From contig NZ_AP027141.1 in NCBI RefSeq assembly GCF_027943945.1, positions 2,728,001 through 2,792,000 of the forward strand: a DNA stretch of 64,000 bases, read 5' to 3'. Below, piece by piece: positions 1 through 64,000 of the stretch (its first letter is position 1; each line of letters begins with the position of its first letter). The notes beneath the pieces were generated by a model. It was not told the DNA's origin. It was given only the letters and a program-made list of their open reading frames with translations, and did not search any database. Source of the DNA: Microbacterium terricola (GTDB lineage Bacteria; Actinomycetota; Actinomycetes; Actinomycetales; Microbacteriaceae). The translations under genes were made by a program, and so were the position numbers.

Positions 1-255
1 CCCTTTCTCGACGCCCACCGGCACCACAGGCACATCGATCCCGAGGGCGTCGATCACCACCCGTTCCGGTGCGACGCGCTTCCGCACCGGCGCCGCGGTG
101 GCGGCCGCGATCGGCACCTCGACAGCCGGCGTCGGACGCACTGTCGCCGTGGGCGTGGGTGCGGGGGCCGACTGCGGGCCCGGCGGTGAGGCACATGCCG
201 CGAGCGCGAGGACGACCGCAAGGACAGCGGATGCCCCTGCGGTCGGCCTCGCCAC
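1..255 (-). CDS. Class F sortase, N-terminal part (cut by window edge)
   Basis: The visible 85 residues begin at a GTG (VARPTAG) and carry a hydrophobic segment ending in a lipobox-like LAACASP. A Pro/Thr/Ala-rich linker follows, and then the start of a sortase core (RVVIDALGIDVPVVPVG), which matches the first strand of class F sortases. The rest, including the catalytic His and Cys, lies outside the window. The gene starts 11 bases after the stop of the DUF4397 gene on the same strand, so the two are probably co-transcribed. The same DUF4397-sortase order recurs at 23.1-24.6 kb. The assignment rests on the linker plus core start and on this context. The lipoprotein reading is inferred from the lipobox only. 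Confidence 0.65.
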   Translation of the reverse strand, partial: MARPTAGASAVLAVVLALAACASPPGPQSAPAPTPTATVRPTPAVEVPIAAATAAPVRKRVAPERVVIDALGIDVPVVPVGVEKG

Positions 256-266
256 GGCTTCGCGAT

Positions 267-1088
267 TCAGCGCTTCGCCCGCGCACGCATCACGACGACG
301 GCGGATGCGGCGACCGCTGCCGCAACAGCGAACCCGCCGACGAGGAACAGCGCCTGCGTCAGCGCGTCGCGTTCGGCGACCTGGCCGCCCGTGCCGGAGT
401 TGACCCCATCGGGAGCCGAGTGCAGGCCCTCGATGGTCTGCACCGCGAGATCGAGGCTGTCCTCCTCGAGGCTGCCCCAGGCGTAGACGATCGTGAGCAC
501 GCCCTCCTGCACCTCGACAGGAGCCGGGCCGATCACGGGATCAGTGGTGCCCGCTGCGGCGACGGAAGCCTCGACGGTGCCGGCCGGCAGGTCGAGCGAT
601 TCCTCATCGGGGTTGGCGAGCCCCTCGATCACCGGGGAATCTCCGGCGAGCACGTCGACGGCCGGCGCGGCTGCGTCGTGACGGACTGTCAGCCTGCCCT
701 CCCCCGCCGCGGTCGCGGAGGTGTCATTGACGTAGGGCGTGACGGTCGGGTCGCCGTCCTCCGTCAGGTGCGCCACCGCGGTGTAGTTCGTGTCGGCCTC
801 CAGCGTGAGGGTCACCGGACCGAGCACCGGGGCGCTGTCGTCGGTGGCGTCGGGAGCGGTCAGAGCGACCTCGTAGTCGCCGGCCGGCAGATCCAAGGGA
901 CCGGCAAGGTCGCCTGGCTGGAAGTCGTCGAGCGTGAGTTCGCCGTTGACGTACACGTCGACCGGGGTGTCGGGGATGCCGTGGAGCACGGACAGGACGG
1001 CATTGCCTGCGGTGTCGGCACTGGCGGGCGCGATCATCGCCAGCGCGGCGACCGCCCCGGCGCTGATGCCCATGAGTATCTTTCGCAC
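267..1088 (-). CDS. DUF4397 domain secreted/membrane-anchored protein
   Basis: A 273-residue protein starting at GTG, with an AAGGAG ribosome site seven bases upstream. Residues 1-25 form a signal peptide ending near ASAD. Two DUF4397-type beta repeats follow; AVLSVLHGIPDTPVDVYVNG is the usual opening of this domain. The C-terminus has one transmembrane helix (LFLVGGFAVAAAVAASAVVV) and a basic tail RARAKR, which resembles a sortase substrate, but there is no LPXTG; the residues before the helix read SGTGG. The function of DUF4397 is not established. The adjacent sortase and the tail suggest a surface-displayed protein. A second member of the family, without a C-terminal helix, lies at 23798-24598. 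Confidence 0.85.
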   Translation of the reverse strand: MRKILMGISAGAVAALAMIAPASADTAGNAVLSVLHGIPDTPVDVYVNGELTLDDFQPGDLAGPLDLPAGDYEVALTAPDATDDSAPVLGPVTLTLEADTNYTAVAHLTEDGDPTVTPYVNDTSATAAGEGRLTVRHDAAAPAVDVLAGDSPVIEGLANPDEESLDLPAGTVEASVAAAGTTDPVIGPAPVEVQEGVLTIVYAWGSLEEDSLDLAVQTIEGLHSAPDGVNSGTGGQVAERDALTQALFLVGGFAVAAAVAASAVVVMRARAKR

Positions 1089-1234
1089 AGTCTTGCTCCT
1101 TCGTCGGAGCGGCCCGTTGCCGCCCATCATCGAGTTATTCACTCGGAAGGGCGCATTCGGATGCATCAAAGCGCGAATGGGTCGGCCGTCGGCCTCGTTG
1201 GACTGGCGGCCGTCGCGGGATAAGGACCCCGCGC

Positions 1235-1294
1235 ACGACCTCGGCTGAGGCGCCTCCTCAGCCGAGGGTCGTACGTCCGGCTGAGGACTCAGCC
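1235..1294 (-). terminator. Two consecutive hairpins after the GH3 gene
   Basis: An 11-bp stem CTCGGCTGAGG pairs 1240-1250 with 1256-1266 and can extend through ACGAC/GTCGT with one bulge. A second stem, GGCTGAG/CTCAGCC (1279-1285 with 1288-1294), overlaps the GH3 stop codon. Neither has a U-run, so termination is inferred from position and stem strength. Confidence 0.4.
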
Positions 1295-3061
1295 TCCGTA
1301 GGTCAGCCCGTGCCCGAAGCGGAAGAGCGCATCGGGCATGTCGAACGGGGTGTCGGACTTGTTCGCCTCGACCGAGGCCATCGACCGGGGCAGGTCGATC
1401 GGGAGCCGCCCCTTCGGCTCGGCCGTTCCGAGCAGCACGTCGGCGACGGACTGATCGGTCGCTCCGTACTCGGCGATGATCGCGGCCGCATGGTCGACGA
1501 ACGGCGTGAGGATCGCGGGGCGATCGAGGTTCACCACGATCACGGTCGGCACAGCGGCGCACAGCGCGAGGATCTCGTCGCGGTCGGCGTCCGTGTAGTC
1601 GAGGCTGCCGGCGTGCATGAACAGCTCGAAGCCCTGCGTGCGCGGCTCGTAGGCCGCGGCGATCCGCAGGACCGCGACGTCCGCCTGCGCAGGGTCGTCG
1701 ACGATCTCGCAGCCCGCGAAGACCGAGCCGTCGATGTTCTTCGCGAACACCTTGACGCCGGCGCCGAGCGGGAGCGTCGGCGCGTCGGCCGGCCCGTTCG
1801 TCAGGAGGGTGTGCGAGGCCCGCTGCGTGTCGATCCCCGCCTGCACCATCTCGGGCGTGGCGACGGCGAGCTCGGCCGCATCCGGGTCGACGTGGCGCTC
1901 GTCGAACAGGCCGAGCGTGAACTTCTCGATCAGCACGCGACGGGCTGACCGGTCGAGGCGCTCTTCGGTGACGAGACCGGCGCGGACGGCGCCGAGGAGC
2001 TCGGAGACGCAGAATTCGCCGCCCAGCTGGTCGCAGCCGGCGTCGAACAGGCGCTGGATGCGCTCCTGCGCGGTGAGGTGCTCGACGCCCCACGCACGGG
2101 CGGGGAAGGGAGCCCCGAACATCTCGACGTCGGAGACGAGCCCGAAGTCGGTGCACACGATCCCGTCGAATCCGAGTTCGGTGCGCAGCAGATCGGTGAT
2201 GATCGCCTTGTTGAACGCGAACCCGACCTCTTCGTACTCGGTGCCCACCGGCATCCCGTAGTACGGCATCATCTGCGAGACGCCGGCCTCGATCGCGGCG
2301 ACGAAGGGCTTCAGGTGGTCGTCCCAGCGGCCGCCCGGGTAGACCTGCTCCTTGCCGTAGGCGAAGTGCGGGTCTTCGCCATCCTTCTGCGGACCGCCGC
2401 CGGGGAAGTGCTTGGCCATCGCCGACACGGACGAGGTTCCGAGCGCGGGGCCCTGGAGTCCGCGGACATACGCCGCGCCCAGGCCGGCCACGAGATCGGG
2501 GTCCTCTCCGAACGTGGCGTTCAGTCGCGCCCAGCGCGGCTCGGTGGCGAGGTCGATCTGGGGGTGCAGGGCAAGGCGCAGTCCGACGGCGGCGTACTCG
2601 CGGCGGATGACGTCGCCGTACTGCTCGACGAGCTCCTCGGAGCGGAGCGCCCCGAAGCCGAGGTGCTCGGGCCACTGCGAGAACACCTTCGCCGCCGCGG
2701 ACGCGCCGGGGTTGAAATGGAATCCGTGGCGCGGGTCGGTTCCGAACGTGATCGGGATGCCGAAGCCCGTCCGGGCCGCGATGTCCTGCGATGTGTTGTG
2801 CCACTGCGCGAACTCGCGCGCGGAGTCCGCGTCGCCGATCACGTAGATGTGGTTGATCCGCAGCTTGGAGACCGTCGACTCCAGCGAGGGCGCGGGGAAC
2901 ATCGGGCTCGGCTGAGTGGGGTCGCCGAAGACGGAGATCCCGACGAACAGCAGACCCGCCTTGTCTTCGAGGGGAAGTCGGCTCAGCAGGTCGTCGGCGC
3001 GCTGCTCGGGCGAGAGGCCTGCGTCCTGGAAGGGGAACCGGGTGTCGGTTCTGGTGGTCAT
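1289..3061 (-). CDS. Glycoside hydrolase family 3 (beta-glucosidase-like)
   Basis: A 590-residue cytoplasmic enzyme with no signal peptide. The N-terminal TIM barrel carries KHFPGGG near residue 217 and CTDFG with Asp305 at the position of the GH3 nucleophile (usually SDW/SDF). The C-terminal alpha/beta sandwich ends in FGHGLTYGG, the normal GH3 terminus. The ATG is preceded by AGGAG at five bases. It follows an MFS transporter on the same strand, so an imported glycoside or oligosaccharide is the likely substrate. The divergent TetR gene and shared operator suggest substrate-induced expression. Known GH3 enzymes remove terminal beta-linked glucose, xylose or N-acetylglucosamine; the exact sugar cannot be read from the sequence. 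The fibronectin-III-like tail seen in many secreted GH3 enzymes is missing. Confidence 0.88.
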   Translation of the reverse strand: MTTRTDTRFPFQDAGLSPEQRADDLLSRLPLEDKAGLLFVGISVFGDPTQPSPMFPAPSLESTVSKLRINHIYVIGDADSAREFAQWHNTSQDIAARTGFGIPITFGTDPRHGFHFNPGASAAAKVFSQWPEHLGFGALRSEELVEQYGDVIRREYAAVGLRLALHPQIDLATEPRWARLNATFGEDPDLVAGLGAAYVRGLQGPALGTSSVSAMAKHFPGGGPQKDGEDPHFAYGKEQVYPGGRWDDHLKPFVAAIEAGVSQMMPYYGMPVGTEYEEVGFAFNKAIITDLLRTELGFDGIVCTDFGLVSDVEMFGAPFPARAWGVEHLTAQERIQRLFDAGCDQLGGEFCVSELLGAVRAGLVTEERLDRSARRVLIEKFTLGLFDERHVDPDAAELAVATPEMVQAGIDTQRASHTLLTNGPADAPTLPLGAGVKVFAKNIDGSVFAGCEIVDDPAQADVAVLRIAAAYEPRTQGFELFMHAGSLDYTDADRDEILALCAAVPTVIVVNLDRPAILTPFVDHAAAIIAEYGATDQSVADVLLGTAEPKGRLPIDLPRSMASVEANKSDTPFDMPDALFRFGHGLTYGG

Positions 3062-3097
3062 GGGGGCTCCTGCTCTTGTTTCTTCGAGTGCTGTGGG

Positions 3098-3128
3098 GAG
3101 GAGGCCCCGGCGCCGCCGGGGCCTCCTC
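3098..3128 (-). other. Perfect 14-bp hairpin between MFS and GH3 genes
   Basis: Bases 3098-3111 pair perfectly with 3115-3128 around a three-base loop. The hairpin lies in the 85-base gap between the transporter stop and the GH3 start. It has no U-run. It could be an RNA-stability or processing element, or a partial terminator that lowers GH3 relative to the transporter. Confidence 0.5.
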
Positions 3129-3146
3129 GGATGCTGCTGCGCGGTG

Positions 3147-4466
3147 TTACTTGACGCCGCGGATCTTCGTGACGAGCAGACCGCCGATGATGCCGACGAC
3201 GCCGGCGAACGCGAACCAGACGGAGTAGCCCCCGCCGAACAGCGCCGTGCCGATCGGGATGAAGATCGTACCCGCGAGGAACGGCGCCACCATCGCCGGA
3301 AGGGTGTTCGCGATGTTCAGGACGCCGAGGTCCTTGGCCATGCTGTCCTCATCGGGCAGCACGTCGATGCACATCGCCTGGTCGACGCCGAAGAACAGGC
3401 CCGCGCCGATGCCGAGGATCGCCTCGGCGACCAGGATCACGGTGAGGCCCGCATCGCCGGCGAGCGGCGAGAGGGCGACGACGATGACGCCGAGACCGAC
3501 CAGGACGCCGCCCAGCGTCACGAACGGCTTGCGGCGGTTGATCTTGTCGGACCACTTGCCGGCGATGACGCTGACGATCACCATGGCCGCCACCTGGACC
3601 ATCGTCGCCGAGAGGTTGAACGCCAGCTGCGCGGGGACGTCGAGGCCGAACTGCGCGCCGGTGAACAGGGTGAGGAAGCCGCCGAGTGCTCCGAAGGCGA
3701 ACATGATGAGCGCCTTGGTCAGCCACGCCCAGCCCAGGTCGCGGTGCGTGCGCGGGTTGAAGTAGAAGGTCCCGAAGAACTCCTTCCAGCTGAAGCGCTC
3801 GGCCGGGGGCTGCGTCCGCACGCGATCCTTGAGCGTGAACACGAACAGCAGGCCGAACGCCGTGGCGAGAAGGGCGGGCACGAGGCTGCGGAGGGCGTCG
3901 CTCGGCGCCGCGTTGAGGATCACCGCGCCGGTGAGGATCGCGATCGGGGTCGCCGTGCCGGCCAGCCCGCTGATGAAGCCGCGACGCAGGTGCGGCACCT
4001 GGTCGGCGACCGCCGCCGTCTCCGGGCCCTGCGCGAAGTTGCTCGCGATCTGCGCGAGACACCACACGACGAGCAGCATCCACACGGCGGGCACCACCCC
4101 CACCAGGGCGAGGCTGACGCCGGCGACCAGCACGCCGGCAAGGATCCAGGGGCGGCGCATGCCGAACTTCGACGTCGTGCGGTCCGACAGGCGACCCGCG
4201 AGCGGCTGTGCGACGAGGGCGAACAGCGATCCGACGCCCATGACCAGCCCGAGGACGGCCGGGGCGGCTTCCAGGCCCACCATGTTCTGCACCCGCACGG
4301 CAAGACCACCGAGGATCGGTGTCAGGATGCCGAGGTACAGACCGTAGCTGGCAAGCCAATACGTGACGGCGAACCCGCGGGGCTCCCTCGTGCGGGCCGG
4401 AGCGTCCGGCTCCACGGCGGCCGTGCCGACGGAAGTGGGCTCGAGGCCCTCGGTGGATGTGGGCAA
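3147..4466 (-). CDS. MFS sugar-type transporter
   Basis: A 439-residue protein with about twelve hydrophobic helices and MFS signatures such as GRLSDRTTSKFGMRRPW in the first cytoplasmic loop and GKWSDKINRRKP in the second half. The arrangement resembles MFS/GPH-type sugar transporters. I chose the TTG at 4466 because a GGAG sequence lies six bases before it; a TTG at 4478 is also in frame but has no ribosome site. The partner GH3 gene downstream suggests uptake of a glycoside. Expression probably answers to the divergent TetR protein, whose candidate operator lies about 50 bases upstream. Substrate is unknown. Confidence 0.82.
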   Translation of the reverse strand: MPTSTEGLEPTSVGTAAVEPDAPARTREPRGFAVTYWLASYGLYLGILTPILGGLAVRVQNMVGLEAAPAVLGLVMGVGSLFALVAQPLAGRLSDRTTSKFGMRRPWILAGVLVAGVSLALVGVVPAVWMLLVVWCLAQIASNFAQGPETAAVADQVPHLRRGFISGLAGTATPIAILTGAVILNAAPSDALRSLVPALLATAFGLLFVFTLKDRVRTQPPAERFSWKEFFGTFYFNPRTHRDLGWAWLTKALIMFAFGALGGFLTLFTGAQFGLDVPAQLAFNLSATMVQVAAMVIVSVIAGKWSDKINRRKPFVTLGGVLVGLGVIVVALSPLAGDAGLTVILVAEAILGIGAGLFFGVDQAMCIDVLPDEDSMAKDLGVLNIANTLPAMVAPFLAGTIFIPIGTALFGGGYSVWFAFAGVVGIIGGLLVTKIRGVK

Positions 4467-4511
4467 CGTGGACTCCAATGTCTACTGTGCCGGCGCCATG
4501 CCGGCTCAGAC

Positions 4512-4537
4512 ACAATACCTGCACTAGTGTAGGTTTG
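4512..4537. promoter_or_regulatory. TetR-type operator with overlapping divergent -10 elements
   Basis: An 18-bp inverted repeat ACCTGCACTAGTGTAGGT (4517-4534) has one mismatched pair. It contains a possible + strand -10 TAGTGT (4525-4530), and a - strand TATTGT (4517-4512) abuts it. It sits between the TetR gene and the MFS/GH3 genes, so TetR binding there would block both directions. Binding is inferred from symmetry and position. Confidence 0.6.
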
Positions 4538-4575
4538 TGCAACCGGGCCACCGGAATCGGGATGGAGAGCAGTCG

Positions 4576-5193
4576 ATGGCACACACCGGCTACCCGAAAG
4601 GGCAGGCGAGGCGGGAGGAGATCCTCACCGCCGCCGTGCGCGCGTTCGCGAACGCGGGATACTCCGGTGCGTCGATCCTCGAGATCGCCGCTGCGTGCAA
4701 CATCACCCGTGCCGGCCTCATGCATCACTTCCGGTCGAAGGAGGAGCTCCTCATCGCTGTCCTGGAGCGCCGCGAATCGCTCGATCGCGAGGTCTTCCGC
4801 ACCCACGACTCCCGGCGGCCGGACGGGCTCGGAGTGCTCCGCGGGATGGTGGCCCTCGCCCGCCACAACGAGACCGTTCCGGGCCTCGTGCAGCTCTACG
4901 TCGTCGTCTCCGCCGAGTCCACCTCACCCGACCACCCCGCCCACGACTACATGCACGAGAACTACCGGCGCGTCCGCTCCGGCATCGCGTGGGCACTCCG
5001 CGGAGCGCAGCGCGCCGGCATCCTCGCCCCGGGAATCGATCCCGCCCTCGGCGCGGTGCGTCTGCTCGCGCTGGAGGAAGGGCTGCAGCGCCAATGGCTC
5101 GACGACCCCGACGGCATCTCGCTCGCGGGCACGCTCGAGGCGACCGTGAGCGAGATGCTCACCGTGCCGCTCTGGAGCGCGGACGAGGGATAG
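4576..5193 (+). CDS. TetR/AcrR family transcriptional regulator
   Basis: A 205-residue protein. Residues 8-55 form the TetR helix-turn-helix (REEILTAAVRAF, then ILEIAAACNITRAGLMHHFRSKEELL). The rest is a helical ligand-binding and dimer domain of normal length. The ATG has GGAGAG six bases upstream. A GTG at 4537 is in frame and lies six bases after a -10-like TAGTGT, so a leaderless longer form with 13 extra residues is possible. The protein is divergent from the MFS/GH3 pair and most likely represses it until a sugar ligand binds. The ligand is unknown. Confidence 0.85.
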   Translation: MAHTGYPKGQARREEILTAAVRAFANAGYSGASILEIAAACNITRAGLMHHFRSKEELLIAVLERRESLDREVFRTHDSRRPDGLGVLRGMVALARHNETVPGLVQLYVVVSAESTSPDHPAHDYMHENYRRVRSGIAWALRGAQRAGILAPGIDPALGAVRLLALEEGLQRQWLDDPDGISLAGTLEATVSEMLTVPLWSADEG

Positions 5194-5263
5194 GCTCACT
5201 CCAACCGGGGAGCCCCTCAACGACGAGTGAGCTCTGACTCGGCCCCTGCGACGGGAGATGTGC

Positions 5264-5551
5264 GTGAAGACACCATTGCAACGGCTCGATTCCTATGTCA
5301 CCGGCTTCGCCGGATTCGGTGGTGTCGGGCTCCTGGCGGGCGTGGGGGTGCTCGCCCTCGCGTCGTCGGCGTACGAGCCGGGCGCGTGGCTGCTGCTCGG
5401 CTGGGTCCTCACTCTGCTCTCGGCCTTGGCGCTCCTGGCAGGGGCGACCGGCCACGCGATCGGCCTGGCGGCGCGCGGCATCATCGCGGAGACCGCGCGC
5501 CCTTCCGACGGCGTCCCGGCTGCGCCCACGAGTGACGCCGCCTCGGTCTAG
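5264..5551 (+). CDS. Small membrane protein, unknown
   Basis: 95 residues with two predicted helices, GFGGVGLLAGVGVLALASSA and LLLGWVLTLLSALALLAGA, and a short polar C-terminus. The GTG at 5264 is preferred because GGGAG lies six bases before it; an ATG at 5258 would leave no room for a ribosome site. I recognise no family. It is a single gene between the TetR gene and a convergent 42-residue membrane protein, and it ends inside a strong hairpin. Confidence 0.6.
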   Translation: MKTPLQRLDSYVTGFAGFGGVGLLAGVGVLALASSAYEPGAWLLLGWVLTLLSALALLAGATGHAIGLAARGIIAETARPSDGVPAAPTSDAASV

Positions 5552-5563
5552 GGCGAGGCGGCG
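5536..5563 (+). terminator. Perfect 10-bp hairpin over the stop codon
   Basis: CGCCGCCTCG (5536-5545) pairs with CGAGGCGGCG (5554-5563) around an eight-base loop holding the TAG stop. There is no U-run, as is common for terminators in high-GC actinobacteria. It may serve both convergent small genes. Confidence 0.5.
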
Positions 5564-5603
5564 ATGCCGGAAGGCGGGGTCCAGCCTGAGACCGGCGCGA
5601 TAG

Positions 5604-5732
5604 TCAGAGTCGCTGCAGCAGGTCGTCGCGCGTCGGCGCAGCGTGGTACCCGTCGCGAGCGACCTGGACGAGCGTCGAGACGCCCATGATGAGCACGAGA
5701 ACTCCGATGGCGATGAGCAGGATGATTGCCAT
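5604..5732 (-). CDS. 42-residue single-helix membrane protein
   Basis: The protein starts MAIILLIAIGVLVLIMGVS, one hydrophobic helix, followed by a polar tail ending DDLLQRL. An excellent ribosome site (GGAGG, six bases before the ATG) supports translation despite the short length. I recognise no family. It lies downstream of, and on the same strand as, nothing obviously related; the large LuxR regulator upstream on this strand ends 126 bases before it begins. Function is unknown. Confidence 0.6.
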   Translation of the reverse strand: MAIILLIAIGVLVLIMGVSTLVQVARDGYHAAPTRDDLLQRL

Positions 5733-5858
5733 GATTGGCCTCCAATGCGGGTGATCCGACAACCCCGACACTCGTCCGTGAGGTGGTCGGCCTGCATGAG
5801 GCATCCGCCGTATCTTCCGGCGCGGGCCATCGGGCGCGTCTGAGGGAGGCGCGCCCCG

Positions 5859-8789
5859 TCAGCGCGCTGAGTGCGCGGACAGGTACGCCGCTTCGGTGCG
5901 GGTCGCTGCGCCCGTCTTCCGGAGGATGTTCGAGACGTGGACGCTGGCGGTCTTGGTGCTGATGAACAGCTGCTCGGCGATCTGCCCGTTGCTCAGCCCG
6001 CGGGCGACGAGATCGAGCACCTGCCGCTCACGCTCGGTGAGCAGCGCCTCGAGGGACGCCGCGTCCGAAGGCGCGTCGCGGTGGTCTCCCCCGACCGCGC
6101 CGACGCGGCGCTCGAGTTCGGTCACGCTGTCGACGATGAGCCCCATGCCGATCTCCTCGGCCCATTCGCGTGCCGTCTGCGCCGCCGTCCGCGCACCGGC
6201 GCGGTCTCCGGCGTTGGCGAGCGCTTCGGCGAGCCGGAACGCCGCGTAGGGCGCCAGCTGGGCGGGCGCGATCGCCTCGCGCGAGGCGGCGACCGCGAGC
6301 TGCCAGAGCTCGGGATCGGTGCCGGTGCCGCGGGGGCCGGATAGCTCGGCGTCGACGATCGCAGAATACGCGGATGCGGTCGGCCAGCTGCCCGCGGCGG
6401 CGAGCGCGGACCGCACGTCGCCCTCCAACTCGTCGAGCGAGCGCGGCTCCCCGTCCGGGCCGGCCAGAGCCATTCCCGTGACCCGTGCCGCACCGAGCAC
6501 GCGGGCTGCGAAGGCGACCAGCGGGAGGTCGTAGGCGGGGAACGGGCGGTGCCGCGGGTCGGTGAGGACACTGACCGCCTGCCACGCCTCGCGGGTCTCG
6601 CCGCGCGCGAACGCGAGCTCGCCGCTCACCAGCGCCAGGCCGAGCGCGGCCTGCACGTCCGATCTCCCCTGCTGCGCGAGGGAGCCGTGCCAGCCGCGAA
6701 GCAGTCGCTCGGCCAGGGCACGATCGCCGGACCAGAGCGCGGCCCTCACCTTGAGGCGTCGCAGCGGAGCGCTGAAGCCGATCGGCGCGTCGAGTTCGAG
6801 GGCGCGGTCGAGCATCTCGTCGGCCCGACCCGTCTGGCCCAGTGCGTAGAGCGGGCTGATCACGTTCGACAGGAGCATCGCCCCGGAGGTGCGCTCCACG
6901 CCCCGCTGCCTCGCCCGCTCGGCGCCTTCCTCCGCTGTGCGCACCGCCTCGTCGTAGCGGCCGAGCAGATTCAAGGCCTCGGACTGATTCACCCAGTACC
7001 GGAGGCGCGCCGAATCGTTGCCGACGGCGAGTTCACGCGCGAGCGCGAGATCGGCGAGGCCCGCGTCGACGTCGCCGCCGGCCAATCGCGAGAACCCGCG
7101 GATGTTGGATGCCACCGACATCCGCGCCCGATTGTCGACCGCGGTCGCCTCGACGAAAGCACCGTCGGCCATCTCGATGGCCGGATCGAATCGGGCGATG
7201 AGCATGAGCCGGGCGGCCAGCTCTCCGAGCACGTTCGCACGCAGCACGCTGCGTGGCTCGCCCTCGAGCACGGAGAGCGCCTCACGCAGCAGCTCGATGG
7301 ATCCGGTCTGGCCGATGTTGGCCAGGTACGACGCCTTGTTGCGCAGCAGCAGAGCGTAGGCGGCGCGGTCGGCCTGGTCGCAGAGCGCGATCGCCTCGTC
7401 GATGAGCGCGATCGCCCGCTCGCTCTCGCCCGCGTTGCGAAGGACGTAGGAGGTCTCGCTCAGCAGCTCCACCTTCGTGCGCTCGGCGAGGTCGCTCGCG
7501 TCGGGCACCTGGTCCCACAGCTCGATCGCCCGTTCGCCCATCGTCGCGGCGGTGGCGAACGCGAACGACGCCCTGGCCTGCTCGTATGCCGCGACCGAGG
7601 CGATGAACGCCTCGCGCACGTTGTGCGCAGCCATCCAGTGGTACGAGATCGCGGTGGCGTCAGCCCCACTCGTGCCGGCCTGCGCCACCAGGGCCTGGGC
7701 GTACCGCGTGTGGAAGCGCACGCGCTCACCCGGAAGCAGCTGGTCGTGTACCGCCTCGCGCACCAGCGCGTGTCGGAACGCGTAGGCGGTGCCATCCACC
7801 ACGAGCACGCTCGCGGCGATCGCCTCACTGGCGGCGAGGTCGATGCGCTCAGGAGACTCGTCGCAGACGGCGACGAGCAGCTCGTGCTCCACCCGCACGC
7901 CGCCCGCGGCGATGAGTCTCAGCATCCGCTGCGTGGATTCGGCGAGCTGATCGTAGCGAGCGAGCAGGATGTCGCGGAGCGTGTCGGGGAAGTCGTCCAT
8001 GCCGCGCACCCCGCTGCAGCTGACCAGCTCCTCGACGAAGAAGGGCACGCCCTCGGTCCGCAGGAACACCTGTGCGAGCTCGTCCTCGTCGGGCGCTCCG
8101 TCGAGGATCACGGTCGCCATCTCGCGCACCTGTCGACGGTCGAGGCGGGCGAGTTCGATCCGCGCGACGCGGCGGTTGCGGTCGAGCTCGGGCAGCAGGG
8201 CACGCAGGGCGCTGCCACGGCCGAGCTCGTCGCTGCGGAAGGTGAGCACCACCAGCAATCGCGCATCTTCGACGACCCGGATCAGGAATCGCAGCAGCCC
8301 CAGGCTCTGCGGATCGACCCAGTGCAGATCTTCGATCACCAGCACGACGGGTCGGGCGGCGGCGACGTTCTCGAGGACCTCGGCGACGACGTCGTAGAGC
8401 CGGTCGGCACCGCCGCGCACCGGGACATCGCCACCGGTGGTGCTGCGGCTGAGCTCGGGCAAGAGAAGAGCGAGCACGTCGCCCGCCGGTCCGGACGCAT
8501 CGAAGAGCGCCTCTTCGCCCACCTCCTGCGCGAGCGATCGGAGCGCCGAGACGATGGGCGCGTAGGGCGGGGCGTCCCTATCGAAATCGACGGACTGCCC
8601 CCGCAGGACGATCGCCTCCGGCGGGAGCGATCGCACGAACTCGCCGACGAGGCGGGTCTTGCCGATGCCGGCCTCGCCACCCACCAGAACGGCTCGCGTC
8701 GAGCCGGCGACGCTGTCGGCGTAGGCGTCGTGGAGCGCGTCGAGGTCGGCCTCGCGGCCGATCAGCGCCGGGCTGACCGTGGCTCGCAT
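5859..8789 (-). CDS. Large LuxR-type ATPase transcriptional regulator (LAL/STAND family)
   Basis: About 976 residues. The N-terminal AAA/NACHT-like ATPase has Walker A GGEAGIGKT at residues 37-45 and Walker B VVLVIEDLHWVD. A long alpha-helical, TPR-like sensor region follows. The C-terminal LuxR helix-turn-helix (LTERERQVLDLVARGLSNGQIAEQLF) occupies the last 60 residues. This is the usual size and order for LAL regulators. The ATG at 8789 begins MRATVSPALIGRE directly before the ATPase domain; an earlier in-frame start is possible because no clear ribosome site precedes this ATG. The ligand and target genes are unknown. It differs from the IniR-like regulator at 19-21.6 kb. Confidence 0.88.
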   Translation of the reverse strand: MRATVSPALIGREADLDALHDAYADSVAGSTRAVLVGGEAGIGKTRLVGEFVRSLPPEAIVLRGQSVDFDRDAPPYAPIVSALRSLAQEVGEEALFDASGPAGDVLALLLPELSRSTTGGDVPVRGGADRLYDVVAEVLENVAAARPVVLVIEDLHWVDPQSLGLLRFLIRVVEDARLLVVLTFRSDELGRGSALRALLPELDRNRRVARIELARLDRRQVREMATVILDGAPDEDELAQVFLRTEGVPFFVEELVSCSGVRGMDDFPDTLRDILLARYDQLAESTQRMLRLIAAGGVRVEHELLVAVCDESPERIDLAASEAIAASVLVVDGTAYAFRHALVREAVHDQLLPGERVRFHTRYAQALVAQAGTSGADATAISYHWMAAHNVREAFIASVAAYEQARASFAFATAATMGERAIELWDQVPDASDLAERTKVELLSETSYVLRNAGESERAIALIDEAIALCDQADRAAYALLLRNKASYLANIGQTGSIELLREALSVLEGEPRSVLRANVLGELAARLMLIARFDPAIEMADGAFVEATAVDNRARMSVASNIRGFSRLAGGDVDAGLADLALARELAVGNDSARLRYWVNQSEALNLLGRYDEAVRTAEEGAERARQRGVERTSGAMLLSNVISPLYALGQTGRADEMLDRALELDAPIGFSAPLRRLKVRAALWSGDRALAERLLRGWHGSLAQQGRSDVQAALGLALVSGELAFARGETREAWQAVSVLTDPRHRPFPAYDLPLVAFAARVLGAARVTGMALAGPDGEPRSLDELEGDVRSALAAAGSWPTASAYSAIVDAELSGPRGTGTDPELWQLAVAASREAIAPAQLAPYAAFRLAEALANAGDRAGARTAAQTAREWAEEIGMGLIVDSVTELERRVGAVGGDHRDAPSDAASLEALLTERERQVLDLVARGLSNGQIAEQLFISTKTASVHVSNILRKTGAATRTEAAYLSAHSAR

Positions 8790-8908
8790 GAACTCATCGT
8801 CCCACGGTCCTCGGACAATGGGCCGGCCGGCCGACTCAGGCCCGCCCCCTCCCGCCGCGACCCCACCCGGCCCGTCCGCAGAGCGGAGCGGTCCGGCGAG
8901 CGAAGCCG

Positions 8909-9103
8909 TCAATGTGCGAGCGGCCGGGGTGCGTGGTGCGTCAGCTCGCGCAGCTTGTGCGTGAACTCCCGCAGGCCTCGTCGCGCGGGCGGTGTGGCTT
9001 CGGATGCCCGTTCACGGGCGACCCGCCGATGCTCGAGCTCGCGAAGCAGTTGCACCTCCGTGGCAAGGCGAAGGTGGTCGAACAGTTGCTCGCTGGCGTA
9101 CAT
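8909..9103 (-). CDS. Small charged helical protein, unknown
   Basis: 64 residues, Arg/Glu-rich and probably one or two helices (EQLFDHLRLATEVQLLRELEHRRVARER). A textbook GAGGAGG site six bases before the ATG argues it is translated. It lies 119 bases upstream of the large LuxR regulator on the same strand and may be co-transcribed with it. No family is recognised. Confidence 0.55.
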   Translation of the reverse strand: MYASEQLFDHLRLATEVQLLRELEHRRVARERASEATPPARRGLREFTHKLRELTHHAPRPLAH

Positions 9104-9219
9104 GGCGCCTCCTCAGGTGCGTTGACCTGACCGACACTGCTCGCTAAGGCACCACCCATCCATGAGGAGGATGCCTCATTTCCGTGCGGGAGCGCAGTCG
9201 GCTGCTGAGGCGATCTCCG

Positions 9220-9969
9220 TCAGACCGCGAGCATCCGCGCGGGAACCGAAGAGCGCTCCAGAATGCCCTGCGTGATCCCGCGGACGATCAGCCATGCCAA
9301 TGGCGTGGCTGCCAGAAGGAGGCTCTCACCGAGAATGCTCACCCACATGGCATTGCGGAGCTGTTCGAGCTCCTCTGCGGCGAGGTAGATGCGGCTCGAT
9401 ATCTGGGTGACGCCACTGCTGACGAGCCAGAGCACCCACCACGTGACCTGCCATGGGGGCCGAACGCGCCCGCCCACTCGCCAGAGGTCCGAGATGTCCT
9501 GGTAGGGAAACCAGAGGCTGACGACAGGCACGAACCAGGAACCGGCGTGCCAGCCTGCGGAGCGCCGCGTCAGCCCGGCGACCTGCTTGGCTGCGCGGTA
9601 CTGCCAGATGACCCAGAGCACGCCGGTGGCGAGAAGGGAGACGCCGGACAGAATCGTGAGCACCAACCTGCTCTGGTCGTACACGGTGAGCATGTCGACG
9701 GCCACACCGTGACCATCGAGGTAGCTGTTGACGGCTCCGATCCCGAACGTCTCGATCCCGATGGTGATGATGGACAGGACACCGCAGACGACCAACAGCA
9801 CCTGAGTGGCCGTGGCGAGCCTGGCGAGGGAGTGGGTCCCCGCCTGTCGGCCCGGCTGCTGCTGGGGCTGGGGCTGCGTCCACTGTCCGCCGTCCCACCA
9901 CCACGTGGCCGACGATCCGTCGGGGGCGCGATACCAGCCGGCGGGAGGCGGCGTGGGGGTGCTGGTCAT
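9220..9969 (-). CDS. DUF2510-DUF4328 membrane protein
   Basis: 249 residues. The N-terminus (PAGWYRAPDG then WWDGGQW) is the DUF2510 motif found at the ends of many actinobacterial membrane proteins. A Gln/Pro linker leads to a DUF4328-type region with about five helices. The ATG has GGAGGAA eight bases upstream. No function is established for either domain. The gene stands alone. Confidence 0.8.
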   Translation of the reverse strand: MTSTPTPPPAGWYRAPDGSSATWWWDGGQWTQPQPQQQPGRQAGTHSLARLATATQVLLVVCGVLSIITIGIETFGIGAVNSYLDGHGVAVDMLTVYDQSRLVLTILSGVSLLATGVLWVIWQYRAAKQVAGLTRRSAGWHAGSWFVPVVSLWFPYQDISDLWRVGGRVRPPWQVTWWVLWLVSSGVTQISSRIYLAAEELEQLRNAMWVSILGESLLLAATPLAWLIVRGITQGILERSSVPARMLAV

Positions 9970-10067
9970 CGGCGAGGTTCCTCCGGGGGAAAGGACGTCA
10001 ACGCGTCGTGCGATGCGGACAACACTGTCCGCTGGCTCAGCCTAGCGACCCTCTCGCGGTGACACGC

Positions 10068-10298
10068 CTAGGACGACCCGAGACCCGCCTGCCAGCGGCC
10101 CTTCTCACGGGCGAAGAGCAGCAGGAAGATGCCCCACAGCCCCAGGTCGTCCGCGAATCCCAACGGGCCGAGCACGAGTTCGGGGATCAGGTCGAGCGGC
10201 CAGAAGGTGTAGACGACGGACGCGATCCCCACCACCCACGTCGTCGGCGCGACGCGGTGCTTCCGGTCCTTGATCGCCTTGAGAAAGCTCCACCACAT
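10068..10298 (-). CDS. DUF1232 (YkvA-like) small membrane protein
   Basis: About 76 residues. The segment YTFWPLDLIPELVLGPLGFADDLGLW is the DUF1232 signature, a membrane-associated domain of unknown role. The ATG at 10298 (MWWSFLKAIKDRK) fits the family start; a GTG at 10325 is in frame and would give 85 residues, and neither has a clear ribosome site. It follows the DJ-1/PfpI gene closely on the same strand. The quoted motif is split here as YTFWPLDLIPE and GFADDLGLW for key positions. Confidence 0.75.
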   Translation of the reverse strand: MWWSFLKAIKDRKHRVAPTTWVVGIASVVYTFWPLDLIPELVLGPLGFADDLGLWGIFLLLFAREKGRWQAGLGSS

Positions 10299-10332
10299 CT
10301 GCCCATTGTGCGGCACGGCGCACACGAAGAGC

Positions 10333-11004
10333 TCAAAGAAGGGCGAGAAGCTCCTTCGCCACGGACGCGGACGACTGCGGGTTCTGCCCCGTCACGAGGC
10401 TGCCGTCGGTGACCACGTGGTCCGCCCACGGCTCGGCGGCCTCGACCACGATGCCGTGCTCGCGCAGGGTGGACTCGAGGAGCCAGCGGGCACGAGGCGC
10501 CAGGCCTCCCTGCGTCTCCTCCTCGTCGGTGAACGCGGTGACGCGGCGTCCGGCGGCCGCCGACGTCCCGTCAGCGCGACGTGCCGCCAACAGTGCCGCC
10601 AGCCCGTGGCAGACGAGCGCGATCGGCTTCTGCGTGTCGAGCGCCTCGGCGATGAGCGCTCCGGACGTCGCGTCGTGCGAGAGATCCTCCATGGGCGCGT
10701 GGCCACCGGGGTAGAACACGGCGTCGTACGACGTCAGGTCGACCTCGCGCGTGTCCAACGGTGATCGAAGGCCAGGGATGCTGTCCAGCGCCGCCCTCTC
10801 TGCGTCGCCGTCGTCGCCGAACGACGCCTCATCCGCGACCGGCGCGATTCCGCCCGGGGTCGCGAACACCACGTCATGCCCGGCTTCGGACAGCAGCCGG
10901 TACGGCGTGAGGAGCTCCTCGGCCCAGAATCCGGTCGGGTGCGCCGTCCCATCGGACAGGGTCCAGGTGCGGGCTGCGGAAACGACGAAAAGAACGGTGG
11001 ACAT
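10333..11004 (-). CDS. DJ-1/PfpI (HchA-like) family protein
   Basis: 223 residues with the class I glutamine-amidotransferase-like fold. The nucleophile elbow is LVCHGLAAL, preceded by the family GGHAPMEDL stretch. An acidic residue in GFWAEEL is placed like the Glu that activates the Cys in Hsp31-type members. Such proteins act as glyoxalase III, protein deglycase or chaperone, and the sequence alone does not choose between these. The ATG follows AAGGGAG. A small DUF1232 gene follows in the same direction. Confidence 0.82.
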   Translation of the reverse strand: MSTVLFVVSAARTWTLSDGTAHPTGFWAEELLTPYRLLSEAGHDVVFATPGGIAPVADEASFGDDGDAERAALDSIPGLRSPLDTREVDLTSYDAVFYPGGHAPMEDLSHDATSGALIAEALDTQKPIALVCHGLAALLAARRADGTSAAAGRRVTAFTDEEETQGGLAPRARWLLESTLREHGIVVEAAEPWADHVVTDGSLVTGQNPQSSASVAKELLALL

Positions 11005-11039
11005 GCGATCTCCCTTAGTCGGACGGATCGGCCGGGTGA

Positions 11040-11405
11040 TCAGCGCGGATCGACCCGCAGGGTGGTCTGGTGCGAAAGATCGTTGGTGATCGCCTGAGTC
11101 GCCGATCCGGTTCCGTACTTCACGGCGTACGCCTCATCGATCTCGGTGTCCTTCGACGAGTCGAGCGTGTAGGTGACGGCACGGGTGCGTCCTGCCCAGC
11201 TGAGGTACCCCTCGAAGTACCGGGCGACGCCCTTGTACCACTCGCCCTGCGGACCCTTGACGGAGCGCAGGTACAGCGCACCGTCGACCACGACGTGCCA
11301 CACGATCACCAGCGACCGGGAGCTGCCGTCGGCACGGCGCCCGGCAACGCGTACCTCGGAAGCCCGAGCGAGCTCGCGGAGCTCGGCATCCGTCCAGCCG
11401 CTCAT
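11040..11405 (-). CDS. DUF2255 family protein
   Basis: 121 residues starting MSGWTDAELRELARASEV, with a beta-rich body (LYLRSVKGPQGEWYKG) typical of DUF2255, which resembles small FMN/nitroreductase-barrel proteins. The start overlaps the stop of the cupin gene as ATGA, indicating translational coupling. Function is not established. Confidence 0.75.
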   Translation of the reverse strand: MSGWTDAELRELARASEVRVAGRRADGSSRSLVIVWHVVVDGALYLRSVKGPQGEWYKGVARYFEGYLSWAGRTRAVTYTLDSSKDTEIDEAYAVKYGTGSATQAITNDLSHQTTLRVDPR

Positions 11406-11827
11406 CGACCGGCCGCCGTGGCGGTGACAGGTCGCGCCAGATCCTCGTCGCTGACGTGCTCCTTCCACGTGGTCGACGCGGCGGGGTCATCGCCGGCCTC
11501 GAGCATTGCGAGGTGCTCCATGAAGCATCCGGGTGCCGCAGCGTGCCAGTGATCCTCTCCCGGCGGCGTGTACAGGGTCTCGCCCGGGTGCACCTCGATG
11601 ACGGACCCGTCCCGGCCGCCGAAGCGGGCGACCCCCGACGTGACGCGAAGGTACTGGCCGCGTGCATGCGAGTGCCAGGCGGTCCGGGCGCCCGGGGCGA
11701 AGCGGACGGTGGCGACCGTCATCCTCTGATCCGGCTCGTGGGGCGCCGCGATCACATCCAGCCACACATCCCCCACGAACTGCTCCGGTGGATTCTTCAC
11801 GGTCGGTCTGGGGTGTTCGATGCGCAT
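11402..11827 (-). CDS. Cupin-domain protein
   Basis: 141 residues forming one cupin barrel. Motif 1 is GARTAWHSHARGQYLRV and motif 2 is PPGEDHWHAAAPG, giving a His-rich metal site. It begins MRIEHPRP at an ATG with AAGGAGAGG upstream. Family members of this size include small dioxygenases and mandelonitrile-lyase-like enzymes; the substrate is unknown. The gene is coupled to the downstream DUF2255 gene and is divergent from the repeat-protein gene at 12027. Confidence 0.78.
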   Translation of the reverse strand: MRIEHPRPTVKNPPEQFVGDVWLDVIAAPHEPDQRMTVATVRFAPGARTAWHSHARGQYLRVTSGVARFGGRDGSVIEVHPGETLYTPPGEDHWHAAAPGCFMEHLAMLEAGDDPAASTTWKEHVSDEDLARPVTATAAGR

Positions 11828-11890
11828 GGGGTCCTCTCCTTGCTGCAACGCTACGCACGGGTGACCGCGGGTGGCAGTGACCAGCAGTAC

Positions 11891-12009
11891 TCCCATAGGG
11901 GTCGCCAGGAATCCCCTACTGGGGGGTGGGGAGCCGCGGGCTGCTCCCCGATGTGCCCCCTGCCCGGCTGCTCTTACCGTGAAGCCACATCACCTTCGGG
12001 GACAGCCCC
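11891..12009. promoter_or_regulatory. Candidate control region of the repeat-protein/dynamin operon
   Basis: The region holds CCC-ATA-GGGG (11892-11901), CCCC-TACT-GGGG (11913-11924) and GGGG-ACAG-CCCC (11998-12009). The first two are centred about 22 bp apart, roughly two helical turns. The GGGG-N4-CCCC form recurs twice upstream of iniB. A -10-like TACCGT lies at 11975-11980. The regulator is inferred to be the IniR-like protein. Confidence 0.35.
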
Positions 12010-12026
12010 GGGATCGGATAGGGCTC

Positions 12027-12977
12027 ATGGACAACATCGAGATCGACGACTACGACGAGTCGTTCAACACCGGCGTCTGGGGATCGGGCAACACCGAGAC
12101 CACAAACACCACCAACACCCTCGGCCTGGCGGCTGACAACTCCTTCAACACCGACGAATCGACCAACGACAGCGGCAACATCGTCGTGGATGTCGCGGAC
12201 TCGTTCAACGAGGACTCGAACGACACGACCACCGACATCTCGGACTCGTGGAACGACGAGTCCGACAACTCGGTCGACGATCACAGCGACAACTCGATGG
12301 AGGACCACTCCGACAACTCGATGACGGACGACTCCGACAACTCGATGACGGACGACTCCGACAACTCGGTCAACGACTCGCACAACGACTGGTCCACCGA
12401 CACGGTGAGCGACTCGCACAACATGTGGACCGACGCGTCGACCGACGACCACTCCATCAACGTGGGGATGCGCTCCTACAACACGGGCTTCGGCGACGTG
12501 TCGCTCGGCGGCGGTGGCGGTGCCGGCGGTGACGGCGACACGATGGTCAACAACCAGAACACGATCATCGACCAGTCGTACAACGCCGCAGGCGGCGGAG
12601 GCGGCTGGAGCGGCAGCAGCGCCGTGGTCGCGTCGGGCGACGACTCGATCGCCGCCGGCAACGATGTGCACGTCGCGACGAACGTCGACTACTCGACGAA
12701 CATCTCGTCGGCTGAGGGCGATGTCAACCTCAACAACGACACGACGATCACGACCGTCACCGGCTCGTACAACACCTACGAGGACTCCTCCAGCTGGGAG
12801 GACAGCTCGACCCACACCTCGGTCGCCGACTCGTACAACTCGTACACCGAGTCGTACTCGGCGGAGGACTCGTTCAACGAGACCAACGACCTGTGGCAGT
12901 CCACCGACGTCTCGATCGACGTCGACGCGATCGTCGACAGCGGCGACGCGGTCATCGACGACTCCTTCGCCGGCTGA
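12027..12977 (+). CDS. Asp/Asn/Ser-rich octapeptide-repeat protein 1 (IniB-related core)
   Basis: 316 residues, extremely acidic and low in hydrophobic residues, with no signal peptide. The N-terminal half is built of DSFN/NDSGN-type units and five exact octapeptides (SDNSxxDx, residues 79-118). A Gly-run (LGGGGGAGG) is followed by a core: NTIIDQSYN, then VVASGDDSIAAGND, then GDVNLNND, then SYNTYED. The same core order occurs in the second repeat protein and in the IniB-like protein at 18081-18962. A repetitive solenoid or polymer-forming structural protein is plausible. It opens a + strand series that leads into two dynamin-like GTPases. Function is inferred from context only. Confidence 0.75.
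   Translation: MDNIEIDDYDESFNTGVWGSGNTETTNTTNTLGLAADNSFNTDESTNDSGNIVVDVADSFNEDSNDTTTDISDSWNDESDNSVDDHSDNSMEDHSDNSMTDDSDNSMTDDSDNSVNDSHNDWSTDTVSDSHNMWTDASTDDHSINVGMRSYNTGFGDVSLGGGGGAGGDGDTMVNNQNTIIDQSYNAAGGGGGWSGSSAVVASGDDSIAAGNDVHVATNVDYSTNISSAEGDVNLNNDTTITTVTGSYNTYEDSSSWEDSSTHTSVADSYNSYTESYSAEDSFNETNDLWQSTDVSIDVDAIVDSGDAVIDDSFAG
12261..12380 (+). repeat. Five tandem 24-bp units encoding SDNSxxDx
   Basis: Residues 79-118 of the first repeat protein are five head-to-tail octapeptides: SDNSVDDH, SDNSMEDH, SDNSMTDD, SDNSMTDD, SDNSVNDS. The DNA units are near-identical (tccgacaactcg core). Confidence 0.9.
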
Positions 12978-13014
12978 CCCACCCGACAGCTCAAACTGAA
13001 GAAAGCGAAAGATC

Positions 13015-13989
13015 ATGGCCGACTACACCGAGAACGACTTCGACGACTCGTTCAACTCACGGGTCCGCGACTCTCACAACACGACCAACACGACGAGCAG
13101 CACGACCGTCGGCGTCGACCTGAACGAGGTCGGCAACACCGACTCGTCGACGAACGACAGCGGAAATCTCGACGTCGCCCTCGACGGCGTCGGGAACACC
13201 GACTCGCACGACACCAGTACCGGCATCAGCGGGTCGTTCAACGACTGGTCCGACAACTCCGTCGACGACAACAGTGACAACTCGGTCTGGGACGGCAGCG
13301 ACAACTCCGTCACCGACAACAGCGACAACTCGGTCACCGACAACAGCGACAACTCGACGAACGGGTCGTACAACGACGCATCGACGAGCCTCATCGCGGG
13401 GTCGTACAACTCGTATCTCGACGAGTCGGTCGACGACCACTCGATCGAGGTGGGGACGCGCGACTACAACACGGGCTTCGGCAACCTCACCCTCGGCGGC
13501 GGCGGTGGCGGCGGTGGCGATGTCTGGGTCAACAACCAGAACACGATCGTCGACCAATCGTTCAATGCGGGCGTCGACGGTGCGGACGGGTACGGGGCCG
13601 AGAGCGGAAGCTCCGCAGTCGTCGCCTCGGGTGCAGGCTCGGTCGCGGCAGGCAACGACGTGGACCTCAGCCAGAGCGTCGATCACTCGCAGAACATCTC
13701 GGCGTACGGCGATGTGAACATCGGCAACGAGGCCCACGTCACCACCGTCACCGACTCGTACAACGAGACGACCGACAACTCGTCGTGGACGGACAGCTCG
13801 ACGCACCTCGACGTGGACGACTCGTACAACACCGACTCGGCCAGCTGGACGGCGACGAACTCGTTCAACGAGGAGCTCACGTCGCAGACCGATTCCACCT
13901 GGGATGTCGACGCCGACGTGATCTGGGGCAGCGGCGACGCTGCGATCATCGAGCCGCCGGCGATCGACGACGCATTCGACGAGTCCTGA
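13015..13989 (+). CDS. Asp/Asn/Ser-rich octapeptide-repeat protein 2 (IniB-related core)
   Basis: 324 residues and a clear paralogue of the preceding protein. It has the same five-octapeptide block at residues 79-118, the same YNTGFGN and LGGGGGGGG segment, and the same core (NTIVDQSFN, VVASGAGSVAAGND, GDVNIGNE, DSYNETTD). There is no signal peptide and no IniB-type N-terminal domain. It starts 37 bases after the first repeat gene. Duplication with kept spacing suggests that the two proteins are parts of one assembly. A GC-rich hairpin separates it from the dynamin genes downstream. Confidence 0.75.
   Translation: MADYTENDFDDSFNSRVRDSHNTTNTTSSTTVGVDLNEVGNTDSSTNDSGNLDVALDGVGNTDSHDTSTGISGSFNDWSDNSVDDNSDNSVWDGSDNSVTDNSDNSVTDNSDNSTNGSYNDASTSLIAGSYNSYLDESVDDHSIEVGTRDYNTGFGNLTLGGGGGGGGDVWVNNQNTIVDQSFNAGVDGADGYGAESGSSAVVASGAGSVAAGNDVDLSQSVDHSQNISAYGDVNIGNEAHVTTVTDSYNETTDNSSWTDSSTHLDVDDSYNTDSASWTATNSFNEELTSQTDSTWDVDADVIWGSGDAAIIEPPAIDDAFDES
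13249..13368 (+). repeat. Five tandem 24-bp units encoding SDNSxxDx (second copy)
   Basis: Residues 79-118 of the second repeat protein are SDNSVDDN, SDNSVWDG, SDNSVTDN, SDNSVTDN, SDNSTNGS. They occupy exactly the same residue numbers as in the first repeat protein. Confidence 0.9.
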
Positions 13990-14023
13990 TCCCATCCGTT
14001 CGGCAATCCGCGCCGAATCACTA

Positions 14024-14058
14024 GGGCGGTGTCTCCGGTACCTCCGGAGGCGCCGCCC
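14024..14058 (+). terminator. Hairpin between repeat-protein and dynamin genes
   Basis: The inner stem CTCCGG/CCGGAG (14033-14038 with 14044-14049) is extended by GGGCGG/CCGCCC (14024-14029 with 14053-14058). There is no U-run. It lies 34 bases after the repeat-protein stop, so partial termination or RNA protection could make structural protein exceed GTPase. Confidence 0.45.
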
Positions 14059-14114
14059 GCCCCATGCTCACCAGCATCCGCGCTGATCCGCAGGACGACG
14101 AAGGAGTGTCGACG

Positions 14115-16001
14115 ATGACGAAGTCCGTGGCCCCCGCACCGGTGACGACCGCCCCTGGGGATGACACCTCGACGACGGCGATCGCCCGTGCCAACCAGCA
14201 GCTGGCGCACCTCGTCGAGAAGACCGCCGACCTGTCGCGCGTGCTCGGGCGCGCCGACCTCGTCGGGCGACTGGAGCAGACGCGCTCGCGGCTCGATGAC
14301 CCATACGTCCGCGTGATCGTCGTCGGCCAGTACAAGCAGGGCAAGAGCAAGCTCGTGAACGCCCTGGTGAACGCGCCCGCCTGCCCGGTCGACGACGACA
14401 TCGCCACCAGTGTGCCCACGTCCGTGTCGTACGGCGAGGAGGCCGCCGCGTTCGCGATCGTGCGCAACGGCGACACCCAGGGGGGCGCCGTCGACCGGAT
14501 GCCCATCCCGCTCGACGCGCTCGCGGACTTCGTGTCGGAGCGCGGCCGTCGCGACGAGGAGCTGGACATCGTGGGCGCCGAGGTCGTCCTTCCGCGCGAG
14601 CTGCTCCGCGGGGGGCTGCGGCTCGTCGACTCTCCGGGAGTCGGCGGCATCGAATCGACACGGTCGGTCAGCACCCTCGCCGCGCTGTCGACGGCGCACG
14701 CCGTGCTGCTCGTCTCCGACGCCTCGCAGGAGTACACCGAGCCCGAGGTGCAGTTCCTCAAGCACGCCCTGCGGGTGTCTCCGAACGTCGCCGCGGTGCT
14801 GTCGAAGACCGACATCTATCCGTCGTGGCGCCAGATCGAGGAGATCGACCGCTCGCACCTCGGCGATGTGGGCGGCATACCGATGTTCGCGGTGTCGAGT
14901 GACCTGCGGATGCTGGCGGCACAGGAGCAGGATCGCGATCTGAACGAGGAGTCCGGGTTCCCGGCCCTCGTCTCCCATCTGCGACGCGACGTGCTCGGCA
15001 AGGCGGAGATCGTGCACCGCCGCTCGGCGGTGCACGATCTCGTGTCCGTCGTCGATCAGCTGGGCATGGCCATCAAGACCGAGTTGAACGCGCTCCTGAA
15101 CCCCCAGGACACCCCGGCGATGATCGCCGAGCTCGAGGCGGCGAAGGCACGCGCAGACGAGTTCCGCGGCCGGACGTCGCGGTGGCAGGTCACCCTGAGC
15201 GACGGGATCGCCGACCTCATCTCCGACACCGAGCACGACCTGCGCGACCGACTCCGCAAGGTGCAGCGCGAAGCGGAGATCGCCGTCGACGAGGGCGACC
15301 CCGGCCCGATCTGGGATCAGATCGCCGAATGGCTCGAGCAGCGCGTGTCGAACGCCGTGTCCGAGACGTTCGTCTGGACCAACGAGCGCTCGCGCTGGCT
15401 CTCCGAGCAGGTCGCCGAGGAGTTCGCGCTCGAGGAGTCGACCATCCCCTTCATCGACGTCGGCGACACCGCCGGCGTGCTCGACCCGGTCGAGAGCCTG
15501 CAGGGAATGGGCGAAGGGCGACTCGGTGCCGCCGAGAAGATCTACATCGGCGTACGCGGCTCGTATGGCGGCGTCCTGATGGCGGGGCTCGCCACGAGCC
15601 TGGTGGGCATGGCGCTCATCAACCCCCTGTCGCTCCTGGTCGGCGTGCTCGTCGGCCGTCGCGCCTATCGCGAAGACATGTCGGCGCGGCTCAGCCGCCG
15701 CCAGGCCGAGGCGAAGAACCTCGCCCGCCGGCATATCGAAGACGTCGTCTTCCAGGTGGGCAAACAGCTCAAGGACCGCCTGCGGTTCGTCCAGCGGGTC
15801 GCTCGCGACCACTTCGGCGGCATCGCCGACGAGCTGCACCGCTCGCTGTCCGAGTCCGTGCTCGCCGCCAAACAGGCCGCCGCGACCTTCGAGGCCGACC
15901 GCAACGGACGCGTGATCGAACTCCGGCAGCAGATCGCGCGGATCGAGGCCCTGCGCGCCGAGATCCCGGCATCCGCGGGCGAACGGGACGTGCGCTCATG
16001 A
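14115..16001 (+). CDS. iniA: Dynamin-like GTPase, IniA-like
   Basis: 628 residues, close to the usual length of mycobacterial IniA. GTPase motifs are G1 GQYKQGKSK (71-79), G3 DSPGVGG (172-178) and G4 SKTD (230-233). A long helical stalk follows, and a hydrophobic hairpin at about 485-514 (GVLMAGLATSLVGMALINPL) is the expected membrane-inserting paddle. The ATG has AAGGAG eight bases upstream. The next gene overlaps it by ATGA. Bacterial dynamin-like proteins of this type bind and remodel membranes, and IniA is linked to drug and envelope-stress tolerance in mycobacteria. That role is assumed here by homology and gene order. Confidence 0.85.
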   Translation: MTKSVAPAPVTTAPGDDTSTTAIARANQQLAHLVEKTADLSRVLGRADLVGRLEQTRSRLDDPYVRVIVVGQYKQGKSKLVNALVNAPACPVDDDIATSVPTSVSYGEEAAAFAIVRNGDTQGGAVDRMPIPLDALADFVSERGRRDEELDIVGAEVVLPRELLRGGLRLVDSPGVGGIESTRSVSTLAALSTAHAVLLVSDASQEYTEPEVQFLKHALRVSPNVAAVLSKTDIYPSWRQIEEIDRSHLGDVGGIPMFAVSSDLRMLAAQEQDRDLNEESGFPALVSHLRRDVLGKAEIVHRRSAVHDLVSVVDQLGMAIKTELNALLNPQDTPAMIAELEAAKARADEFRGRTSRWQVTLSDGIADLISDTEHDLRDRLRKVQREAEIAVDEGDPGPIWDQIAEWLEQRVSNAVSETFVWTNERSRWLSEQVAEEFALEESTIPFIDVGDTAGVLDPVESLQGMGEGRLGAAEKIYIGVRGSYGGVLMAGLATSLVGMALINPLSLLVGVLVGRRAYREDMSARLSRRQAEAKNLARRHIEDVVFQVGKQLKDRLRFVQRVARDHFGGIADELHRSLSESVLAAKQAAATFEADRNGRVIELRQQIARIEALRAEIPASAGERDVRS

Positions 16002-17521
16002 GCGGTGCGCTCGCGGACGTCACGGAACTCGTCGACGAGGCCCGCGCGATGTATGCCGGCGACTCCGCCGCCGAGGCCGCGCTCGACGGGTACGCGCGCC
16101 GCCTGCGGGAGCCGCTGCGCCTCGCCGTGGCGGGCATGGTCAAGGCCGGCAAGTCGACGGTGCTCAACGCTCTGATCGGCGAGCAGATCGCGCCGACCGA
16201 TGCCGGTGAGTGCACCCGGACGATCACCTGGTACCGCTACGGCCGGACCGCCACGATCACCGCGCACCTTCACGGCGGCGCCGAGGTGCGGCTGCCCGTG
16301 ACCCGGTCCGCGGGCGCGCTCGTCCTCGACCTCGGTTCGCGGACCGCAGAGGACATCGCCTGGATCGACGTGGTCTGGCCGTCCGAGAGCCTCCGCTCCA
16401 CCGTCCTCATCGACACCCCGGGCATCGCCTCGATCTCGCAGGAGGTATCGGAGCGCTCCACGCGGTTCCTGACGCCGACGCGCTCGCCGTCCGAGGCCGA
16501 CGCGATCCTGTACCTGCTCCGCCACATCCACGGGTCGGACGTGCGGTTCCTCGAGGCCTTCCGCGACACGGCCGCCGGCGCGTCGCAGACCGTCAACGCC
16601 GTCGCACTCCTGTCGCGCGCCGACGAGATCGGCTCCGGCCGGATCGACTCGCTGCTCTCCGCCGCCCGCATCGCCGAGCGCTATCGTCACGACGGCGACC
16701 TGCGCTCCCTGGCGCTCGAATGCATCCCGGTGGCAGGGCTTCTCGCTGAAGGCGCCCGCACGCTCCGCGAGAGCGAGTTCGCGGCGTTCCGCACACTCGC
16801 CCGGCTCGACCGCGCCGTGCGCGACCGCCTGCTCATCTCGGTGGACCGCTTCACCCGCACGACGCGCGATACCTCGCTGAGCGTGACCCAGCGGCGGGAG
16901 CTCCTCGCGCGCTTCGGGATCTTCGGCGTCCGGCTGGGCGCCGCGCTCGTGCGCGGCGGGGCACGCACGTCCTCCCAGCTGTCCGAGCGGATGGTCGCCC
17001 AGAGCGGGCTGATCGACGTGCAGCGATTCGTCGCCGACCAGTTCCGTGCACGCGGGGCGTCACTCAAGGCGCGGAGCGTGCTGGTCGGGCTCGAGATGCT
17101 GCTGGAGGATCATCCGACCCGCCAGTCCACCCGCATCCGCGCCGGCATCGAGCGCATCACCGCGAACAGTCACGATCTCCGCGAACTCGCTCTCCTCGCG
17201 GAGCTGCGCACCGCCGAACCCGCCCTCGCTGCCGCCGATGCGACGGCCGCTCAGCGCCTCCTCGGCGGATCGGGGACCTCGGCTCTCCGGCGTCTCGGGC
17301 TGCGAGACGACGCGGAGGCCTGGGCGATCCATGCCCGTGTCGACGGGGTTCTCGGCCACTGGCGCCGCCTGGCGGAGTCGCCGCTCTCGGATCGTGCCAC
17401 GAGCGAGGCCTGCCGCGTCGTGATCCGCAGCATCGAGGGCGTGGCGTCAGAGCTGGCCGTCGGAAGCGGGAGTGACCGGACCGCCGCGGCGGACGTCGTG
17501 CTGGCGAGCCGTCCAGCGTAG
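15998..17521 (+). CDS. iniC: Dynamin-like GTPase, IniC-like
   Basis: 507 residues, near the length of mycobacterial IniC. G1 is GMVKAGKS (46-53), G3 DTPGIAS (139-145) and G4-like SRADE (206-210). The C-terminal part is helical with no obvious membrane hairpin, so it probably works with the IniA-like partner, as bacterial dynamins often come in pairs. The start overlaps the upstream stop (ATGA), indicating coupled synthesis. Its last 75 bases overlap the end of a convergent membrane-protein gene. Confidence 0.84.
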   Translation: MSGALADVTELVDEARAMYAGDSAAEAALDGYARRLREPLRLAVAGMVKAGKSTVLNALIGEQIAPTDAGECTRTITWYRYGRTATITAHLHGGAEVRLPVTRSAGALVLDLGSRTAEDIAWIDVVWPSESLRSTVLIDTPGIASISQEVSERSTRFLTPTRSPSEADAILYLLRHIHGSDVRFLEAFRDTAAGASQTVNAVALLSRADEIGSGRIDSLLSAARIAERYRHDGDLRSLALECIPVAGLLAEGARTLRESEFAAFRTLARLDRAVRDRLLISVDRFTRTTRDTSLSVTQRRELLARFGIFGVRLGAALVRGGARTSSQLSERMVAQSGLIDVQRFVADQFRARGASLKARSVLVGLEMLLEDHPTRQSTRIRAGIERITANSHDLRELALLAELRTAEPALAAADATAAQRLLGGSGTSALRRLGLRDDAEAWAIHARVDGVLGHWRRLAESPLSDRATSEACRVVIRSIEGVASELAVGSGSDRTAAADVVLASRPA

Positions 17522-18094
17522 AGCCTGCGGGAGCAGGCTGATCAGGAGGCCGAGGACGGCGAGCCCCAGCTGCACCAGGAGGATCCGCTCGAGGGGCAGG
17601 GCCCGCTCGCCGAAGACGACAAGTTCACGAGCGATCAGGAAGACTCCGGCCTGGAACAGCACAGACCCGAACTGCCACCATCGGACGTTCGCCCGACGAC
17701 TCGCGAACGACACCTGCATGGCGATCTGGGCGAGCACGATCGCGACCAGCGGCGTGAACACCGACCAGAACACGATGTCGGCAGCCGTCGTATAGGTGGC
17801 GTCGGCCCGCGATCCGTCGACGGCCTTCACGAGATCCTCGATCTCGGGCAGCTGGGCCTGCCGGATGACGAACAGGTAGATGATCGCGACGCCACCGGCG
17901 ATGAGACTCATCAGCCACGCGATCTGGCTGAGGCGCACGAAGAACGGCGGCGGCAGCTTCACGAGCACCGGTGCCGCCTCCTTGCCGGTCAGCGGCGGGC
18001 GATCCGGCGCCCTGACCTCGGCGGTCTGCGCGTCGTCCACCTGAGCGGCCCCCGCCTCCAGCCGGAGCGGCTCCTTCGTGTCAGAAGTTGTCAT
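17447..18094 (-). CDS. Four-helix membrane protein of the ini-like locus
   Basis: 215 residues. A charged, Pro-containing cytoplasmic N-terminus (about 55 residues) precedes four predicted helices: IAWLMSLIAGGVAIIYLFV, DIVFWSVFTPLVAIVLAQI, LFQAGVFLIARELVVFG and LLVQLGLAVLGLLISLL. I chose the ATG at 18094, which has GAGAG eight bases upstream and lies within the end of the iniB-like gene; an ATG at 18109 lacks a ribosome site. The overlap with iniB suggests coupled expression. Family not recognised. Convergent overlap with the IniC-like gene may give antisense effects. Confidence 0.72.
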   Translation of the reverse strand: MTTSDTKEPLRLEAGAAQVDDAQTAEVRAPDRPPLTGKEAAPVLVKLPPPFFVRLSQIAWLMSLIAGGVAIIYLFVIRQAQLPEIEDLVKAVDGSRADATYTTAADIVFWSVFTPLVAIVLAQIAMQVSFASRRANVRWWQFGSVLFQAGVFLIARELVVFGERALPLERILLVQLGLAVLGLLISLLPQALRWTARQHDVRRGGPVTPASDGQL

Positions 18095-18962
18095 CGTCGG
18101 CGCTCTCATCGATGATCACGGGCTCGACGTCCGAGAACGCGCCACCCGAATCCTCGGCCAGGTCGGTCTCCACATACTGCGTCGCCGCATCCTCGTACTG
18201 GACGTCGGCGTCGGCCGTCTCGGGCTCGACGGTCTCGGTTTCGGTCTCCACGGTCGCTGGATCCGCCGCAGCGGTATCCGTCCCCGTGTCCGTGACGATC
18301 GTCGTGTCGGCGGTCTCCGTGACGGTCTCGGTGTCGTTGAAGGAGTCGTCAGCGTCGACCTGACCGGTCTGCTCGTCGAACGAGTCGTCGACGACGACCA
18401 CGGTGGAGTCGTCGGTCGTGGTCGAGGCGTCGGTCTCCTCGTTCATGGAATCCTCGACGACCTGCACGTCCGTCTCGTTGCCCATGTTGACGTCGTCGCC
18501 GGCTTCGATCGTGGTCGACTCATCCCAGGTCTTGTCGACCGTGGCGTCGTTGCCCGCGGCGACGGCCTCGTCGCCGGACGCGACGATCGCGTCGTTGTCG
18601 AACGTCTGCGTCACGTCACCGTCTGCCCAGATGTTCTGGTTGACCGACTGGTCGACGACGGTGTCCCGGTCGTCCACCCACTGGAAGTGCGAGGTGACCT
18701 GGTTGATCTCACGAACGATCGCGGACTGGTGCTCGCGCTCGAAGTAGACCGGCTGCGGAACGCCGACCTGGACGACATGCGTGCGCTCGATGATGATCGG
18801 CGCGACAGCGGCGACATCCGATGGACCGGCATGCTGGAGACCGCGGGCCGCGAGCGCCCCCTCCGGGTCTGCGTCGAACTCGGCCTGGGCGTCCGGGTCC
18901 CGGAGCAGGCTGAGGATGAATTCGATCAAGGCGTCTGCGACTGTCGCGAGCGTGAGGCTCAT
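18081..18962 (-). CDS. iniB: IniB N-terminal-domain protein
   Basis: 293 residues. Residues 1-45 (ALIEFILSLLRDPDAQAEFD and PEGALAARGL) are the IniB N-terminal domain. The middle shares the repeat-protein core: DRDTVVDQSVNQN, DAIVASGDEAVAAGND and DDVNMGNETDV. The C-terminus is Thr/Glu/Asp-rich low complexity. There is no signal peptide. The ATG has AAGAGGAG six bases upstream. In mycobacteria IniB is encoded together with IniA and IniC and is thought to be an envelope-associated structural protein. Here iniB is on the opposite strand from the dynamin genes, directly downstream of the IniR-like regulator gene. Confidence 0.85.
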   Translation of the reverse strand: MSLTLATVADALIEFILSLLRDPDAQAEFDADPEGALAARGLQHAGPSDVAAVAPIIIERTHVVQVGVPQPVYFEREHQSAIVREINQVTSHFQWVDDRDTVVDQSVNQNIWADGDVTQTFDNDAIVASGDEAVAAGNDATVDKTWDESTTIEAGDDVNMGNETDVQVVEDSMNEETDASTTTDDSTVVVVDDSFDEQTGQVDADDSFNDTETVTETADTTIVTDTGTDTAAADPATVETETETVEPETADADVQYEDAATQYVETDLAEDSGGAFSDVEPVIIDESADDDNF

Positions 18963-19022
18963 GCTCGGCTCCTCTTCATTGTGGTCTTTCGACCGTACGT
19001 GGCTGGGTGGTCTGAGCGCGTC

Positions 19023-19068
19023 GGGGTATACCCCCCACGCGGGGCGAATCGAGTAGGGGGATATCCCC
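19023..19068. promoter_or_regulatory. Two perfect GGGG-N4-CCCC palindromes upstream of iniB
   Basis: GGGGTATACCCC (19023-19034) and GGGGATATCCCC (19057-19068) are each perfect 12-bp palindromes, with centres 34 bp apart, in the 118-base gap between the regulator gene and iniB. A similar GGGG-ACAG-CCCC lies before the first repeat gene. They are candidate binding sites for the IniR-like regulator. Confidence 0.45.
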
Positions 19069-19080
19069 GGGGTGGGTCGG

Positions 19081-21633
19081 TCATGCGCTGGCCCTCGCCC
19101 CGCCGTGGCCCGCATCGTCGCCGTCGGCATCGTCGAGGGCGACGCGCAGCTTCGCGATGAGATCCGACCGGTTCGTCGCGCCCAGGCGACGGCGGATGCG
19201 GGCGATGTGGTGCTCCGCCGTGCGCGGGGAGATGAAGATGGTGGCACCGATCTCGGCGTAGGTCTTGCCCTGCACGACGAGGGCAGCGACCTCGAGCTCG
19301 CGCGGGCTGAGGTCGGAGGGGGTGCGCGGGCGTTGCGCGGAGACCGCGTCGCTCTCGACGGCAGGGGGACGGAGATCCTCGTGCGGATGCAGGCGACGGG
19401 CCGCGGCGAGAAGCCGCGCCGTGAGCCGGCGATCGTCGGTGTGACCCGCTCCGTGCCCGGCGAGCCGCGCACCGTCCCACGCGAGTCCCACGGTGCCGAG
19501 CGCGGTCGCCGCGGCTTCCACTGCCTCGACGTCGACGGTGCCCGACAGCACGTTCGTCCAGACCCGGCCCGCCTGCGCCATGATCGAGGCCAGTCTGCTG
19601 TGGGGTGCGGCGTCGATGAGCGCGTGCGCGTGCGACGTCATGTCCTGCGGTCGCCCGCGGAGGATGGCTTGCTGGATCCCGGCCCAATGGGCGTGCGCTG
19701 CCCAGAGCGGAGGCGAGCCCAGCTGCTCGAGCCGCGCGAGAGCCTGTGCGAAGTGCGCCTCGACGCGCTCCGGCTCGCCGACCCTGGCCGCCGTCACAAC
19801 GAACTCTCCGAGCGGCAGGATGCTGAACAGGTCGAACGATGCGCGCATGAGACTCTCCCGCGCGGCCCGCCATGCCACCGTGAGCGCGACCGCGTCGTGG
19901 TAGCGGCGGGCGATCGACACCGACAGCGCGTCGAACAGCAGCCGCTCGCGCGGGCTGAGCGCATGCGCCGTCGGCGCGATCGCCTCCAGCGCCTCCTCGA
20001 CCTCGTGCGCGCGTTCGAGCTGCAGGGCGACCCACGCACGCCAGAGGACGAGCCGGTCCTGCGCCCACGCACCGCCGTGGCGGTCGTCGAGAGCGCGATC
20101 CAGCACGGCGAGTGCGACGTCCGGTTCGCCGACGTGGAGCGCCGCGAGGGCGGCGACGACCGCTGGCAGCTCCGGGATCGGAGCGGACGTGCGGGCGGCC
20201 GAGTACATCTCGGCCGCCCGGATGAGCTCGCCGAGCGAGGCGTCCGCCGACGTCGTCAGCGTGGCGCGCAGACCGCTCTCGAGCAGATCCATCGCGACGG
20301 CGAGCGTCGACGGCATCGTCGGACCCCGCGCGTGCGCCGACGTCGTGTCGAGGAGCCCCGCGTCGGCCACGGCGAACGCCGCCACGGTCGCACGGGCCCG
20401 CGACGTCGGGGTCGACGGCGCGAATGCGCGGTACACCGCGTCGCTCATGGTGGTCAGCCCGCGCGCCGCCCAGACCGCCGCGGCGGTGTCGGCCGCGGCG
20501 TCATGGTCCGGATGTTCGGCAGGGATGCGGGCGCCGTCGAGGAGGCGGCTGGCGGCCTCGACGCCGCCGAGCTGCCATTCGGCCCGCGCCTCGCGGATCG
20601 CGGCGGTCGCGGGATCGGCGCCCGCCTCGCGAGCGCGCCGGTAGAGCTCGCGCGCACGGCGCGGGTCGGTCGCGCCTACGGCGTCGCCGTGCTGCAGCAG
20701 CAGCTCGGCGAGGTGGGCGTCGTGGACCCCGTCGACGAGGCTGTCCAGGCCGGTGCCCGCAGCATCCGGCCCCCTTCCGGCGCCGACCGTGTCCTCGTAC
20801 AGGCGGATGACGCGCTCGATCGATGAGGTCGCTCGAACGGCCGACCGGACGACCGGGGCCGGGCGGCCTCCCGGCAGCAGCAGGCCCTCGGCGTACGCGG
20901 ACAGGATCAGATCGTCGCGGTCCGCGCGCATGCCGTCGTCGCCACCCAGGCACAGGTGCTCGACGAGGTGCCGCACGGGAGGCGCGACGGTGCGCAGGCG
21001 ATGGGCGATGACATCGCGGAGGACGTCGTGCAGGGCGTCGTGATCGGCATCGCCGGCGCAGTCGGTGGTGTCGTGGACCGCCAGCGACTCGGACACGAGC
21101 CAGGCGGTGCCGCCGGTCGCCTCGAGGACGGCGTCGAGGCAGGCATCCGACATGATGTCGCCGGTCTGCTCGAGGTAGGCGTGGACGTCGGCGCGGCCGA
21201 TGCTGCCGAGCACGACAGCCGGCTGGGAGCGCTCGAGCCTTTCGGCGAGCGCACGGAAGCCGTCGCTCTGCGGCCACGGGCGGGCAGCGAGCACGAGCGC
21301 GGCATCCGGGTCCGCACTGCGCTCCATGAGCGCGGAGAGCTGACCGACGTCGAGCAGGTGGGCGTCATCGATGACGAGCACATGCCCGGCGGGCACTGCT
21401 GCGATCTCGGTCCGGGAGCGGGTCGTGCTGATCGTCGATCCTGCGGCGGCCAGTTCGCCGCGCAGGTGCCGCAGGACGCCCGATTTTCCCGAGCCGGACG
21501 GGCCGGTGAGCAGGAGGCGGCGTGACGCGCGGGCGGAGATCACCGCGTCGACGTGGGCACGGGCGTGGCCGGTCCAGAGAAGGGGGCCCTCCGCCAGGCG
21601 GAGCGGGGCGGAGATCGGCGTCGTCGGCTTCAT
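19081..21633 (-). CDS. IniR-like LuxR-family ATPase regulator
   Basis: 850 residues. The N-terminal P-loop ATPase has Walker A GPSGSGKS (44-51) and Walker B VLVIDDAH (about 85-92). A long helical sensor region leads to a C-terminal LuxR helix-turn-helix (LSPRELEVAALVVQGKTYAE). In mycobacteria a MalT-like signal-transduction ATPase, IniR, sits next to iniBAC and controls it. The same architecture and position suggest the same job here. The ATG has AAAGGA five bases upstream. It follows the Hsp70-like gene by 48 bases and precedes iniB. The inducing ligand is unknown. Confidence 0.82.
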   Translation of the reverse strand: MKPTTPISAPLRLAEGPLLWTGHARAHVDAVISARASRRLLLTGPSGSGKSGVLRHLRGELAAAGSTISTTRSRTEIAAVPAGHVLVIDDAHLLDVGQLSALMERSADPDAALVLAARPWPQSDGFRALAERLERSQPAVVLGSIGRADVHAYLEQTGDIMSDACLDAVLEATGGTAWLVSESLAVHDTTDCAGDADHDALHDVLRDVIAHRLRTVAPPVRHLVEHLCLGGDDGMRADRDDLILSAYAEGLLLPGGRPAPVVRSAVRATSSIERVIRLYEDTVGAGRGPDAAGTGLDSLVDGVHDAHLAELLLQHGDAVGATDPRRARELYRRAREAGADPATAAIREARAEWQLGGVEAASRLLDGARIPAEHPDHDAAADTAAAVWAARGLTTMSDAVYRAFAPSTPTSRARATVAAFAVADAGLLDTTSAHARGPTMPSTLAVAMDLLESGLRATLTTSADASLGELIRAAEMYSAARTSAPIPELPAVVAALAALHVGEPDVALAVLDRALDDRHGGAWAQDRLVLWRAWVALQLERAHEVEEALEAIAPTAHALSPRERLLFDALSVSIARRYHDAVALTVAWRAARESLMRASFDLFSILPLGEFVVTAARVGEPERVEAHFAQALARLEQLGSPPLWAAHAHWAGIQQAILRGRPQDMTSHAHALIDAAPHSRLASIMAQAGRVWTNVLSGTVDVEAVEAAATALGTVGLAWDGARLAGHGAGHTDDRRLTARLLAAARRLHPHEDLRPPAVESDAVSAQRPRTPSDLSPRELEVAALVVQGKTYAEIGATIFISPRTAEHHIARIRRRLGATNRSDLIAKLRVALDDADGDDAGHGGARASA

Positions 21634-21681
21634 CGGGTTCCTTTCATCGGGGCACGGCAGCGGAGCGGGTCGGCAGCCGGG

Positions 21682-23127
21682 CTACGGAAAGAGATCGGTC
21701 ACGACACCCGGCGGCGCGGGCGTCAAGAGCGGATGGACCGTCGTCGCCGAGGGCGACGGGGTGGTCGACGAGCCGGGGGTCGGGGTGCTCACGGATGAGC
21801 TGCCCGGCTCGATGCGCGCCCCGCGCGAGGCTTCCGGGGGCGCGAGCAGAGCGACGGCGATTCCGACGATCAGGACGAGCGCCCCGATGGCGACAGCGGC
21901 GATGGTAGCCGCCCTGCCGAGCCACGGGCGTCGCGCCGCGGGCCGCGCGAAGACCGGTGCCGCGTTCCCGTCGGCGTGCGGAGCGTCGTCGCTGGGCGCG
22001 TCGAGCAGCACCAGCCCGCGCCCCTCCCCCGGAACGCGCGGGCGCTCAGCGCCGGCGATCGCCCGTGCGGCCCCGAGTGAGATGACCGCCTTCGGGTCGG
22101 CATCGACGGCGACCGGCCGGTCGAATCGCTCGGACAGCTGCTGCGCGACCCGAGGGATGCGCGAGGAGCCGCCGGTCAGCAGGATCGCCGTGAGGTCCTC
22201 GGGCGCCAGGCTCGCGGACTCCAGAAGGCTCGCGACGATGTCGACCGTCCGTCCGATGCCGTCCTCGATCATCCCCTCGAGTTCCGCGCGGGTGAGCCGG
22301 ATCACGGCGTCTCCGTCGCCGAGGAAGACGGGGATCACGGCCTCCGAGTCGAACGAGAGGGCTTCCTTGGCGTCGACAGCTTCGCGGCGGAGCGCGGCGA
22401 GTCCGACGCGGGCGTCGTCGTCGGCGGCGAGCTCTGCGATCGACAGGCCGGCCGCCTGCACCGCGTGACGAAGCACGGCATCGTCGAAGTCCGCCCCGCC
22501 GAACGCGTCGAGGCCGACGGGGTCTCCGACGATCTGGATGCTGTGATCGTCCTCGATGCGGACGACCGCGGCGTCGAATGTGCCGCCGCCCAAGTCGTAG
22601 ACCGCGAGGACGGATCCGTCCTCGAGCGAGCGCTCGACGGCGTAGTGCCGCGCCGCGGCCTCCGGCTCGCTGATGAGCTGCACGTCACGCCATCCCGCGC
22701 GCTCGAGCGCGCTCTGCACCAGGTCCGAGCGGTGATCGCCCCACGTGGCGGGGATCGACACGCTGAGCGCGGTCGGGCGCTCGCCCTCGCGTTCGGCGAC
22801 GCCATCGGCGACCCATGAGACGAAGAGCGCGAACAGCTGTTCGGGGGTGAACCGGCGGTCGCCGGCGCGGATGGGCGTCGCATCGCCGATGCGCCGCTTG
22901 AATTCGCGGATGAGTCGCTCGGGCTGGGCGATGCCGCGCCGCTCGGCCGCGTCGCCGAAGAGCAGTTCGCCGTCTCCGACGAAGATCGCGCTGGGCACGC
23001 TGTCGGTGTGCCGGCCGAGCAGGAAAGGCGTCGCAGTGATGACACCGTCCGCACCGACGCGGGCGATCGCGGCGGCCGTCCGGCTGGCGCCGACATCGAC
23101 CGCGAGGAACAACGATGACGAGGTCAC
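21682..23127 (-). CDS. Membrane-anchored Hsp70-like ATPase without substrate-binding domain
   Basis: 481 residues starting at GTG, overlapping the sortase stop as GTGA. Residues 1-375 form an actin/Hsp70 nucleotide-binding domain: VDVGASRTAA (phosphate 1), YDLGGGTFDAAV (phosphate 2) and ILLTGGSSRIPRV (adenosine). The DnaK substrate-binding domain is missing. In its place are a linker, one helix at about 406-429 (AATIAAVAIGALVLIVGIAV) and a 52-residue Ser/Thr/Pro-rich outer tail. An ATPase reporting between envelope and cytoplasm is plausible. Its place between sortase and regulator genes ties it to the ini-like system. Confidence 0.82.
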   Translation of the reverse strand: MTSSSLFLAVDVGASRTAAAIARVGADGVITATPFLLGRHTDSVPSAIFVGDGELLFGDAAERRGIAQPERLIREFKRRIGDATPIRAGDRRFTPEQLFALFVSWVADGVAEREGERPTALSVSIPATWGDHRSDLVQSALERAGWRDVQLISEPEAAARHYAVERSLEDGSVLAVYDLGGGTFDAAVVRIEDDHSIQIVGDPVGLDAFGGADFDDAVLRHAVQAAGLSIAELAADDDARVGLAALRREAVDAKEALSFDSEAVIPVFLGDGDAVIRLTRAELEGMIEDGIGRTVDIVASLLESASLAPEDLTAILLTGGSSRIPRVAQQLSERFDRPVAVDADPKAVISLGAARAIAGAERPRVPGEGRGLVLLDAPSDDAPHADGNAAPVFARPAARRPWLGRAATIAAVAIGALVLIVGIAVALLAPPEASRGARIEPGSSSVSTPTPGSSTTPSPSATTVHPLLTPAPPGVVTDLFP

Positions 23128-23798
23128 TGCGACTCACTCCCCTTCAGTGCGGCGAACACGATGAGGTTGTCGGTGTAGTGGCCGACGGATCGGTCGAACA
23201 TGCCGGCGCAGGTGATGAGACGCAGCTCAGGGCGCGGGACATTGCGGTACACGTCGGCGGTCGGGAAGTTCGCCTTGGCCGACTGCATCCGTCCCGTGAT
23301 CGTGAAGACCAGTGACTGGCCGGCGTCGGTGTCGACGACGACATCGTCACCGACCTCTAATTCGTCCAGGCGAGCGAACACGGCGGGTCCGGTCTGCGAG
23401 TCGACGTGCCCGGCGATGATCGCCGGTCCGATCTCACCGGGGGCCGGCCCGTCGGCGTACCAGCCGGCACTGTCGTAGTCGTCCGGCGCTCCGAGCGCGC
23501 CGGACCGCCCCACGCTCAGGCGCTCCAGCGAGGAGGAGACGCCCAGACTCGGGATCCGCACCGCGACCGGGTCGCCGACGTCCACGGAGACCTGTGAGCC
23601 GGAAGGATCCTGCAGCCCCCCGGCAGCGAACGCATTCGCCTGGGCGGTCGGCGTGACCGCGTGCACGGCCTCGGGCGCTGCGGCCTCGGGCGCCGGGCCA
23701 TCGGGTGCGGGCCTCATTGCGACGGCCACGACCAGCGCGCCGGCGAGGACCACGGCCGCCGCGGCGCCGATGACCCAGCGCACGTCGGGGAGGATCAT
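23124..23798 (-). CDS. Class F sortase
   Basis: 224 residues. One N-terminal helix (VIGAAAAVVLAGALVVAVAM) anchors the protein, followed by an Ala/Pro linker and a sortase barrel. The catalytic His is in IIAGHVDS and the catalytic Cys in LITCAGMFD, with DRSVGHYTDN after it, as in class F (sortase E/F-like) enzymes. It overlaps both neighbours: TGATG with the DUF4397 gene and GTGA with the Hsp70-like gene. The natural substrate is unclear because the DUF4397 partner has no LPXTG signal. Confidence 0.88.
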   Translation of the reverse strand: MILPDVRWVIGAAAAVVLAGALVVAVAMRPAPDGPAPEAAAPEAVHAVTPTAQANAFAAGGLQDPSGSQVSVDVGDPVAVRIPSLGVSSSLERLSVGRSGALGAPDDYDSAGWYADGPAPGEIGPAIIAGHVDSQTGPAVFARLDELEVGDDVVVDTDAGQSLVFTITGRMQSAKANFPTADVYRNVPRPELRLITCAGMFDRSVGHYTDNLIVFAALKGSESQ

Positions 23799-24598
23799 CA
23801 GACAGCCTTCGTCCAACCGTAGGTGCGTGTGACGACGGAGGTGCTCGACGCGGTTCCGCCGCCGCCGGTCTGCACGCCGCCGTCGGGCGCATCTCCCACG
23901 GCCGCGGAATCGACGATCGGGAGGATCGTGAGACCACCGTCTGCGGTGTCGAGGACGAACAGCGTCGAAACGCTGCCTGCGGCGACATCGACATCGGCCG
24001 AGGCGCTCTTGTCTCCGCCGGTCAGTTCGAGCGTCCACGACCCGGCCGGCACCTCGGCGTAGTCGGTCACCGAGCCCTGGGTGGCATCCTCGGCGATCGG
24101 AACGCCGGTCGACGTCTCGACATCCACCGAATCGGCGAGCGTGGATGCCTGGAAGAGGCGGATGCGTGCACTGCCGGAGGACGGCGCGGCCAAGTCGTCG
24201 TCGACCGCCTTGACCTCGAGGTCGGTGGACGGGCCGTAGGCGACGACCGTCATCGCACTGTCAGCGGGCACCTTGATGTCCGCCGAGATCACGGCAGACG
24301 TGCTCGCGGGCGACCCGGCCGGCACCATGCTGACGGTGTACGAGCCTGGCGTGAGCTCGGAGTACGCCGAGACGTCGCCGTAACTCACACCCTCCAGCTC
24401 GAGCACGGTCTTCCCGCTCGGCGAGGTGACCTCGACGTCGACCGACTTCGTGTCCGGGGAGAGATGACCGAGCCGCAGCCAGCCGGTCTCCGCCGTGGCG
24501 GCGGTCGCCGCGCCGGGAGCGAACGCAAGGCTGAGGGCCACGAGGGCGGCGGCGCTGACAGCGCCGATGGTGCGTCGCATGCTCGAACGGTTGGTCAT
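23798..24598 (-). CDS. DUF4397 domain secreted protein
   Basis: 266 residues with a signal peptide (VSAAALVALSLAFAPGAATA) and two DUF4397-like beta repeats, the first beginning WLRLGHLSPDTKSVDVEV. The C-terminus is Gly/Thr-rich (VQTGGGGTASSTSVV) and, unlike the first DUF4397 protein, has no membrane helix. The ATG has AAAGG seven bases upstream. It is the first gene of the - strand series leading through sortase, Hsp70-like ATPase, regulator and iniB. Probably exported; function unknown. Confidence 0.83.
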   Translation of the reverse strand: MTNRSSMRRTIGAVSAAALVALSLAFAPGAATAATAETGWLRLGHLSPDTKSVDVEVTSPSGKTVLELEGVSYGDVSAYSELTPGSYTVSMVPAGSPASTSAVISADIKVPADSAMTVVAYGPSTDLEVKAVDDDLAAPSSGSARIRLFQASTLADSVDVETSTGVPIAEDATQGSVTDYAEVPAGSWTLELTGGDKSASADVDVAAGSVSTLFVLDTADGGLTILPIVDSAAVGDAPDGGVQTGGGGTASSTSVVTRTYGWTKAV

Positions 24599-24763
24599 GG
24601 TCTTACCTTTCGGGATGGGTTCTTCCGGCGGAGCGAGGCTCTGACCTAGAGCGACGTTGCTCCTTACACGTGATTCGGAGGGCGGGCCGGACCGGATGCC
24701 GACGGCGCCAAGCTCTCATCGCTTTCTCATGCGGCCCACGGTCACACCTGCGCGCAAAAACGG

Positions 24764-24788
24764 AAAAGCCCCGCTCAGCGGGGCTTTT
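24764..24788 (-). terminator. Rho-independent terminator of ppk2
   Basis: AAAAGCCCCGC (24764-24774) pairs with GCGGGGCTTTT (24778-24788) around a TCA loop. On the - strand it is followed by TTTTCCGTTTTT, a good U-tract. It lies 23 bases after the ppk2 stop and could also act on the + strand. Confidence 0.85.
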
Positions 24789-24810
24789 CGACGATTGATC
24801 CGGTGACGGA

Positions 24811-25650
24811 CTACCCGGTCTCCTCACGCACGAGGTCGGCTGCGGCATCCGGGACGTATCGGAAGTTCTCGCGCGGTGGACGCTCGTAGTCGTCCGCGTC
24901 GGGGCGGTCCGGAATGGAGACCTTCTCGGGCTTCAGCCGCTTGTACGGGACACTGTCCAGCAGGTGGGTGAGCGCATTGAGGCGAGCCGCGCGCTTGTCG
25001 TCGCTCTCGATCGTCCACCACGGCGACTCCTCGAGGTCGGTCGCTGCGAACATGGCATCCTTCGCGCGGGAGTAGTCCTCCCAGCGGAGGATCGACTCCA
25101 GGTCCATGGGAGACAGCTTCCACCGGCGCATCGGGTCGTCCAGCCGCGAAGCGAATCGCGCGTGCTGTTCTTCGTCCGACACGGAGAACCAGTACTTGAT
25201 GAGGATGATGCCGTCGTCGCGCAGCAGACCCTCGACGATCGGCGCCTGAGCGAGGAACTGCTGGTACTCGTCTTCAGCGCAGTACCCCATCACGATCTCC
25301 ACGCCGGCGCGGTTGTACCAGGAGCGGTCCATCAGCACGATCTCCCCCGCGGTGGGCAGGCGTTCGATGTAGCGCTGGAAGTACCACTGACCCCGCTCCT
25401 TCTTCGACGGCTTGGGCAGGGCGACCACCCGCGCGTGCCGCGGATTCAGATACTGCATCACCCGCTTGATCGCTCCGCCCTTGCCTGCGGCGTCGCGCCC
25501 TTCGAAGAGCACCAGCACGCGGGCCTTGTTGGCGATGATCCACTGCTGCATCTCGACGAGCTCCGTCTGCAGTCGCTCGAGCTCGTCCTTGTAGATGCGC
25601 TTCGGCACGCGGTCGACCGACGACGTCTTCTTGTTCTTCTTCTTGGACAT
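24811..25650 (-). CDS. ppk2: Polyphosphate kinase 2
   Basis: 279 residues, a single-domain class I-type PPK2. Walker A is FEGRDAAGKGGA (residues 49-60). The lid and Walker B region contain MDRSWYNRAGVE (108-118), the family hallmark. The enzyme uses polyphosphate to phosphorylate nucleoside diphosphates. The N-terminus is Lys-rich (MSKKKNKK). There is no ribosome site before the ATG; instead an 11-codon frame (MTDHAAQTATA, 25685-25650) ends in a TGATG overlap, so coupling is likely. The gene is divergent from a lipid kinase and ends in a strong terminator. Confidence 0.92.
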   Translation of the reverse strand: MSKKKNKKTSSVDRVPKRIYKDELERLQTELVEMQQWIIANKARVLVLFEGRDAAGKGGAIKRVMQYLNPRHARVVALPKPSKKERGQWYFQRYIERLPTAGEIVLMDRSWYNRAGVEIVMGYCAEDEYQQFLAQAPIVEGLLRDDGIILIKYWFSVSDEEQHARFASRLDDPMRRWKLSPMDLESILRWEDYSRAKDAMFAATDLEESPWWTIESDDKRAARLNALTHLLDSVPYKRLKPEKVSIPDRPDADDYERPPRENFRYVPDAAADLVREETG

Positions 25651-25863
25651 CAGGCGGTCGCTGTCTGCGCGGCGTGGTCGGTCATCTTCACACTGTCGAT
25701 TCTGGGCGGGCTCGGGTCGCCCCGCTGATGACTCTATGGACCTATGCACACATGCTCGTCGGGGTTGACAATGGCCGATGACTCCCCTGTCAAGGGGTAG
25801 GGGGCAATCGCGCGAGGGCCTGCATGCTTGAGGTCGACCCACACCGAGATGGAGAGACCGTCC

Positions 25864-26805
25864 ATGACGACCAAGATCGCGATCATCTGGAACCCGACCA
25901 AGACTGATCGGGAGAGCCTGCAGTCCGGGCTCGAGAAGGCGGTCGGCGAGGGGCTGTCGCCTGAGGTCACCTGGTGGGAGACCTCCGCGGACGACCCAGG
26001 CGAGGGTGCGGCAGAGGCGGCGCTGGCCGCCGGCTCGGATCTCCTGATCGTCGCCGGCGGCGACGGCACCGTGCGAGCGGTCGCCGCGCACCTTGCCGAC
26101 AGCGCATCCACCGCGGAACTGGCGATCGTGCCGCTCGGCACCGGAAACCTGTTCGCCCGGAATCTCGACATCCCGCTCGGCAACATCTCTTCAGCTCTCA
26201 GCCGGGCGCTGGAGGGCGACTCGCGCGCGATCGACGTCGGGTGGGTCGAGGTCGATCTCGATCACGGCAGGGAACGGCACGGGTTCGTGGTGATGATCGG
26301 CTTCGGCATCGACGCGCACATGATCGCGGAGACCGACGACGAACTCAAGGACAAGGCGGGGTGGCTCGCCTACATCGAGTCCCTCGGGCGCGCGCTCGCT
26401 GCGAGTGAGATCGTCCCGTTCCACATCACCGCGGACGATGAACCGCCGCGCGAGCAGGAGGGGCACACGCTCCTCGTCGCGAACTGCGGCACACTGCAAG
26501 GCGGGCTGACGCTGCTCCCGGACGCCGATCCCTCCGACGGCGAGCTCGACTACCTGGTCCTCAGCGCCGAGGGCATCGGCCAATGGGCCGAGACGGCCAA
26601 GACCATGCTGTGGGACAACGGACTCAAGCGGCTGATCTCTGACAAGGACGATCTGACCAGCACCGACTCCGTCAACCACGGCCGGACCACGAAGCTCGAC
26701 GTCTCCCTCCCCGAGGCCAGGGCGTTCGAGATCGACGGCGAGGAGATCGGCACCACGCGGTCGTTCAGCGTCTCGCTTCAGCCCTCGGCCATCCGGGTCC
26801 GCTGA
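25864..26805 (+). CDS. Diacylglycerol kinase catalytic-domain lipid kinase
   Basis: 313 residues. The DAGK motif is GGDGTVRAVA (65-74), followed by PLGTGNLFARNL and GFGIDAHM, the usual order of DgkB/YegS-type lipid kinases. The ATG at 25864 has GGAGAG seven bases upstream. Substrate could be diacylglycerol or another lipid alcohol. It is divergent from ppk2 and convergent with an alpha/beta hydrolase, with nine bases between stops. Confidence 0.87.
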   Translation: MTTKIAIIWNPTKTDRESLQSGLEKAVGEGLSPEVTWWETSADDPGEGAAEAALAAGSDLLIVAGGDGTVRAVAAHLADSASTAELAIVPLGTGNLFARNLDIPLGNISSALSRALEGDSRAIDVGWVEVDLDHGRERHGFVVMIGFGIDAHMIAETDDELKDKAGWLAYIESLGRALAASEIVPFHITADDEPPREQEGHTLLVANCGTLQGGLTLLPDADPSDGELDYLVLSAEGIGQWAETAKTMLWDNGLKRLISDKDDLTSTDSVNHGRTTKLDVSLPEARAFEIDGEEIGTTRSFSVSLQPSAIRVR

Positions 26806-26814
26806 CTCGGCCCG

Positions 26815-27609
26815 CTAGAGCTCCTGCGCCGCCAGCCACGCCAGCACGTCGTCCGCGACATCCTTCCAGCCGTCGTCGAGGGTGAGGGAGTGCCCCTTGC
26901 CTTCGTACCGGTGGTAGTCCGTCACGGAGGCCGTGTTGTCGGCGTAGAGCTTCACGACGGCGAGGGTGACGGATTCGGGGACCGTGTGGTCCTCGGTTCC
27001 TGAGGTCAGGAGCAGCGGACCGCGGACGGCGGTGTGCGTGTTCACGGCGGCCGGCGAGTTGCGCACGAAGTTCGCGGTGGCGTCCTCGAAGAGCGGACGG
27101 CCGGGTCCCGGAATCGTCCAGGCCGCGTGCAGGGCATCCGACTCCTCGTCGGTGAGCACATTGCCGAACGCGTACTTGAACTGCTTCTCGGTGAGCGCGA
27201 CCGTGCGGGACTTGTTGGCCGGGTTGCCGAGCACCGGGAAACCCGAGCGCAGCTGAGCGAACGGCAGCACCTTCACGCCCTTGATCGGCGCAGGGTCGAT
27301 CGCGACGGCGGCGGCCACGAGGTCGTTCGCGAGGAGCTCCTGGGCGATCAGGCCGCCGAACGAATGGCCCACGACGATCGGCTTCTCGTCGAGCCCGGCG
27401 ATGATGTCGGCGTAGTGGTGGCAGATCTCTGCGATGCCCTGGTTGTCGAGTCCGTCTGGGTTCGCACGCGTCTCCTCGACGGTCTCGCGGTCACCGGGCC
27501 AGCCGGGGGCGGACGTCGCGTAGCCCTTCTCCTCGAAGAGGTCCTGCCAGGGCTTCCAGGCAGCCGAGTGGATCCAGAGTCCGTGGATGAAGACGACGTG
27601 CGTGGGCAT
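26815..27609 (-). CDS. Alpha/beta hydrolase
   Basis: 264 residues. The oxyanion motif is FIHGLW, the nucleophile elbow GHSFGG with Ser83, the acid TSGTEDHTVP and the catalytic His KGHSL. The whole triad is present. AAGGAG lies before the ATG. The gene follows an SDR oxidoreductase gene on the same strand and may share a transcript with it. Substrate unknown. Confidence 0.85.
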   Translation of the reverse strand: MPTHVVFIHGLWIHSAAWKPWQDLFEEKGYATSAPGWPGDRETVEETRANPDGLDNQGIAEICHHYADIIAGLDEKPIVVGHSFGGLIAQELLANDLVAAAVAIDPAPIKGVKVLPFAQLRSGFPVLGNPANKSRTVALTEKQFKYAFGNVLTDEESDALHAAWTIPGPGRPLFEDATANFVRNSPAAVNTHTAVRGPLLLTSGTEDHTVPESVTLAVVKLYADNTASVTDYHRYEGKGHSLTLDDGWKDVADDVLAWLAAQEL

Positions 27610-27645
27610 GAGTGCTCCTTGCTTGTGACGGTGAGGGAGTGCGGG

Positions 27646-28440
27646 TCAGAGAGTCTTGACGAGGCCGCCGTCGATGAGGAAGTCCGCCCCGGTGACGTTG
27701 CCGGCACGGTTGCTGGCCAGGATCAGCGCCAAGTCGGCGACCTCGGAGGGCTGCGTGAACCTGCCGGTCGAGAAGCCCCCCTGGCTGGCGACCACCTGGT
27801 CGCGTGCCGTGTCGATGTCGACCCCGAGGTTCTTCGCGGCCGTCGCAGCCACCCCGTGCTCGCCGAGCCAGAGCTGCGTCGCGACCGGGCCAGGGCTGAT
27901 CGTGTTGAAGCGGATGTTCTGAGCGCCGAACTCCTTGGACAGCGACTTCGACAGGTTCCAGACCGCGGCCTTGGCTGCGGAGTAGTCGACCACCGGCGGG
28001 TCAGGCAGGAACGCGTTGACCGAGCCGATCGTCACCACGTTGCCGCCGCCACGCTCGAGGAGCAGTGGGAGTGCGGCCCGGGTCGTGCGCACCGCGGCCA
28101 GGAAGCTCAGGTTGAGAGTGTCGAGCCAGTCGTCGTCGGTGATCGAGAGGAAGCCCTCGAAGCGGAAGGCGACGGCTCCGACGTTGTTGACGAGGATGTC
28201 CAGCCCGCCGAATTCCGCAGTCCGCGCGACGAGGCGGGCCGGTGCGTCCGCCTCGGAGAGGTCGACGCTCTCGAACAGGACGGCGCCGCTCGACACGAGT
28301 TCATCGAGCTCCGGCGTCGAGGACCGCGCACCGGCGACGACGCGTGCACCCTCGGCCACCAGCCCCTGAGTGATCGCGAGCCCGATTCCCTTGCTCGCTC
28401 CCGTGACGACAGCGACCTTGCCGGATAATCCCAGATCCAT
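27646..28440 (-). CDS. SDR family oxidoreductase
   Basis: 264 residues with the classical Rossmann motif TGASKGIG (13-20), NNVG, a catalytic Ser in IGSVN and YSAAK. The C-terminus GADFLIDGGLV is typical of SDR dehydrogenases. The Arg after TGASKGIG and GARSS suggest NADP(H) preference. The ATG at 28440 begins MDLGLSGK, the normal family start, with only a weak ribosome site. Followed by the alpha/beta hydrolase and preceded by an XRE regulator. Substrate unknown. Confidence 0.85.
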   Translation of the reverse strand: MDLGLSGKVAVVTGASKGIGLAITQGLVAEGARVVAGARSSTPELDELVSSGAVLFESVDLSEADAPARLVARTAEFGGLDILVNNVGAVAFRFEGFLSITDDDWLDTLNLSFLAAVRTTRAALPLLLERGGGNVVTIGSVNAFLPDPPVVDYSAAKAAVWNLSKSLSKEFGAQNIRFNTISPGPVATQLWLGEHGVAATAAKNLGVDIDTARDQVVASQGGFSTGRFTQPSEVADLALILASNRAGNVTGADFLIDGGLVKTL

Positions 28441-28502
28441 GTCGCCGAGAGTAGGACCCGGGCGCGATGTCGGACGTGCCTCCATCGCGGCTAGTACTCC
28501 GG

Positions 28503-29315
28503 CTACCTCCCTGACGCCAGGTCGGCGAGCGCGCTCTCCGTCGCTGTGCCCGGCTCGGCGTAGTACAGGAACAGCGAATAATCGTCTGTGCCGACGAGCG
28601 GGAGGTGCGCGTACTGCAGCGAGAGATGCCCCGCGGCGGGGTGCCGCATCGGATGCGTGCCCGCCGTCATCCCTCCGATGTCGTGGCGATGCCACAGCTC
28701 TCGGAAACGAGCGCTCCCCTGTGTCATCTCCTCCACCAGCTCCTGCACCCGAGGGTCGTCCAGGTCGAGCCCGGTCCGGGAACGGAAGAGCGCGATCGAG
28801 CGCATGCTGAGCCCCTCCCAGTCCAGGTAGAGCTCCCGCATCCCTCCGTCGAGCAGCAGCACGACCAAGGCGTTGCGACCGACTCGGTACCCGTCGATCA
28901 GGGTGCCCATGAGGGGATTGACGGCCACGATGTCGGAGTGGCGGGTGAGGATCATCGCCGCCGTCATCGGCCACGAGTCGATGAGCCATCGCGTGCGCTC
29001 CACCGCGGGCGGCGTGCCGGCGTCGGCAGGCCTGCCGACCAGACGGGCGAGCGAGCGCAGATAGGAACTCGCGGTCGCGTCGAGCTTCAGGGCTCGAGAG
29101 AGCGCGTCCAGCACCTGATCGGTCGGGCGCGTCTCCTGACCCTGCTCGAGCTTGACGTAGTACTCGGTGCTGATGGCGGCGAGCGCGGCGACCTCGGATC
29201 GTCGGAGCCCGGGGACCCTGCGCAATCCGACGCCGGGCTGCAGGCCCACATCGGCAGGATGGAGGAGCTCGCGACGGGCTCTCAGATAGTCGCCCAATGG
29301 GCGAGGCGCAGGCAT
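28503..29315 (-). CDS. XRE-family regulator with MmyB-like ligand domain
   Basis: 270 residues. The N-terminal helix-turn-helix (GLRRSEVAALAAISTEYYVKLEQG) is followed by the MmyB/MLTR-type PAS-like domain (WPMTAAMILTRHSDIVAVNPLM, then RELYLDWEG and the terminal HLPLVGTDD). This combination is common in actinobacteria and often controls a neighbouring oxidoreductase; here the SDR and hydrolase lie directly downstream. The ATG at 29315 has no ribosome site but lies five bases after a TACAAT -10 element, so a leaderless transcript is likely. Confidence 0.85.
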   Translation of the reverse strand: MPAPRPLGDYLRARRELLHPADVGLQPGVGLRRVPGLRRSEVAALAAISTEYYVKLEQGQETRPTDQVLDALSRALKLDATASSYLRSLARLVGRPADAGTPPAVERTRWLIDSWPMTAAMILTRHSDIVAVNPLMGTLIDGYRVGRNALVVLLLDGGMRELYLDWEGLSMRSIALFRSRTGLDLDDPRVQELVEEMTQGSARFRELWHRHDIGGMTAGTHPMRHPAAGHLSLQYAHLPLVGTDDYSLFLYYAEPGTATESALADLASGR

Positions 29316-29320
29316 GCCGA

Positions 29321-29326
29321 ATTGTA
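29321..29326 (-). promoter_or_regulatory. -10 element TACAAT for a leaderless XRE gene
   Basis: On the - strand TACAAT is followed by TCGGC and the ATG, which puts transcription start at or next to the A of the start codon. A weak -35 (TTCGTC) lies 17 bp upstream. Confidence 0.45.
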
Positions 29327-29364
29327 TCCATGGCGAGCAACCGGACGAACTGTTTCGGCGATCG

Positions 29365-29943
29365 TCACGGGGTCCACGGTGCTGTGGGGTCCGGGCGGAG
29401 CACGAGGACATCGCCTGGCTGGATCTCCGAGGAGCCGAAGCGGTGGTTGTAGACGCCGACGGTGACGAAGTCGATGCAGAAGCGCTCGCCGATCCCGATG
29501 AGGGTGTCGCCGGGCTGAACGGTGTAGGACTCGATCAGCCCGTCAGCGTTGTACCCGACGGGACCGCCCGCGAACTCGGTCGCGCCCATGTCCGTCAGTT
29601 CGCCCCGCAGCTCGACCGGCTCATTCCCCTGCGTGTGCCAGGGGGTCGTGATCATCGCACTGGCTTCGCAGTCGCCGGGACCTTCCTTCTGCTGAAGGGT
29701 GAGGACGATCGCGCCCTCCTGCTCAGGGTTCAGCACGTCCGGGTCGGACGAGGCTGGGTCGCTCTCCTCGTCCGCCGCGCCCGGCGGAGACGACGGCGAC
29801 GGGGAGGCGAGAGCGGATGCTGCAGTGTCGACGAATGGGCTGACGGCCGCCCAGGTCGCGACGATCGCAGGAGCGGAGAGCGCGGCCAGACAGATGATGA
29901 CCACGGCGCCGGTGGCTGCGGCGATCGTGACGGCGCGGCTCAT
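29365..29943 (-). CDS. LysM-domain membrane-anchored protein
   Basis: 192 residues. An N-terminal helix (VTIAAATGAVVIICLAALSA) is followed by a Ser/Pro/Asp-rich linker, a middle region with WHTQGNEPVELRG, and a C-terminal LysM (SYTVQPGDTLIGIGERF ... SSEIQPGDVLVLRP). LysM binds peptidoglycan or related glycans, so the protein probably sits at the wall side of the membrane. ATG 29943 has AGGA eight bases upstream; ATG 29952 is also possible. Function beyond wall binding is unknown. Confidence 0.8.
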   Translation of the reverse strand: MSRAVTIAAATGAVVIICLAALSAPAIVATWAAVSPFVDTAASALASPSPSSPPGAADEESDPASSDPDVLNPEQEGAIVLTLQQKEGPGDCEASAMITTPWHTQGNEPVELRGELTDMGATEFAGGPVGYNADGLIESYTVQPGDTLIGIGERFCIDFVTVGVYNHRFGSSEIQPGDVLVLRPDPTAPWTP

Positions 29944-30080
29944 GGAGGACATCCTGGCATCGGCAGCCCCGCGACGCTACGCGCGGGTTCGGAGGATCAT
30001 CGCCCAACGGCCGTCGGCCCTCTCCCGGCAGAAGCGCCGGGCCTGGGACAATCCAAGAGAACTGGTGACGGAGGCATTTC

Positions 30081-30671
30081 ATGGCAACCCAACTGCGGGT
30101 CGTCTCGCGCTTGACGGCGGCCGCGGTTTCTCAGGAGATCGTGGCCCTCTGGTCTCGCTCCGACCCGGACGACCGTATCGACGGATTCGTCGTGGCGGTC
30201 GGAGCCAAGTGGGCGCTCATCGCCCTCACGCTCGACGGTGGCTACTTCGACGGACACGAGCTCGTTCGGATCAAGAACGTCCGAAAGGTGCGACACAACC
30301 GCTCCTTCGAGTCGCGATTCTCACGGACACTGCCCGAGTGGCCGCCAGCACCTCCCGCGACCCCCGAACCCATCGATCTCAACAGCACCCGACGGATGCT
30401 GCGCACCGCCGTCCCGGCCGGCGCGCTGATCGGCATTGAGTGCGAGCATCGTCCGGGCATGAGAAATATCGGCGTGGTCGTCGATACAACGTCACAGCGA
30501 ATCGTGCTGCAGGAAGTCGACCCGCACGCTGCGTGGATCGAAGGAACCCGCCGATGGCGAATTCGCCGCCTCGTCACTGTGACCCTCGACGACGGCTACC
30601 AGCGAGCTCTCGCCGAACTCGCTGGGGAGCGGCCCGTCGAATCAGCGCAGGTCAGCCCCGAGGCCGACTGA
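30081..30671 (+). CDS. Hypothetical protein
   Basis: 196 residues with GGAGG six bases before the ATG. Two similar beta-rich halves are visible: ALIALTLDGGYFDGHELVRI and RRLVTVTLDDGYQRALAEL, each with a hydrophobic strand followed by LDGGY/LDDGY. There is no signal peptide or membrane helix. I recognise no family. It is convergent with a SnoaL-like gene. Confidence 0.6.
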   Translation: MATQLRVVSRLTAAAVSQEIVALWSRSDPDDRIDGFVVAVGAKWALIALTLDGGYFDGHELVRIKNVRKVRHNRSFESRFSRTLPEWPPAPPATPEPIDLNSTRRMLRTAVPAGALIGIECEHRPGMRNIGVVVDTTSQRIVLQEVDPHAAWIEGTRRWRIRRLVTVTLDDGYQRALAELAGERPVESAQVSPEAD

Positions 30672-30750
30672 CGAGAGTTGTCCGGTGATGGCGAATGGCG
30701 CAGACGGGGCATGGAGCCTCGACGTGGGCACTTCGCCTCCCTTCCGGGGG

Positions 30751-31140
30751 CTACGGTTGCAGCAGCGCGAGGAGTTCGATCGGATCGGTACCGGAGAACT
30801 CCACGATCCGCCGGTTCGTGACTCGGTACATTGCGAACTCGGCGACGTTCGCGTGTCGTCGAGTCGGCGCGATGCCGCGGAACGGGCCGAGGTGTGTTCC
30901 GCTCGCGCGCACGTGCGCCGCCACACGATCGTCTTCGACGATGAGCTGGATGCGGCGCCACCGCCAGTCGGGGAAGCCGTGGAACAGGTCGGCGAGGTCG
31001 TTGATCCAGGCATCGACTCCACCGGGCAGGTGGGCACGGCGCACGGCCGGGTCGAGGAATGATCGGATGTCGTCCAGGTCGTGACGATTGCAGGCGTCGA
31101 GGTACTCGGCGTACCACTCGCGCATCTCCCACGGCTCCAC
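30751..31140 (-). CDS. SnoaL-like/ester cyclase family protein
   Basis: 129 residues beginning at GTG with GGGGGAG six bases upstream. The alpha+beta-barrel pattern (YLDACNRHDLDDIRSFLDP, then VRASGTHLGPFRG and VTNRRIVEFSG) is that of SnoaL-like polyketide cyclases and NTF2-fold proteins. In non-polyketide settings these are often of unknown enzymatic role. Single gene. Confidence 0.75.
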   Translation of the reverse strand: MEPWEMREWYAEYLDACNRHDLDDIRSFLDPAVRRAHLPGGVDAWINDLADLFHGFPDWRWRRIQLIVEDDRVAAHVRASGTHLGPFRGIAPTRRHANVAEFAMYRVTNRRIVEFSGTDPIELLALLQP

Positions 31141-31186
31141 CTGCTACTCCCCCGCGCTCGTGCTCGTTCAGGACTGCGGGGCGCCG

Positions 31187-31912
31187 TCACACGCCGATCG
31201 TGGAGACCAGCACGCCACCCTCGGTCGGCAGCACCCGCCAGACGCTGCCCGCGCCTTCGACCCGCAGCCCGCCCTCGCCCACGATCAGGGCTGTGCGCTC
31301 GTCGATGCCGAGCCCGCCCGCGATCAGCCCGGACTCGACCGCGGCGACCATTCGGGACAGCATCCCCCGCTGGACAACATGGACCTCGATAGCCACGTCG
31401 ACGAGGCCGATGCCGGCCTCGATCTCCAGTTCGTCGCCTGGCTCGCCGGGCTCCTCGGGTGAGACGACCACGTCGCCGATGCGAGAACCGCCGCCGAGCG
31501 ACCCCTCCGCCGCGATCATCGCGCCGGCCGAGACGCCGAGGTAGGGCACACCGTCGGCGACCAGCCGGCGCACCTCGCCGAATACCGGCTCGAGGCCGGC
31601 TCGCACGTCCTCGACGACGCCACCGCCCACCGCGATGCCATCGACGTCAGCGATCGCGTCGAGCCCGATCGGCTCCCCTGGCCGCCCCGCGGTCAGGTGC
31701 ACCTCGATCGCGGCTCCCGATGCGGCCTCTGTCAGAAGCTCGCCGAGCGCCACGGCCTTCTCTGCGGCCTCGGGGTGCAGCGAGATCACGGCGATGCGCG
31801 GCCGCGCGCGGCCGGCGTGGCCGGCGCGCTGCACCGCTTCGGCGACGAACGGCGCATGCAGCGGGGCATCCGCGACGGTGGTCGCGCCGCCGCCGATGAG
31901 GTGCAGGCTCAT
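31187..31912 (-). CDS. Cyanophycinase-like peptidase (S51 family)
   Basis: 241 residues. The family Ser nucleophile is in YLGVSAGAMIA, and the later motif GGLGIDERTALIV matches the S51 cyanophycinase/dipeptidase E fold. It starts MSLHLIGGG, the typical beta-strand plus Gly-loop start. Its ATG overlaps the stop of a 12-codon upstream frame (ATGA) and has no own ribosome site, so translation probably depends on coupling. The gene for cyanophycin synthetase is not in the window, so another beta-aspartyl or small peptide substrate is equally possible. Confidence 0.78.
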   Translation of the reverse strand: MSLHLIGGGATTVADAPLHAPFVAEAVQRAGHAGRARPRIAVISLHPEAAEKAVALGELLTEAASGAAIEVHLTAGRPGEPIGLDAIADVDGIAVGGGVVEDVRAGLEPVFGEVRRLVADGVPYLGVSAGAMIAAEGSLGGGSRIGDVVVSPEEPGEPGDELEIEAGIGLVDVAIEVHVVQRGMLSRMVAAVESGLIAGGLGIDERTALIVGEGGLRVEGAGSVWRVLPTEGGVLVSTIGV

Positions 31913-31947
31913 GCGTGGGTGCCGGCGTCGTTGAGATCGAAGGTCAT
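31909..31947 (-). CDS. 12-codon leaderless upstream ORF coupled to the cyanophycinase-like gene
   Basis: ATG 31947 begins MTFDLNDAGTHA and stops in an ATGA overlap with the next gene. A -10 TAGGCT (31959-31954) lies six bases before the ATG, the spacing of a leaderless start. It may load ribosomes for the downstream gene. Confidence 0.4.
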   Translation of the reverse strand: MTFDLNDAGTHA

Positions 31948-31996
31948 CCGAGGAGCCTACGCGGGCAGGCGCCCTCGAGCGGCGGCGGCAGGCTCT

Positions 31997-32722
31997 CTAC
32001 GGCGACGGTTCCGTCCGATCCTCGGCCGTCCGGAGCGGCCGGTGGTTGCGCCATGCCTCGCGGTAGGTCCAGTTGCCGTAGATGGAGAAGCCGACGATCA
32101 CCACGGCGCCCACCACGATGCCGACGGCGATCGCCCAGCCGACCGGGATTCCCGCAGCGACGATGGAGCCGCCGGCCAGCAGCCCGAGCACACAGGCGTT
32201 GACGACGATGATCAGCATGAACGAGCTGCCGAAGAGATGACTGAAGTTGCGTCGCCGAAGGAACGAGTAGGTGCGCACGGAGCCCGGCAGATCATCGGTG
32301 ATCCCCGCGAGGAAGTAGGGCTCGATCGCGGGGTCGAGGTCGACGTACGCCCCACGCAGGCGATTCATCGCAACGACGTACATGAGGTCCTCCTCGGCGA
32401 CGTTGAGGACGCGCGCCTGGGTCATGAGGCCGATCAGCGCGAGGAAGCCGAGGATCGCGAGAGCCGCGCCGGCGAACCATCCAGCGAACTTCGTCGCCTG
32501 GCCCAGCAGCCCGATCGTGAGGAGGCCGGCCGACACGAGGGTGAGGAAGATCGTGATCCGGGTCAGCACCTCGCCCTGCGCGGCGCTCCTCGCGGCGAGG
32601 AGGCCCCAGTGCTCTGTGGCGAGCATCTGGGCGCGACGTGCGAGGACGGCGTCAGAGTCAGAGGCATCCGCCGCCGAGGAGGGCGCATCGGACGACGCAC
32701 CAGCGGATGTGTGATCAGACAT
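31997..32722 (-). CDS. Four-helix membrane protein, unknown
   Basis: 241 residues with a Ser/Ala/Asp-rich cytoplasmic start, two helices (ITIFLTLVSAGLLTIGLLG, FAGAALAILGFLALIGL), a central soluble loop with LRGAYVDLDPAIEPYF, and two more helices (SFMLIIVVNACVLGLLAG, WAIAVGIVVGAVVIVGFSI). Family not recognised. Divergent from another membrane-protein gene. Confidence 0.7.
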   Translation of the reverse strand: MSDHTSAGASSDAPSSAADASDSDAVLARRAQMLATEHWGLLAARSAAQGEVLTRITIFLTLVSAGLLTIGLLGQATKFAGWFAGAALAILGFLALIGLMTQARVLNVAEEDLMYVVAMNRLRGAYVDLDPAIEPYFLAGITDDLPGSVRTYSFLRRRNFSHLFGSSFMLIIVVNACVLGLLAGGSIVAAGIPVGWAIAVGIVVGAVVIVGFSIYGNWTYREAWRNHRPLRTAEDRTEPSP

Positions 32723-32788
32723 GGCCTAGATTTTCCCCCTCGTCACCGCTGCGCGCCAGGGCAGCAATGCCGGCTCGGCGCCGATTAC

Positions 32789-32815
32789 TGAACATGTTCA
32801 ATAACGGCGTAGGAT
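32789..32815 (+). promoter_or_regulatory. Palindrome and -10 element upstream of membrane-protein gene
   Basis: TGAACATGTTCA (32789-32800) is a perfect 12-bp palindrome in a TetR/ArsR-like arrangement. TAGGAT (32810-32815) lies six bases before the ATG of the next gene, matching a leaderless promoter. No regulator gene is adjacent. Confidence 0.45.
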
Positions 32816-32821
32816 CACACC

Positions 32822-33328
32822 ATGAACAACGGAGCCTCGGAGTCAGCCGCGATCGATGCCCTGGAGTCGAGCGGGCCGGTCATGCCGTTCACGTTCCGAG
32901 ATGTCGCACGTCACACCTGGACGATCCTGGCTGCATTCATGGTGTTCGTCGTCGGGTACGCAGTCTTCAGCGCATTCACCATGGGCGGGGACATGTATGG
33001 GGCGTCGATCGTCTGCTTCGCCGGGTTCATCACCCTGATCCTGGTCTGGCTCGGGGCGCCGTTCGCGTGGCTGCTGGGCCGCGCCCTGCGACAGGTGCCC
33101 TTCCCTGCCGTGCACCTCTCCGCGTTCGGACTCCTCGGGGCGGGCGCCGGCGCACTGATCGCGAGCTCCGGCATCCTTCAGGTCACCTGGCAGAGCACTG
33201 CCGTTGTCGCCGGCATCTCCGGGGTGTGCACCATCATCGGCCGGTATGTGGCGTACCGGTCACGAAAGCGCGATGGGGATGCGCCAGGGATCAAGCCCAG
33301 GCACATCGATCATGCGCGGCAGTCGTAG
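32822..33328 (+). CDS. Membrane protein, unknown
   Basis: 168 residues with four helices (HTWTILAAFMVFVVGYAVFS, ASIVCFAGFITLILVWLGA, LSAFGLLGAGAGALIASSG, STAVVAGISGVCTIIGRYV) and a basic C-terminus. No ribosome site precedes the ATG; a -10 TAGGAT at six bases suggests a leaderless mRNA. No family recognised. Convergent with arsC, 18 bases between stops. Confidence 0.68.
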   Translation: MNNGASESAAIDALESSGPVMPFTFRDVARHTWTILAAFMVFVVGYAVFSAFTMGGDMYGASIVCFAGFITLILVWLGAPFAWLLGRALRQVPFPAVHLSAFGLLGAGAGALIASSGILQVTWQSTAVVAGISGVCTIIGRYVAYRSRKRDGDAPGIKPRHIDHARQS

Positions 33329-33346
33329 GACATGCGCCGACACGGT

Positions 33347-33763
33347 TCATACGGACGGCCGGGCCGGCAGCAGCTCGCTGATCAGTGCTTCCACCCGCGT
33401 GCGGATCTCGTTGCGGATGCGGCGAACGGTGTCGACGTCCTGTCCAGCCGGGTCATCCAGCTGCCAATCCTCGTAGCGCTTGCCGGGGAAGATCGGGCAG
33501 GCGTCGCCGCATCCCATCGTGATCACGACGTCCGACTCGCGCACGGCGTCGACGGTGAGCAGTCTCGGGGTGTTCGAGGCGATGTCGATTCCTTCCTCAG
33601 CCATCGCGGTCACCGCGACCGGGTTGATCTGGTCCTTGGGCTCGGAGCCGGCGGAGAGCACATCGATCCGCCCGTCTGCCATCGACTGCAGGTACCCGGC
33701 AGCCATCTGGGAACGGCCGGCGTTGTGTACGCAGACGAACAGGACGGTGGGCTTCTCACTCAT
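33347..33763 (-). CDS. arsC: Arsenate reductase, low-molecular-weight phosphatase type
   Basis: 138 residues. The P-loop CVHNAGR places Cys11 and Arg17 in the CX5R motif. TMGCGDACPIFPGKRYEDW contains the general-acid Asp and two further Cys. This family reduces arsenate to arsenite; actinobacterial members often use mycothiol and mycoredoxin. An inverted repeat ATAGA-N6-TCTAT lies 30 bases before the start, and the same site controls the ArsR-ArsC fusion upstream. Confidence 0.9.
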   Translation of the reverse strand: MSEKPTVLFVCVHNAGRSQMAAGYLQSMADGRIDVLSAGSEPKDQINPVAVTAMAEEGIDIASNTPRLLTVDAVRESDVVITMGCGDACPIFPGKRYEDWQLDDPAGQDVDTVRRIRNEIRTRVEALISELLPARPSV

Positions 33764-33792
33764 GACGGGATCTCGCTTCCTCTCGTCGAAAG

Positions 33793-33810
33793 CATAGACC
33801 CATATCTATG
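33793..33810. promoter_or_regulatory. ArsR-type operator upstream of arsC
   Basis: ATAGA (33794-33798), six bases, TCTAT (33805-33809), extended by C/G to CATAGA...TCTATG. The same half-sites and spacing occur at 34705-34720. Confidence 0.65.
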
Positions 33811-33812
33811 AA

Positions 33813-34706
33813 TCAGGTGGCGTCAGGTTCGGTCAGCTCCACGAGGAGCGCGCGAACGCGTCGGTCGATGTCGTCGCGAATCTGCCGGACGGTGCTCAGG
33901 GACTTGCCGACCGGCTCCTCGAGGTCCCAGTCCAGATATCGACGGCCGGGATAGATCGGGCAGGCGTCGCCGCACCCCATCGTGACCACGACGTCCGCGG
34001 CCTTGACGGCCTCGTCGGTGAGCGGTTTGGGGAACTCCCCGCCCACGGTGACACCGATCTCATCGAGGGCCGTCACGATCACGGCCCGCACCTCACCGGC
34101 GGGTGCCGACCCGGCGGTGCGGACCGTCACCGCGTCGCCGGCGAGGTGGCGGAGGATGCCGGCGGCGAGCTGCGACCGCCCGGCATTCTGCACGCAGACG
34201 AACAGCACCGACGGGGTGCCGGTGTGCTGTTCCGCGCGTGCCAGGTCGTCGAGTCGGGTCACGGTGAACGTCGCGGTCCGCGATGCCCGCAGCGGAATCG
34301 CGTCGCCGCGAGTGGCGAGGCGATCGCGGGAGTCACTCAGATAGCGGGCGACCGTCTGCCGGTTGAATGTGCCCCGATAGCGGGCGGTCAGGTCGTCAAC
34401 GACTCGCTCCCAATCCGGCTCCTCCGTCGGAGCCGACGGCGCACCGAGCAGGGCGGCGACACGGTCGGCTTGCTCGGGGTTGATCGAGTACCAGACCCGA
34501 CGCCCCTCCGGCTCGCGCACGACCAAGCCCTCGGCATGAAGCGCGGCCATGTGGTGGCTGACAGTGGGCTGGCGCAGCCCGAGCTGTTCAGCGAGCCGAC
34601 CCACCAGGCCGCGCCCGTCGTCGGCGTCGCGGATCAGTTGGAGGATGCGGGCGCGGGTCGGATCGGCCAGCACCGTCAGCGCGGGCGCCTCGACCACCGA
34701 ATCCAT
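33813..34706 (-). CDS. ArsR regulator fused to arsenate-reductase domain
   Basis: 297 residues. Residues 8-85 form an ArsR winged helix (LADPTRARILQLI, then QPTVSHHMAALHAEGLV). A linker of about 80 residues follows. Residues 166-297 form a low-molecular-weight phosphatase/ArsC domain with CVQNAGR (Cys171, Arg177) and TMGCGDACPIYPGRRY, very like the stand-alone ArsC next door. Such ArsR-ArsC fusions are known in actinobacteria. A single protein may bind the operator and also process arsenate or sense through the phosphatase domain. Its start codon lies inside the operator at 34705-34720. Confidence 0.88.
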   Translation of the reverse strand: MDSVVEAPALTVLADPTRARILQLIRDADDGRGLVGRLAEQLGLRQPTVSHHMAALHAEGLVVREPEGRRVWYSINPEQADRVAALLGAPSAPTEEPDWERVVDDLTARYRGTFNRQTVARYLSDSRDRLATRGDAIPLRASRTATFTVTRLDDLARAEQHTGTPSVLFVCVQNAGRSQLAAGILRHLAGDAVTVRTAGSAPAGEVRAVIVTALDEIGVTVGGEFPKPLTDEAVKAADVVVTMGCGDACPIYPGRRYLDWDLEEPVGKSLSTVRQIRDDIDRRVRALLVELTEPDAT

Positions 34707-34720
34707 AGACCGCAGTCTAT
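34705..34720. promoter_or_regulatory. ArsR-type operator overlapping the fusion gene start
   Basis: ATAGA (34705-34709), six bases, TCTAT (34716-34720). It overlaps the start codon of the fusion gene and the TAG stop of the acetyltransferase gene, so binding would control an internal promoter of the cluster. Confidence 0.65.
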
Positions 34721-35244
34721 TCGGAGGAGATGTGAGCGGGGTCGTTGCGAGTGGAACGGCGCTCGACCAGCACGGTGTCCCGCCACTGACCTGCGTGGGG
34801 GCCGAGACGGGAGCGGGCGATCCGTTCCCGTCGGCCGACAACTCGGAAGCCGGCATGTTCGTGGAGGCGCAGGCTGGGGGTGTTCTCCGGAAAGATGCTG
34901 GACTGGATCGTCCAGTATCCGGCCTCGTCCGCGGCGGCGATGAACGCGGCGAGCAGGCGTCCGCCGATGCCCTGCGCGTGGTGGTCGGGGTGGATGTAGA
35001 CGGAGTGCTCGATCACGCCGCGGTATGCCGCGCGCGTCGACACCGGTGACGCTGCCGCCCACCCGACCACGACGCCTGCGTCGTCGACGGCGACCAGGCG
35101 TGGGTCGTGGATCTTCCCCGAGTCGAACTGCTCCCAGCTCGGCGTGTCGGTCTCGAACGTTGCCTCCCCGCCGGCGATCCCCGCAGCGAGGATGCTCTCC
35201 ACCTCGGGCCAGTCCGCGGGCACCAGGTGCCTGATCTCGGTCAT
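34717..35244 (-). CDS. GNAT acetyltransferase of the arsenic cluster (ArsN-like)
   Basis: 175 residues of the phosphinothricin-acetyltransferase subgroup: YIHPDHHAQGIGGRLL is the acetyl-CoA-binding motif and FPENTPSLRLHEHAGF the conserved end. Members in ars operons (ArsN) acetylate arsenic-containing amino-acid analogues. The start overlaps the monooxygenase stop as TGATG. Assignment to ArsN rests on context. Confidence 0.82.
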   Translation of the reverse strand: MTEIRHLVPADWPEVESILAAGIAGGEATFETDTPSWEQFDSGKIHDPRLVAVDDAGVVVGWAAASPVSTRAAYRGVIEHSVYIHPDHHAQGIGGRLLAAFIAAADEAGYWTIQSSIFPENTPSLRLHEHAGFRVVGRRERIARSRLGPHAGQWRDTVLVERRSTRNDPAHISSE

Positions 35245-36560
35245 CAGCAGCAGGATCCCGCTCCGGTCGGGCCAGTCGAGCAGACCCCGGTCGCGGGCAG
35301 TGTCAGCTGCACGGTGGTCGCGGCGCGCATATCCCCGTCGACCCAGGCGGTGACCGAGCGAACCTGCTCGTAGCCGGTGGCGAGCAGGAAGGTCGGTGCG
35401 CGGCCGTAGGACTTCATGCCCACCACGAAGAACCCCGGATCCGGATGCCGCAGCTCGGCGAACCCGTGCGGAGAGACCGTCCCGCATGAGTGCAGGTTCG
35501 GGTCAATGAGCGGCGCCAACAGCTTCGGCGCCTCGACGATCTCGTCCAACTCGAGCCGAATCTCCCTCAGCATGCCCAGGTCCGGCCGGAACCCGGTCGC
35601 ATTCACCACCAGGTCCGTGTCGTGGGTCGCCTCCTCGCCGTGACGTCGTCCGATCAGCCGGATCCCGTCGGCGCGGCGCTGCACGCGCGCGATCTCGAAC
35701 GAGTCGACGCGCTCGATCGCATCGCTGCCCACCAGCCGATCGACCCGTGAACCCAGCCGCGCCCGATCGGCGAGCTCGTCCTCGGGCGACGCGGAGACAC
35801 GGGCTGCTGCCCGGTTCCGAATCAACCAGGTCACCCGTGTCCCGAGCGCGGTCTTCGTGAGCTCGGCGAGCGCGATGAGGGTGTTCGCGGCGGAATGCCC
35901 GGCACCGACCACCGTCGTGTGCTTTCCCGCGAACAGGGCACGGTCGGCCCCGAGGACGTCGGGGAGGGCGTGGATGATGCGATCCGCGACCTGATCGATG
36001 CCGAGGGGTTCCAGACCGGTCGAGCCCAACGGGTTCGGGGTGCCGTAGGTGCCGGATGCATCGATGACCGCGCGCCCGGTCACCTCCTCGGTCTGCCCGT
36101 CGGCCGCCTGAACGCGGAGGAGGAATGGGGCGTTCTCCCGCCCGAGGGTGCGGGTGCGATCCATCCCCTCCCGCGTGACGGCGAGCACTCGGGCGCCGAA
36201 CCTGATCCGCGACCCGATCACCGGGACCGCAGCAAGCGCGGTCAGATATTCATCGACGAGTTCGTGCCCGGTCGGAGCCTTCCCCTCGTCGACGGGCCCG
36301 ACCCAGCCGGTGGAGTCGAGGAGGCGACGGGACGCCGGGTCGATCAGATGGCGCCAGGGAGAGAAGAGGCGCGTGTGACCCCAGAGCCGGATCGCCGCGC
36401 CGACCCTGTCACCGGCCTCGAGGATCTGGAAGTCGATCCCGCGCTCCGCAAGGTTCGCAGCCCCGGCCAGACCGATCGGGCCGGCGCCGATGATCAGGAC
36501 CGGAAGCGTCGCCAGCCGATCGCTGGTCGCGACTCGGGGCGTCAGGTCAAGGAGTGTCAT
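35244..36560 (-). CDS. Flavoprotein monooxygenase of the arsenic cluster (ArsO-like)
   Basis: 438 residues. The FAD motif GAGPIGLAG is at residues 25-33, a second dinucleotide motif is VVGAGHSAAN, and the FMO-like ATG-site is NATGFRPD. The protein ends CSTGPTGAGSCC with three Cys, which could bind a metal or As(III). Similar NAD(P)H-dependent flavoproteins are recurrent in ars operons (ArsO), with the reaction not well established. The ATG has GGAGG eight bases upstream. A second ArsR gene is divergent, with two matching operators between them. Confidence 0.83.
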   Translation of the reverse strand: MTLLDLTPRVATSDRLATLPVLIIGAGPIGLAGAANLAERGIDFQILEAGDRVGAAIRLWGHTRLFSPWRHLIDPASRRLLDSTGWVGPVDEGKAPTGHELVDEYLTALAAVPVIGSRIRFGARVLAVTREGMDRTRTLGRENAPFLLRVQAADGQTEEVTGRAVIDASGTYGTPNPLGSTGLEPLGIDQVADRIIHALPDVLGADRALFAGKHTTVVGAGHSAANTLIALAELTKTALGTRVTWLIRNRAAARVSASPEDELADRARLGSRVDRLVGSDAIERVDSFEIARVQRRADGIRLIGRRHGEEATHDTDLVVNATGFRPDLGMLREIRLELDEIVEAPKLLAPLIDPNLHSCGTVSPHGFAELRHPDPGFFVVGMKSYGRAPTFLLATGYEQVRSVTAWVDGDMRAATTVQLTLPATGVCSTGPTGAGSCC

Positions 36561-36581
36561 GGGGAGTCCTCCAGGTTGGAT

Positions 36582-36648
36582 ATCGATGGACGTCGATGCC
36601 CAGTATGCGCAGCTATATCGAAACCTGTCAATATCGACTACTGTCGAT
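36582..36648. promoter_or_regulatory. Two ArsR operators of the ATCGA-N6-TCGAT class
   Basis: ATCGA-N6-TCGAT occurs at 36582-36597, near the monooxygenase gene, and at 36633-36648, just before arsR. The second contains the -10-like TACTGT (36639-36644) placed six bases before the arsR start. The half-site differs by one base from the ATAGA class used by the fusion regulator. Confidence 0.65.
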
Positions 36649-36650
36649 GT

Positions 36651-37004
36651 ATGGCCACGATGCTCGAGCTCACTGACGCCTCCCCCAGGGTCGCGTGTTG
36701 CGCGCCATTGGTGAAGCAGCCCCTCGCTCAGGCCGACGCCGAACAGCTCGCCGTGACACTCAAGGCGCTCGCAGATCCGGCCCGACTCCGGCTGCTGTCC
36801 ATCGTCGCCTCCAGCGAGAACAGCGAGGCCTGCGTGTGCGACCTCATCGACCCGATCGGCCTCTCCCAGCCCACCGTCTCGCACCACCTCAAGGTGCTCA
36901 CCGAGGCCGGCTTCCTCACGAGGTCCAAGCGCGGCACCTGGGCCTACTACCGCCTCGTTCCCGGGACACTTCAGCAGGTATCCGCGCTGCTGATCAGCGA
37001 GTAG
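36651..37004 (+). CDS. arsR: ArsR/SmtB family regulator
   Basis: 117 residues. The winged helix (LADPARLRLLSIV, then QPTVSHHLKVLTEAGFL) is preceded by the metal-binding CVCDL motif in helix 3, with a further Cys pair near the N-terminus (VACCAP). Binding of As(III) or Sb(III) is expected to release DNA. There is no ribosome site; -10 TACTGT lies six bases before the ATG, so the mRNA is probably leaderless and the operator covers the promoter. Divergent from the ArsO-like gene. Confidence 0.9.
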   Translation: MATMLELTDASPRVACCAPLVKQPLAQADAEQLAVTLKALADPARLRLLSIVASSENSEACVCDLIDPIGLSQPTVSHHLKVLTEAGFLTRSKRGTWAYYRLVPGTLQQVSALLISE

Positions 37005-37110
37005 GACCACGCCCTACGGGGCAGCCGGCGCCCGCTCCTCGGGAGTTCTGATGCGCGCCATCAGCGAACCCCCGTTCCCGAGACGCGGATGCTGGGGCTA
37101 GCTTCGCATC

Positions 37111-37908
37111 GTGAGCAGCGCTGCGCCTTCTTCCTCGCCCGGCTTCGACGGGACGACGGTCGTGGTCACCGGCGCGGCCGGAGGCCAAGGACTCGCCGCT
37201 GCCCTGCTGCTCGCGGAAGCCGGTGCTCACGTGATCGCGACGGACATCGCGGATGCCGCGCCCGCGCTCCGTGGAACCGGCGTCGATTACCGGCGACTCG
37301 ATGTGACCGACGAGGGCGCCTGGAACGGCCTCGCCGAGGATCTCGCGTCGGCACTCCTCGGGCACCCGCTCCGGGGGCTGGTGAACAACGCGGGGATCAC
37401 CCACCGCACCCGACTCGGCGAAACCGCCCGCGCGGACTGGGATCGGGTGATCGCCGTCAACCTGACCGGGCCGATGCTGGGCATGCAGGCGCTCGCACCC
37501 CTGATGTCCGCCGGATCCTCGATTGTGAACATCGGATCGTCCGCGGCACTGAATGCCCACTACCCCGTTGCGTACACGTCGAGCAAATGGGGCTTGCGAG
37601 GCCTCACACATGTCGCCGCTACGGAATACGGGCCGCGCGGCATCAGGGTCAACATCGTGCACCCCGGCTTCATCGGAACGCCGATGACGGCGCACGCGCC
37701 GACTGCCATGCGCGAGACGCAACTGGCGCTGACCCCGCTCGAGCGCACCGGCACCGCGGACGAGGTGGCGCGCGTCGTCGTCTTCCTGCTCTCGGACGCG
37801 GCTGCCTACATCTCGGGGGCCGAGATCCCGGTGGACGGCGGCACCACGTCTTCTGGCGGCACGAAGGTCATGTCGGATCGGATCCGCCACCCTCGTATCC
37901 GTGGGTAG
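37111..37908 (+). CDS. SDR family oxidoreductase
   Basis: 265 residues. The nucleotide motif is TGAAGGQG (20-27), then NNAGI, SSAAL and YTSSK for the catalytic Ser, Tyr and Lys. Ends VDGGTTSSGG with a short extra tail. GTG start, six bases after a -10-like TAGCTT, with no ribosome site, so probably leaderless. Asp after the second strand (ATDIAD) suggests NAD(H). Substrate unknown; its stop is directly next to the stop of the GMC oxidoreductase. Confidence 0.84.
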   Translation: MSSAAPSSSPGFDGTTVVVTGAAGGQGLAAALLLAEAGAHVIATDIADAAPALRGTGVDYRRLDVTDEGAWNGLAEDLASALLGHPLRGLVNNAGITHRTRLGETARADWDRVIAVNLTGPMLGMQALAPLMSAGSSIVNIGSSAALNAHYPVAYTSSKWGLRGLTHVAATEYGPRGIRVNIVHPGFIGTPMTAHAPTAMRETQLALTPLERTGTADEVARVVVFLLSDAAAYISGAEIPVDGGTTSSGGTKVMSDRIRHPRIRG

Positions 37909-39477
37909 TCAACGAAGCGGCTCCGCCGCCTTGCGCGCCCCGCGCACGGCGATGGCCACACTCATCAATGTCGGATTCATCGCGTTCGCGGTGGGGATGG
38001 TGCCGTTACCGCCCACGAGCAGCCCGTCGACGCCCCACACCCGTGACCACGGGTCCGCGACCGAGGTGCCGTCGTCGGCCACTCCGATCCGTGTCGTCCC
38101 CATGTAATGCAGACTCGAACCGTTGGGAAGCAGGCGAGGCTCGGCGATGAACTCGCCCAGGGCGTTGCCGGCACGACGCAGGCGCTCGGTGGCCGCCGCG
38201 ATCTCTGCGTTCTCGGCCTCGGTGAGCGCGTACTCGATCGTCATGTTGGGAAAGCCGCGGTAGTCCAGCTCGTCGTCGTCGAACGTCACACCGTCGTCGA
38301 CGCGCGGACGCTTGCGCATGCCGTAACCCATGTTGACGTAGCCCCAGCGGTTGCCGGCCGCCGGATGAGCGGGATCCAGCGGGAACGGCGGGCTCTCGGC
38401 GTACATGACCTGCAGCGAGAAGGGGTGATCGGGTTCGGAGAACGGGATCCGGTTCACGGCGGCGACCGGATCGGCAGGGTTCACCGAGCGGCGCTCGATC
38501 TCCGCGTCCAGGTCGTCTTCGGTGGCGAATCGTCCGATCTTCTCGGCATCGACGGCGACGGTGGAGATGACGACCGGATGCTCGGTGAGGTATCGGCCGA
38601 GTGCGGATGGGCGGATGCCGGAGGCCCAGAGCAGCTGCGGAGATCGGAACGCGTCGGCAGCCACGACGACCAGGTCGGCGGGCACGAAGCGTGTCTCGCG
38701 CGAGCGCAGGTCCTCGACGCTCACGCCGACCGCCCGACCGTTCTCGACTTCGACGCGACGGACGAGCGACAGGTCATGCAACTCGAACCGCTGGCTGAGG
38801 GGCGACGTGGGATCGACGAGCGGGCCGAGCACGACATCGGCGCCGGCCCAGCGCATCGTGCCGTCGGGCTGCGGATCGCCGGCCACCGGGAGCGTGCTCG
38901 GCCCGTACCCCTCCGGCAGTTCGGCGCCGAACTCCTCCTCGAGCAGCGAGCGGATGCCTTCGCCGACCGCGGAATCGGCGAAAGCAGCATCCTGCACGTG
39001 CAGCAGATCCTTGGCCGCGTCGAGGAGGTCGTCCCATTCGTCGTCGGAAATGAACGGGATCTTCTCGCTGAACGCCGGCGACGGCGTCGCGCACGTCCAA
39101 TGCGCGCCCATACCCCCGACGTTGGTGGATGCGGCCGCAGCGGCGAAGGTCTCCGCGTGACCCGACCCTTGGCCCCCGAAATCGATCAGATGCGTTCCTT
39201 GGCGGGCGGTGAACATACCCTCCACGACCACGCCCGCCGGGATTCCGAGCGACTCTCGCAGAGCACCGGCCTGCGGTCCCTGCGACATCTCGCGTGCGCG
39301 CTCCTTCTCATCGGGGTCGGGGATGTTGCGCACGCTCTCACCAGGGATCGCGGTGAGCTGGGGCCCGGCTTCGAACATCACCACATGCGCGTCCGGCACG
39401 GCTTCGATGAGGACTCGGGCGTAGGCCGAGCCGATCGGACCGCTGCCGACGATGGCGATGGTGGGGTGGGATGACAT
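37909..39477 (-). CDS. GMC-family FAD oxidoreductase (sugar/C-glycoside oxidase-like)
   Basis: 522 residues. The FAD motif is VGSGPIGSAYAR, the middle motif NVGGMGAHWT and the C-terminal active-site region LHYMGTTR with NAMNPTLMS. The AHWT element matches the site where pyranose-oxidase relatives hold FAD. Related soil Microbacterium enzymes (CarA type) oxidise the sugar of C-glycosides at C3. GAGGAGG lies before the ATG. It is last in a - strand series after the aromatic operon and DHA2 transporter. A paralogue lies at 62060-63595. The substrate is inferred from context. Confidence 0.82.
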   Translation of the reverse strand: MSSHPTIAIVGSGPIGSAYARVLIEAVPDAHVVMFEAGPQLTAIPGESVRNIPDPDEKERAREMSQGPQAGALRESLGIPAGVVVEGMFTARQGTHLIDFGGQGSGHAETFAAAAASTNVGGMGAHWTCATPSPAFSEKIPFISDDEWDDLLDAAKDLLHVQDAAFADSAVGEGIRSLLEEEFGAELPEGYGPSTLPVAGDPQPDGTMRWAGADVVLGPLVDPTSPLSQRFELHDLSLVRRVEVENGRAVGVSVEDLRSRETRFVPADLVVVAADAFRSPQLLWASGIRPSALGRYLTEHPVVISTVAVDAEKIGRFATEDDLDAEIERRSVNPADPVAAVNRIPFSEPDHPFSLQVMYAESPPFPLDPAHPAAGNRWGYVNMGYGMRKRPRVDDGVTFDDDELDYRGFPNMTIEYALTEAENAEIAAATERLRRAGNALGEFIAEPRLLPNGSSLHYMGTTRIGVADDGTSVADPWSRVWGVDGLLVGGNGTIPTANAMNPTLMSVAIAVRGARKAAEPLR

Positions 39478-39493
39478 GGGTTCCTCCTCGAGG

Positions 39494-40993
39494 TCAGACG
39501 ACGGCCGACTCGACGGTCGGCACGGGTTCGAGTTCCAGATGGTCGGACAGGCGACGGTGGGGAAGCAGCACTGCGGCCACGATCCCGATCGAGTAGGCGA
39601 TCGCCAGTCCGATGAAGATCGGCGCGAGCACCGCCGAGTACAGCGCAGCCACCTCGGTTTGGACCGCGGCGGATGACGCATGCACCACCGCCGGTGTCAG
39701 AGTGGCGGCATCCAGATCTGAGGGCAGTCCCAGCGCGACGCCCGCACCGATCACACCACCGACGATCGCCGTGGCGGTGGTCGATCCGACTTGACGGACC
39801 AGGCTCACGGTCGCGGTCACGCTTCCGGTGTCACCGTGTGGTGCCGCGCTCTGCGCGACCGCGACCAGGATGTTCATGAAGGCGCCCGTTCCCACCCCCA
39901 CCACGAACATCGTGGCCATCGGCACCCAGAGCGGCAGCCCGGGCGGCAGGAAGGCCATGACCAGCAGTCCGGCCGCTGCCAGCGCTGTGCCGATGATCGG
40001 GAACGGCCGATACCGTCCCGACCGACTCGCCAGCGCACCGGTGACCAGAGTGCTCACCAGCATGCCGAACACCGTGGCGATCGGCACGAGTCCTGACACG
40101 GTCACGGACGTGCGGTACGCCATCTGGATGAAGGTCGGAACGTAGGAGACGACCGAGAAGAGCCCGACGCCGATGACGGTCGACAGGACGATGCAGATCA
40201 GGATCGTGCGATCGGCGAAGTGGCGAAGCGGCACGAGCGGCTCACTCACCCGCCGCTCGACGATGATGAAGACGGCGAGCGCTCCCAGAGCGATCAGGCC
40301 GGCGACCACAACGGGCGCGGTTACGGTCCACCCGCCAGAGCTCGCCCAACTGGCTGCGAGGACCAGCGCCGTCACGGAGACACCGAGGATGATCGCCCCC
40401 GCGACGTCGAACGTCCGCCCACGGTGCCCCGCGACGCGCGGGACGGCGATGACGGCGAGAGCGAGGGCGATCAACCCGACCGGAATGTTGATCCAGAAGA
40501 CCCAACGCCAGCCCCAGGCATCGGTGATCACACCGCCCAGCAAGGGGCCGACGAGGATCGCGACGGGAAACGCGGCACCGATGACGGAGAGCACGCGCGG
40601 TCGTTCGCGCGGCGCGACGACCGTGCCGACGATCGTCTGCGGCATCAGGTGCAGCCCCGCCGATCCGATCCCCTGCGCGATCCTGGCGATCGCCAGCTGA
40701 GTGATGTCCTGGGCGAACCCGCAGAACAGTGATGCGACGAGGAACAAGACGAGGCTCGACAGGAAGATCAGTCGGGCCCCCAGCAGATCGCCGAGCTTGC
40801 CCAGCACCGGGAGCATGACCGTGCTGGCGAGGGTGTACGACACGATCACCCAGCTCATCTGCTGGACGGCACCCAAGTCCCCCGCAATCGTGGCGAGCGA
40901 GGTGGCGACCACGGTGTGATCCAGCGCTCCGAGGAACGAGACGGTGAGCAGGGAGATGATGAGGAGGCGCAGCCTCCAAGGTGTGAGTGGCAT
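39494..40993 (-). CDS. DHA2-family MFS exporter (EmrB/QacA type)
   Basis: About 499 residues and fourteen helices. Motif A is GKLGDLLGARL, motif C is GPLLGGVITDAWGWRW and the N-terminal motif is LDHTVVATSLATI, all features of DHA2 drug exporters. The start is uncertain: ATG 40993 (MPLTPWRLRLL) fits the family, and ATG 41053 is also possible. A strong promoter (TTGAAA-N17-TAGAAT) at 41097-41125 starts transcription near 41090, which excludes the ATG at 41098. In a ring-degradation cluster it may export phenolic intermediates or, alternatively, move substrate. Confidence 0.82.
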   Translation of the reverse strand: MPLTPWRLRLLIISLLTVSFLGALDHTVVATSLATIAGDLGAVQQMSWVIVSYTLASTVMLPVLGKLGDLLGARLIFLSSLVLFLVASLFCGFAQDITQLAIARIAQGIGSAGLHLMPQTIVGTVVAPRERPRVLSVIGAAFPVAILVGPLLGGVITDAWGWRWVFWINIPVGLIALALAVIAVPRVAGHRGRTFDVAGAIILGVSVTALVLAASWASSGGWTVTAPVVVAGLIALGALAVFIIVERRVSEPLVPLRHFADRTILICIVLSTVIGVGLFSVVSYVPTFIQMAYRTSVTVSGLVPIATVFGMLVSTLVTGALASRSGRYRPFPIIGTALAAAGLLVMAFLPPGLPLWVPMATMFVVGVGTGAFMNILVAVAQSAAPHGDTGSVTATVSLVRQVGSTTATAIVGGVIGAGVALGLPSDLDAATLTPAVVHASSAAVQTEVAALYSAVLAPIFIGLAIAYSIGIVAAVLLPHRRLSDHLELEPVPTVESAVV

Positions 40994-41096
40994 TCGCGGT
41001 CTGCCCGAACGATCGGACCGTCGACGCGACCGAGTGTGCCCCGGATGCTGCATCACATCAGGGGACGGATCCAGAACGGATCCCGACGTCTTGTCC

Positions 41097-41125
41097 ATTC
41101 TAGTCTTACTTATGTTCTTTTTCAA
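41097..41125 (-). promoter_or_regulatory. SigA-type promoter inside the end of the FAH gene
   Basis: On the - strand TTGAAA (41125-41120), a 17-base spacer and TAGAAT (41102-41097). It overlaps the last codons of the upstream FAH gene and gives the DHA2 exporter its own transcript. Confidence 0.7.
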
Positions 41126-42107
41126 CCAAAGACGCCAAGCGGGACCGCGCGCGCGATCGGGTCCGCGCCGGAGCGAGTCCGGGCGCGGATACGGCGGCAC
41201 CGACGCGGCTGGCGAGCTCGCCGATCCCCTCAACCACCATGCGCACCTCGTCACCCTCGCGCAGGGGCTCCGGCGAGAGCTCGCCGGCGCGACCCCAGAG
41301 TTCGCCGAGGCATCCGCCGTTGCCGACGGTGCCGGACCCGAGCACATCGCCTGGCACGACTCGAGAGTTGCGCGACGCGTATGCCACGAGTTCGCCGAAG
41401 GGCCAGCCCATGTTCGAGACGAGGTCCTCGCCGATCAGCTTGCCGTTGACGAAGACCTCCGCGCGGATACCGAGGAACCCCTCCGCGTCGAGGTAGGGCT
41501 CGAGTTCGTCGGCAGTGACGATCCAGGGCCCGAGGCTCGTGCCGAAGTCCTTGCCCTTCGCGGGCCCGAGACGCACCTTCATCTCGCGGGACTGGATGTC
41601 GCGGGCGGACCAGTCGTTCATGATCGTGTAGCCGAAGATGTGGGATGCCGCAGCATCCGCGTCCAGATTCGCCCCACCCGTACCGGGCACCGCGCCGATG
41701 ACGGCGGCGACCTCGAGCTCGAAGTCGAGCCGCTCGGTCACCGGCGGAGAGACCGGTTCATCCGGTCCGAGCACGGTGTGCGGGTTGGAGAAGTAGAACG
41801 CCGGCGCCTGGTACCACTCCGGCACGACCTCGCTCTTTCCATCAACCGATGCGCTGACCCCTTCGACATGCTCTTCGAACGCCACGAAATCGCGGATGGC
41901 CGCTGGCACGAGCGGGGCGAGCAGCCGTACGCTCTGGAGCGGCAGGCGCTCCTCCAGTCCGTGGGCGGCCGAAGCGCGACGAAGCGCCTCGTGCGCTCCG
42001 GTCAAGCCGATCGAGAGGAGTTCCGCGACGGTGAGACCATCTGCGAACGGCACGACGTGATCATCCACGATGAACCCCTCGCCGCCGACCCAGCGCGCGA
42101 TCCTCAT
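41106..42107 (-). CDS. Fumarylacetoacetate hydrolase family protein
   Basis: 333 residues. The FAH core shows DFVAFEEHVEG, FYFSNPHTVLGP, DFELEVAAVIG, GYTIMNDWSARD and KGKDFGTSLGPW, which hold the acidic metal ligands and Lys of the family. These enzymes hydrolyse C-C bonds of ring-fission products. The start overlaps the amidohydrolase stop (ATGA). The C-terminal tail is Arg-rich (ARTRSRARSRL). Probably acts late in the aromatic pathway. Confidence 0.88.
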   Translation of the reverse strand: MRIARWVGGEGFIVDDHVVPFADGLTVAELLSIGLTGAHEALRRASAAHGLEERLPLQSVRLLAPLVPAAIRDFVAFEEHVEGVSASVDGKSEVVPEWYQAPAFYFSNPHTVLGPDEPVSPPVTERLDFELEVAAVIGAVPGTGGANLDADAAASHIFGYTIMNDWSARDIQSREMKVRLGPAKGKDFGTSLGPWIVTADELEPYLDAEGFLGIRAEVFVNGKLIGEDLVSNMGWPFGELVAYASRNSRVVPGDVLGSGTVGNGGCLGELWGRAGELSPEPLREGDEVRMVVEGIGELASRVGAAVSAPGLAPARTRSRARSRLASLVEKEHK

Positions 42108-43144
42108 GCGCGCACCCTGCTGTCGATCAGCGCCTCCGCGTTCTCGCCGAGGACTCGCCTCTCGATCGCGCCGGGCAATCCCACGCCGCGGACGAAGCCG
42201 ACCGGGTCGTCCAGACCCATGTCGAAGGGGAAGTCACTGCCGAGCAGCACACGCGATCCTCCGGCGGCCTCGATCAGGTGACGCAGAGCGATCGGATCGT
42301 GCACGACAGTGTCGAACCACAGCCGGCGGAGATAGGTCGACGGAGCGTGCGCGCATCGGCGGGCTTCGGGACGCACCTTCCACGCGTGGTCAGATCGTCC
42401 TATCGCGGACGGCAGGTACCCGCCGCCGTGCGCGGCGACGATCTTGAGATCCGGGTGCCGATCGAGAACACCGGCGAAGATCAGGTGCGACAGCGCTACG
42501 GCGTTCTCGGTCGGTTGGCCCACCGTGTTGGAAAGGTAGAAGCGGTCGAGCCGCTCGTCGAGGCTGCAGCCGAACGGGTGCAGGAAGATGATGCAGCCGA
42601 GCTCAGCGGCGCGCGCCCAAAAGGGTTCGAGTCGCTCATCGGACAGCTCGACGTCGCCTGCGAACGACGAGATCTCCACACCCGCCAGGCCGCGCCCGAG
42701 CACGGCGTCATCGAGGTACTCGACGATGCGCTCCGGGTGCTGAAGCGGAACCACACCGAGACCCGTGAGCCGGTCGGGTGCCTGCGCGACGTGCTCGGCG
42801 ATGAGGCGGTTCGTCTCCCCCGCGACCCAGACGGCGAGGCCTTCGCTCGCCCACGGGTAGAAGTGGTTCGGCGACACGCTGACCCACTGACGGTCGACGC
42901 CCTGCGCATCCATCGCCGCCAGGCGTGCGCCGACGTCGGTCAGCTTCGGGATGCGGGCGCCGATCATCGCTCCCGAGGCCTTCAGAGACTCGATGCCGTT
43001 CCGGCGCCGCTCGAGATCGGCGGCCTCGGCGACCTGCTCCGGCGCACGACGTTCGACCTCCGCGCCCAGTGCGGGCAGCAGCAGGTGCGCATGAACGTCG
43101 GTGACCGAACCGCGGTCGCCACCGGCCGTGGTTCGCGCGGTCAT
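42104..43144 (-). CDS. Amidohydrolase-2 family decarboxylase
   Basis: 346 residues. VTDVHAHLLLP supplies the first metal His pair, HPFGCSLDE and AAHGGGYLPS further His, and LLGSDFPFD the Asp. This is the ACMSD/gamma-resorcylate-decarboxylase fold, which releases CO2 from aromatic or ring-opened acids. It is coupled at both ends by ATGA overlaps to a flavin hydroxylase and an FAH gene. Confidence 0.85.
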   Translation of the reverse strand: MTARTTAGGDRGSVTDVHAHLLLPALGAEVERRAPEQVAEAADLERRRNGIESLKASGAMIGARIPKLTDVGARLAAMDAQGVDRQWVSVSPNHFYPWASEGLAVWVAGETNRLIAEHVAQAPDRLTGLGVVPLQHPERIVEYLDDAVLGRGLAGVEISSFAGDVELSDERLEPFWARAAELGCIIFLHPFGCSLDERLDRFYLSNTVGQPTENAVALSHLIFAGVLDRHPDLKIVAAHGGGYLPSAIGRSDHAWKVRPEARRCAHAPSTYLRRLWFDTVVHDPIALRHLIEAAGGSRVLLGSDFPFDMGLDDPVGFVRGVGLPGAIERRVLGENAEALIDSRVRA

Positions 43145-44277
43145 GCCGGCTCCGACATCTGTCGCGCGACCCCGAACATCAGGCCCGGCACGTCGGCATC
43201 GCGGACCCCGTCGAGCTGCCACTGGCCGAGTTGGACGGAAGCGTCGACAATGCTCTTCGCGCGCGGCAGGCGCCGAGCGTGGAACTCATCCCACAGATCC
43301 TGTTCGACACGTTCGCGCGAAGCCAGCAGCTCAGTGAGCACGAGTGCGTCTTCGAGTCCCTGCGCTGCACCCTGGGCGATCGTCGGAGGGCAGCTGTGAG
43401 CCGCGTCCCCGATGATGACGACCCGGCCGCGATTCCACGGCTCCTCCACCAGGTGCTTCGTGAACCAGGTGTAGTTCGCGTGGGCGCCGGCCTCGAGATC
43501 GGCTCGAATCGAGTCCCACGGCCCCTGGTACGCGCGCGATTCCTCGAGCATGATGCGCGTGGCCTCGTCGTCGGGTGTGCCGAAGCGGTCCTGCGCCTTC
43601 TCCACCAGGAAGGCGTACATCGAGTCCTCACCGGTCGGCGTGTACCCGGCGATGAAGACCGGGCCGCCGTAGTAGAGCTCGCTGCGCTCGACTTCTGCGG
43701 GGCGCGAGACGAACGTGCGCCAGATGCCCATGCCCGTCGGCTCCGGCTTGGTCTGGATGCCGATCAACTCGCGAACCGTCGAGTTCAGCCCGTCGGCGCC
43801 GATCAGCAGGTCATATTCGCCCGCGGACTCGTCGTCGACGAAGACTTCGACAGCGTCATCGGCCCGCGCGTCGACTCCGGAGATCTTCTTGCCGAAGTGC
43901 ACGTGCGCGCCGGCGCGCTGGGCGTGGTCGAGGAGGATGCGGGCCAGCTCGGCCCGCGGCATCCCCATGGCAGCCGGGTAATCCGGCCCGCCGGTCTTCA
44001 CATCGGGCAGCTGGGCGACGATCGGCGCGTCCGGTCCGGGAGCGCGCAGATGCAGTCCCTCGAAGGGATAGCCGGCGGCGCGGATGTCGTCCCACGCGCC
44101 GAGCGCGTCGAAGACGCGCAGGGCGTTGCCCTGCAGCGAGATGCCAGAGCCCAGCGCACTGAGCTCGGGCTTGGCCTCGTAGACGTCGACCTCCACACCG
44201 GCCTTGGCCAGCTGGATGGCGGCGGCGAGCCCGGCGACGCCGCTGCCGGCGATGGCGACCTTGGACACTGCGGTCAT
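43141..44277 (-). CDS. Class A FAD-dependent aromatic monooxygenase
   Basis: 378 residues of the p-hydroxybenzoate/salicylate hydroxylase fold: FAD motif GSGVAGLAAA (11-20), DG motif LIGADGLNSTVRE and GDAAHSCPPTIAQG near the flavin. Such enzymes hydroxylate phenolic rings with NAD(P)H and O2. AGAGAGG lies seven bases before the ATG. It follows the cyclase gene and is coupled to the decarboxylase. It probably prepares a diol for the extradiol dioxygenase at 46343. Confidence 0.87.
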   Translation of the reverse strand: MTAVSKVAIAGSGVAGLAAAIQLAKAGVEVDVYEAKPELSALGSGISLQGNALRVFDALGAWDDIRAAGYPFEGLHLRAPGPDAPIVAQLPDVKTGGPDYPAAMGMPRAELARILLDHAQRAGAHVHFGKKISGVDARADDAVEVFVDDESAGEYDLLIGADGLNSTVRELIGIQTKPEPTGMGIWRTFVSRPAEVERSELYYGGPVFIAGYTPTGEDSMYAFLVEKAQDRFGTPDDEATRIMLEESRAYQGPWDSIRADLEAGAHANYTWFTKHLVEEPWNRGRVVIIGDAAHSCPPTIAQGAAQGLEDALVLTELLASRERVEQDLWDEFHARRLPRAKSIVDASVQLGQWQLDGVRDADVPGLMFGVARQMSEPA

Positions 44278-44312
44278 GTCAGAACCTCTCTGTTCTTGGG
44301 TTGGGATGCGCG

Positions 44313-45305
44313 TCAGAAGATCGCGACGGGGTTGATGGGCGAGCCGACGGCCCCAGTGATGGGCAGAGGTGGCGCGGAGAGGAGGAAGTCCCACCTGCCT
44401 CGCTCGACGCAGGACTCGGCGAGCGCGTCGAGGTCCCACATCTCACCGATCGTGAGACCGATGTTGGGGATCACGACCTGGTGCAAGGGCTGGAATGAAG
44501 GAACGTCGAATTCGTTCGGTCGCACCTCGAACCCCCAGGTATCGGTCGCGATCGCGGCGATCTCGCTTCGGTGCAGCCAGCCGGCAGTCGTGAGCGAGAG
44601 TCCGGCCGAAGGGCCGCCGGCATACTCGCCCCAGCCCTCACGTCGCGCCCGCGCGAGTCGCCCGGTGCGCACGAGCACGATGTCACCCCGACCGATCGTG
44701 ACATCCTCTGCAGCCGCGCAGGCGTCGAGCTCGGCCGCGCTGATCGCGTATCCGTCCGGCAGCTCGGCCGTGTCGGGCGCGAGGTGTCGGGCGACGTCGA
44801 GGAGGACGCCGCGCGAGACGACAATGGATGCCGCGTGCTCGATGCCGGTCACGAGGTCACCTTCACTCGTGACGACGTCTCCCGCTCGCCGGCCGTTCCA
44901 TGCGAAGCCGTGGTCGAAGATGTGACCGTGCCCATCCCACTGCGTCGAGCACTGCAGCGGCATCGCGATGACGTCGTCGGCTCCGCCGATCCCATGGGGA
45001 AAGCCTTGATTGCCGCGCTCCGCGTCGACTCCGGTGTCCGTCATGGTGTGAACCGGGTTGGTCCTGCGGCGCCAGCCCTTCTGCGGGCCGTCGGTGTCGA
45101 ACGACTGCGCCAGCGAGATCGAGACGCCCTCACGCACGAGAGCAGCCGCTTCGACACGCTTCGCTGCGTCGATGAAGTTCAAGGTGCCGAGAACGTCGTC
45201 CGCACCCCATCGACCCCAGTTGCGATACGCCTCGGCGCGCGCGACGACCTCACCCTCGGGATCGGTCCGGTCGATGTCGACCGGGTTCTCGGTCGGCGCG
45301 TTCAT
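44313..45305 (-). CDS. Cyclase-family metal hydrolase (kynurenine-formamidase fold)
   Basis: 330 residues. The metal motif is STQWDGHGHIFDHG, a variant of the HxGxHxD signature. Start MNAPTENP overlaps the upstream FAH stop as ATGA. Members include isatin hydrolase, formamidases and hydrolases of lactones or ring-fission products. Here it probably opens or hydrolyses an intermediate of ring degradation. Confidence 0.82.
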   Translation of the reverse strand: MNAPTENPVDIDRTDPEGEVVARAEAYRNWGRWGADDVLGTLNFIDAAKRVEAAALVREGVSISLAQSFDTDGPQKGWRRRTNPVHTMTDTGVDAERGNQGFPHGIGGADDVIAMPLQCSTQWDGHGHIFDHGFAWNGRRAGDVVTSEGDLVTGIEHAASIVVSRGVLLDVARHLAPDTAELPDGYAISAAELDACAAAEDVTIGRGDIVLVRTGRLARARREGWGEYAGGPSAGLSLTTAGWLHRSEIAAIATDTWGFEVRPNEFDVPSFQPLHQVVIPNIGLTIGEMWDLDALAESCVERGRWDFLLSAPPLPITGAVGSPINPVAIF

Positions 45306-46261
45306 GGCGCCACACACCGGACGACCTGCGTACCGAGGCCTTCGATCGTTCCCGTCATCACGTCACCGTCGCGGAGGAAGCGCTTCCAGTGCTGGCCGTT
45401 GCCCGGGGGGCTCCCGGTCAGCAGCAGGTCGCCGGGCAGCAGCGGCATCGTCTCGCTCGCACCGGAGATGAGCGCAGCGATGCCGAACAGCAGGTCGCTT
45501 GTGTGACCGTTCTGCTTGACCTCGCCGTTGAGCTCGAGTGTGACGGCGAGGTCCGCACCGTCGATGAAGGGCGCCGGAACCAGGAACGGCCCTGTGGGCA
45601 GGAACCCGGGCGCGTTCTTGGACCGGTACCAGTCGGTGCCGATCTCTTTCATGTCCTTGCGGAAGACCAGATCGCGGGTCGTGATGTCGTTGACGATCGT
45701 GTAGCCGGCGACGTGGTCGAGGGCATCCTCGCGGGACACCTGGAAAGCCTCGCGCCCGATCACGACCGCCAGCTCGAGCTCCCAGTCGTGCACCTCGCTG
45801 TACGCGGGCAGGACGAGCGGCACGTCGTCGCCGACAACACAGGCGGGCAGCCCGATGAAGAAGTAGGGCTCGCCGTTCGCCGCCCGGTCATCCATCATCT
45901 TCGCCGCGAACTCGCGCGCTTCTTCCGGTGTTCGATCGGTGTTCTGAGTGAGTCCGGCCGCAACGAGCTCGATGACGTGCTCGCGGTAGTTGGCGCCCGC
46001 CTGCAACACCTGACGCGGCGCCACGGGGGCGGTGAGGGTGACGTCGGCCAGCGGCATCCATCCGTCCGTCCGCTCTGCCGCCGCTGCTACCCGCGCCCAG
46101 TCGCCGCCCGCGAGGAACGCGTTCAGGTCGGCCGCGCCGAGTTCGTCGGTGCTGATCGCGCGGATGCGGTCGCCCGCGACGACTCCCAGCGCAACGGAAT
46201 CGCCGTCGCGGAAGCGCGCGAGGGCGTACGGGGCGGTCAGTCCGGTCGACGTCATCGTCAT
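45302..46261 (-). CDS. Fumarylacetoacetate hydrolase family protein (second)
   Basis: 319 residues with the FAH core: VLQAGANYREH, PYFFIGLPAC, DWELELAVVIG, GYTIVNDITTRD and LLPGDLLLTGSPPGN. It differs clearly from the other FAH gene, so the two may act at different steps, such as isomerase/decarboxylase and C-C hydrolase. The ATG has GAGAG five bases upstream (an ATG six bases later is possible). Coupled to the cyclase gene. Confidence 0.87.
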   Translation of the reverse strand: MTMTSTGLTAPYALARFRDGDSVALGVVAGDRIRAISTDELGAADLNAFLAGGDWARVAAAAERTDGWMPLADVTLTAPVAPRQVLQAGANYREHVIELVAAGLTQNTDRTPEEAREFAAKMMDDRAANGEPYFFIGLPACVVGDDVPLVLPAYSEVHDWELELAVVIGREAFQVSREDALDHVAGYTIVNDITTRDLVFRKDMKEIGTDWYRSKNAPGFLPTGPFLVPAPFIDGADLAVTLELNGEVKQNGHTSDLLFGIAALISGASETMPLLPGDLLLTGSPPGNGQHWKRFLRDGDVMTGTIEGLGTQVVRCVAP

Positions 46262-46342
46262 TCAGTCTCTCTATCGTGGCGACTTCGCGTCACCGTCGGT
46301 GCGAGGTGGGGCGTCACGCGAGGCGACGCCCCACCTCCGGTC

Positions 46343-47362
46343 TCAGCCTCGGCCGTGCTGCGCGTACGGGTTCAGCAGCGCGTCCTTGATCTCGTCGGGC
46401 ACGCCCTCCTCGGTCGCGCTCGGACCGTCGGCGGCTGGGAACGACTCCGTCATCGACATCGGCATCGCGCCGTTGCGGTAGAAGTTGTTCGAACCCTGCG
46501 ACGGCTTCCACGTGTTGGCCTCCCAGTCGGGCACGTAGTTGCGGTACCCGCCGGTGTTGAGCTCGATACGCAGCGTCGACGGCTCACGGTAGTAGAGGAA
46601 GGTCTGCTCGCCGATGCCGTGGATGTTGGGCCCGTACTCGATCGGGATGCCGTTCTCCATGAGCGTGTCGGCGGCGATGAGCAGCTCCTCGCGCGTGTCC
46701 ACCCAGAACGCGTAGTGGTTGACGCGGCCGGCGCGAGTCGAGCCGTCGAGGACGACCCCCAGATCGTGCGACTTCTCGTTCGTGGTGAGCACGGAGAACA
46801 CCGAGATCGGCGCCTCGTCGAGCATCGTCCGTGCCATGAAGCGGAAGCCGAGCACGTCGACGTACCACTTGACGAACGCGTCCACATCCTGGGTGGCGAC
46901 GGTGACGTGGTCGAGCTGGCGCGGTGCGCCGGCCACTTTCGAGCGCTTTTCGGGACGGTCGGGGTAGATCGATGCGACATGACCAGGTGCCTGGTGGCGG
47001 GTGACGTCCCAGTGCAGGGTCATCGAGTGGCCGAACGGCCCTGTGAAGCGGTAGGCGCGACCGATCTTGTGGACGTCGTCGAGCCATTCGCCCTGGATGC
47101 CGGATTCTTCGACGCGCCTCGCGGCCTCTTCGAGCGCCTCGGCGCTCGAGGTGCGCCAGGCCATCGTGGCCAGTGCCGGCTCGTCGCCGGGAAGCACCAC
47201 GAGCGAGTACGCGTAGTAGTCGCCCCAGCAACGCAGATAGACGGCGCCCTCGATGCGATCGACGACGGTGAGCCCGACCTGCTCCTCGTAGAACTTCACG
47301 GAGGCCTCGACGTCCGGCGTGGTGACGGCCACATAGGAGAGGTGGGAGAGCAGCTTGATCAT
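46343..47362 (-). CDS. Extradiol ring-cleavage dioxygenase (VOC, type I)
   Basis: 339 residues forming two VOC modules. The second holds the metal site: His152 (DHVTVATQD), His216 (NHYAFWVDT) and Glu267 (LRIELNTGG), the 2-His-1-carboxylate pattern of type I extradiol enzymes. AAAGGA lies six bases before the ATG. It is the first gene of the - strand aromatic operon. The ring substrate, probably a catechol derived from the aglycone, cannot be fixed from sequence. Confidence 0.88.
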   Translation of the reverse strand: MIKLLSHLSYVAVTTPDVEASVKFYEEQVGLTVVDRIEGAVYLRCWGDYYAYSLVVLPGDEPALATMAWRTSSAEALEEAARRVEESGIQGEWLDDVHKIGRAYRFTGPFGHSMTLHWDVTRHQAPGHVASIYPDRPEKRSKVAGAPRQLDHVTVATQDVDAFVKWYVDVLGFRFMARTMLDEAPISVFSVLTTNEKSHDLGVVLDGSTRAGRVNHYAFWVDTREELLIAADTLMENGIPIEYGPNIHGIGEQTFLYYREPSTLRIELNTGGYRNYVPDWEANTWKPSQGSNNFYRNGAMPMSMTESFPAADGPSATEEGVPDEIKDALLNPYAQHGRG

Positions 47363-47428
47363 CTTCGATCCTTTCGACAAGACAAGCGTGTGGGGTGATC
47401 CCGAGATCAACTTTCGCCTGAAGTCGGC

Positions 47429-47447
47429 ATATCCGGGAATCCCATAT
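47429..47447. promoter_or_regulatory. Possible operator upstream of the aromatic operon
   Basis: The palindrome GGGAATCCC (47435-47443) is flanked on both sides by ATAT, 67 bases before the dioxygenase start. It recalls IclR-type sites, but no IclR gene is present in the window. Confidence 0.25.
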
Positions 47448-47472
47448 CGCCTATGTCGAGAATCAGCCGCGT

Positions 47473-48234
47473 CTATGCCAGGTGGGGACTCAGACGTCCG
47501 ACCAGCTCGGTGTCCGCAAGGAGTTCGCCCAGGTCGTCCGTGGGACCGGACTCGACCGCCGCGAGCGCACGGCGCACGGCAAGGCGCGCAGAGGACTCGT
47601 ACCGGTCGGGCGCTGACAGGGTTCCTCGGGTCGTGGACGTGCTGACGCGGGTGCGTCGCTCATCGACCTCGACCTCGGTCAGGACCTCGCCGATGGCGCG
47701 GACGCAGAACGACCCACCGCCGGGCGTCGAGGTCACGACGATCGAGAGCGTTGCGGCGGTCCCGTCGGCGGTCTCCAGGAGCGCGAACGCGCCGTCGGCG
47801 CTGGCCAGAGCGAGCCTGCCGCCCGACAGGACCCGCAGCCACCCCAACGCCTCGCGCGCGACGATTGGAACGAGCCCCCGCGGCGCCCCACCGTCGGCCA
47901 CGAGCAGCCGAGGAGCGGTCGAGCCGCCATCGATCGATCGACCGGCCGCGGCATCGAAGGTCGAGTCCGTCCGCAGATGCGGCCTCTCGACGACGACCGG
48001 AACCTTCGCCCCCGCCTGCATCCGGCGGATGTCGGCGGCTACCGCGAACGCCGGCGCGGCCACGATGACCGCCGCCGCCCCGGCAGCGACGGCGGCGAGT
48101 GCGGCGTCCACCCATCCCGTCCTTCCCGGCACGACCACGATCGAGCCCGCGGGAGTATCCGCGAGCTGCGCGCTCAGGGGCAGTTCGGCGACCGCGGTAC
48201 GGTATGCCCCGGGCGGGGCGAAGACGGCGGTCAT
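47473..48234 (-). CDS. Unknown protein paired with a Gfo/Idh/MocA oxidoreductase
   Basis: 253 residues, Ala-rich, alternating strands and helices: SIVVVPGRTGWVDAALAAV and AAAVIVAAPAFAVAADIRRM suggest a Rossmann-like half. A second part (GGSFCVRAIGEVLTEVEV) resembles the C-terminal barrel strands of Gfo/Idh proteins. It overlaps the upstream dehydrogenase by ATGA, so the two probably work together. It may be a degenerate or partner subunit; I do not recognise the family. Confidence 0.6.
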   Translation of the reverse strand: MTAVFAPPGAYRTAVAELPLSAQLADTPAGSIVVVPGRTGWVDAALAAVAAGAAAVIVAAPAFAVAADIRRMQAGAKVPVVVERPHLRTDSTFDAAAGRSIDGGSTAPRLLVADGGAPRGLVPIVAREALGWLRVLSGGRLALASADGAFALLETADGTAATLSIVVTSTPGGGSFCVRAIGEVLTEVEVDERRTRVSTSTTRGTLSAPDRYESSARLAVRRALAAVESGPTDDLGELLADTELVGRLSPHLA

Positions 48235-49277
48235 GCGTCCGCTCCGTCGAGGATCAGCGCGGATGCCGCATCCGCCAGAGCGATCGCGTAGCGGGCGTCG
48301 TCCAGCAGTTCGTCGTACTCGACCACACTCGAGCCGTTCAACACGGCCGCGAGCGCGCGCCACTCGGCGAGGTAGCCGTCGACGGGGTCGAGCGGGTACC
48401 TCGTGCGCTTGCCCGTGGCAGTCATTACGGTCACTTCGGCGCTGCCCGCATGCACGAACGCGGGCGGAAACGACACCGTCACCACGTCGGTGTCGGTGAT
48501 GACCGTGAGTTCCCACAGCGCATCCGCGCCGTCCGGAAGCATGACCGTGGCGAGCCGCACCGGGATGCCGGACGCCCGGTACCCCACCACGTATCCGATG
48601 GGAGCGACCGCGCGGGCGAATACCACCCGTTCGATCGCCGGCGCGAGATCGCGCAGCATCGGCAGGTCGTGCACGGCCAGACCGGTGATCAACTGACGGA
48701 CGACGGATGCCGCGACCTGCGGAACCGCGAAGTCCGGAGCGCCGCGCGCGGGGGCGGCAGCGGAGCCCGGCAGTTCGGTGACGACATCGTGATACCGCCC
48801 GTTGGGCGGGAGTGCCAGCGTCACCGAGAGCGCCTGGACATGGTGACCGCCCGCCATCAAGTGATGTTTGGCCCGCCCCCACGCAGGGTCGTACAAGTGG
48901 TTCGTACCGACCAGGAGCACCGTCCCCGCCGCGCGACACGCGTCGATCACGGCCTCCGCGTCCGCCATGGTCGTGGCGAGTGGCTTCTCACAGAGGATCG
49001 CGCGCTTGCCCGCCGCGACACTCGCGAGTATCTGAGCCGCGTGCTCAGCGGGAGGACTGCACAGGACGACAGCCACGACCCTCTCGTCCGCGAGCAGTTC
49101 CTCGATCCCGGACGACGAGCGGGCACCGATTCGATCGGCGAGCTGCGCGGCCCGGCCGCTTCCCGCATCGGAGATGTGCACGACCTCGAAGTCGTCGCTC
49201 AGGCGCGCGAGCGTCGGCAGGTGCAGCGCAGCGACACCTGGGCCTGCTCCGACGATCCCGACTCCGTGGGGCACCAT
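48231..49277 (-). CDS. Gfo/Idh/MocA family oxidoreductase
   Basis: 348 residues. The N-terminal NAD(P) domain has GIVGAGPGVAALHLP and the signature EKPLATT. The C-terminal part is the alpha/beta dimer domain. Start ATG 49277 sits only two bases after GAGGAG; GTG 49274 has better spacing. Such enzymes oxidise or reduce sugar C3 and similar positions. It is divergent from the ROK regulator. Confidence 0.85.
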   Translation of the reverse strand: MVPHGVGIVGAGPGVAALHLPTLARLSDDFEVVHISDAGSGRAAQLADRIGARSSSGIEELLADERVVAVVLCSPPAEHAAQILASVAAGKRAILCEKPLATTMADAEAVIDACRAAGTVLLVGTNHLYDPAWGRAKHHLMAGGHHVQALSVTLALPPNGRYHDVVTELPGSAAAPARGAPDFAVPQVAASVVRQLITGLAVHDLPMLRDLAPAIERVVFARAVAPIGYVVGYRASGIPVRLATVMLPDGADALWELTVITDTDVVTVSFPPAFVHAGSAEVTVMTATGKRTRYPLDPVDGYLAEWRALAAVLNGSSVVEYDELLDDARYAIALADAASALILDGADA

Positions 49278-49384
49278 CGCTCCTCATCCGTTGTTTTGCA
49301 TGAATAGTACCGAAGTATCGAGAAGTGTGACTATTGACGTCGTCAGATGACCCGAAGAAGGCCGATCTTGTGTAAAAATCGACC

Positions 49385-50650
49385 ATGGCCAAGGAGTCCA
49401 CATTGCGCTTCGGCGCGCAGACCGACGAAGTGACGAGCCTTCTGCGGATCGTCAACATGGTGCGGTCGGGTGAGGCAGTCACTCGACCGGAGATCGGCCG
49501 TGTGACCGGCCTCGGCCGAGGAGTCGTCACCCAGCGTGTCGAGCAGGCGATCGAGATGGGCTACCTCGAGGACGGCGAGTTCGGCCCATCGTCCGGTGGC
49601 CGCGCTCCCCGCACCTTGCAGTTCCGCGGCGTTCGCGGTCGCATCATCGTGTGCGCCCTGGGCGCTCTGCACATCCACGTCGGAGTGGCGATGCTCGAGG
49701 GGGACATCGTGGAGCAGACTCACCGCGCCTGGGACATCTCGCGCGGCCCGGCCGAGACCCTTGACACCGCGCTCGCGATGATCGATGACGTGCTGGCACG
49801 CACGCCGGATGTGCCCGTGTGGGGCATCTCGGTGGGCATCCCCGGGCCCGTCGACTTCGCATCCGGCCGCCCGGTCGCGCCGCCGATCATGCCGGGCTGG
49901 AACGGGTTCGACATCCGCCGTCGATTCGAGGAGCGGTACGCGGCGCCTGTCTGGGTCGACAACGACGTCAACCTCCTCGCACTGAACGAACGCTCGCGTC
50001 GCCACGACGAGCACCTCGACCTGATCTACTGCAAGGTGGGATCGGGAATCGGCGCCGGGCTGCTTTCCCAGGGTCACATCCACCGAGGGGCGAACGGTGC
50101 GGCCGGCGACATCGGCCACGTGCGAGTCGCGGGGTCGGACGCCCTGTGCCGGTGCGGCAAGGTCGGATGCCTCGAGGCGGTGGCCGGCGGCTGGGCCCTT
50201 GTGCGCGACGCGGAGGCCGCCATCGCCGAGGGCACCACCGGAGCTCTCGCTCAGCGGACGCGCGACGGGGAGCCCCTCACCCCCGAGGCGATCGCCCGCG
50301 CGGCCGAGAATGGCGACGCGCTTGCAATCTCTCTCATCCAGCGGTGCGCGCGCGTCGTGGGCGAGTCAATCGCCGCGCTGGTCAACATGTTCAACCCCGG
50401 CACGATCGTGATCGGCGGAGCCGTCGTCGGAGCGGGTGAAGTCTTCCTGGCCGAGGTTCGCCAGAGGGTCTACGAGCTCTCGCTGCCGCTCGCGACCCGG
50501 GATCTGAGCATCGTGCAGTCGCAGGAAGACCTTCGGGAGCCGCTCCGCGGCGGCGCCGAAATGGTCCGGGAGCAGCTGTTCGATGTGACCTTCCCCCGGT
50601 GGTTCGCCGATGGCCGGCCGACGATCGACGGCGTGCACGGGACGAGCTGA
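49385..50650 (+). CDS. ROK-family transcriptional regulator
   Basis: 421 residues. An N-terminal winged helix (VTRPEIGRVTGLGRGVVTQR) precedes a ROK sugar-kinase-like domain with GDIGHVRV, the zinc motif CRCGKVGCLE and the catalytic-type VDNDVNLLAL. The added DNA-binding domain makes it a NagC/XylR-type repressor rather than a kinase. It lies at the centre of the sugar island, between two oppositely oriented gene sets, and probably senses a released sugar or keto-sugar. No ribosome site precedes the ATG. Confidence 0.87.
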   Translation: MAKESTLRFGAQTDEVTSLLRIVNMVRSGEAVTRPEIGRVTGLGRGVVTQRVEQAIEMGYLEDGEFGPSSGGRAPRTLQFRGVRGRIIVCALGALHIHVGVAMLEGDIVEQTHRAWDISRGPAETLDTALAMIDDVLARTPDVPVWGISVGIPGPVDFASGRPVAPPIMPGWNGFDIRRRFEERYAAPVWVDNDVNLLALNERSRRHDEHLDLIYCKVGSGIGAGLLSQGHIHRGANGAAGDIGHVRVAGSDALCRCGKVGCLEAVAGGWALVRDAEAAIAEGTTGALAQRTRDGEPLTPEAIARAAENGDALAISLIQRCARVVGESIAALVNMFNPGTIVIGGAVVGAGEVFLAEVRQRVYELSLPLATRDLSIVQSQEDLREPLRGGAEMVREQLFDVTFPRWFADGRPTIDGVHGTS

Positions 50651-50734
50651 TACTTCTTCCACTTTTCTACGTAAGCGTGTAGGTTCTCGTCATAAGCCGC
50701 TTTTCGATGCGGTCGCCGACACAAGGACGTGCCC

Positions 50735-52153
50735 ATGACGCTGCCCCCGCTGCGCGACGATTCGCTGATCACCTCTCCGGGCGGCGCCGCGGTCCGGATC
50801 TCCCTGCCGTGGATCCGCTCGCTGCCCTTGGCCTCGCTGCAGAACCCGATCGTGACGATCGATGGAGCCCGCGCTGAGGACATCACGGTGGTGCTCGACG
50901 ATCGTCACGTGCCAGCGGCAGAACTGACCGAGGACGACGGGTGGTGGTTTCAGCAGGATCGCCTCACATTGGCCGTGCCTCACGAACTCACTTCCGGAGT
51001 CCACGATGTCGCGGTGGAATTCTGGCTGCGTATCCCCTACCTGCAGGTGGGTCCGGACGGCCCGCTCACCCTGCCGTTCCGGGAGGAGCGGCCGCTCGTG
51101 CTCGACGCGCCACACGTGTCAGCCGTGGTGGCGACGGATGCCGGGCCAGTCGTCAGCGACGGCTCGCTCCCCGCGGGCTGGGTGCTCACGGCGAGCGCCT
51201 TCAACTGGACGCCCGAGATGATCGCTGCTGAGCGGGATGCCGTAGACATCGCGATCGGGATCGTCGAGGACGACCTGGCGGTCGAGATCGAAGCGGAGCC
51301 GGGACAGCTGTGGCGCTCGTTCCCTGGACGGGGCGAGGCGGATGCCTCGGCATTCGGCGAGCGCCTGGCCGCGGCGGGTGGGCGTGTCAGCATCCTGGGC
51401 GCGAGCATCGACGACTGGTCGCCGCAGGGCACCCGCCGCACGGACGACGAGAGGTTCGCGTTCCTCCTGCCGCAGATCGAGATCGCCCACCAGTTGGGTG
51501 CGCGCGGTCTGCGCCTGCCCATCGGGCAGGCGGGCCGCCCCCTGCTCGATCGCGTGCTGCCGATCCTCCACGAGACCGGGCTCACGCTGTTCGAGGAGAT
51601 CCAGGGTTCGCAGACGCCCGGCTCGCCCCAGGCCGGCTCCGCGATCGACCAGATCGTGGGCATCGACGACCCGCATGTGCGTCTGCTCGTGGACATCTCG
51701 ATGTTCATGCCTGCCCTCCCCGAGAGCTACCTTCAGCGCCTGCAGGACGGCGGCGTTCCGCCGGAACTCATCGACACGCTGCGGCACAGGTGGCGCGACG
51801 CGGCCACCGTGGGCGGGATCGTCGACCTGCTGCGATCCGGCGGGGTGCCGGCATCCGTCCACACGCTGTACATGGACATGCTGGTCAGATTCGGCCGATC
51901 GGAGGCGACCGTGATCGCGGACGTGCTGCCCTGGATCGGGGCCTTCCATCTGAAGTTCTGGGACCTCGACGACTCCGACGACCGCGTGAGCGGGCCGATC
52001 CGCGAGCTCGGGGCGCTGCTGCGAGGCACCGGCTTCGAGGGAACCCTCTGCAGCGAGTGGGGCGGCCACGAATGGCTCGACGACGACCCGACCGCCATGA
52101 CCCGAGACCACCTGGCGATGGCCCGCCGCGCACTGAACGGAGCGAGTGCATGA
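50735..52153 (+). CDS. Fused C-glycoside-deglycosidase-like protein (beta domain plus TIM barrel)
   Basis: 472 residues. Residues 1-125 match the small DUF6379/C-deglycosidase beta subunit: LPWIRSL (24-30), DGWWFQQD and FWLRIPYLQVG. Residues 145-472 form a xylose-isomerase-like TIM barrel with acidic and His positions equal to the metal ligands of the separate alpha subunits: Glu287 or Glu288, Asp320, His405 (AFHLKFWD) and Glu441 (CSEWGGHEW). In known systems (CarBC, DgpBC, DfgAB) alpha and beta are separate polypeptides. AAGGA lies seven bases before the ATG; ATGA overlap with the ThuA gene. Confidence 0.8.
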   Translation: MTLPPLRDDSLITSPGGAAVRISLPWIRSLPLASLQNPIVTIDGARAEDITVVLDDRHVPAAELTEDDGWWFQQDRLTLAVPHELTSGVHDVAVEFWLRIPYLQVGPDGPLTLPFREERPLVLDAPHVSAVVATDAGPVVSDGSLPAGWVLTASAFNWTPEMIAAERDAVDIAIGIVEDDLAVEIEAEPGQLWRSFPGRGEADASAFGERLAAAGGRVSILGASIDDWSPQGTRRTDDERFAFLLPQIEIAHQLGARGLRLPIGQAGRPLLDRVLPILHETGLTLFEEIQGSQTPGSPQAGSAIDQIVGIDDPHVRLLVDISMFMPALPESYLQRLQDGGVPPELIDTLRHRWRDAATVGGIVDLLRSGGVPASVHTLYMDMLVRFGRSEATVIADVLPWIGAFHLKFWDLDDSDDRVSGPIRELGALLRGTGFEGTLCSEWGGHEWLDDDPTAMTRDHLAMARRALNGASA

Positions 52154-53019
52154 CCCTTCTGAACGTCCTGATCCTCTCGGGACACATGACGATCGAGCAC
52201 GACAACGAGCACCGGAGCTTCCGTCAGCACAACCACTGGCTGACGACCCTGCTCGAAGACACCGGACGGTTCAAGGTCCGGGTCGTCGAAGACCCGCGCG
52301 GTCTCGGCGCCGAGATCATCGACAAGTACGACGTCGTGATCGTGGTGTTCGAGGGCCGTGACGGCTACCACGACAAGGCCGTCGGGTTCGGCGCCGAGAC
52401 GGATGCCGCGCTCCTGCGCTTCGTGCACGACGACGGCAAGGGCATCGTCTGGTTCCACGGCTCCGCGGCGCAGGAGGACTCGTGGGGGTACCCCGAGGAG
52501 TACAACGTGATGCGCGGCGCGAAGCTGAGCGCGTACGAGACGGGGCTGCGACCCCGACCCTGGGGCGAGGCGCTTCTGAAGACCGCCGAGCCGCGGCATC
52601 CGATCACGGAGGGCATCAACGGGACGTGGACGGTCACGGGCGACGACATCCTCACGGGTGTGCAGCTGTACGAGGGCGCACAGGTGCTGCTCACGACCTT
52701 CGACGATCTCGAGGCCTACGAGAACGCGCCGGTGTGGCCGATGTCGCACTATCCCGTCGTCATCCCCGAGGGCGGCATCGCGGCTCTCAACGGCATGAAC
52801 ACCGACCAGCCGATCGCGTGGATCAACGAGTACGGCGCGGGCCGTTCGTTCACGATCACGATCGGACATGACATCGACACCTTCCGGCGCATCGAGTTCA
52901 TCCGCATGTTCCCGCGGGGCGTCGAATGGGCCGCAACCGGCGAGGTGACCCTCGCCGGCCCGGATCGCCACGGCGAGCGCCGCTTCCTCCCCTGGCCCTA
53001 TTACAACCACGAGGGATGA
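52150..53019 (+). CDS. ThuA-like domain protein
   Basis: 289 residues with the glutamine-amidotransferase-like ThuA fold: VLILSGHMTIEHDN, VVIVVFEG, KGIVWFHGSAAQ and AWINEYGAGRSFTITIGHD, the last being a ThuA hallmark. No catalytic Cys is seen. ThuA proteins accompany dehydrogenases in 3-keto-sugar metabolism. Coupled by ATGA to the fused deglycosidase, so a role on the released sugar is likely. Convergent with a Gfo/Idh gene. Confidence 0.85.
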   Translation: MTLLNVLILSGHMTIEHDNEHRSFRQHNHWLTTLLEDTGRFKVRVVEDPRGLGAEIIDKYDVVIVVFEGRDGYHDKAVGFGAETDAALLRFVHDDGKGIVWFHGSAAQEDSWGYPEEYNVMRGAKLSAYETGLRPRPWGEALLKTAEPRHPITEGINGTWTVTGDDILTGVQLYEGAQVLLTTFDDLEAYENAPVWPMSHYPVVIPEGGIAALNGMNTDQPIAWINEYGAGRSFTITIGHDIDTFRRIEFIRMFPRGVEWAATGEVTLAGPDRHGERRFLPWPYYNHEG

Positions 53020-53057
53020 GCCGCGCGGCGCGTGCCGTCGCCGACGGGCTGCGTCGC

Positions 53058-53077
53058 GCCACGCCGTTCAGCGTGGC
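53058..53077. terminator. Hairpin between convergent operons
   Basis: GCCACGC (53058-53064) pairs with GCGTGGC (53071-53077) around CGTTCA, between the ThuA stop and the last codons of the convergent dehydrogenase. No U-run; it could serve both directions. Confidence 0.4.
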
Positions 53078-54063
53078 TGCAGACCGGCTGCTCGGTAGAC
53101 CTCATCGACGACGCGCATCGTGCCGACGCCGAGTGCCGCTTCCAGCGGGCTGGGCGACCCGTCTCGCAGCACCGCGATCAGGTGCTCGAGCTGCCGCCCA
53201 TAGCTGTTCTCGCCGTCTGCCGCCTTCTCGCCGATGAGCACGCGGTCGCCCGCGGTGACCCGCAGCTCCGCGCCCCACTGCGGCACGATGACACTCGTGG
53301 CCTCCAGGTGGGCGGCCGAACCGGTGACCCGCAGCGACATGCTGCCCCCGTCGTCCCCGATGAACGACGAGCGGACGTGAGCGGGGATGCCGCCGGGGAG
53401 CACCAGCACAGCATCCGTCTGCAGGTCGACACGCGGGTCGCCCTCGTACAGCGTCGCGTCAGCCGAGATCACCCCGGGGTCTCCCCACGCCGCGCGCATC
53501 AGATCCACGGCGTAGCACCCGACGTCCATGAACGAGCCGCCGCCGAGATCCCCGTCGAGGCGGATGTTGCCGGGCTGCACGACGAAGTGAGGGATGCTGT
53601 AGTCGAACTCCACACGCTGCACATCGCCGAGCTCCCCTGAGGCGAGTACCTCCAGCAGCCGGCGGGTGAAGCCGTGCAGCCGGTAGTGGAACCCCACGAA
53701 CGCCCGACGTCCCGCCGCATCGGCGGCGTCGGCGATCTCCGCCGCCGTCGTGCCGTTCGCCGACAGCGGCTTCTCGCACAGGACGTGCTTGCCTGCCTGC
53801 AGCGCCCGCACCGCCCAGTGCGCCTGCACGGTCGACGGCAGCGGGATATAGACGAGGTCGACGTGCGGATCGTTCAGGACCATGTCGTAGTCGCCGGACT
53901 CGGGGACCCCGAGCCGCTCGGCCAGGTCACGCGCCCGCTCGGGATCGCGTGCGCCGATCGCGACCACGCGCACGCCGTCCAGCTCTCGCGCGGGCTCGAC
54001 GATCGCCCGCTCGGCGATGCCCGCGGCTCCGAGGATCCCCATGCCGATCGTGCGATCTGTCAT
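53068..54063 (-). CDS. Gfo/Idh/MocA family oxidoreductase
   Basis: 331 residues. NAD(P) motif MGILGAAGIAERAIV, then LCEKPLSAN with the catalytic Lys, and FVGFHYRLHGF in the substrate domain. The tail YRAAGLQPR is normal for the family. AAGG lies seven bases before the ATG. It is the last gene of the long - strand sugar operon. Probably interconverts a 3-keto sugar and its alcohol. Confidence 0.86.
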   Translation of the reverse strand: MTDRTIGMGILGAAGIAERAIVEPARELDGVRVVAIGARDPERARDLAERLGVPESGDYDMVLNDPHVDLVYIPLPSTVQAHWAVRALQAGKHVLCEKPLSANGTTAAEIADAADAAGRRAFVGFHYRLHGFTRRLLEVLASGELGDVQRVEFDYSIPHFVVQPGNIRLDGDLGGGSFMDVGCYAVDLMRAAWGDPGVISADATLYEGDPRVDLQTDAVLVLPGGIPAHVRSSFIGDDGGSMSLRVTGSAAHLEATSVIVPQWGAELRVTAGDRVLIGEKAADGENSYGRQLEHLIAVLRDGSPSPLEAALGVGTMRVVDEVYRAAGLQPR

Positions 54064-54073
54064 CGTCCGACCT

Positions 54074-55054
54074 TCATCGCGTGCCCTCGACGATCGGCCG
54101 CAGCACCTTCTGCACGTACCAGCCGCTGACCATCGCGCTTTCGGCGGGGTGCGGGCTCTGATCGGACTCGACCACGATCCATCCGGAGTATTCCGACTCT
54201 GCCACGGCCTCAGCGAACGCCTCGAAGTCGACGAGGCCCCCCTCATCGGTGGGTTCGAAGAACCAGCGCCCGATCCGGCGGGTGCCACCTTCGGTGCGCA
54301 CGAACTGCTCCGCATGAGGCGTGAGAGCCTCGACGTCATCGACGGTGTCCCGGGCGTTCTTCAGCTGGATGTGCCGGACGCGGTCAGAATGAGCTCGGAA
54401 GAAGTCGACCGGGTTGATTCCCGCCACGGCGAGTTCGGCGGTGTCGAGCGCCAGCCCGACGAACTCGGGATCGGTGGCCGTCAGCAAGCGGTCGATGCTG
54501 TCGCCGAGACGGAGGGCCGAGAGGAAGTCCACATGCAGCGCGAGGCGCACCTCATGCCCCGCAATGCGTCGGCCCACCTCGGTCCACAGTCGGGCGAGCG
54601 TGCCGATCTGCTCATCGCTCAGCTCACCCGTCTGCCATGCCGAGCCTACCGGACGCACGACGAGCGTGGCGCCGCCCAGCCGGTGCACCGCGTCGGCGAA
54701 CCAGAGCGCGGTGGCCGCGATCGGTTCGAGCGAGTCGGGATTCAGCGGGTCGGGGCCGCGACCCATCTCGACCTCGAACCCGACGAACGGGTCGTAGACG
54801 TAGCTGCTCACAGCCTCGAGAGCGCACTCGGCGAGGAACTCGCGCAGCCCGTCGAGCGATCCGTAGAGTTTCGCGATCTCATCGGGGCTGCCGAACGGCT
54901 CCCACGGACCGAAGCTCACCGCGGTCAGCTCGACGCCGCTGAACCCACTGATCGAGATGGTCTTGAACGCACGCTCGTGGTCACGCCGGCGGACGAACGC
55001 GTCGATGTTGGTGTCCCACTGATTGAGCGCGTACGCCCAGCGGACGCCGGTCAC
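54074..55054 (-). CDS. Sugar phosphate isomerase/epimerase-like TIM barrel
   Basis: 326 residues starting at GTG, overlapping the previous stop by GTGA. The AP-endonuclease-2/xylose-isomerase-like barrel shows ISGFSGVELTAV, LALHVDFLS, LALDTAELAVAG, HIQLKNARD and IVVESDQSP, with His/Glu/Asp metal positions. It differs from the two alpha-type deglycosidase barrels and resembles keto-sugar isomerases or dehydratases of the IolE type. Position next to Gfo/Idh supports work on the 3-keto sugar. Confidence 0.82.
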   Translation of the reverse strand: MTGVRWAYALNQWDTNIDAFVRRRDHERAFKTISISGFSGVELTAVSFGPWEPFGSPDEIAKLYGSLDGLREFLAECALEAVSSYVYDPFVGFEVEMGRGPDPLNPDSLEPIAATALWFADAVHRLGGATLVVRPVGSAWQTGELSDEQIGTLARLWTEVGRRIAGHEVRLALHVDFLSALRLGDSIDRLLTATDPEFVGLALDTAELAVAGINPVDFFRAHSDRVRHIQLKNARDTVDDVEALTPHAEQFVRTEGGTRRIGRWFFEPTDEGGLVDFEAFAEAVAESEYSGWIVVESDQSPHPAESAMVSGWYVQKVLRPIVEGTR

Positions 55055-56010
55055 TTCGCGCCCTCCGCGTAGATGCCGTCGAGTACGTTCTTCGCGTACC
55101 ACCGCGAGATCGCGGTGCTTTCGGAGTAGTCGCCGCCGATCTTGTCGGCCTTGTCGTGCTCCACGCTGATCCACCCCGAGTAGCCGTGGTCGCGCACCGA
55201 ACGCATCATGGATTCGAGGTCGACGAGTCCTTCCGCCGTGCCCATCTCGTAGAACCACTTCTCGGTGGTCACCGCCGAGAGCTCAGCATCCGGCCAGAGG
55301 CGGTAGTCGTCGTTGGTGTCCTTGGTCCGGGTGTCCTTGAAATGGAAGCCCGTCACGCGCTCGTGGTGGGCTTCGTATACATCCACCGGATCGACATCGG
55401 CGATGCAGTGCTGCGCGGTGTCGACGAAGAACTTCACGAACGCCGGGTCGGCGTAGTCGTAGAACGTGTCGATCTGGGCGCGGGTGCGGATGCCGCCGTA
55501 GAACTCGTGGTGGCAGGTGAGGTTGACGCCGTACTCCTGCGTGATCTGGCCGACCTTGCCCCAGACCTCCGCCGCGTGCTTGAGTCCTTCGTCAGTGACG
55601 CCCACCTCGTCGAAGTACCGCGAACCGGGCATGACGATGATGTTGTCGAGTTGGATGCCGGACCACCTGTCCATCGTGACCCTGAAGTCCTCGAGGATCG
55701 TGTCGTGGGTCGCCGGCACTTCTGGGGCATAGCGCTCGGGCGTGTAGTACACGCCGTGGAACGTGTTCACGATGCGCTCGAGGCCCTGCTCCTGCACGAA
55801 CTCCTGGTAGTTCGCGACGGATCCGTACTGCTCGAGGATCTGCCAGAACCGGAAGTCGAACGTGTCGATCGCGTCGAAGCCGACGGCAGCGACCTGGCGC
55901 AGGAAGCGGGTCATCGCGGTCCGGGACTGCCACTGGTCGATCGGGCCCGCCGGACCCTGGCTGCGCCAGTGATCCATGTAGCTCCACTTGACCTTCGGCG
56001 ATTCGGCCAC
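55051..56010 (-). CDS. Sugar phosphate isomerase/epimerase-like TIM barrel
   Basis: 319 residues starting at GTG with GAGGG eight bases upstream. Motifs: VAAVGFDAIDTFDF, LTCHHEFYGG, KFFVDTAQHC, GFHFKDTRTKD and GWISVEHDKAD. The His/Glu/Asp set fits a metal-dependent isomerase or epimerase. C-termini of this and the preceding barrel are alike (AISRWYAKNVLDGI here, MVSGWYVQKVLRPI there), suggesting duplication. Confidence 0.83.
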   Translation of the reverse strand: MAESPKVKWSYMDHWRSQGPAGPIDQWQSRTAMTRFLRQVAAVGFDAIDTFDFRFWQILEQYGSVANYQEFVQEQGLERIVNTFHGVYYTPERYAPEVPATHDTILEDFRVTMDRWSGIQLDNIIVMPGSRYFDEVGVTDEGLKHAAEVWGKVGQITQEYGVNLTCHHEFYGGIRTRAQIDTFYDYADPAFVKFFVDTAQHCIADVDPVDVYEAHHERVTGFHFKDTRTKDTNDDYRLWPDAELSAVTTEKWFYEMGTAEGLVDLESMMRSVRDHGYSGWISVEHDKADKIGGDYSESTAISRWYAKNVLDGIYAEGAK

Positions 56011-56014
56011 CGTC

Positions 56015-57025
56015 TCAACCCTCGGGATGCGTCGAGAAAGCCGCGTCGAACGCGGCGGCGGGAGGAGTGATCTCGGCGAGCTTCCGCACGAACGCCAGCG
56101 CTTCGGGAGCCCCGATGAGTCGATCCATGCCTCCGTCCTCCCACTCCACGCTCGTCGGACCCTCGTAGCCGATCGCGTTGAGCGCGCGGAACAGCGGCTC
56201 CCACCGCACCGCTCCGTGGCCGGTCGAGACGAACGTCCAGCCGCGGCGCGGATCGGCCCACGGTCGGTGCGACCCGAGCACGCCGTTGCGGCCGTCGAGG
56301 TTGGTGATCGACTCCTTCACGTGCACGTGGAAGATGTGCTCGGCGAAGTCCAGGACGAACGCGACGTAGTCCAACTGCTGCCAGACGAAGTGGGACGGGT
56401 CGAAGTTGAACCCGAAGCTCTTGCGATGCCCGATCGCCTCGAGCGTGTCCTTCGCGGTCCAGTAGTCGTACGCGATCTCGGACGGGTGCACTTCGAGCGC
56501 GAATCGCACGCCGACCTCTTCGAACACATCGAGGATCGGGTTCCATCGATCAGCGAAGTCCCGGTAGCCGCGGGCGATGAACTCGTCGGAGGCCGGCGGG
56601 AACATCGCGACGGCCTTCCAGACCGAGGAGCCGGTGAAGCCGACGACCGTCTTCACGCCGAGCTTCGCCGCGAACCGGGCCGTGTCCTTCATGTCCTCGG
56701 CGGCGCGCTGACGCACGCCCTCGGGGTCACCGTCGCCCCAGACGCGGTCCGAGAGGATGTCGCGATGCCGCTCGTCGATCGGGTCGTCGCACACCGCCTG
56801 GCCGGTGAGGTGGTTCGAGATCGTGTAGACCTTCAGCCCGTTGCGCTCAAGGATGTCGAGCCGTGACTGCACGTAGTCGACATCGTCCCAGCGGGACACG
56901 TCGAGGTGATCCCCCCAGCAGGCGATCTCGAGGCCGTCATAGCCCCACTCGCCGGCGAGTCGGGCCACTTCCTCGAAGGGCAGGTCGGCCCACTGGCCGG
57001 TGAAGAGGGTGATCGGGCGCGTCAT
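56015..57025 (-). CDS. Sugar phosphate isomerase/epimerase-like TIM barrel
   Basis: 336 residues. AGEWGYDGLEIACWGDHLD, VGFTGSSVWK, FALEVHPSEIAYD, GFNFDPSHFVWQ, HVHVKES and PTSVEWEDGG are characteristic of a large group of IolE/epimerase-like proteins found with Gfo/Idh dehydrogenases. AAGGAG lies before the ATG. It follows the dehydrogenase at 57050-58231 and may process its product. Confidence 0.85.
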   Translation of the reverse strand: MTRPITLFTGQWADLPFEEVARLAGEWGYDGLEIACWGDHLDVSRWDDVDYVQSRLDILERNGLKVYTISNHLTGQAVCDDPIDERHRDILSDRVWGDGDPEGVRQRAAEDMKDTARFAAKLGVKTVVGFTGSSVWKAVAMFPPASDEFIARGYRDFADRWNPILDVFEEVGVRFALEVHPSEIAYDYWTAKDTLEAIGHRKSFGFNFDPSHFVWQQLDYVAFVLDFAEHIFHVHVKESITNLDGRNGVLGSHRPWADPRRGWTFVSTGHGAVRWEPLFRALNAIGYEGPTSVEWEDGGMDRLIGAPEALAFVRKLAEITPPAAAFDAAFSTHPEG

Positions 57026-57049
57026 CGCGTTCTCCTTCGGATCGATTTC

Positions 57050-58231
57050 TCAGACGGCTACGGGGACGCCCGCAGCGGTGACGACCCAGGCGGACTCGTT
57101 CGCGCTCGAGCGCTCGACGGCGTCGAGCACGCGCTGCACCGACAATCCTTCGGCGAAGCTCGGGTGGGGGTTGGCGCCCTCGGCGATCGCGGTCACGAGA
57201 TCGACGACCTGGTGAGTGAAGCCGTGCTCGTAGCCGAGCATGTGCCCGGCGGGCCACCACGCGGCGACGTACGGATGCCGCGCCTCGGTGACGAGGATCT
57301 TCGTGAAACCCTGTCGGTCGTCGCGAACTTTGCGGTCATAGAACTGCAGGCTGTTGAGGTCTTCGAGATCGAAGGCGAGCGCGCCCTCGTCACCGGACAC
57401 CTCGATCGTCAGCGCGTTCTTTCGCCCGGTGGCAAATCGCGTCGCCTCGAAAGAGACGAGGGCCCCGCTCGAAAGCCGCCCGGTGAAGAGAGCGACGTCG
57501 TCGACCGTCACCTCGCCGAAGCCCTCTGCGGCGGTTCCCGACAGTCCCGAGCCCGAGCCGAGCAGAGGTCGTTCCTTCACGATCGTTTCGATCGTGCCCG
57601 ACACTGCGTCGACGGTCTGGCCGGTCACGAACTGAGTCATGTCGATGATGTGGGCTCCGATGTCGCCGAGCGCGCCGGAACCCGCGTGCTCTTTCTGCAG
57701 GCGCCACGCGAGCGGCATCGTCGGGTCGACGAGCCAGTCCTGGCGGTAGGCCGCCCGCACCTGCTGCACCGTGCCCACGACTCCCTCGGCGATGAGGTCG
57801 CGCAGGAAGGTCACCGCGGGGACGCGACGGTAGGTGAACCCGACCATCGAACGCACCCCGCGCTCCTTCGCGCGTGCCGCCGCTGCCGCCATCGCCTCGG
57901 CCTCTTCGACCGTGTTCGCGAGCGGCTTCTCGACCAGCACGTGCTTGCCCGCCTCCAGCGCCGCGATGGCGATCTCGGCATGCGAGTCACCCGGCGTGAC
58001 GATGTCGATGAGGTCGATGTCATCGCGCGCGATCACGGACCGCCAGTCGGTCGCCGACTCCGCCCAGCCCCACTTCTCGGCGGCCGCGGCGACGGCATCC
58101 GCATTCCGGCCCACGATCACGGCCATCTCGACCGCGTCCGGCAGATCGAACATGCGGGGCGCCTGACGCCAGCCGACCGAGTGGGTGGCTCCCATGAAGC
58201 CGTACCCGATCATGGCGACCCGAAGGGTCAT
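57050..58231 (-). CDS. Gfo/Idh/MocA family oxidoreductase
   Basis: 393 residues. NAD(P) motif MIGYGFMGATHSVGW, then LVEKPLANT with the catalytic Lys, and a C-terminal domain with GDIGAHIIDMTQFV and YEHGFTHQVVDLV. The length and the GYGFMGxxHSxGW start fit sugar dehydrogenases; in some gut bacteria the C-glycoside oxidising enzyme (DgpA) belongs to this family. ATGA overlap with the DUF6379 gene. It could oxidise a glycoside at C3 or reduce the 3-keto sugar. Confidence 0.86.
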   Translation of the reverse strand: MTLRVAMIGYGFMGATHSVGWRQAPRMFDLPDAVEMAVIVGRNADAVAAAAEKWGWAESATDWRSVIARDDIDLIDIVTPGDSHAEIAIAALEAGKHVLVEKPLANTVEEAEAMAAAAARAKERGVRSMVGFTYRRVPAVTFLRDLIAEGVVGTVQQVRAAYRQDWLVDPTMPLAWRLQKEHAGSGALGDIGAHIIDMTQFVTGQTVDAVSGTIETIVKERPLLGSGSGLSGTAAEGFGEVTVDDVALFTGRLSSGALVSFEATRFATGRKNALTIEVSGDEGALAFDLEDLNSLQFYDRKVRDDRQGFTKILVTEARHPYVAAWWPAGHMLGYEHGFTHQVVDLVTAIAEGANPHPSFAEGLSVQRVLDAVERSSANESAWVVTAAGVPVAV

Positions 58232-58644
58232 GCCAGGACGACCTCGCGCTCGACCGGGACGCGATTGGTGACGTACCGACCGGGGCCGCCGTCGACGCCG
58301 GGCATGATCTGCATGTACAGAAGGCGCAGCGTCAGCACGACCTCGACGGTGAGCTTCTCGCCGGCCGCAGGGGCGTGGTCCAGCGGGATCACGACCTCCG
58401 GCTTGTCGGCGACGAACCAGAGGGTCTCGGACTGCTGGGGCAGCTCCCCGATGCGGTAGCTCGTGTCGTTCAGCACGAAGCGAAGCTCGTCCTTCGGCAC
58501 CTCGACGCCGTTGACGGATGCTGCGACGTCGTCGACTGCCGACAGCCACAGGCTGCGGTACCAGGGAAGCTGCACCGAGACGGCGATGCCGTCGGCGGTG
58601 CGGCGGACGTCCTTCTCGGAGAAGAGGGAATTGTGCGTTGCCAT
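58228..58644 (-). CDS. C-glycoside deglycosidase beta-subunit-like protein (DUF6379)
   Basis: 138 residues, all beta. LPWYRSLWLS (26-35), LNDTSYRIGEL, ETLWFVAD and TLRLLYMQIMPG are the family pattern also seen at 61590-61985 and in the first 125 residues of the fused protein. In characterised systems this small subunit completes the active site of a TIM-barrel alpha subunit that removes C-linked sugars. The likely alpha partner is at 59429-60469, two genes upstream in the same operon. Confidence 0.82.
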   Translation of the reverse strand: MATHNSLFSEKDVRRTADGIAVSVQLPWYRSLWLSAVDDVAASVNGVEVPKDELRFVLNDTSYRIGELPQQSETLWFVADKPEVVIPLDHAPAAGEKLTVEVVLTLRLLYMQIMPGVDGGPGRYVTNRVPVEREVVLA

Positions 58645-58653
58645 GATCGGTCC

Positions 58654-59436
58654 CTACTTGAACGTGTCGGCGAAGGTGTCGTGCGCGACCGGCGGCGCCG
58701 GCTCGAGCTTCTGCACCGTCGTGGGGCTGTACGGGTGGTTCGTGCTGGGCACGGGTTCGTCGGCAGGCGGCATGAACACGGGCTTGCCGTCGTCGCCGAA
58801 GTACATGAGGTCGAGGTCGAACGCGCCCTGGTTCTTCAGGCCGAAGCTGACCCAGTTCTCCTCGAACGGTGCGCGGGCGAGTTCGTAGCAGCGGAACTTC
58901 CAGAACTTCCACTCGCCGTCCTGCTTGAGGAAGTCGATCGCGTACTTGCACCAGACCCAGTGGGCCCAGACCTTCTTGCCGAGGACTTCGTCGGGCGAGT
59001 ACATGTCGGGGAACGCCTCGGCGACCTTCCGGTCGGTCAGGCCCGACTCGGTGCCTGCCATGAGCCAGACGCCCTTGGCCGTCTTGCCGTCGGCGGCGAC
59101 CTCGATGACCGGGGTCGTCGTGGCGTGCAGGATGAGCTTGCCCTCGGGGCTCGGGCGATCGCGGTGGTAGCGCGTGACGCTCTCCCACGTCGTGTACTGC
59201 CCCGCGTTGGTGTAGCGGGCGCGGATGCCTTCGGTGCCCTCGCTCACCCACAGCGGGATGATCTGCTCGTCCTGGAAAGCGTTGTGCAGGTACATGTAGC
59301 GGTTGAACAGGTTCTCCACCTGACCGCGGTCCTCGGCCCTCTGGGCTACGGCGCGCACGGCGATGACCTCTTCGCGCAGCGCGGCCAGTTCGGACTGCAG
59401 TTCGGCGACGGATGCCGGTGCGATCGTGTCAGACAT
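58654..59436 (-). CDS. SnoaL-like (NTF2-fold) protein of the sugar operon
   Basis: 260 residues. A coiled N-terminus (VAELQSELAALREEVIAV) precedes a SnoaL-like domain (NLFNRYMYLHNAF, TTPVIEVAADGKTAKG, DFLKQDGEWKFWKFR). The C-terminal 70 residues (PPADEPVPSTNHPYSP and so on) are an extension. Its start overlaps the alpha-subunit stop by eight bases. The position between alpha and beta genes suggests a role in C-glycoside handling, but no reaction can be assigned. Confidence 0.75.
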   Translation of the reverse strand: MSDTIAPASVAELQSELAALREEVIAVRAVAQRAEDRGQVENLFNRYMYLHNAFQDEQIIPLWVSEGTEGIRARYTNAGQYTTWESVTRYHRDRPSPEGKLILHATTTPVIEVAADGKTAKGVWLMAGTESGLTDRKVAEAFPDMYSPDEVLGKKVWAHWVWCKYAIDFLKQDGEWKFWKFRCYELARAPFEENWVSFGLKNQGAFDLDLMYFGDDGKPVFMPPADEPVPSTNHPYSPTTVQKLEPAPPVAHDTFADTFK

Positions 59437-60469
59437 TCGCGTTCTGCTTCGCGGCGACGGTGTCCTCGATGGCCTTGCGCATGAGGACGTGCTGCTTCTT
59501 CACGAGATCGATCGGGTCGGATTCGCCCAGGTCGGAGAACGCGTGGCCCTCCCACTCGCTGGAGAGGTATCCCTGGTACCCACCGTCGACGAACTGCTTC
59601 ACGATGCGCGGGATGTCCATCGCCGGCTCCTCGCCGTCGGCGCCGATGTCGTAGAACTTGGCGTGCACGTGGAAGATCTGCGGCATGATGTCCAGCCACT
59701 CCTCCGGCGGCACCAGACCGTGCATGTTGAAGGCCAGGCGCGTGAACGGGCCGAAGCGCAGGAAATCGACGCCCTCACCGGTCAGGTAGTCCTCGAACTT
59801 CTGGTTGCGCACGTACATCGGGGTCGGCTCGTGCCAGATCTCGTCCATGACGGGGAAGTGCTTCTCGTCCATGCCCATCTGACCGAGCGTGCGCAGCAGG
59901 GTCGGAGACAGGCTGTGCATCGTGGAGGAGAAGTCGGCCGTGAAGCCGAGCCGCTCCGACTGGAGCTCGTCGTACATCTCGCGCATCTGCAGCACCTGCG
60001 GGTCGTTGGGTCCCGACGGCGCGTGGATCTCGTAGCCGAGGTACTGGTCGTACTTCTCTGCCAGGGGGAGGAGGCTGCGCAGCAGCTCCTTGCCGTGGGA
60101 TCGGATGACCACCTTCTTGAAGCCGAGCGTGTGCGCGGTCTTCAGCTGGCGGGCAAGGAAGTCGTGCTCTTCGTCGGGCGTCATGTCGCGGTCCTTGCGG
60201 CGGCCCATGTCGAGGTTCGTGCCCACCGCGCTCGCCTCGAGTCCGTACTTCTCGAGCGAGTCGAACCACAGCTTCACGAATGCGTCGTCGACGTCAGGGT
60301 AGGTACGCAGCAGTTGGGCGATGTTGAACTCGACGCCCGGGCCGATGCCCTCTTCCGCGACGGCGGCGATTAGCGTCTCGGGCGTGTACAGCCCGGCCGC
60401 GAACTCGCTGGTCATCGAGTAGAGGGTCGTCCCCAGCTTGATGCCGGTTCCTGCGATTCCGTCAGTCAT
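59429..60469 (-). CDS. C-glycoside deglycosidase alpha-subunit-like TIM barrel
   Basis: 346 residues. Expected metal ligands are Glu147 (LGYEIHAPSG), Asp179 (GFTADFSS), His269 (FHVHAKFYD) and Glu305 (LSSEWEGHAF), matching the pattern of the alpha subunit at 60466 and of the fused protein. The N-terminus IKLGTTLYSMTSEF resembles VTLYSFTRAF of the other copy. Homologues (CarB/DfgA/DgpC type) cleave the C-C bond of 3-oxo-C-glycosides with a small beta partner. ATGA overlap with the upstream alpha gene. Confidence 0.8.
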   Translation of the reverse strand: MTDGIAGTGIKLGTTLYSMTSEFAAGLYTPETLIAAVAEEGIGPGVEFNIAQLLRTYPDVDDAFVKLWFDSLEKYGLEASAVGTNLDMGRRKDRDMTPDEEHDFLARQLKTAHTLGFKKVVIRSHGKELLRSLLPLAEKYDQYLGYEIHAPSGPNDPQVLQMREMYDELQSERLGFTADFSSTMHSLSPTLLRTLGQMGMDEKHFPVMDEIWHEPTPMYVRNQKFEDYLTGEGVDFLRFGPFTRLAFNMHGLVPPEEWLDIMPQIFHVHAKFYDIGADGEEPAMDIPRIVKQFVDGGYQGYLSSEWEGHAFSDLGESDPIDLVKKQHVLMRKAIEDTVAAKQNANV

Positions 60470-61593
60470 GCTCCTGCTCCTTCTGTCGTCGGCAGCCAAG
60501 CGCCGAGCTGTGCTCGCGCCTCCGCCAGATCGGTGATCATGCGCGAGCCGGCGTCGGCAGCGGCCGAGCGCTGCACGGCCTGCTCGGCGCGGATGATGTC
60601 GAACGGCGACTCCCAGCTGTTCCAGTGCCAGCCTTCGTACTCGCTCGAGATCGCGCCGTTGTAGCCGTTCTCGACCAGCAGGCGGACGAGATCGCGCACC
60701 GGGACCGAGGGCTCCTCGCCGTTCTCATCGATGCCGAAGAACTTGCCGTGCACGTGCTTGATCCACGGCGCGATCGCCAGCCAGTCGTCCACTCGCGCCG
60801 GGCCGAACAGCCCGGTGCCGTTGATGCCGAAGTCGATGCCGAGGTCGGGACGCCCATTGCGCGCAGCCAGCCCGATGAACGAGCCGAAGCGCTGCCCGTG
60901 CTCGGCCTGATCCGCAGGCGGTCCCTGCTCGTAGTAGGTGTTCCACAGCTCGACGACCTGACCGAGCAGCCCTTCCGACGCACCGCGGCGTCGGTACGAC
61001 TCGATGAGCGACGGGGCGAATCCGCTGACCGTCGCACCCCAGTCCATCGTGAAGCCGAGGAAGGGGGAGCCCACCTTCTCGAACCGGTCGCGCAGCGCCA
61101 GGATGCGCGGGTGCGAGGCGTACTGGTCGGCGTGCACCTCGAGGGCGAGGGTCACCCCATGCTCTTCGGCGATCGGCGCGAGGGCCTCCATCGAGTCGGG
61201 TTCGATCGAGATCTGCACCCGCGCGATGGGGAAGCCCAGCTTCGCCGCCGCCTTGATCTGCCGCGTCATGTACGCGATGAGCTCGTCCTGGTTCAACAGG
61301 CGATCGCGATGGATGCCGATATCGGCGTTCACGGCGAGCGAGGTCGTGGTGAGGCCGACCTCCTCGACGAGGTCGCGGAACCATGCGGCGTACGCGTCGT
61401 CGATCTCGGGGAACCCGCGGAAGCTCGAGAAGCCGATGATCTCCAGGCCCGGGCCGAAGCCCTCGGCGGCCGTCTTCCGGATCAGTCCTTCGAGGTCGTA
61501 CTCGCGTGCGTGGAACGCGCGGGTGAAGCTGTAGAGCGTGACGCCCTGGATGGGCGAACCGAGGCCGCCGTCCTGAGCCTGTCGAAGGGTCAT
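60466..61593 (-). CDS. C-glycoside deglycosidase alpha-subunit-like TIM barrel
   Basis: 375 residues. Metal-type residues are Glu152 (LALEVHADQ), Asp184 (GFTMDWGA), His282 (KHVHGKFFG) and Glu318 (ISSEYEGWHW). It directly follows a DUF6379 beta gene with ATGA overlap, the alpha/beta pairing seen in known C-deglycosidases. The first codons (MTLRQAQDGGL) come from a genome-repeat fragment, so the N-terminal ten residues are probably a recent addition or the start is displaced; the family-like part begins near VTLYSF. Confidence 0.83.
   Translation of the reverse strand: MTLRQAQDGGLGSPIQGVTLYSFTRAFHAREYDLEGLIRKTAAEGFGPGLEIIGFSSFRGFPEIDDAYAAWFRDLVEEVGLTTTSLAVNADIGIHRDRLLNQDELIAYMTRQIKAAAKLGFPIARVQISIEPDSMEALAPIAEEHGVTLALEVHADQYASHPRILALRDRFEKVGSPFLGFTMDWGATVSGFAPSLIESYRRRGASEGLLGQVVELWNTYYEQGPPADQAEHGQRFGSFIGLAARNGRPDLGIDFGINGTGLFGPARVDDWLAIAPWIKHVHGKFFGIDENGEEPSVPVRDLVRLLVENGYNGAISSEYEGWHWNSWESPFDIIRAEQAVQRSAAADAGSRMITDLAEARAQLGAWLPTTEGAGA
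61571..61589. repeat. Dispersed REP-like fragment at a gene start
   Basis: TCCTGAGCCTGTCGAAGGG matches the short CTTCGACAGGCTCAGGA-type element I know as a frequent dispersed repeat in several actinobacteria and other high-GC genomes. Here it encodes residues 2-8 of the alpha subunit (LRQAQD). I noticed only one copy in the window. Confidence 0.55.
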
Positions 61594-61985
61594 GCCGCCA
61601 CCGCCTTCATTGTCTTGGTGTTGGTCTCGTCGATGTGGAGCGTCTCGGTGTCCGAGATGATGATGTACGGGATGTAGAGCGTCAGGCCGACGGTCACCTC
61701 GTGCTCGGCATCCGGATCGACCGGAAGGTCGCCCGAGAGCACCGCCGAGTCGGTGGGGAACCACCATTCCTCGGTGTTCGTGCGCAGCTCGTCGAAGCTG
61801 AACTCGCGGCCGTTCATGTTCCAGCGCAGCGACTCCGCGGGAGCCTCGACTCCGTCGATGGTGAGCTTCGCGCCGGCGATGCACGATCCCGGGAGCGCGC
61901 GATACCAGGGAAGGCGCACTTCGACGGCAGCGCGGGCACCGTGTGTCACGAGCGTTCCCTGCTCGATGATGCGATCGGGGATCAC
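61590..61985 (-). CDS. C-glycoside deglycosidase beta-subunit-like protein (DUF6379)
   Basis: 131 residues starting at GTG (MIPDRIIEQG) with AGGAGG five bases upstream. LPWYRALPGS (25-34), MNGREFSFDEL, EEWWFPTD and TLYIPYIIISDTE follow the same order as the other DUF6379 copies. It is first after a 74-base gap, so a promoter for the downstream ten-gene sugar operon probably lies between it and the GMC gene. It pairs with the alpha gene that overlaps its stop. Confidence 0.83.
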   Translation of the reverse strand: MIPDRIIEQGTLVTHGARAAVEVRLPWYRALPGSCIAGAKLTIDGVEAPAESLRWNMNGREFSFDELRTNTEEWWFPTDSAVLSGDLPVDPDAEHEVTVGLTLYIPYIIISDTETLHIDETNTKTMKAVAA

Positions 61986-62059
61986 GCGAACCTCCTGGTT
62001 CTGGGCCGACGCGGTCGGCCGGACATCTTTGTCATTGTTTCTACACTCTAATGTCGAAA

Positions 62060-63595
62060 TCAGACAGAAGCAAGCTCGGCGGCGATATGCCGTGCTCCGC
62101 GGACGGCGAGCGCGACGCCCGTGAGCGTCGGATTGCACGCGGTCGAGGTGGGGATCACTCCGTTGCCTGCGACGAACAGGCCGGGCACTCCCCAGACCTC
62201 GCTGTCGGGATTGCAGACGCTTTCGCCGTCGTCGGTCTCACCCATGCGCGTCGTGCCCTGATAGTGCAGCGAAGCTCCGAGCGGCATCGTGAACGGACGT
62301 TCGTCGAGAGGTTCGCCGATCGCCTTTCCGAGACGGACGATCTCGGCCTTGGCCCGCTCGATCACCTCGTGATCATGCGCACTGAGCGTGTAGTGCAGCG
62401 TCATGGCCGGCATCCCGTACCCGTCGACCGCCTCGTCGGAGAATTCCACCCGATCGGAGGCCTGCAGGTCCTTCGCGCAGAACAGACCGAGCCCCACGAT
62501 CGATCCGGGCGCCGCCGGATCATCCTCTGCGAGCTTCACCGGCGACGCGTCGAGCTGCATGACTTGCCCGTGGAACGGCATCTGATCGGTGAACGGCACC
62601 CAGGTGACGCCGCTGTACTCGCTGAGCCCGGTCCGCGGGGCGCCGTCGGCATCCGCGGTGGGCTCGAAGTCACGGATGCGCACTGCGAACACGATCTGCG
62701 CCTGGTCGTTGAGGTAGCGCCCGAGAGCCCACGGACGGATCCCGGAGGCCCAGAGCACCTGAGGGGTGCGCAGGGCATCGGCCGCGACGACGACATGGCG
62801 GGCGCGGACCTCGTGACTCTCGCCCGTGCGCACGTCGGTGACGGCCACTCCGGCCGCGTGACCGTCCTCTACGAGCACCCGAGTGACGAGCGACTCGTCG
62901 TAAAGGGTGAAGTGCGCGTTGCCGCGGGTCTTGTCGCCGAGCACGACGTCGGACCCTGACCACACCAGCACACCGTCGTCACGACGATGCACGGCGAGCG
63001 GCATCCGCTGCACCCGCTCGTGCGCATCGCGGCCATCGTCGGCGGCCGCAGCCAGCCGGTCCCGCACGAGAGGCGCGTGCGGAGAGGCGTCGAAGGCGTC
63101 GCGGGTGACACCGAGCAGTCGCTCCGCCTCCGCCAGTAGTTCATCGAGCTCTCCGCTGTCGTCGAGGAAGCCGATGCGCTCGCTGTCGTTCGGCCGAGGG
63201 CACGCGCCGGTCCAGTGCGCGGACATCCCGCCGACGTTGCTCGAGAACGCGGCGACGGGCAGTCCTTCCTCTCCCTCGACCTGGTATCCGGATTCGAGGA
63301 GGAACGTGCCGGGCCGAGCGCGGCGCTGCGCCGTCTTGACGATGCCGCCGACACGATCGCCGCCGTCGTGCGCGTCCGGCCCTTCCGAGCGCAGCTGAGC
63401 GCGAGCGCGCGCGTCGGGGTCGGCGATGTTCTTCACGTGTGCGCCCGGCGGATCGGAGACAGTCGGACCAACCTCGAACATGGCGATCGTCGCTGCCGGC
63501 GCGTTCTCGCTGAGGATGCGCGCGTAGGTCGAACCAGCAGGGCCGCTGCCGACGATGGCGACGTCGACCGATGCCGGATAGACGCGCTCGCTCAT
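62060..63595 (-). CDS. GMC-family FAD oxidoreductase (C-glycoside 3-oxidase-like)
   Basis: 511 residues. FAD motif IVGSGPAGSTYAR, NVGGMSAHWTGACPRP, WASGIRPWALGRYL and the active-site region LHYQGTTRMG with NPTLTGVALAV. It is a paralogue of the GMC enzyme at 37909. CarA from Microbacterium, which makes 3-oxo-C-glycosides, belongs to this group. Being next to deglycosidase genes, this copy is the stronger candidate for the first oxidation step. ATGA overlap with the isomerase gene at the window edge. Confidence 0.85.
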   Translation of the reverse strand: MSERVYPASVDVAIVGSGPAGSTYARILSENAPAATIAMFEVGPTVSDPPGAHVKNIADPDARARAQLRSEGPDAHDGGDRVGGIVKTAQRRARPGTFLLESGYQVEGEEGLPVAAFSSNVGGMSAHWTGACPRPNDSERIGFLDDSGELDELLAEAERLLGVTRDAFDASPHAPLVRDRLAAAADDGRDAHERVQRMPLAVHRRDDGVLVWSGSDVVLGDKTRGNAHFTLYDESLVTRVLVEDGHAAGVAVTDVRTGESHEVRARHVVVAADALRTPQVLWASGIRPWALGRYLNDQAQIVFAVRIRDFEPTADADGAPRTGLSEYSGVTWVPFTDQMPFHGQVMQLDASPVKLAEDDPAAPGSIVGLGLFCAKDLQASDRVEFSDEAVDGYGMPAMTLHYTLSAHDHEVIERAKAEIVRLGKAIGEPLDERPFTMPLGASLHYQGTTRMGETDDGESVCNPDSEVWGVPGLFVAGNGVIPTSTACNPTLTGVALAVRGARHIAAELASV

Positions 63596-64000
63596 GCGTC
63601 GTCCGCGAGCTTCTGGATGAGCTTCACCGACTCCGACGATTCGGTGGTCGGGTAGTACTCGAGCCCGATCGGTCCGTCGTAGCCCGACGAGCGCAGCGTC
63701 GCAAGGGTTGCGGGCCAGTCGATCGAACCCGTACCGGGCTCTCCGCGACCCTCGGTGTCGGCCAGCTGCACGTACTTCACGATCGAACCGGCGTTCGCGA
63801 GCTCGGCGGCCATGTCCTCGCCCTCGACTGCCGAGTGGTAGATGTCGTAGAGGACCCCGAAGAACGGGGAGTCGACGCCCTTCGCGACGTAGACGCCCTC
63901 GCTCGTGCGGTCGAGGAGCGAACCCGGGTGGTCGATGCGCACGTTGACCGGTTCGAGAACGAGCGTGATGCCCGAGCCCTCGATCTGCGCGATGGCCTTC
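63592..64000 (-). CDS. Sugar isomerase/hydroxypyruvate-isomerase-like protein (C-terminal part)
   Basis: The last 136 residues of a TIM-barrel protein cut by the window edge. Visible motifs: LVLEPVNVRIDHPG, GVLYDIYHSAVEGED, KYVQLADTEGRGEPGTGSID and GPIGLEYYPT, the Glu/Asp/His/Glu set of hydroxypyruvate isomerase (Hyi/OtnI)-type enzymes. It is co-translated with the GMC oxidase by ATGA overlap. Its start is outside the window. Confidence 0.8.
   Translation of the reverse strand, partial: KAIAQIEGSGITLVLEPVNVRIDHPGSLLDRTSEGVYVAKGVDSPFFGVLYDIYHSAVEGEDMAAELANAGSIVKYVQLADTEGRGEPGTGSIDWPATLATLRSSGYDGPIGLEYYPTTESSESVKLIQKLADDA

Follow-up and report, generated by a model that had tools for sequence, protein, structure and literature searches.

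Work on the iniBAC genes has treated them as part of how tuberculosis bacteria respond to drug stress and has interpreted them in terms of mycolic-acid biology and trehalose. Their regulator, IniR, is reported to activate iniBAC and to bind upstream of it, and in M. smegmatis iniR has previously been seen to have a dnaK-like neighbour (PMC5760070). HpoR is reported to repress iniBAC in M. bovis BCG (PMC13413693); thus, IniR need not be the sole control. It has also been reported that IniA with GTP cuts membranes (PMC6715688) and that loss of iniAC lowers vesicle output in M. tuberculosis (PMC11077946). No description of an ini system outside mycobacteria was found in the open-access literature searched.

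The window analyzed here is a 64,000-nt stretch of Microbacterium terricola (GCF_027943945.1, NZ_AP027141.1, 2,728,001-2,792,000, forward strand), in which a cluster of ten genes occupies positions 12027..24598. Nine of these had been named in an initial annotation and were present where it placed them; its motifs, overlaps and gene order were likewise borne out by profile matches, motif reading and the sequence itself. The tenth, unnamed there, encodes a protein of 220 aa with four hydrophobic stretches (4-TM protein; 17447..18109, minus strand). We consider it rather probable that the cluster, with the mechanism proposed below, represents an old envelope-stress system of actinobacteria in its Microbacterium form; iniBAC-iniR would be the form found in mycobacteria. 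The two have in common IniA and IniC orthologues, the IniB N-terminal domain, an IniR-type regulator, the linkage of these genes and CCCCTA boxes before IniB genes. In addition, an Hsp70-type gene was present in the fetched stretch of all six genomes of a group (g92) presumed to be Mycobacterium, given that its IniR scores above the NCBIfam cut-off. The window differs in its two convergent units (iniB with the 4-TM gene, and R1-R2-iniA-iniC), in the extra 4-TM gene, and in having IniB relatives without the N-terminal domain before iniA, whereas iniB, iniA and iniC stand in one row in other genera.

IniA (14064..16001, plus strand) and IniC (15998..17521, plus strand), whose genes overlap by ATGA, are dynamin-like GTPases with Dynamin_N matches at E values of 3.1e-18 and 7.4e-14. 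Motifs GQYKQGKS, DSPGV and SKTD were present in IniA, and GMVKAGKS and DTPG in IniC. IniA matched the solved IniA structure (6j72) with an E value of 2.9e-127. Its P-loop Ser and membrane-binding Arg are kept (published S50 and R488, corresponding to S95 and R532 here, with an inferred offset of 2 relative to the published numbering), and published R63 is Pro in the window protein. Dynamin GTPases, often paired in operons, are also known from CjDLP1/2, LeoABC and B. subtilis DynA. Our quick tree covered IniA, IniC and seven actinobacterial non-ini dynamins. IniA (41 rows) and IniC (43 rows) each fell on one side of a branch, with SH-aLRT values of 99 and 100, and all seven non-ini dynamins were outside both clades. 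The window dynamins therefore do not group with unrelated families; they side with those of a family (f6) taken as mycobacterial. Two IniA-like genes (L254 and L258) had no ini neighbours.

The IniR-type signal-transduction ATPase (19081..21633, minus strand) matched NF038181 with an E value of 8.4e-107 (residues 24-834 on profile positions 5-826 of 827) and contained motifs GPSGSGKS and VIDDA. Because its score of 358.5 bits is below the cut-off of 750, we name it IniR-type and not an NCBIfam equivalog; it was 31 and 34% identical to two aligned f6 sequences. As in MalT-type ATPases, with which IniR is compared in PMC5760070, an N-terminal ATPase is combined with a C-terminal LuxR-type DNA-binding domain, but the MalT model was matched weakly and at the DNA-binding end only. 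The adjacent Hsp70-type ATPase (21682..23127, minus strand) shares nucleotide-binding motifs with DnaK/Hsp70 chaperones, including DLGGGTFD, and matched the HSP70 profile (E 2.9e-43) in the nucleotide-binding part only. It differs from these chaperones in that no match to a substrate-binding domain was found (the best Pfam stretch stops at profile position 370 of 599) and in being apparently membrane-anchored: a hydrophobic helix predicted by hydropathy (409-427) follows the Pfam-matched stretch and precedes a Pro/Ser/Thr-rich tail. This tail, short in the window protein, should lie outside the membrane.

IniB (18081..18962, minus strand) consists of an N-terminal helical domain and an acidic low-complexity tail. 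It passed the IniB_NTERM cut-off of 40 (NF038175; 63.6 bits, E 1.2e-17), and its predicted model was confident at residues 11-60 (mean pLDDT 93-95) and otherwise only in the N-terminal helices and helix 82-93. Among the ten window proteins no other matched this domain; the acidic repeat proteins R1 (12027..12977, plus strand, 316 aa) and R2 (13015..13989, plus strand, 324 aa) did not match it at E values up to 10. Neither these two nor the 4-TM protein matched any curated family in profile searches. The signature of the IniB middle region, TxVDQSVN...ASGDxxxAAGxD, was found in both R1 (E 5.7e-7) and R2 (E 4.1e-6). A profile of this region built from other loci matched 40 of 47 R-type proteins, leaving seven without a match, and hhalign supported the relationship (99.9%, E 1.3e-34). 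Composition as the mere source of the likeness was rejected, since none of 4,800 shuffles matched. R1 and R2 are thus IniB relatives without the N-terminal domain.

It is conceivable that IniB and R proteins are a payload, i.e., acidic disordered protectants or coat proteins released in vesicles with the help of dynamins, as the iniAC effect on M. tuberculosis vesicles (PMC11077946) could suggest. Their composition is extreme (68 Asp and Glu versus one Lys or Arg in R1), the R2 model contained no confident fold (mean pLDDT 40.9, no residue at 70 or above) and several IniB-family genes occur per locus. However, hydropathy revealed neither a hydrophobic helix nor a signal-like stretch in R1 and R2, and while an IniB-family gene lies directly before IniA on the same strand in 87 of 96 cases, none was found in front of the other nine. 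We regard this explanation as unlikely and return to the envelope-stress system, whose gene content was surveyed in other genomes.

Within the family, IniB and IniA occurred in the same 11 of 150 genomes. Hsp70, IniR, IniB and IniA were linked in all ten fetched neighbourhoods besides the window, as were IniC and the 4-TM gene in nine (the contig ends in the tenth). Of 15 IniR-positive genomes in a phylum draw (396 genomes), 14 also scored with IniB_NTERM; as to weak IniB-only matches in this draw, ini genes were present in G262, and no ini gene was detected in the stretch fetched from G438. The arrangement Hsp70-IniR-IniB-IniA-IniC recurs outside the class of the window. Among 80 named loci, the 4-TM gene was linked in 63, and all six genes were together in 57. 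Hsp70 was not found in the fetched stretches of two IniA/IniC loci (L208 and L210), and when relatives of the 4-TM protein were sought by hydropathy around IniC in f6, three ORFs came up, valine-rich or not opposite IniC, none of them convincing. Recurrence in other genomes rules out chance linkage and bears out the claim that an ini-type system, in which the dynamins are linked to IniB and to an IniR-type regulator, exists outside mycobacteria. The sequences show a conserved core consisting of the membrane Hsp70-type ATPase, the IniR type, the IniB family, IniA and IniC, joined in Micrococcales and some relatives by the 4-TM protein. Hsp70 is counted as core and not as an addition because it recurs outside the class and in the 57 six-gene loci. 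The occurrence of the system is patchy (53 of 198 genomes in the genus, besides the 11 of 150 in the family), and the system is therefore dispensable.

Control DNA is apparently also common to ini-related clusters across the phylum. Two inverted CCCCTA boxes lie upstream of R1 (11896..11918; TAGGGG at 11896 and CCCCTA at 11913), followed by a candidate promoter element, CCCCGATG-N21-TACCGT (11946..11980, plus strand), before R1-R2-iniA-iniC. A corresponding element detected by the same pattern scan, CCCCGACG-N21-TACGGT (18992..19026, minus strand), precedes iniB, as does a CCCCTA box located by word count (19054..19059). The pattern CCCCGAYG-N21-TACSGT had two matches in the 3.25 Mb genome, both at the window operons (mean of 0.01 in window shuffles); this count is descriptive, because the pattern was read by eye off both sites and relatives, and a reversed control pattern likewise had two genome matches. 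Three of the five CCCCTA/TAGGGG words in the 64 kb are at the two ini promoters; a control word, ATCCCC, was enriched too. At least two boxes were present in all 14 IniB promoters from eight f6 loci (0.12 per 260 bp in control ORFs) and at least one in 7/7 IniB promoters of other classes; boxes were rare in f85 (one in five promoters). For these counts starts were anchored by profile, or 150 bases inside the longest frame for genes without an N-terminal-domain match, and L087 (no box in one stretch, one in another) was left out. Upstream of IniA, box density was 0.68 per kb with IniR nearby (16 loci) and 0.06 without it (seven loci, including L256, though a 29-bit match adjoins); boxes were absent there at four IniR-bearing loci (L161, L164, L165 and L205). 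For many R genes, the window included, the upstream stretch was taken relative to the longest frame, so that the true promoter may have been missed. What appears to be new is the presence of CCCCTA boxes and CCCCGAYG-N21-TACSGT before both window operons, together with the boxes that precede IniB genes of other classes; IniB-family genes seem to have these promoter words in common.

The likely role of the system is to repair or divide membranes, under the control of IniR, when the envelope is stressed. Wall or membrane damage would be sensed by the Hsp70-type protein, a ligand of IniR or both, and IniR would then bind the CCCCTA/CCCCGAYG region and turn on both units. IniA and IniC would remodel or cut the damaged membrane, and the acidic, apparently disordered IniB-family proteins could be cytoplasmic scaffolds or dynamin partners. 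Position and topology suggest the sensor role of Hsp70, and gene order suggests the IniB-dynamin partnership. A bolder proposal, which we regard as possible but tentative, places iniBAC as the mycobacterial branch of an envelope-stress regulon of Actinomycetota that is ancient and older than mycolic acids. In this proposal, IniR would be gated by a transmembrane Hsp70-type ATPase whose tail faces the wall and would act via a promoter element conserved between classes, and disordered acidic IniB-family repeat proteins would be a dedicated scaffold for IniA and IniC.

As related clusters across the phylum share the main genes and apparently control DNA, the system is not special to mycobacteria. 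Microbacterium and Arthrobacter are not known to make mycolates; should this regulator, these dynamins and these promoter words operate there too, the signal cannot be mycolate-specific. The Hsp70-type protein and the IniB family would then become testable core parts, harmless soil bacteria could be used as models for the ini mechanism, and the predicted promoter element offers an exact site for testing.

The remaining genes encode a class F sortase (23124..23798, minus strand; NF033748, 168 bits versus a cut-off of 166; motif TCAG) and a DUF4397 protein (23798..24598, minus strand; E 6.2e-36). The initial annotation viewed them as parts of a larger machine linking surface, membrane remodelling and transcription. 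In such a ten-gene machine, the pair might anchor a surface protein providing input to the Hsp70/IniR sensor. A single transcript is suggested by the overlaps, one base between the DUF4397 stop and the sortase ATG and GTGA between the sortase stop and the Hsp70 GTG (elsewhere in the cluster, the convergent IniC and 4-TM genes share their last 75 bp). Moreover, all ten genes were together in a second genus (L021; 74.5-88.8% identity for nine compared), with none of eight window flank proteins in the 2.9 and 3.9 kb flanks of that cluster. On the other hand, the pair was linked to ini genes in only one of ten family neighbourhoods and 0/80 named loci, and such pairs stand alone in relatives. IniA and a sortase relative co-occurred in 17 genomes of the genus; the two were within 15 kb in the window only, being far apart on one contig in five and on different contigs in 11, which is weaker evidence in broken assemblies. 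No CCCCTA box was found in front of DUF4397, and its sorting signal keeps GGVQTG without a hydrophobic tail (GVDTG model, 15.6 bits versus a cut-off of 29). A ten-gene machine is quite improbable, and the pair, rejected as core, appears to be a separate, lineage-specific cassette that would have come to lie before the Hsp70 gene in the window lineage. Conservation of the neighbourhood thus holds for the six-gene core with Hsp70 and the 4-TM gene and not for the sortase-DUF4397 pair; the proposed picture of extra genes joined on here is likewise unsupported, Hsp70 being widespread core and the repeat proteins IniB relatives.

Phage defence, i.e., membrane surveillance by dynamins and a STAND-type regulator, is highly improbable: the patchy distribution, the resemblance of IniA to PADLOC-DB LeoBC and LeoA models (3.3e-18 and 2.1e-14) and the phage resistance reported for B. 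subtilis DynA (PMC8844932) would fit, but IniA was found in a single plasmid record out of 72,556 (at an E limit of 1e-30), its one match among 50,697 phage records was weak and covered 37% of the protein, R2 matched no phage record (matches may have been masked by the low-complexity filter), and the mycobacterial version is reported to answer wall drugs (PMC5760070).

Of 80 stretches upstream of Hsp70, 23 contained CIRCE words; these were rejected as elements of this gene, as they belong beside a divergent groES, which was read in all 23.

Core genes at 12027-24598 form a version of a known kind of system, iniBAC, for which we observed conserved parts, gene order, motifs and promoter words. 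Its phylum-wide reach and these promoter words are new as far as the open-access literature searched shows, where no description of either was found. According to published reports, iniBAC is activated by IniR (PMC5760070), IniA cuts membranes with GTP (PMC6715688) and loss of iniAC lowers vesicle output (PMC11077946). In such a system the Hsp70-type protein would serve as a sensor, IniB and the R proteins may form a scaffold, and membranes could be repaired by fission.

Ten genes occupy this region of the window, whose genome is a single contig of 3,251,508 bases. In transcription order, the plus strand carries genes for two acidic repeat proteins (R1 and R2), iniA and iniC, and the minus strand those for a DUF4397 protein, a class F sortase, an Hsp70-type ATPase, iniR, iniB and a 4-TM protein. 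Profile searches matched no curated family to R1, R2 or the 4-TM protein. The IniR match covers residues 24-834, yet falls below the NCBIfam equivalog cut-off. A second large ATPase/LuxR-type regulator at 5859-8912 (minus strand) is only distantly similar to IniR (at most 23% within the tree set).

Linkage of IniA-, IniC-, IniB- and IniR-type genes outside mycobacteria, proposed in the initial annotation, was borne out in the family. Hsp70, IniR, IniB and IniA genes were linked at all 10 other family loci, and IniC and the 4-TM gene were present at nine, the contig ending at the other. Among 150 family genomes, the IniB N-terminal domain and IniA were each detected in 11, the identical 11. In a phylum sample of 396 genomes, 15 had IniR (E up to 1e-40) and 18 the IniB N-terminal domain (11 above cut-off), with 14 genomes having both. 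IniA was detected by alignment search in 19 of 392 phylum genomes, including 14 of the 15 with IniR; in the fifteenth (G538), reading of the neighbourhood showed IniA adjoining IniR. Of 20 stretches retrieved, six belonging to other classes than the window's (L079-L081, L083-L085) had Hsp70, IniR, IniB-family, IniA and IniC genes together, and all five lay on one contig at L082/L088. L087 had IniR, IniA, IniC and Hsp70 plus a weak IniB match, and none of the five was found in the L086 stretch.

Among the best 80 of 530 named loci confirmed by IniR similarity, a sample chosen by IniR and biased to Micrococcales, Hsp70 was present at 70, IniB at 70, IniA at 66, IniC at 64 and the 4-TM gene at 63. 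All six core genes were found at 57 of these 80 and at 54 of the 66 that were at least 15 kb long; six loci had no other ini gene. The Hsp70-type gene, regarded initially as added to the core, is thus part of it. Most loci followed one of two arrangements, a collinear one seen at 22 loci (H>R>B>A>C>M<) and a split one, H>R>B>M>C<A<(B or b)<, with counts of 17 and 9 plus variants. IniR paralogues at L119, L122, L128 and L135 (M. oleivorans and a relative) had no ini genes found adjoining, and on one contig an unlinked copy (L128) accompanies a linked one (L127). The locus L089, filed as Planococcus sp. APC 4015, nests among Microbacterium, and the record is probably misnamed.

Conservation of the ten-gene neighbourhood held for the six core genes and failed for the sortase and DUF4397 genes, which were found at none of the best 80 of 530 named loci and at 1 of the 10 other family loci. 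Of 198 genus genomes, 53 have IniA and 35 have a sortase relative. In the 17 with both, coordinates place the two close together in the window alone; 5 genomes carry them at a distance on the same contig, and 11 on separate contigs. A search of 12 other genomes placed sortase-DUF4397 pairs apart from the ini locus in 7. G102, from another genus, has the pair at its ini locus; the nine genes compared there, out of ten, are 74.5-88.8% identical to those of the window, and a search of its flanks (2.9 and 3.9 kb) for 8 window flank proteins yielded none. On balance, the pair is best regarded as a local addition. A second such pair occurs at window 1-995 and just before (sortase match ending at 84, DUF4397 match 651-995). 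The window DUF4397 protein keeps GGVQTG and lacks the hydrophobic tail and basic end that one free-standing relative (L244) has; the ends of other relatives are incomplete as well.

The dynamin assignments were likewise upheld, as IniA and IniC did not group with unrelated families. Among 91 dynamins in a quick maximum-likelihood tree, one branch set off the 41 IniA-like rows and another the 43 IniC-like rows (SH-aLRT 99 and 100); the remaining 7 actinobacterial dynamins fell in neither group. Because the rows had been assigned beforehand by profile score (200 bits), this result bears on grouping within that assignment. Branches were long for several of the outgroup rows, and the L210 IniA-like row was dropped for having no recognised P-loop. 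Window IniA (14064-16001) keeps the membrane-binding Arg as R532 and has Pro at the position of an Arg of the solved IniA (R63 in the paper, with an inferred numbering offset).

IniB relatives without the N-terminal domain, to which R1 and R2 belong and which are present at 3 of the 10 other family loci, occupy IniB's position ahead of iniA in the split arrangement. A profile of the IniB middle, built from seven loci with IniB itself before IniA and excluding the window, matched 40 of 47 such proteins and 0 of 4,800 shuffled copies, and profile-profile comparison of the IniB middle with the repeat proteins gave 99.9% over 161 columns. At the loci tested, 87 of 96 IniA genes were immediately preceded by an IniB-family gene in the same orientation; among the nine exceptions, L203 and L204 have another small or repetitive-looking ORF there. 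Structure modelling gave no confident fold for R2, and for IniB helices 4-59 and 82-93 at good confidence with a mostly low-confidence tail. In Naasia (L115), tandemly repeated units of roughly 18 bases (CCCGAAGTGCAACACCCA) lie upstream of 12600, before iniB.

Upstream sequences contained CCCCTA boxes, together with a CCCCGATG word some 20 bases ahead of a TACSGT-like hexamer. CCCCGAYG-N19-22-TACSGT occurs twice in the window, once before each of the two convergent units (R1-R2-iniA-iniC and iniB with the 4-TM gene), and twice in the whole genome, as does a reversed control pattern. Three of the 5 CCCCTA boxes in the window are upstream of these units. A box was present in 56 of 79 stretches upstream of iniB (shuffle mean 8.2) and in 16 of 29 upstream of the first IniB relative in the split arrangement (shuffle mean 2.4; 29 used of 38 found, 9 too short omitted). 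The control word ATCCCC was enriched too (38 vs 18.2 and 22 vs 8.4, respectively), implying that C-run context accounts for part of the CCCCTA signal; a different control word showed little or no enrichment (14 vs 8.6 and 7 vs 6.0). Family f6 was taken as mycobacterial because IniR of its genus g92 passes the NCBIfam cut-off. In counts made after the sequences had been viewed, at least 2 boxes were present in 14 of 14 IniB promoters of f6 (8 loci); in other classes 7 of 7 had at least 1 and 5 of 7 at least 2, and in family f85 1 of 5 had a box. Control ORFs at the same loci had 0.12 boxes per 260 bp. Upstream of IniA, 7 loci without IniR nearby had 1 box in all, and 16 hand-picked loci with IniR had 0.68 per kb, with none in four. 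The CCCCTA boxes are taken to be the likely IniR site. Published ChIP places IniR directly ahead of iniBAC (PMC5760070), and HpoR is described as also acting at the iniBAC promoter in BCG (PMC13413693).

The window Hsp70-type protein keeps its nucleotide-binding motifs, and a profile search did not match a substrate-binding domain; one hydrophobic helix is followed by a Pro/Ser/Thr-rich tail. By eye, such tails are longer in many relatives inspected, f6 included, and look folded in a few (L085, L200, L204). One of two Hsp70-type proteins at L200 (4434-6893) has beta-propeller-like repeats in its C-terminal tail, also by eye. A dnaK-like gene adjoining iniR in M. smegmatis was already noted by Boot et al. 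(PMC5760070). At L203, L204 and L257, the Hsp70-type gene adjoins iniA-iniC in stretches where IniR was not found, suggesting that this protein works with the dynamins and not solely with IniR. However, L208 and L210 have IniA and IniC and no Hsp70 within the stretch examined, and a lone IniA-like gene occurs at L254 and L258 (f6). CIRCE-like words occur in 23 of 80 Hsp70 upstream stretches, including L069, L089-L094 and L100-L102, and lie there between the ini Hsp70 gene and a divergent groES, which was read in 23 of 23; shared heat-shock control of the two genes is possible.
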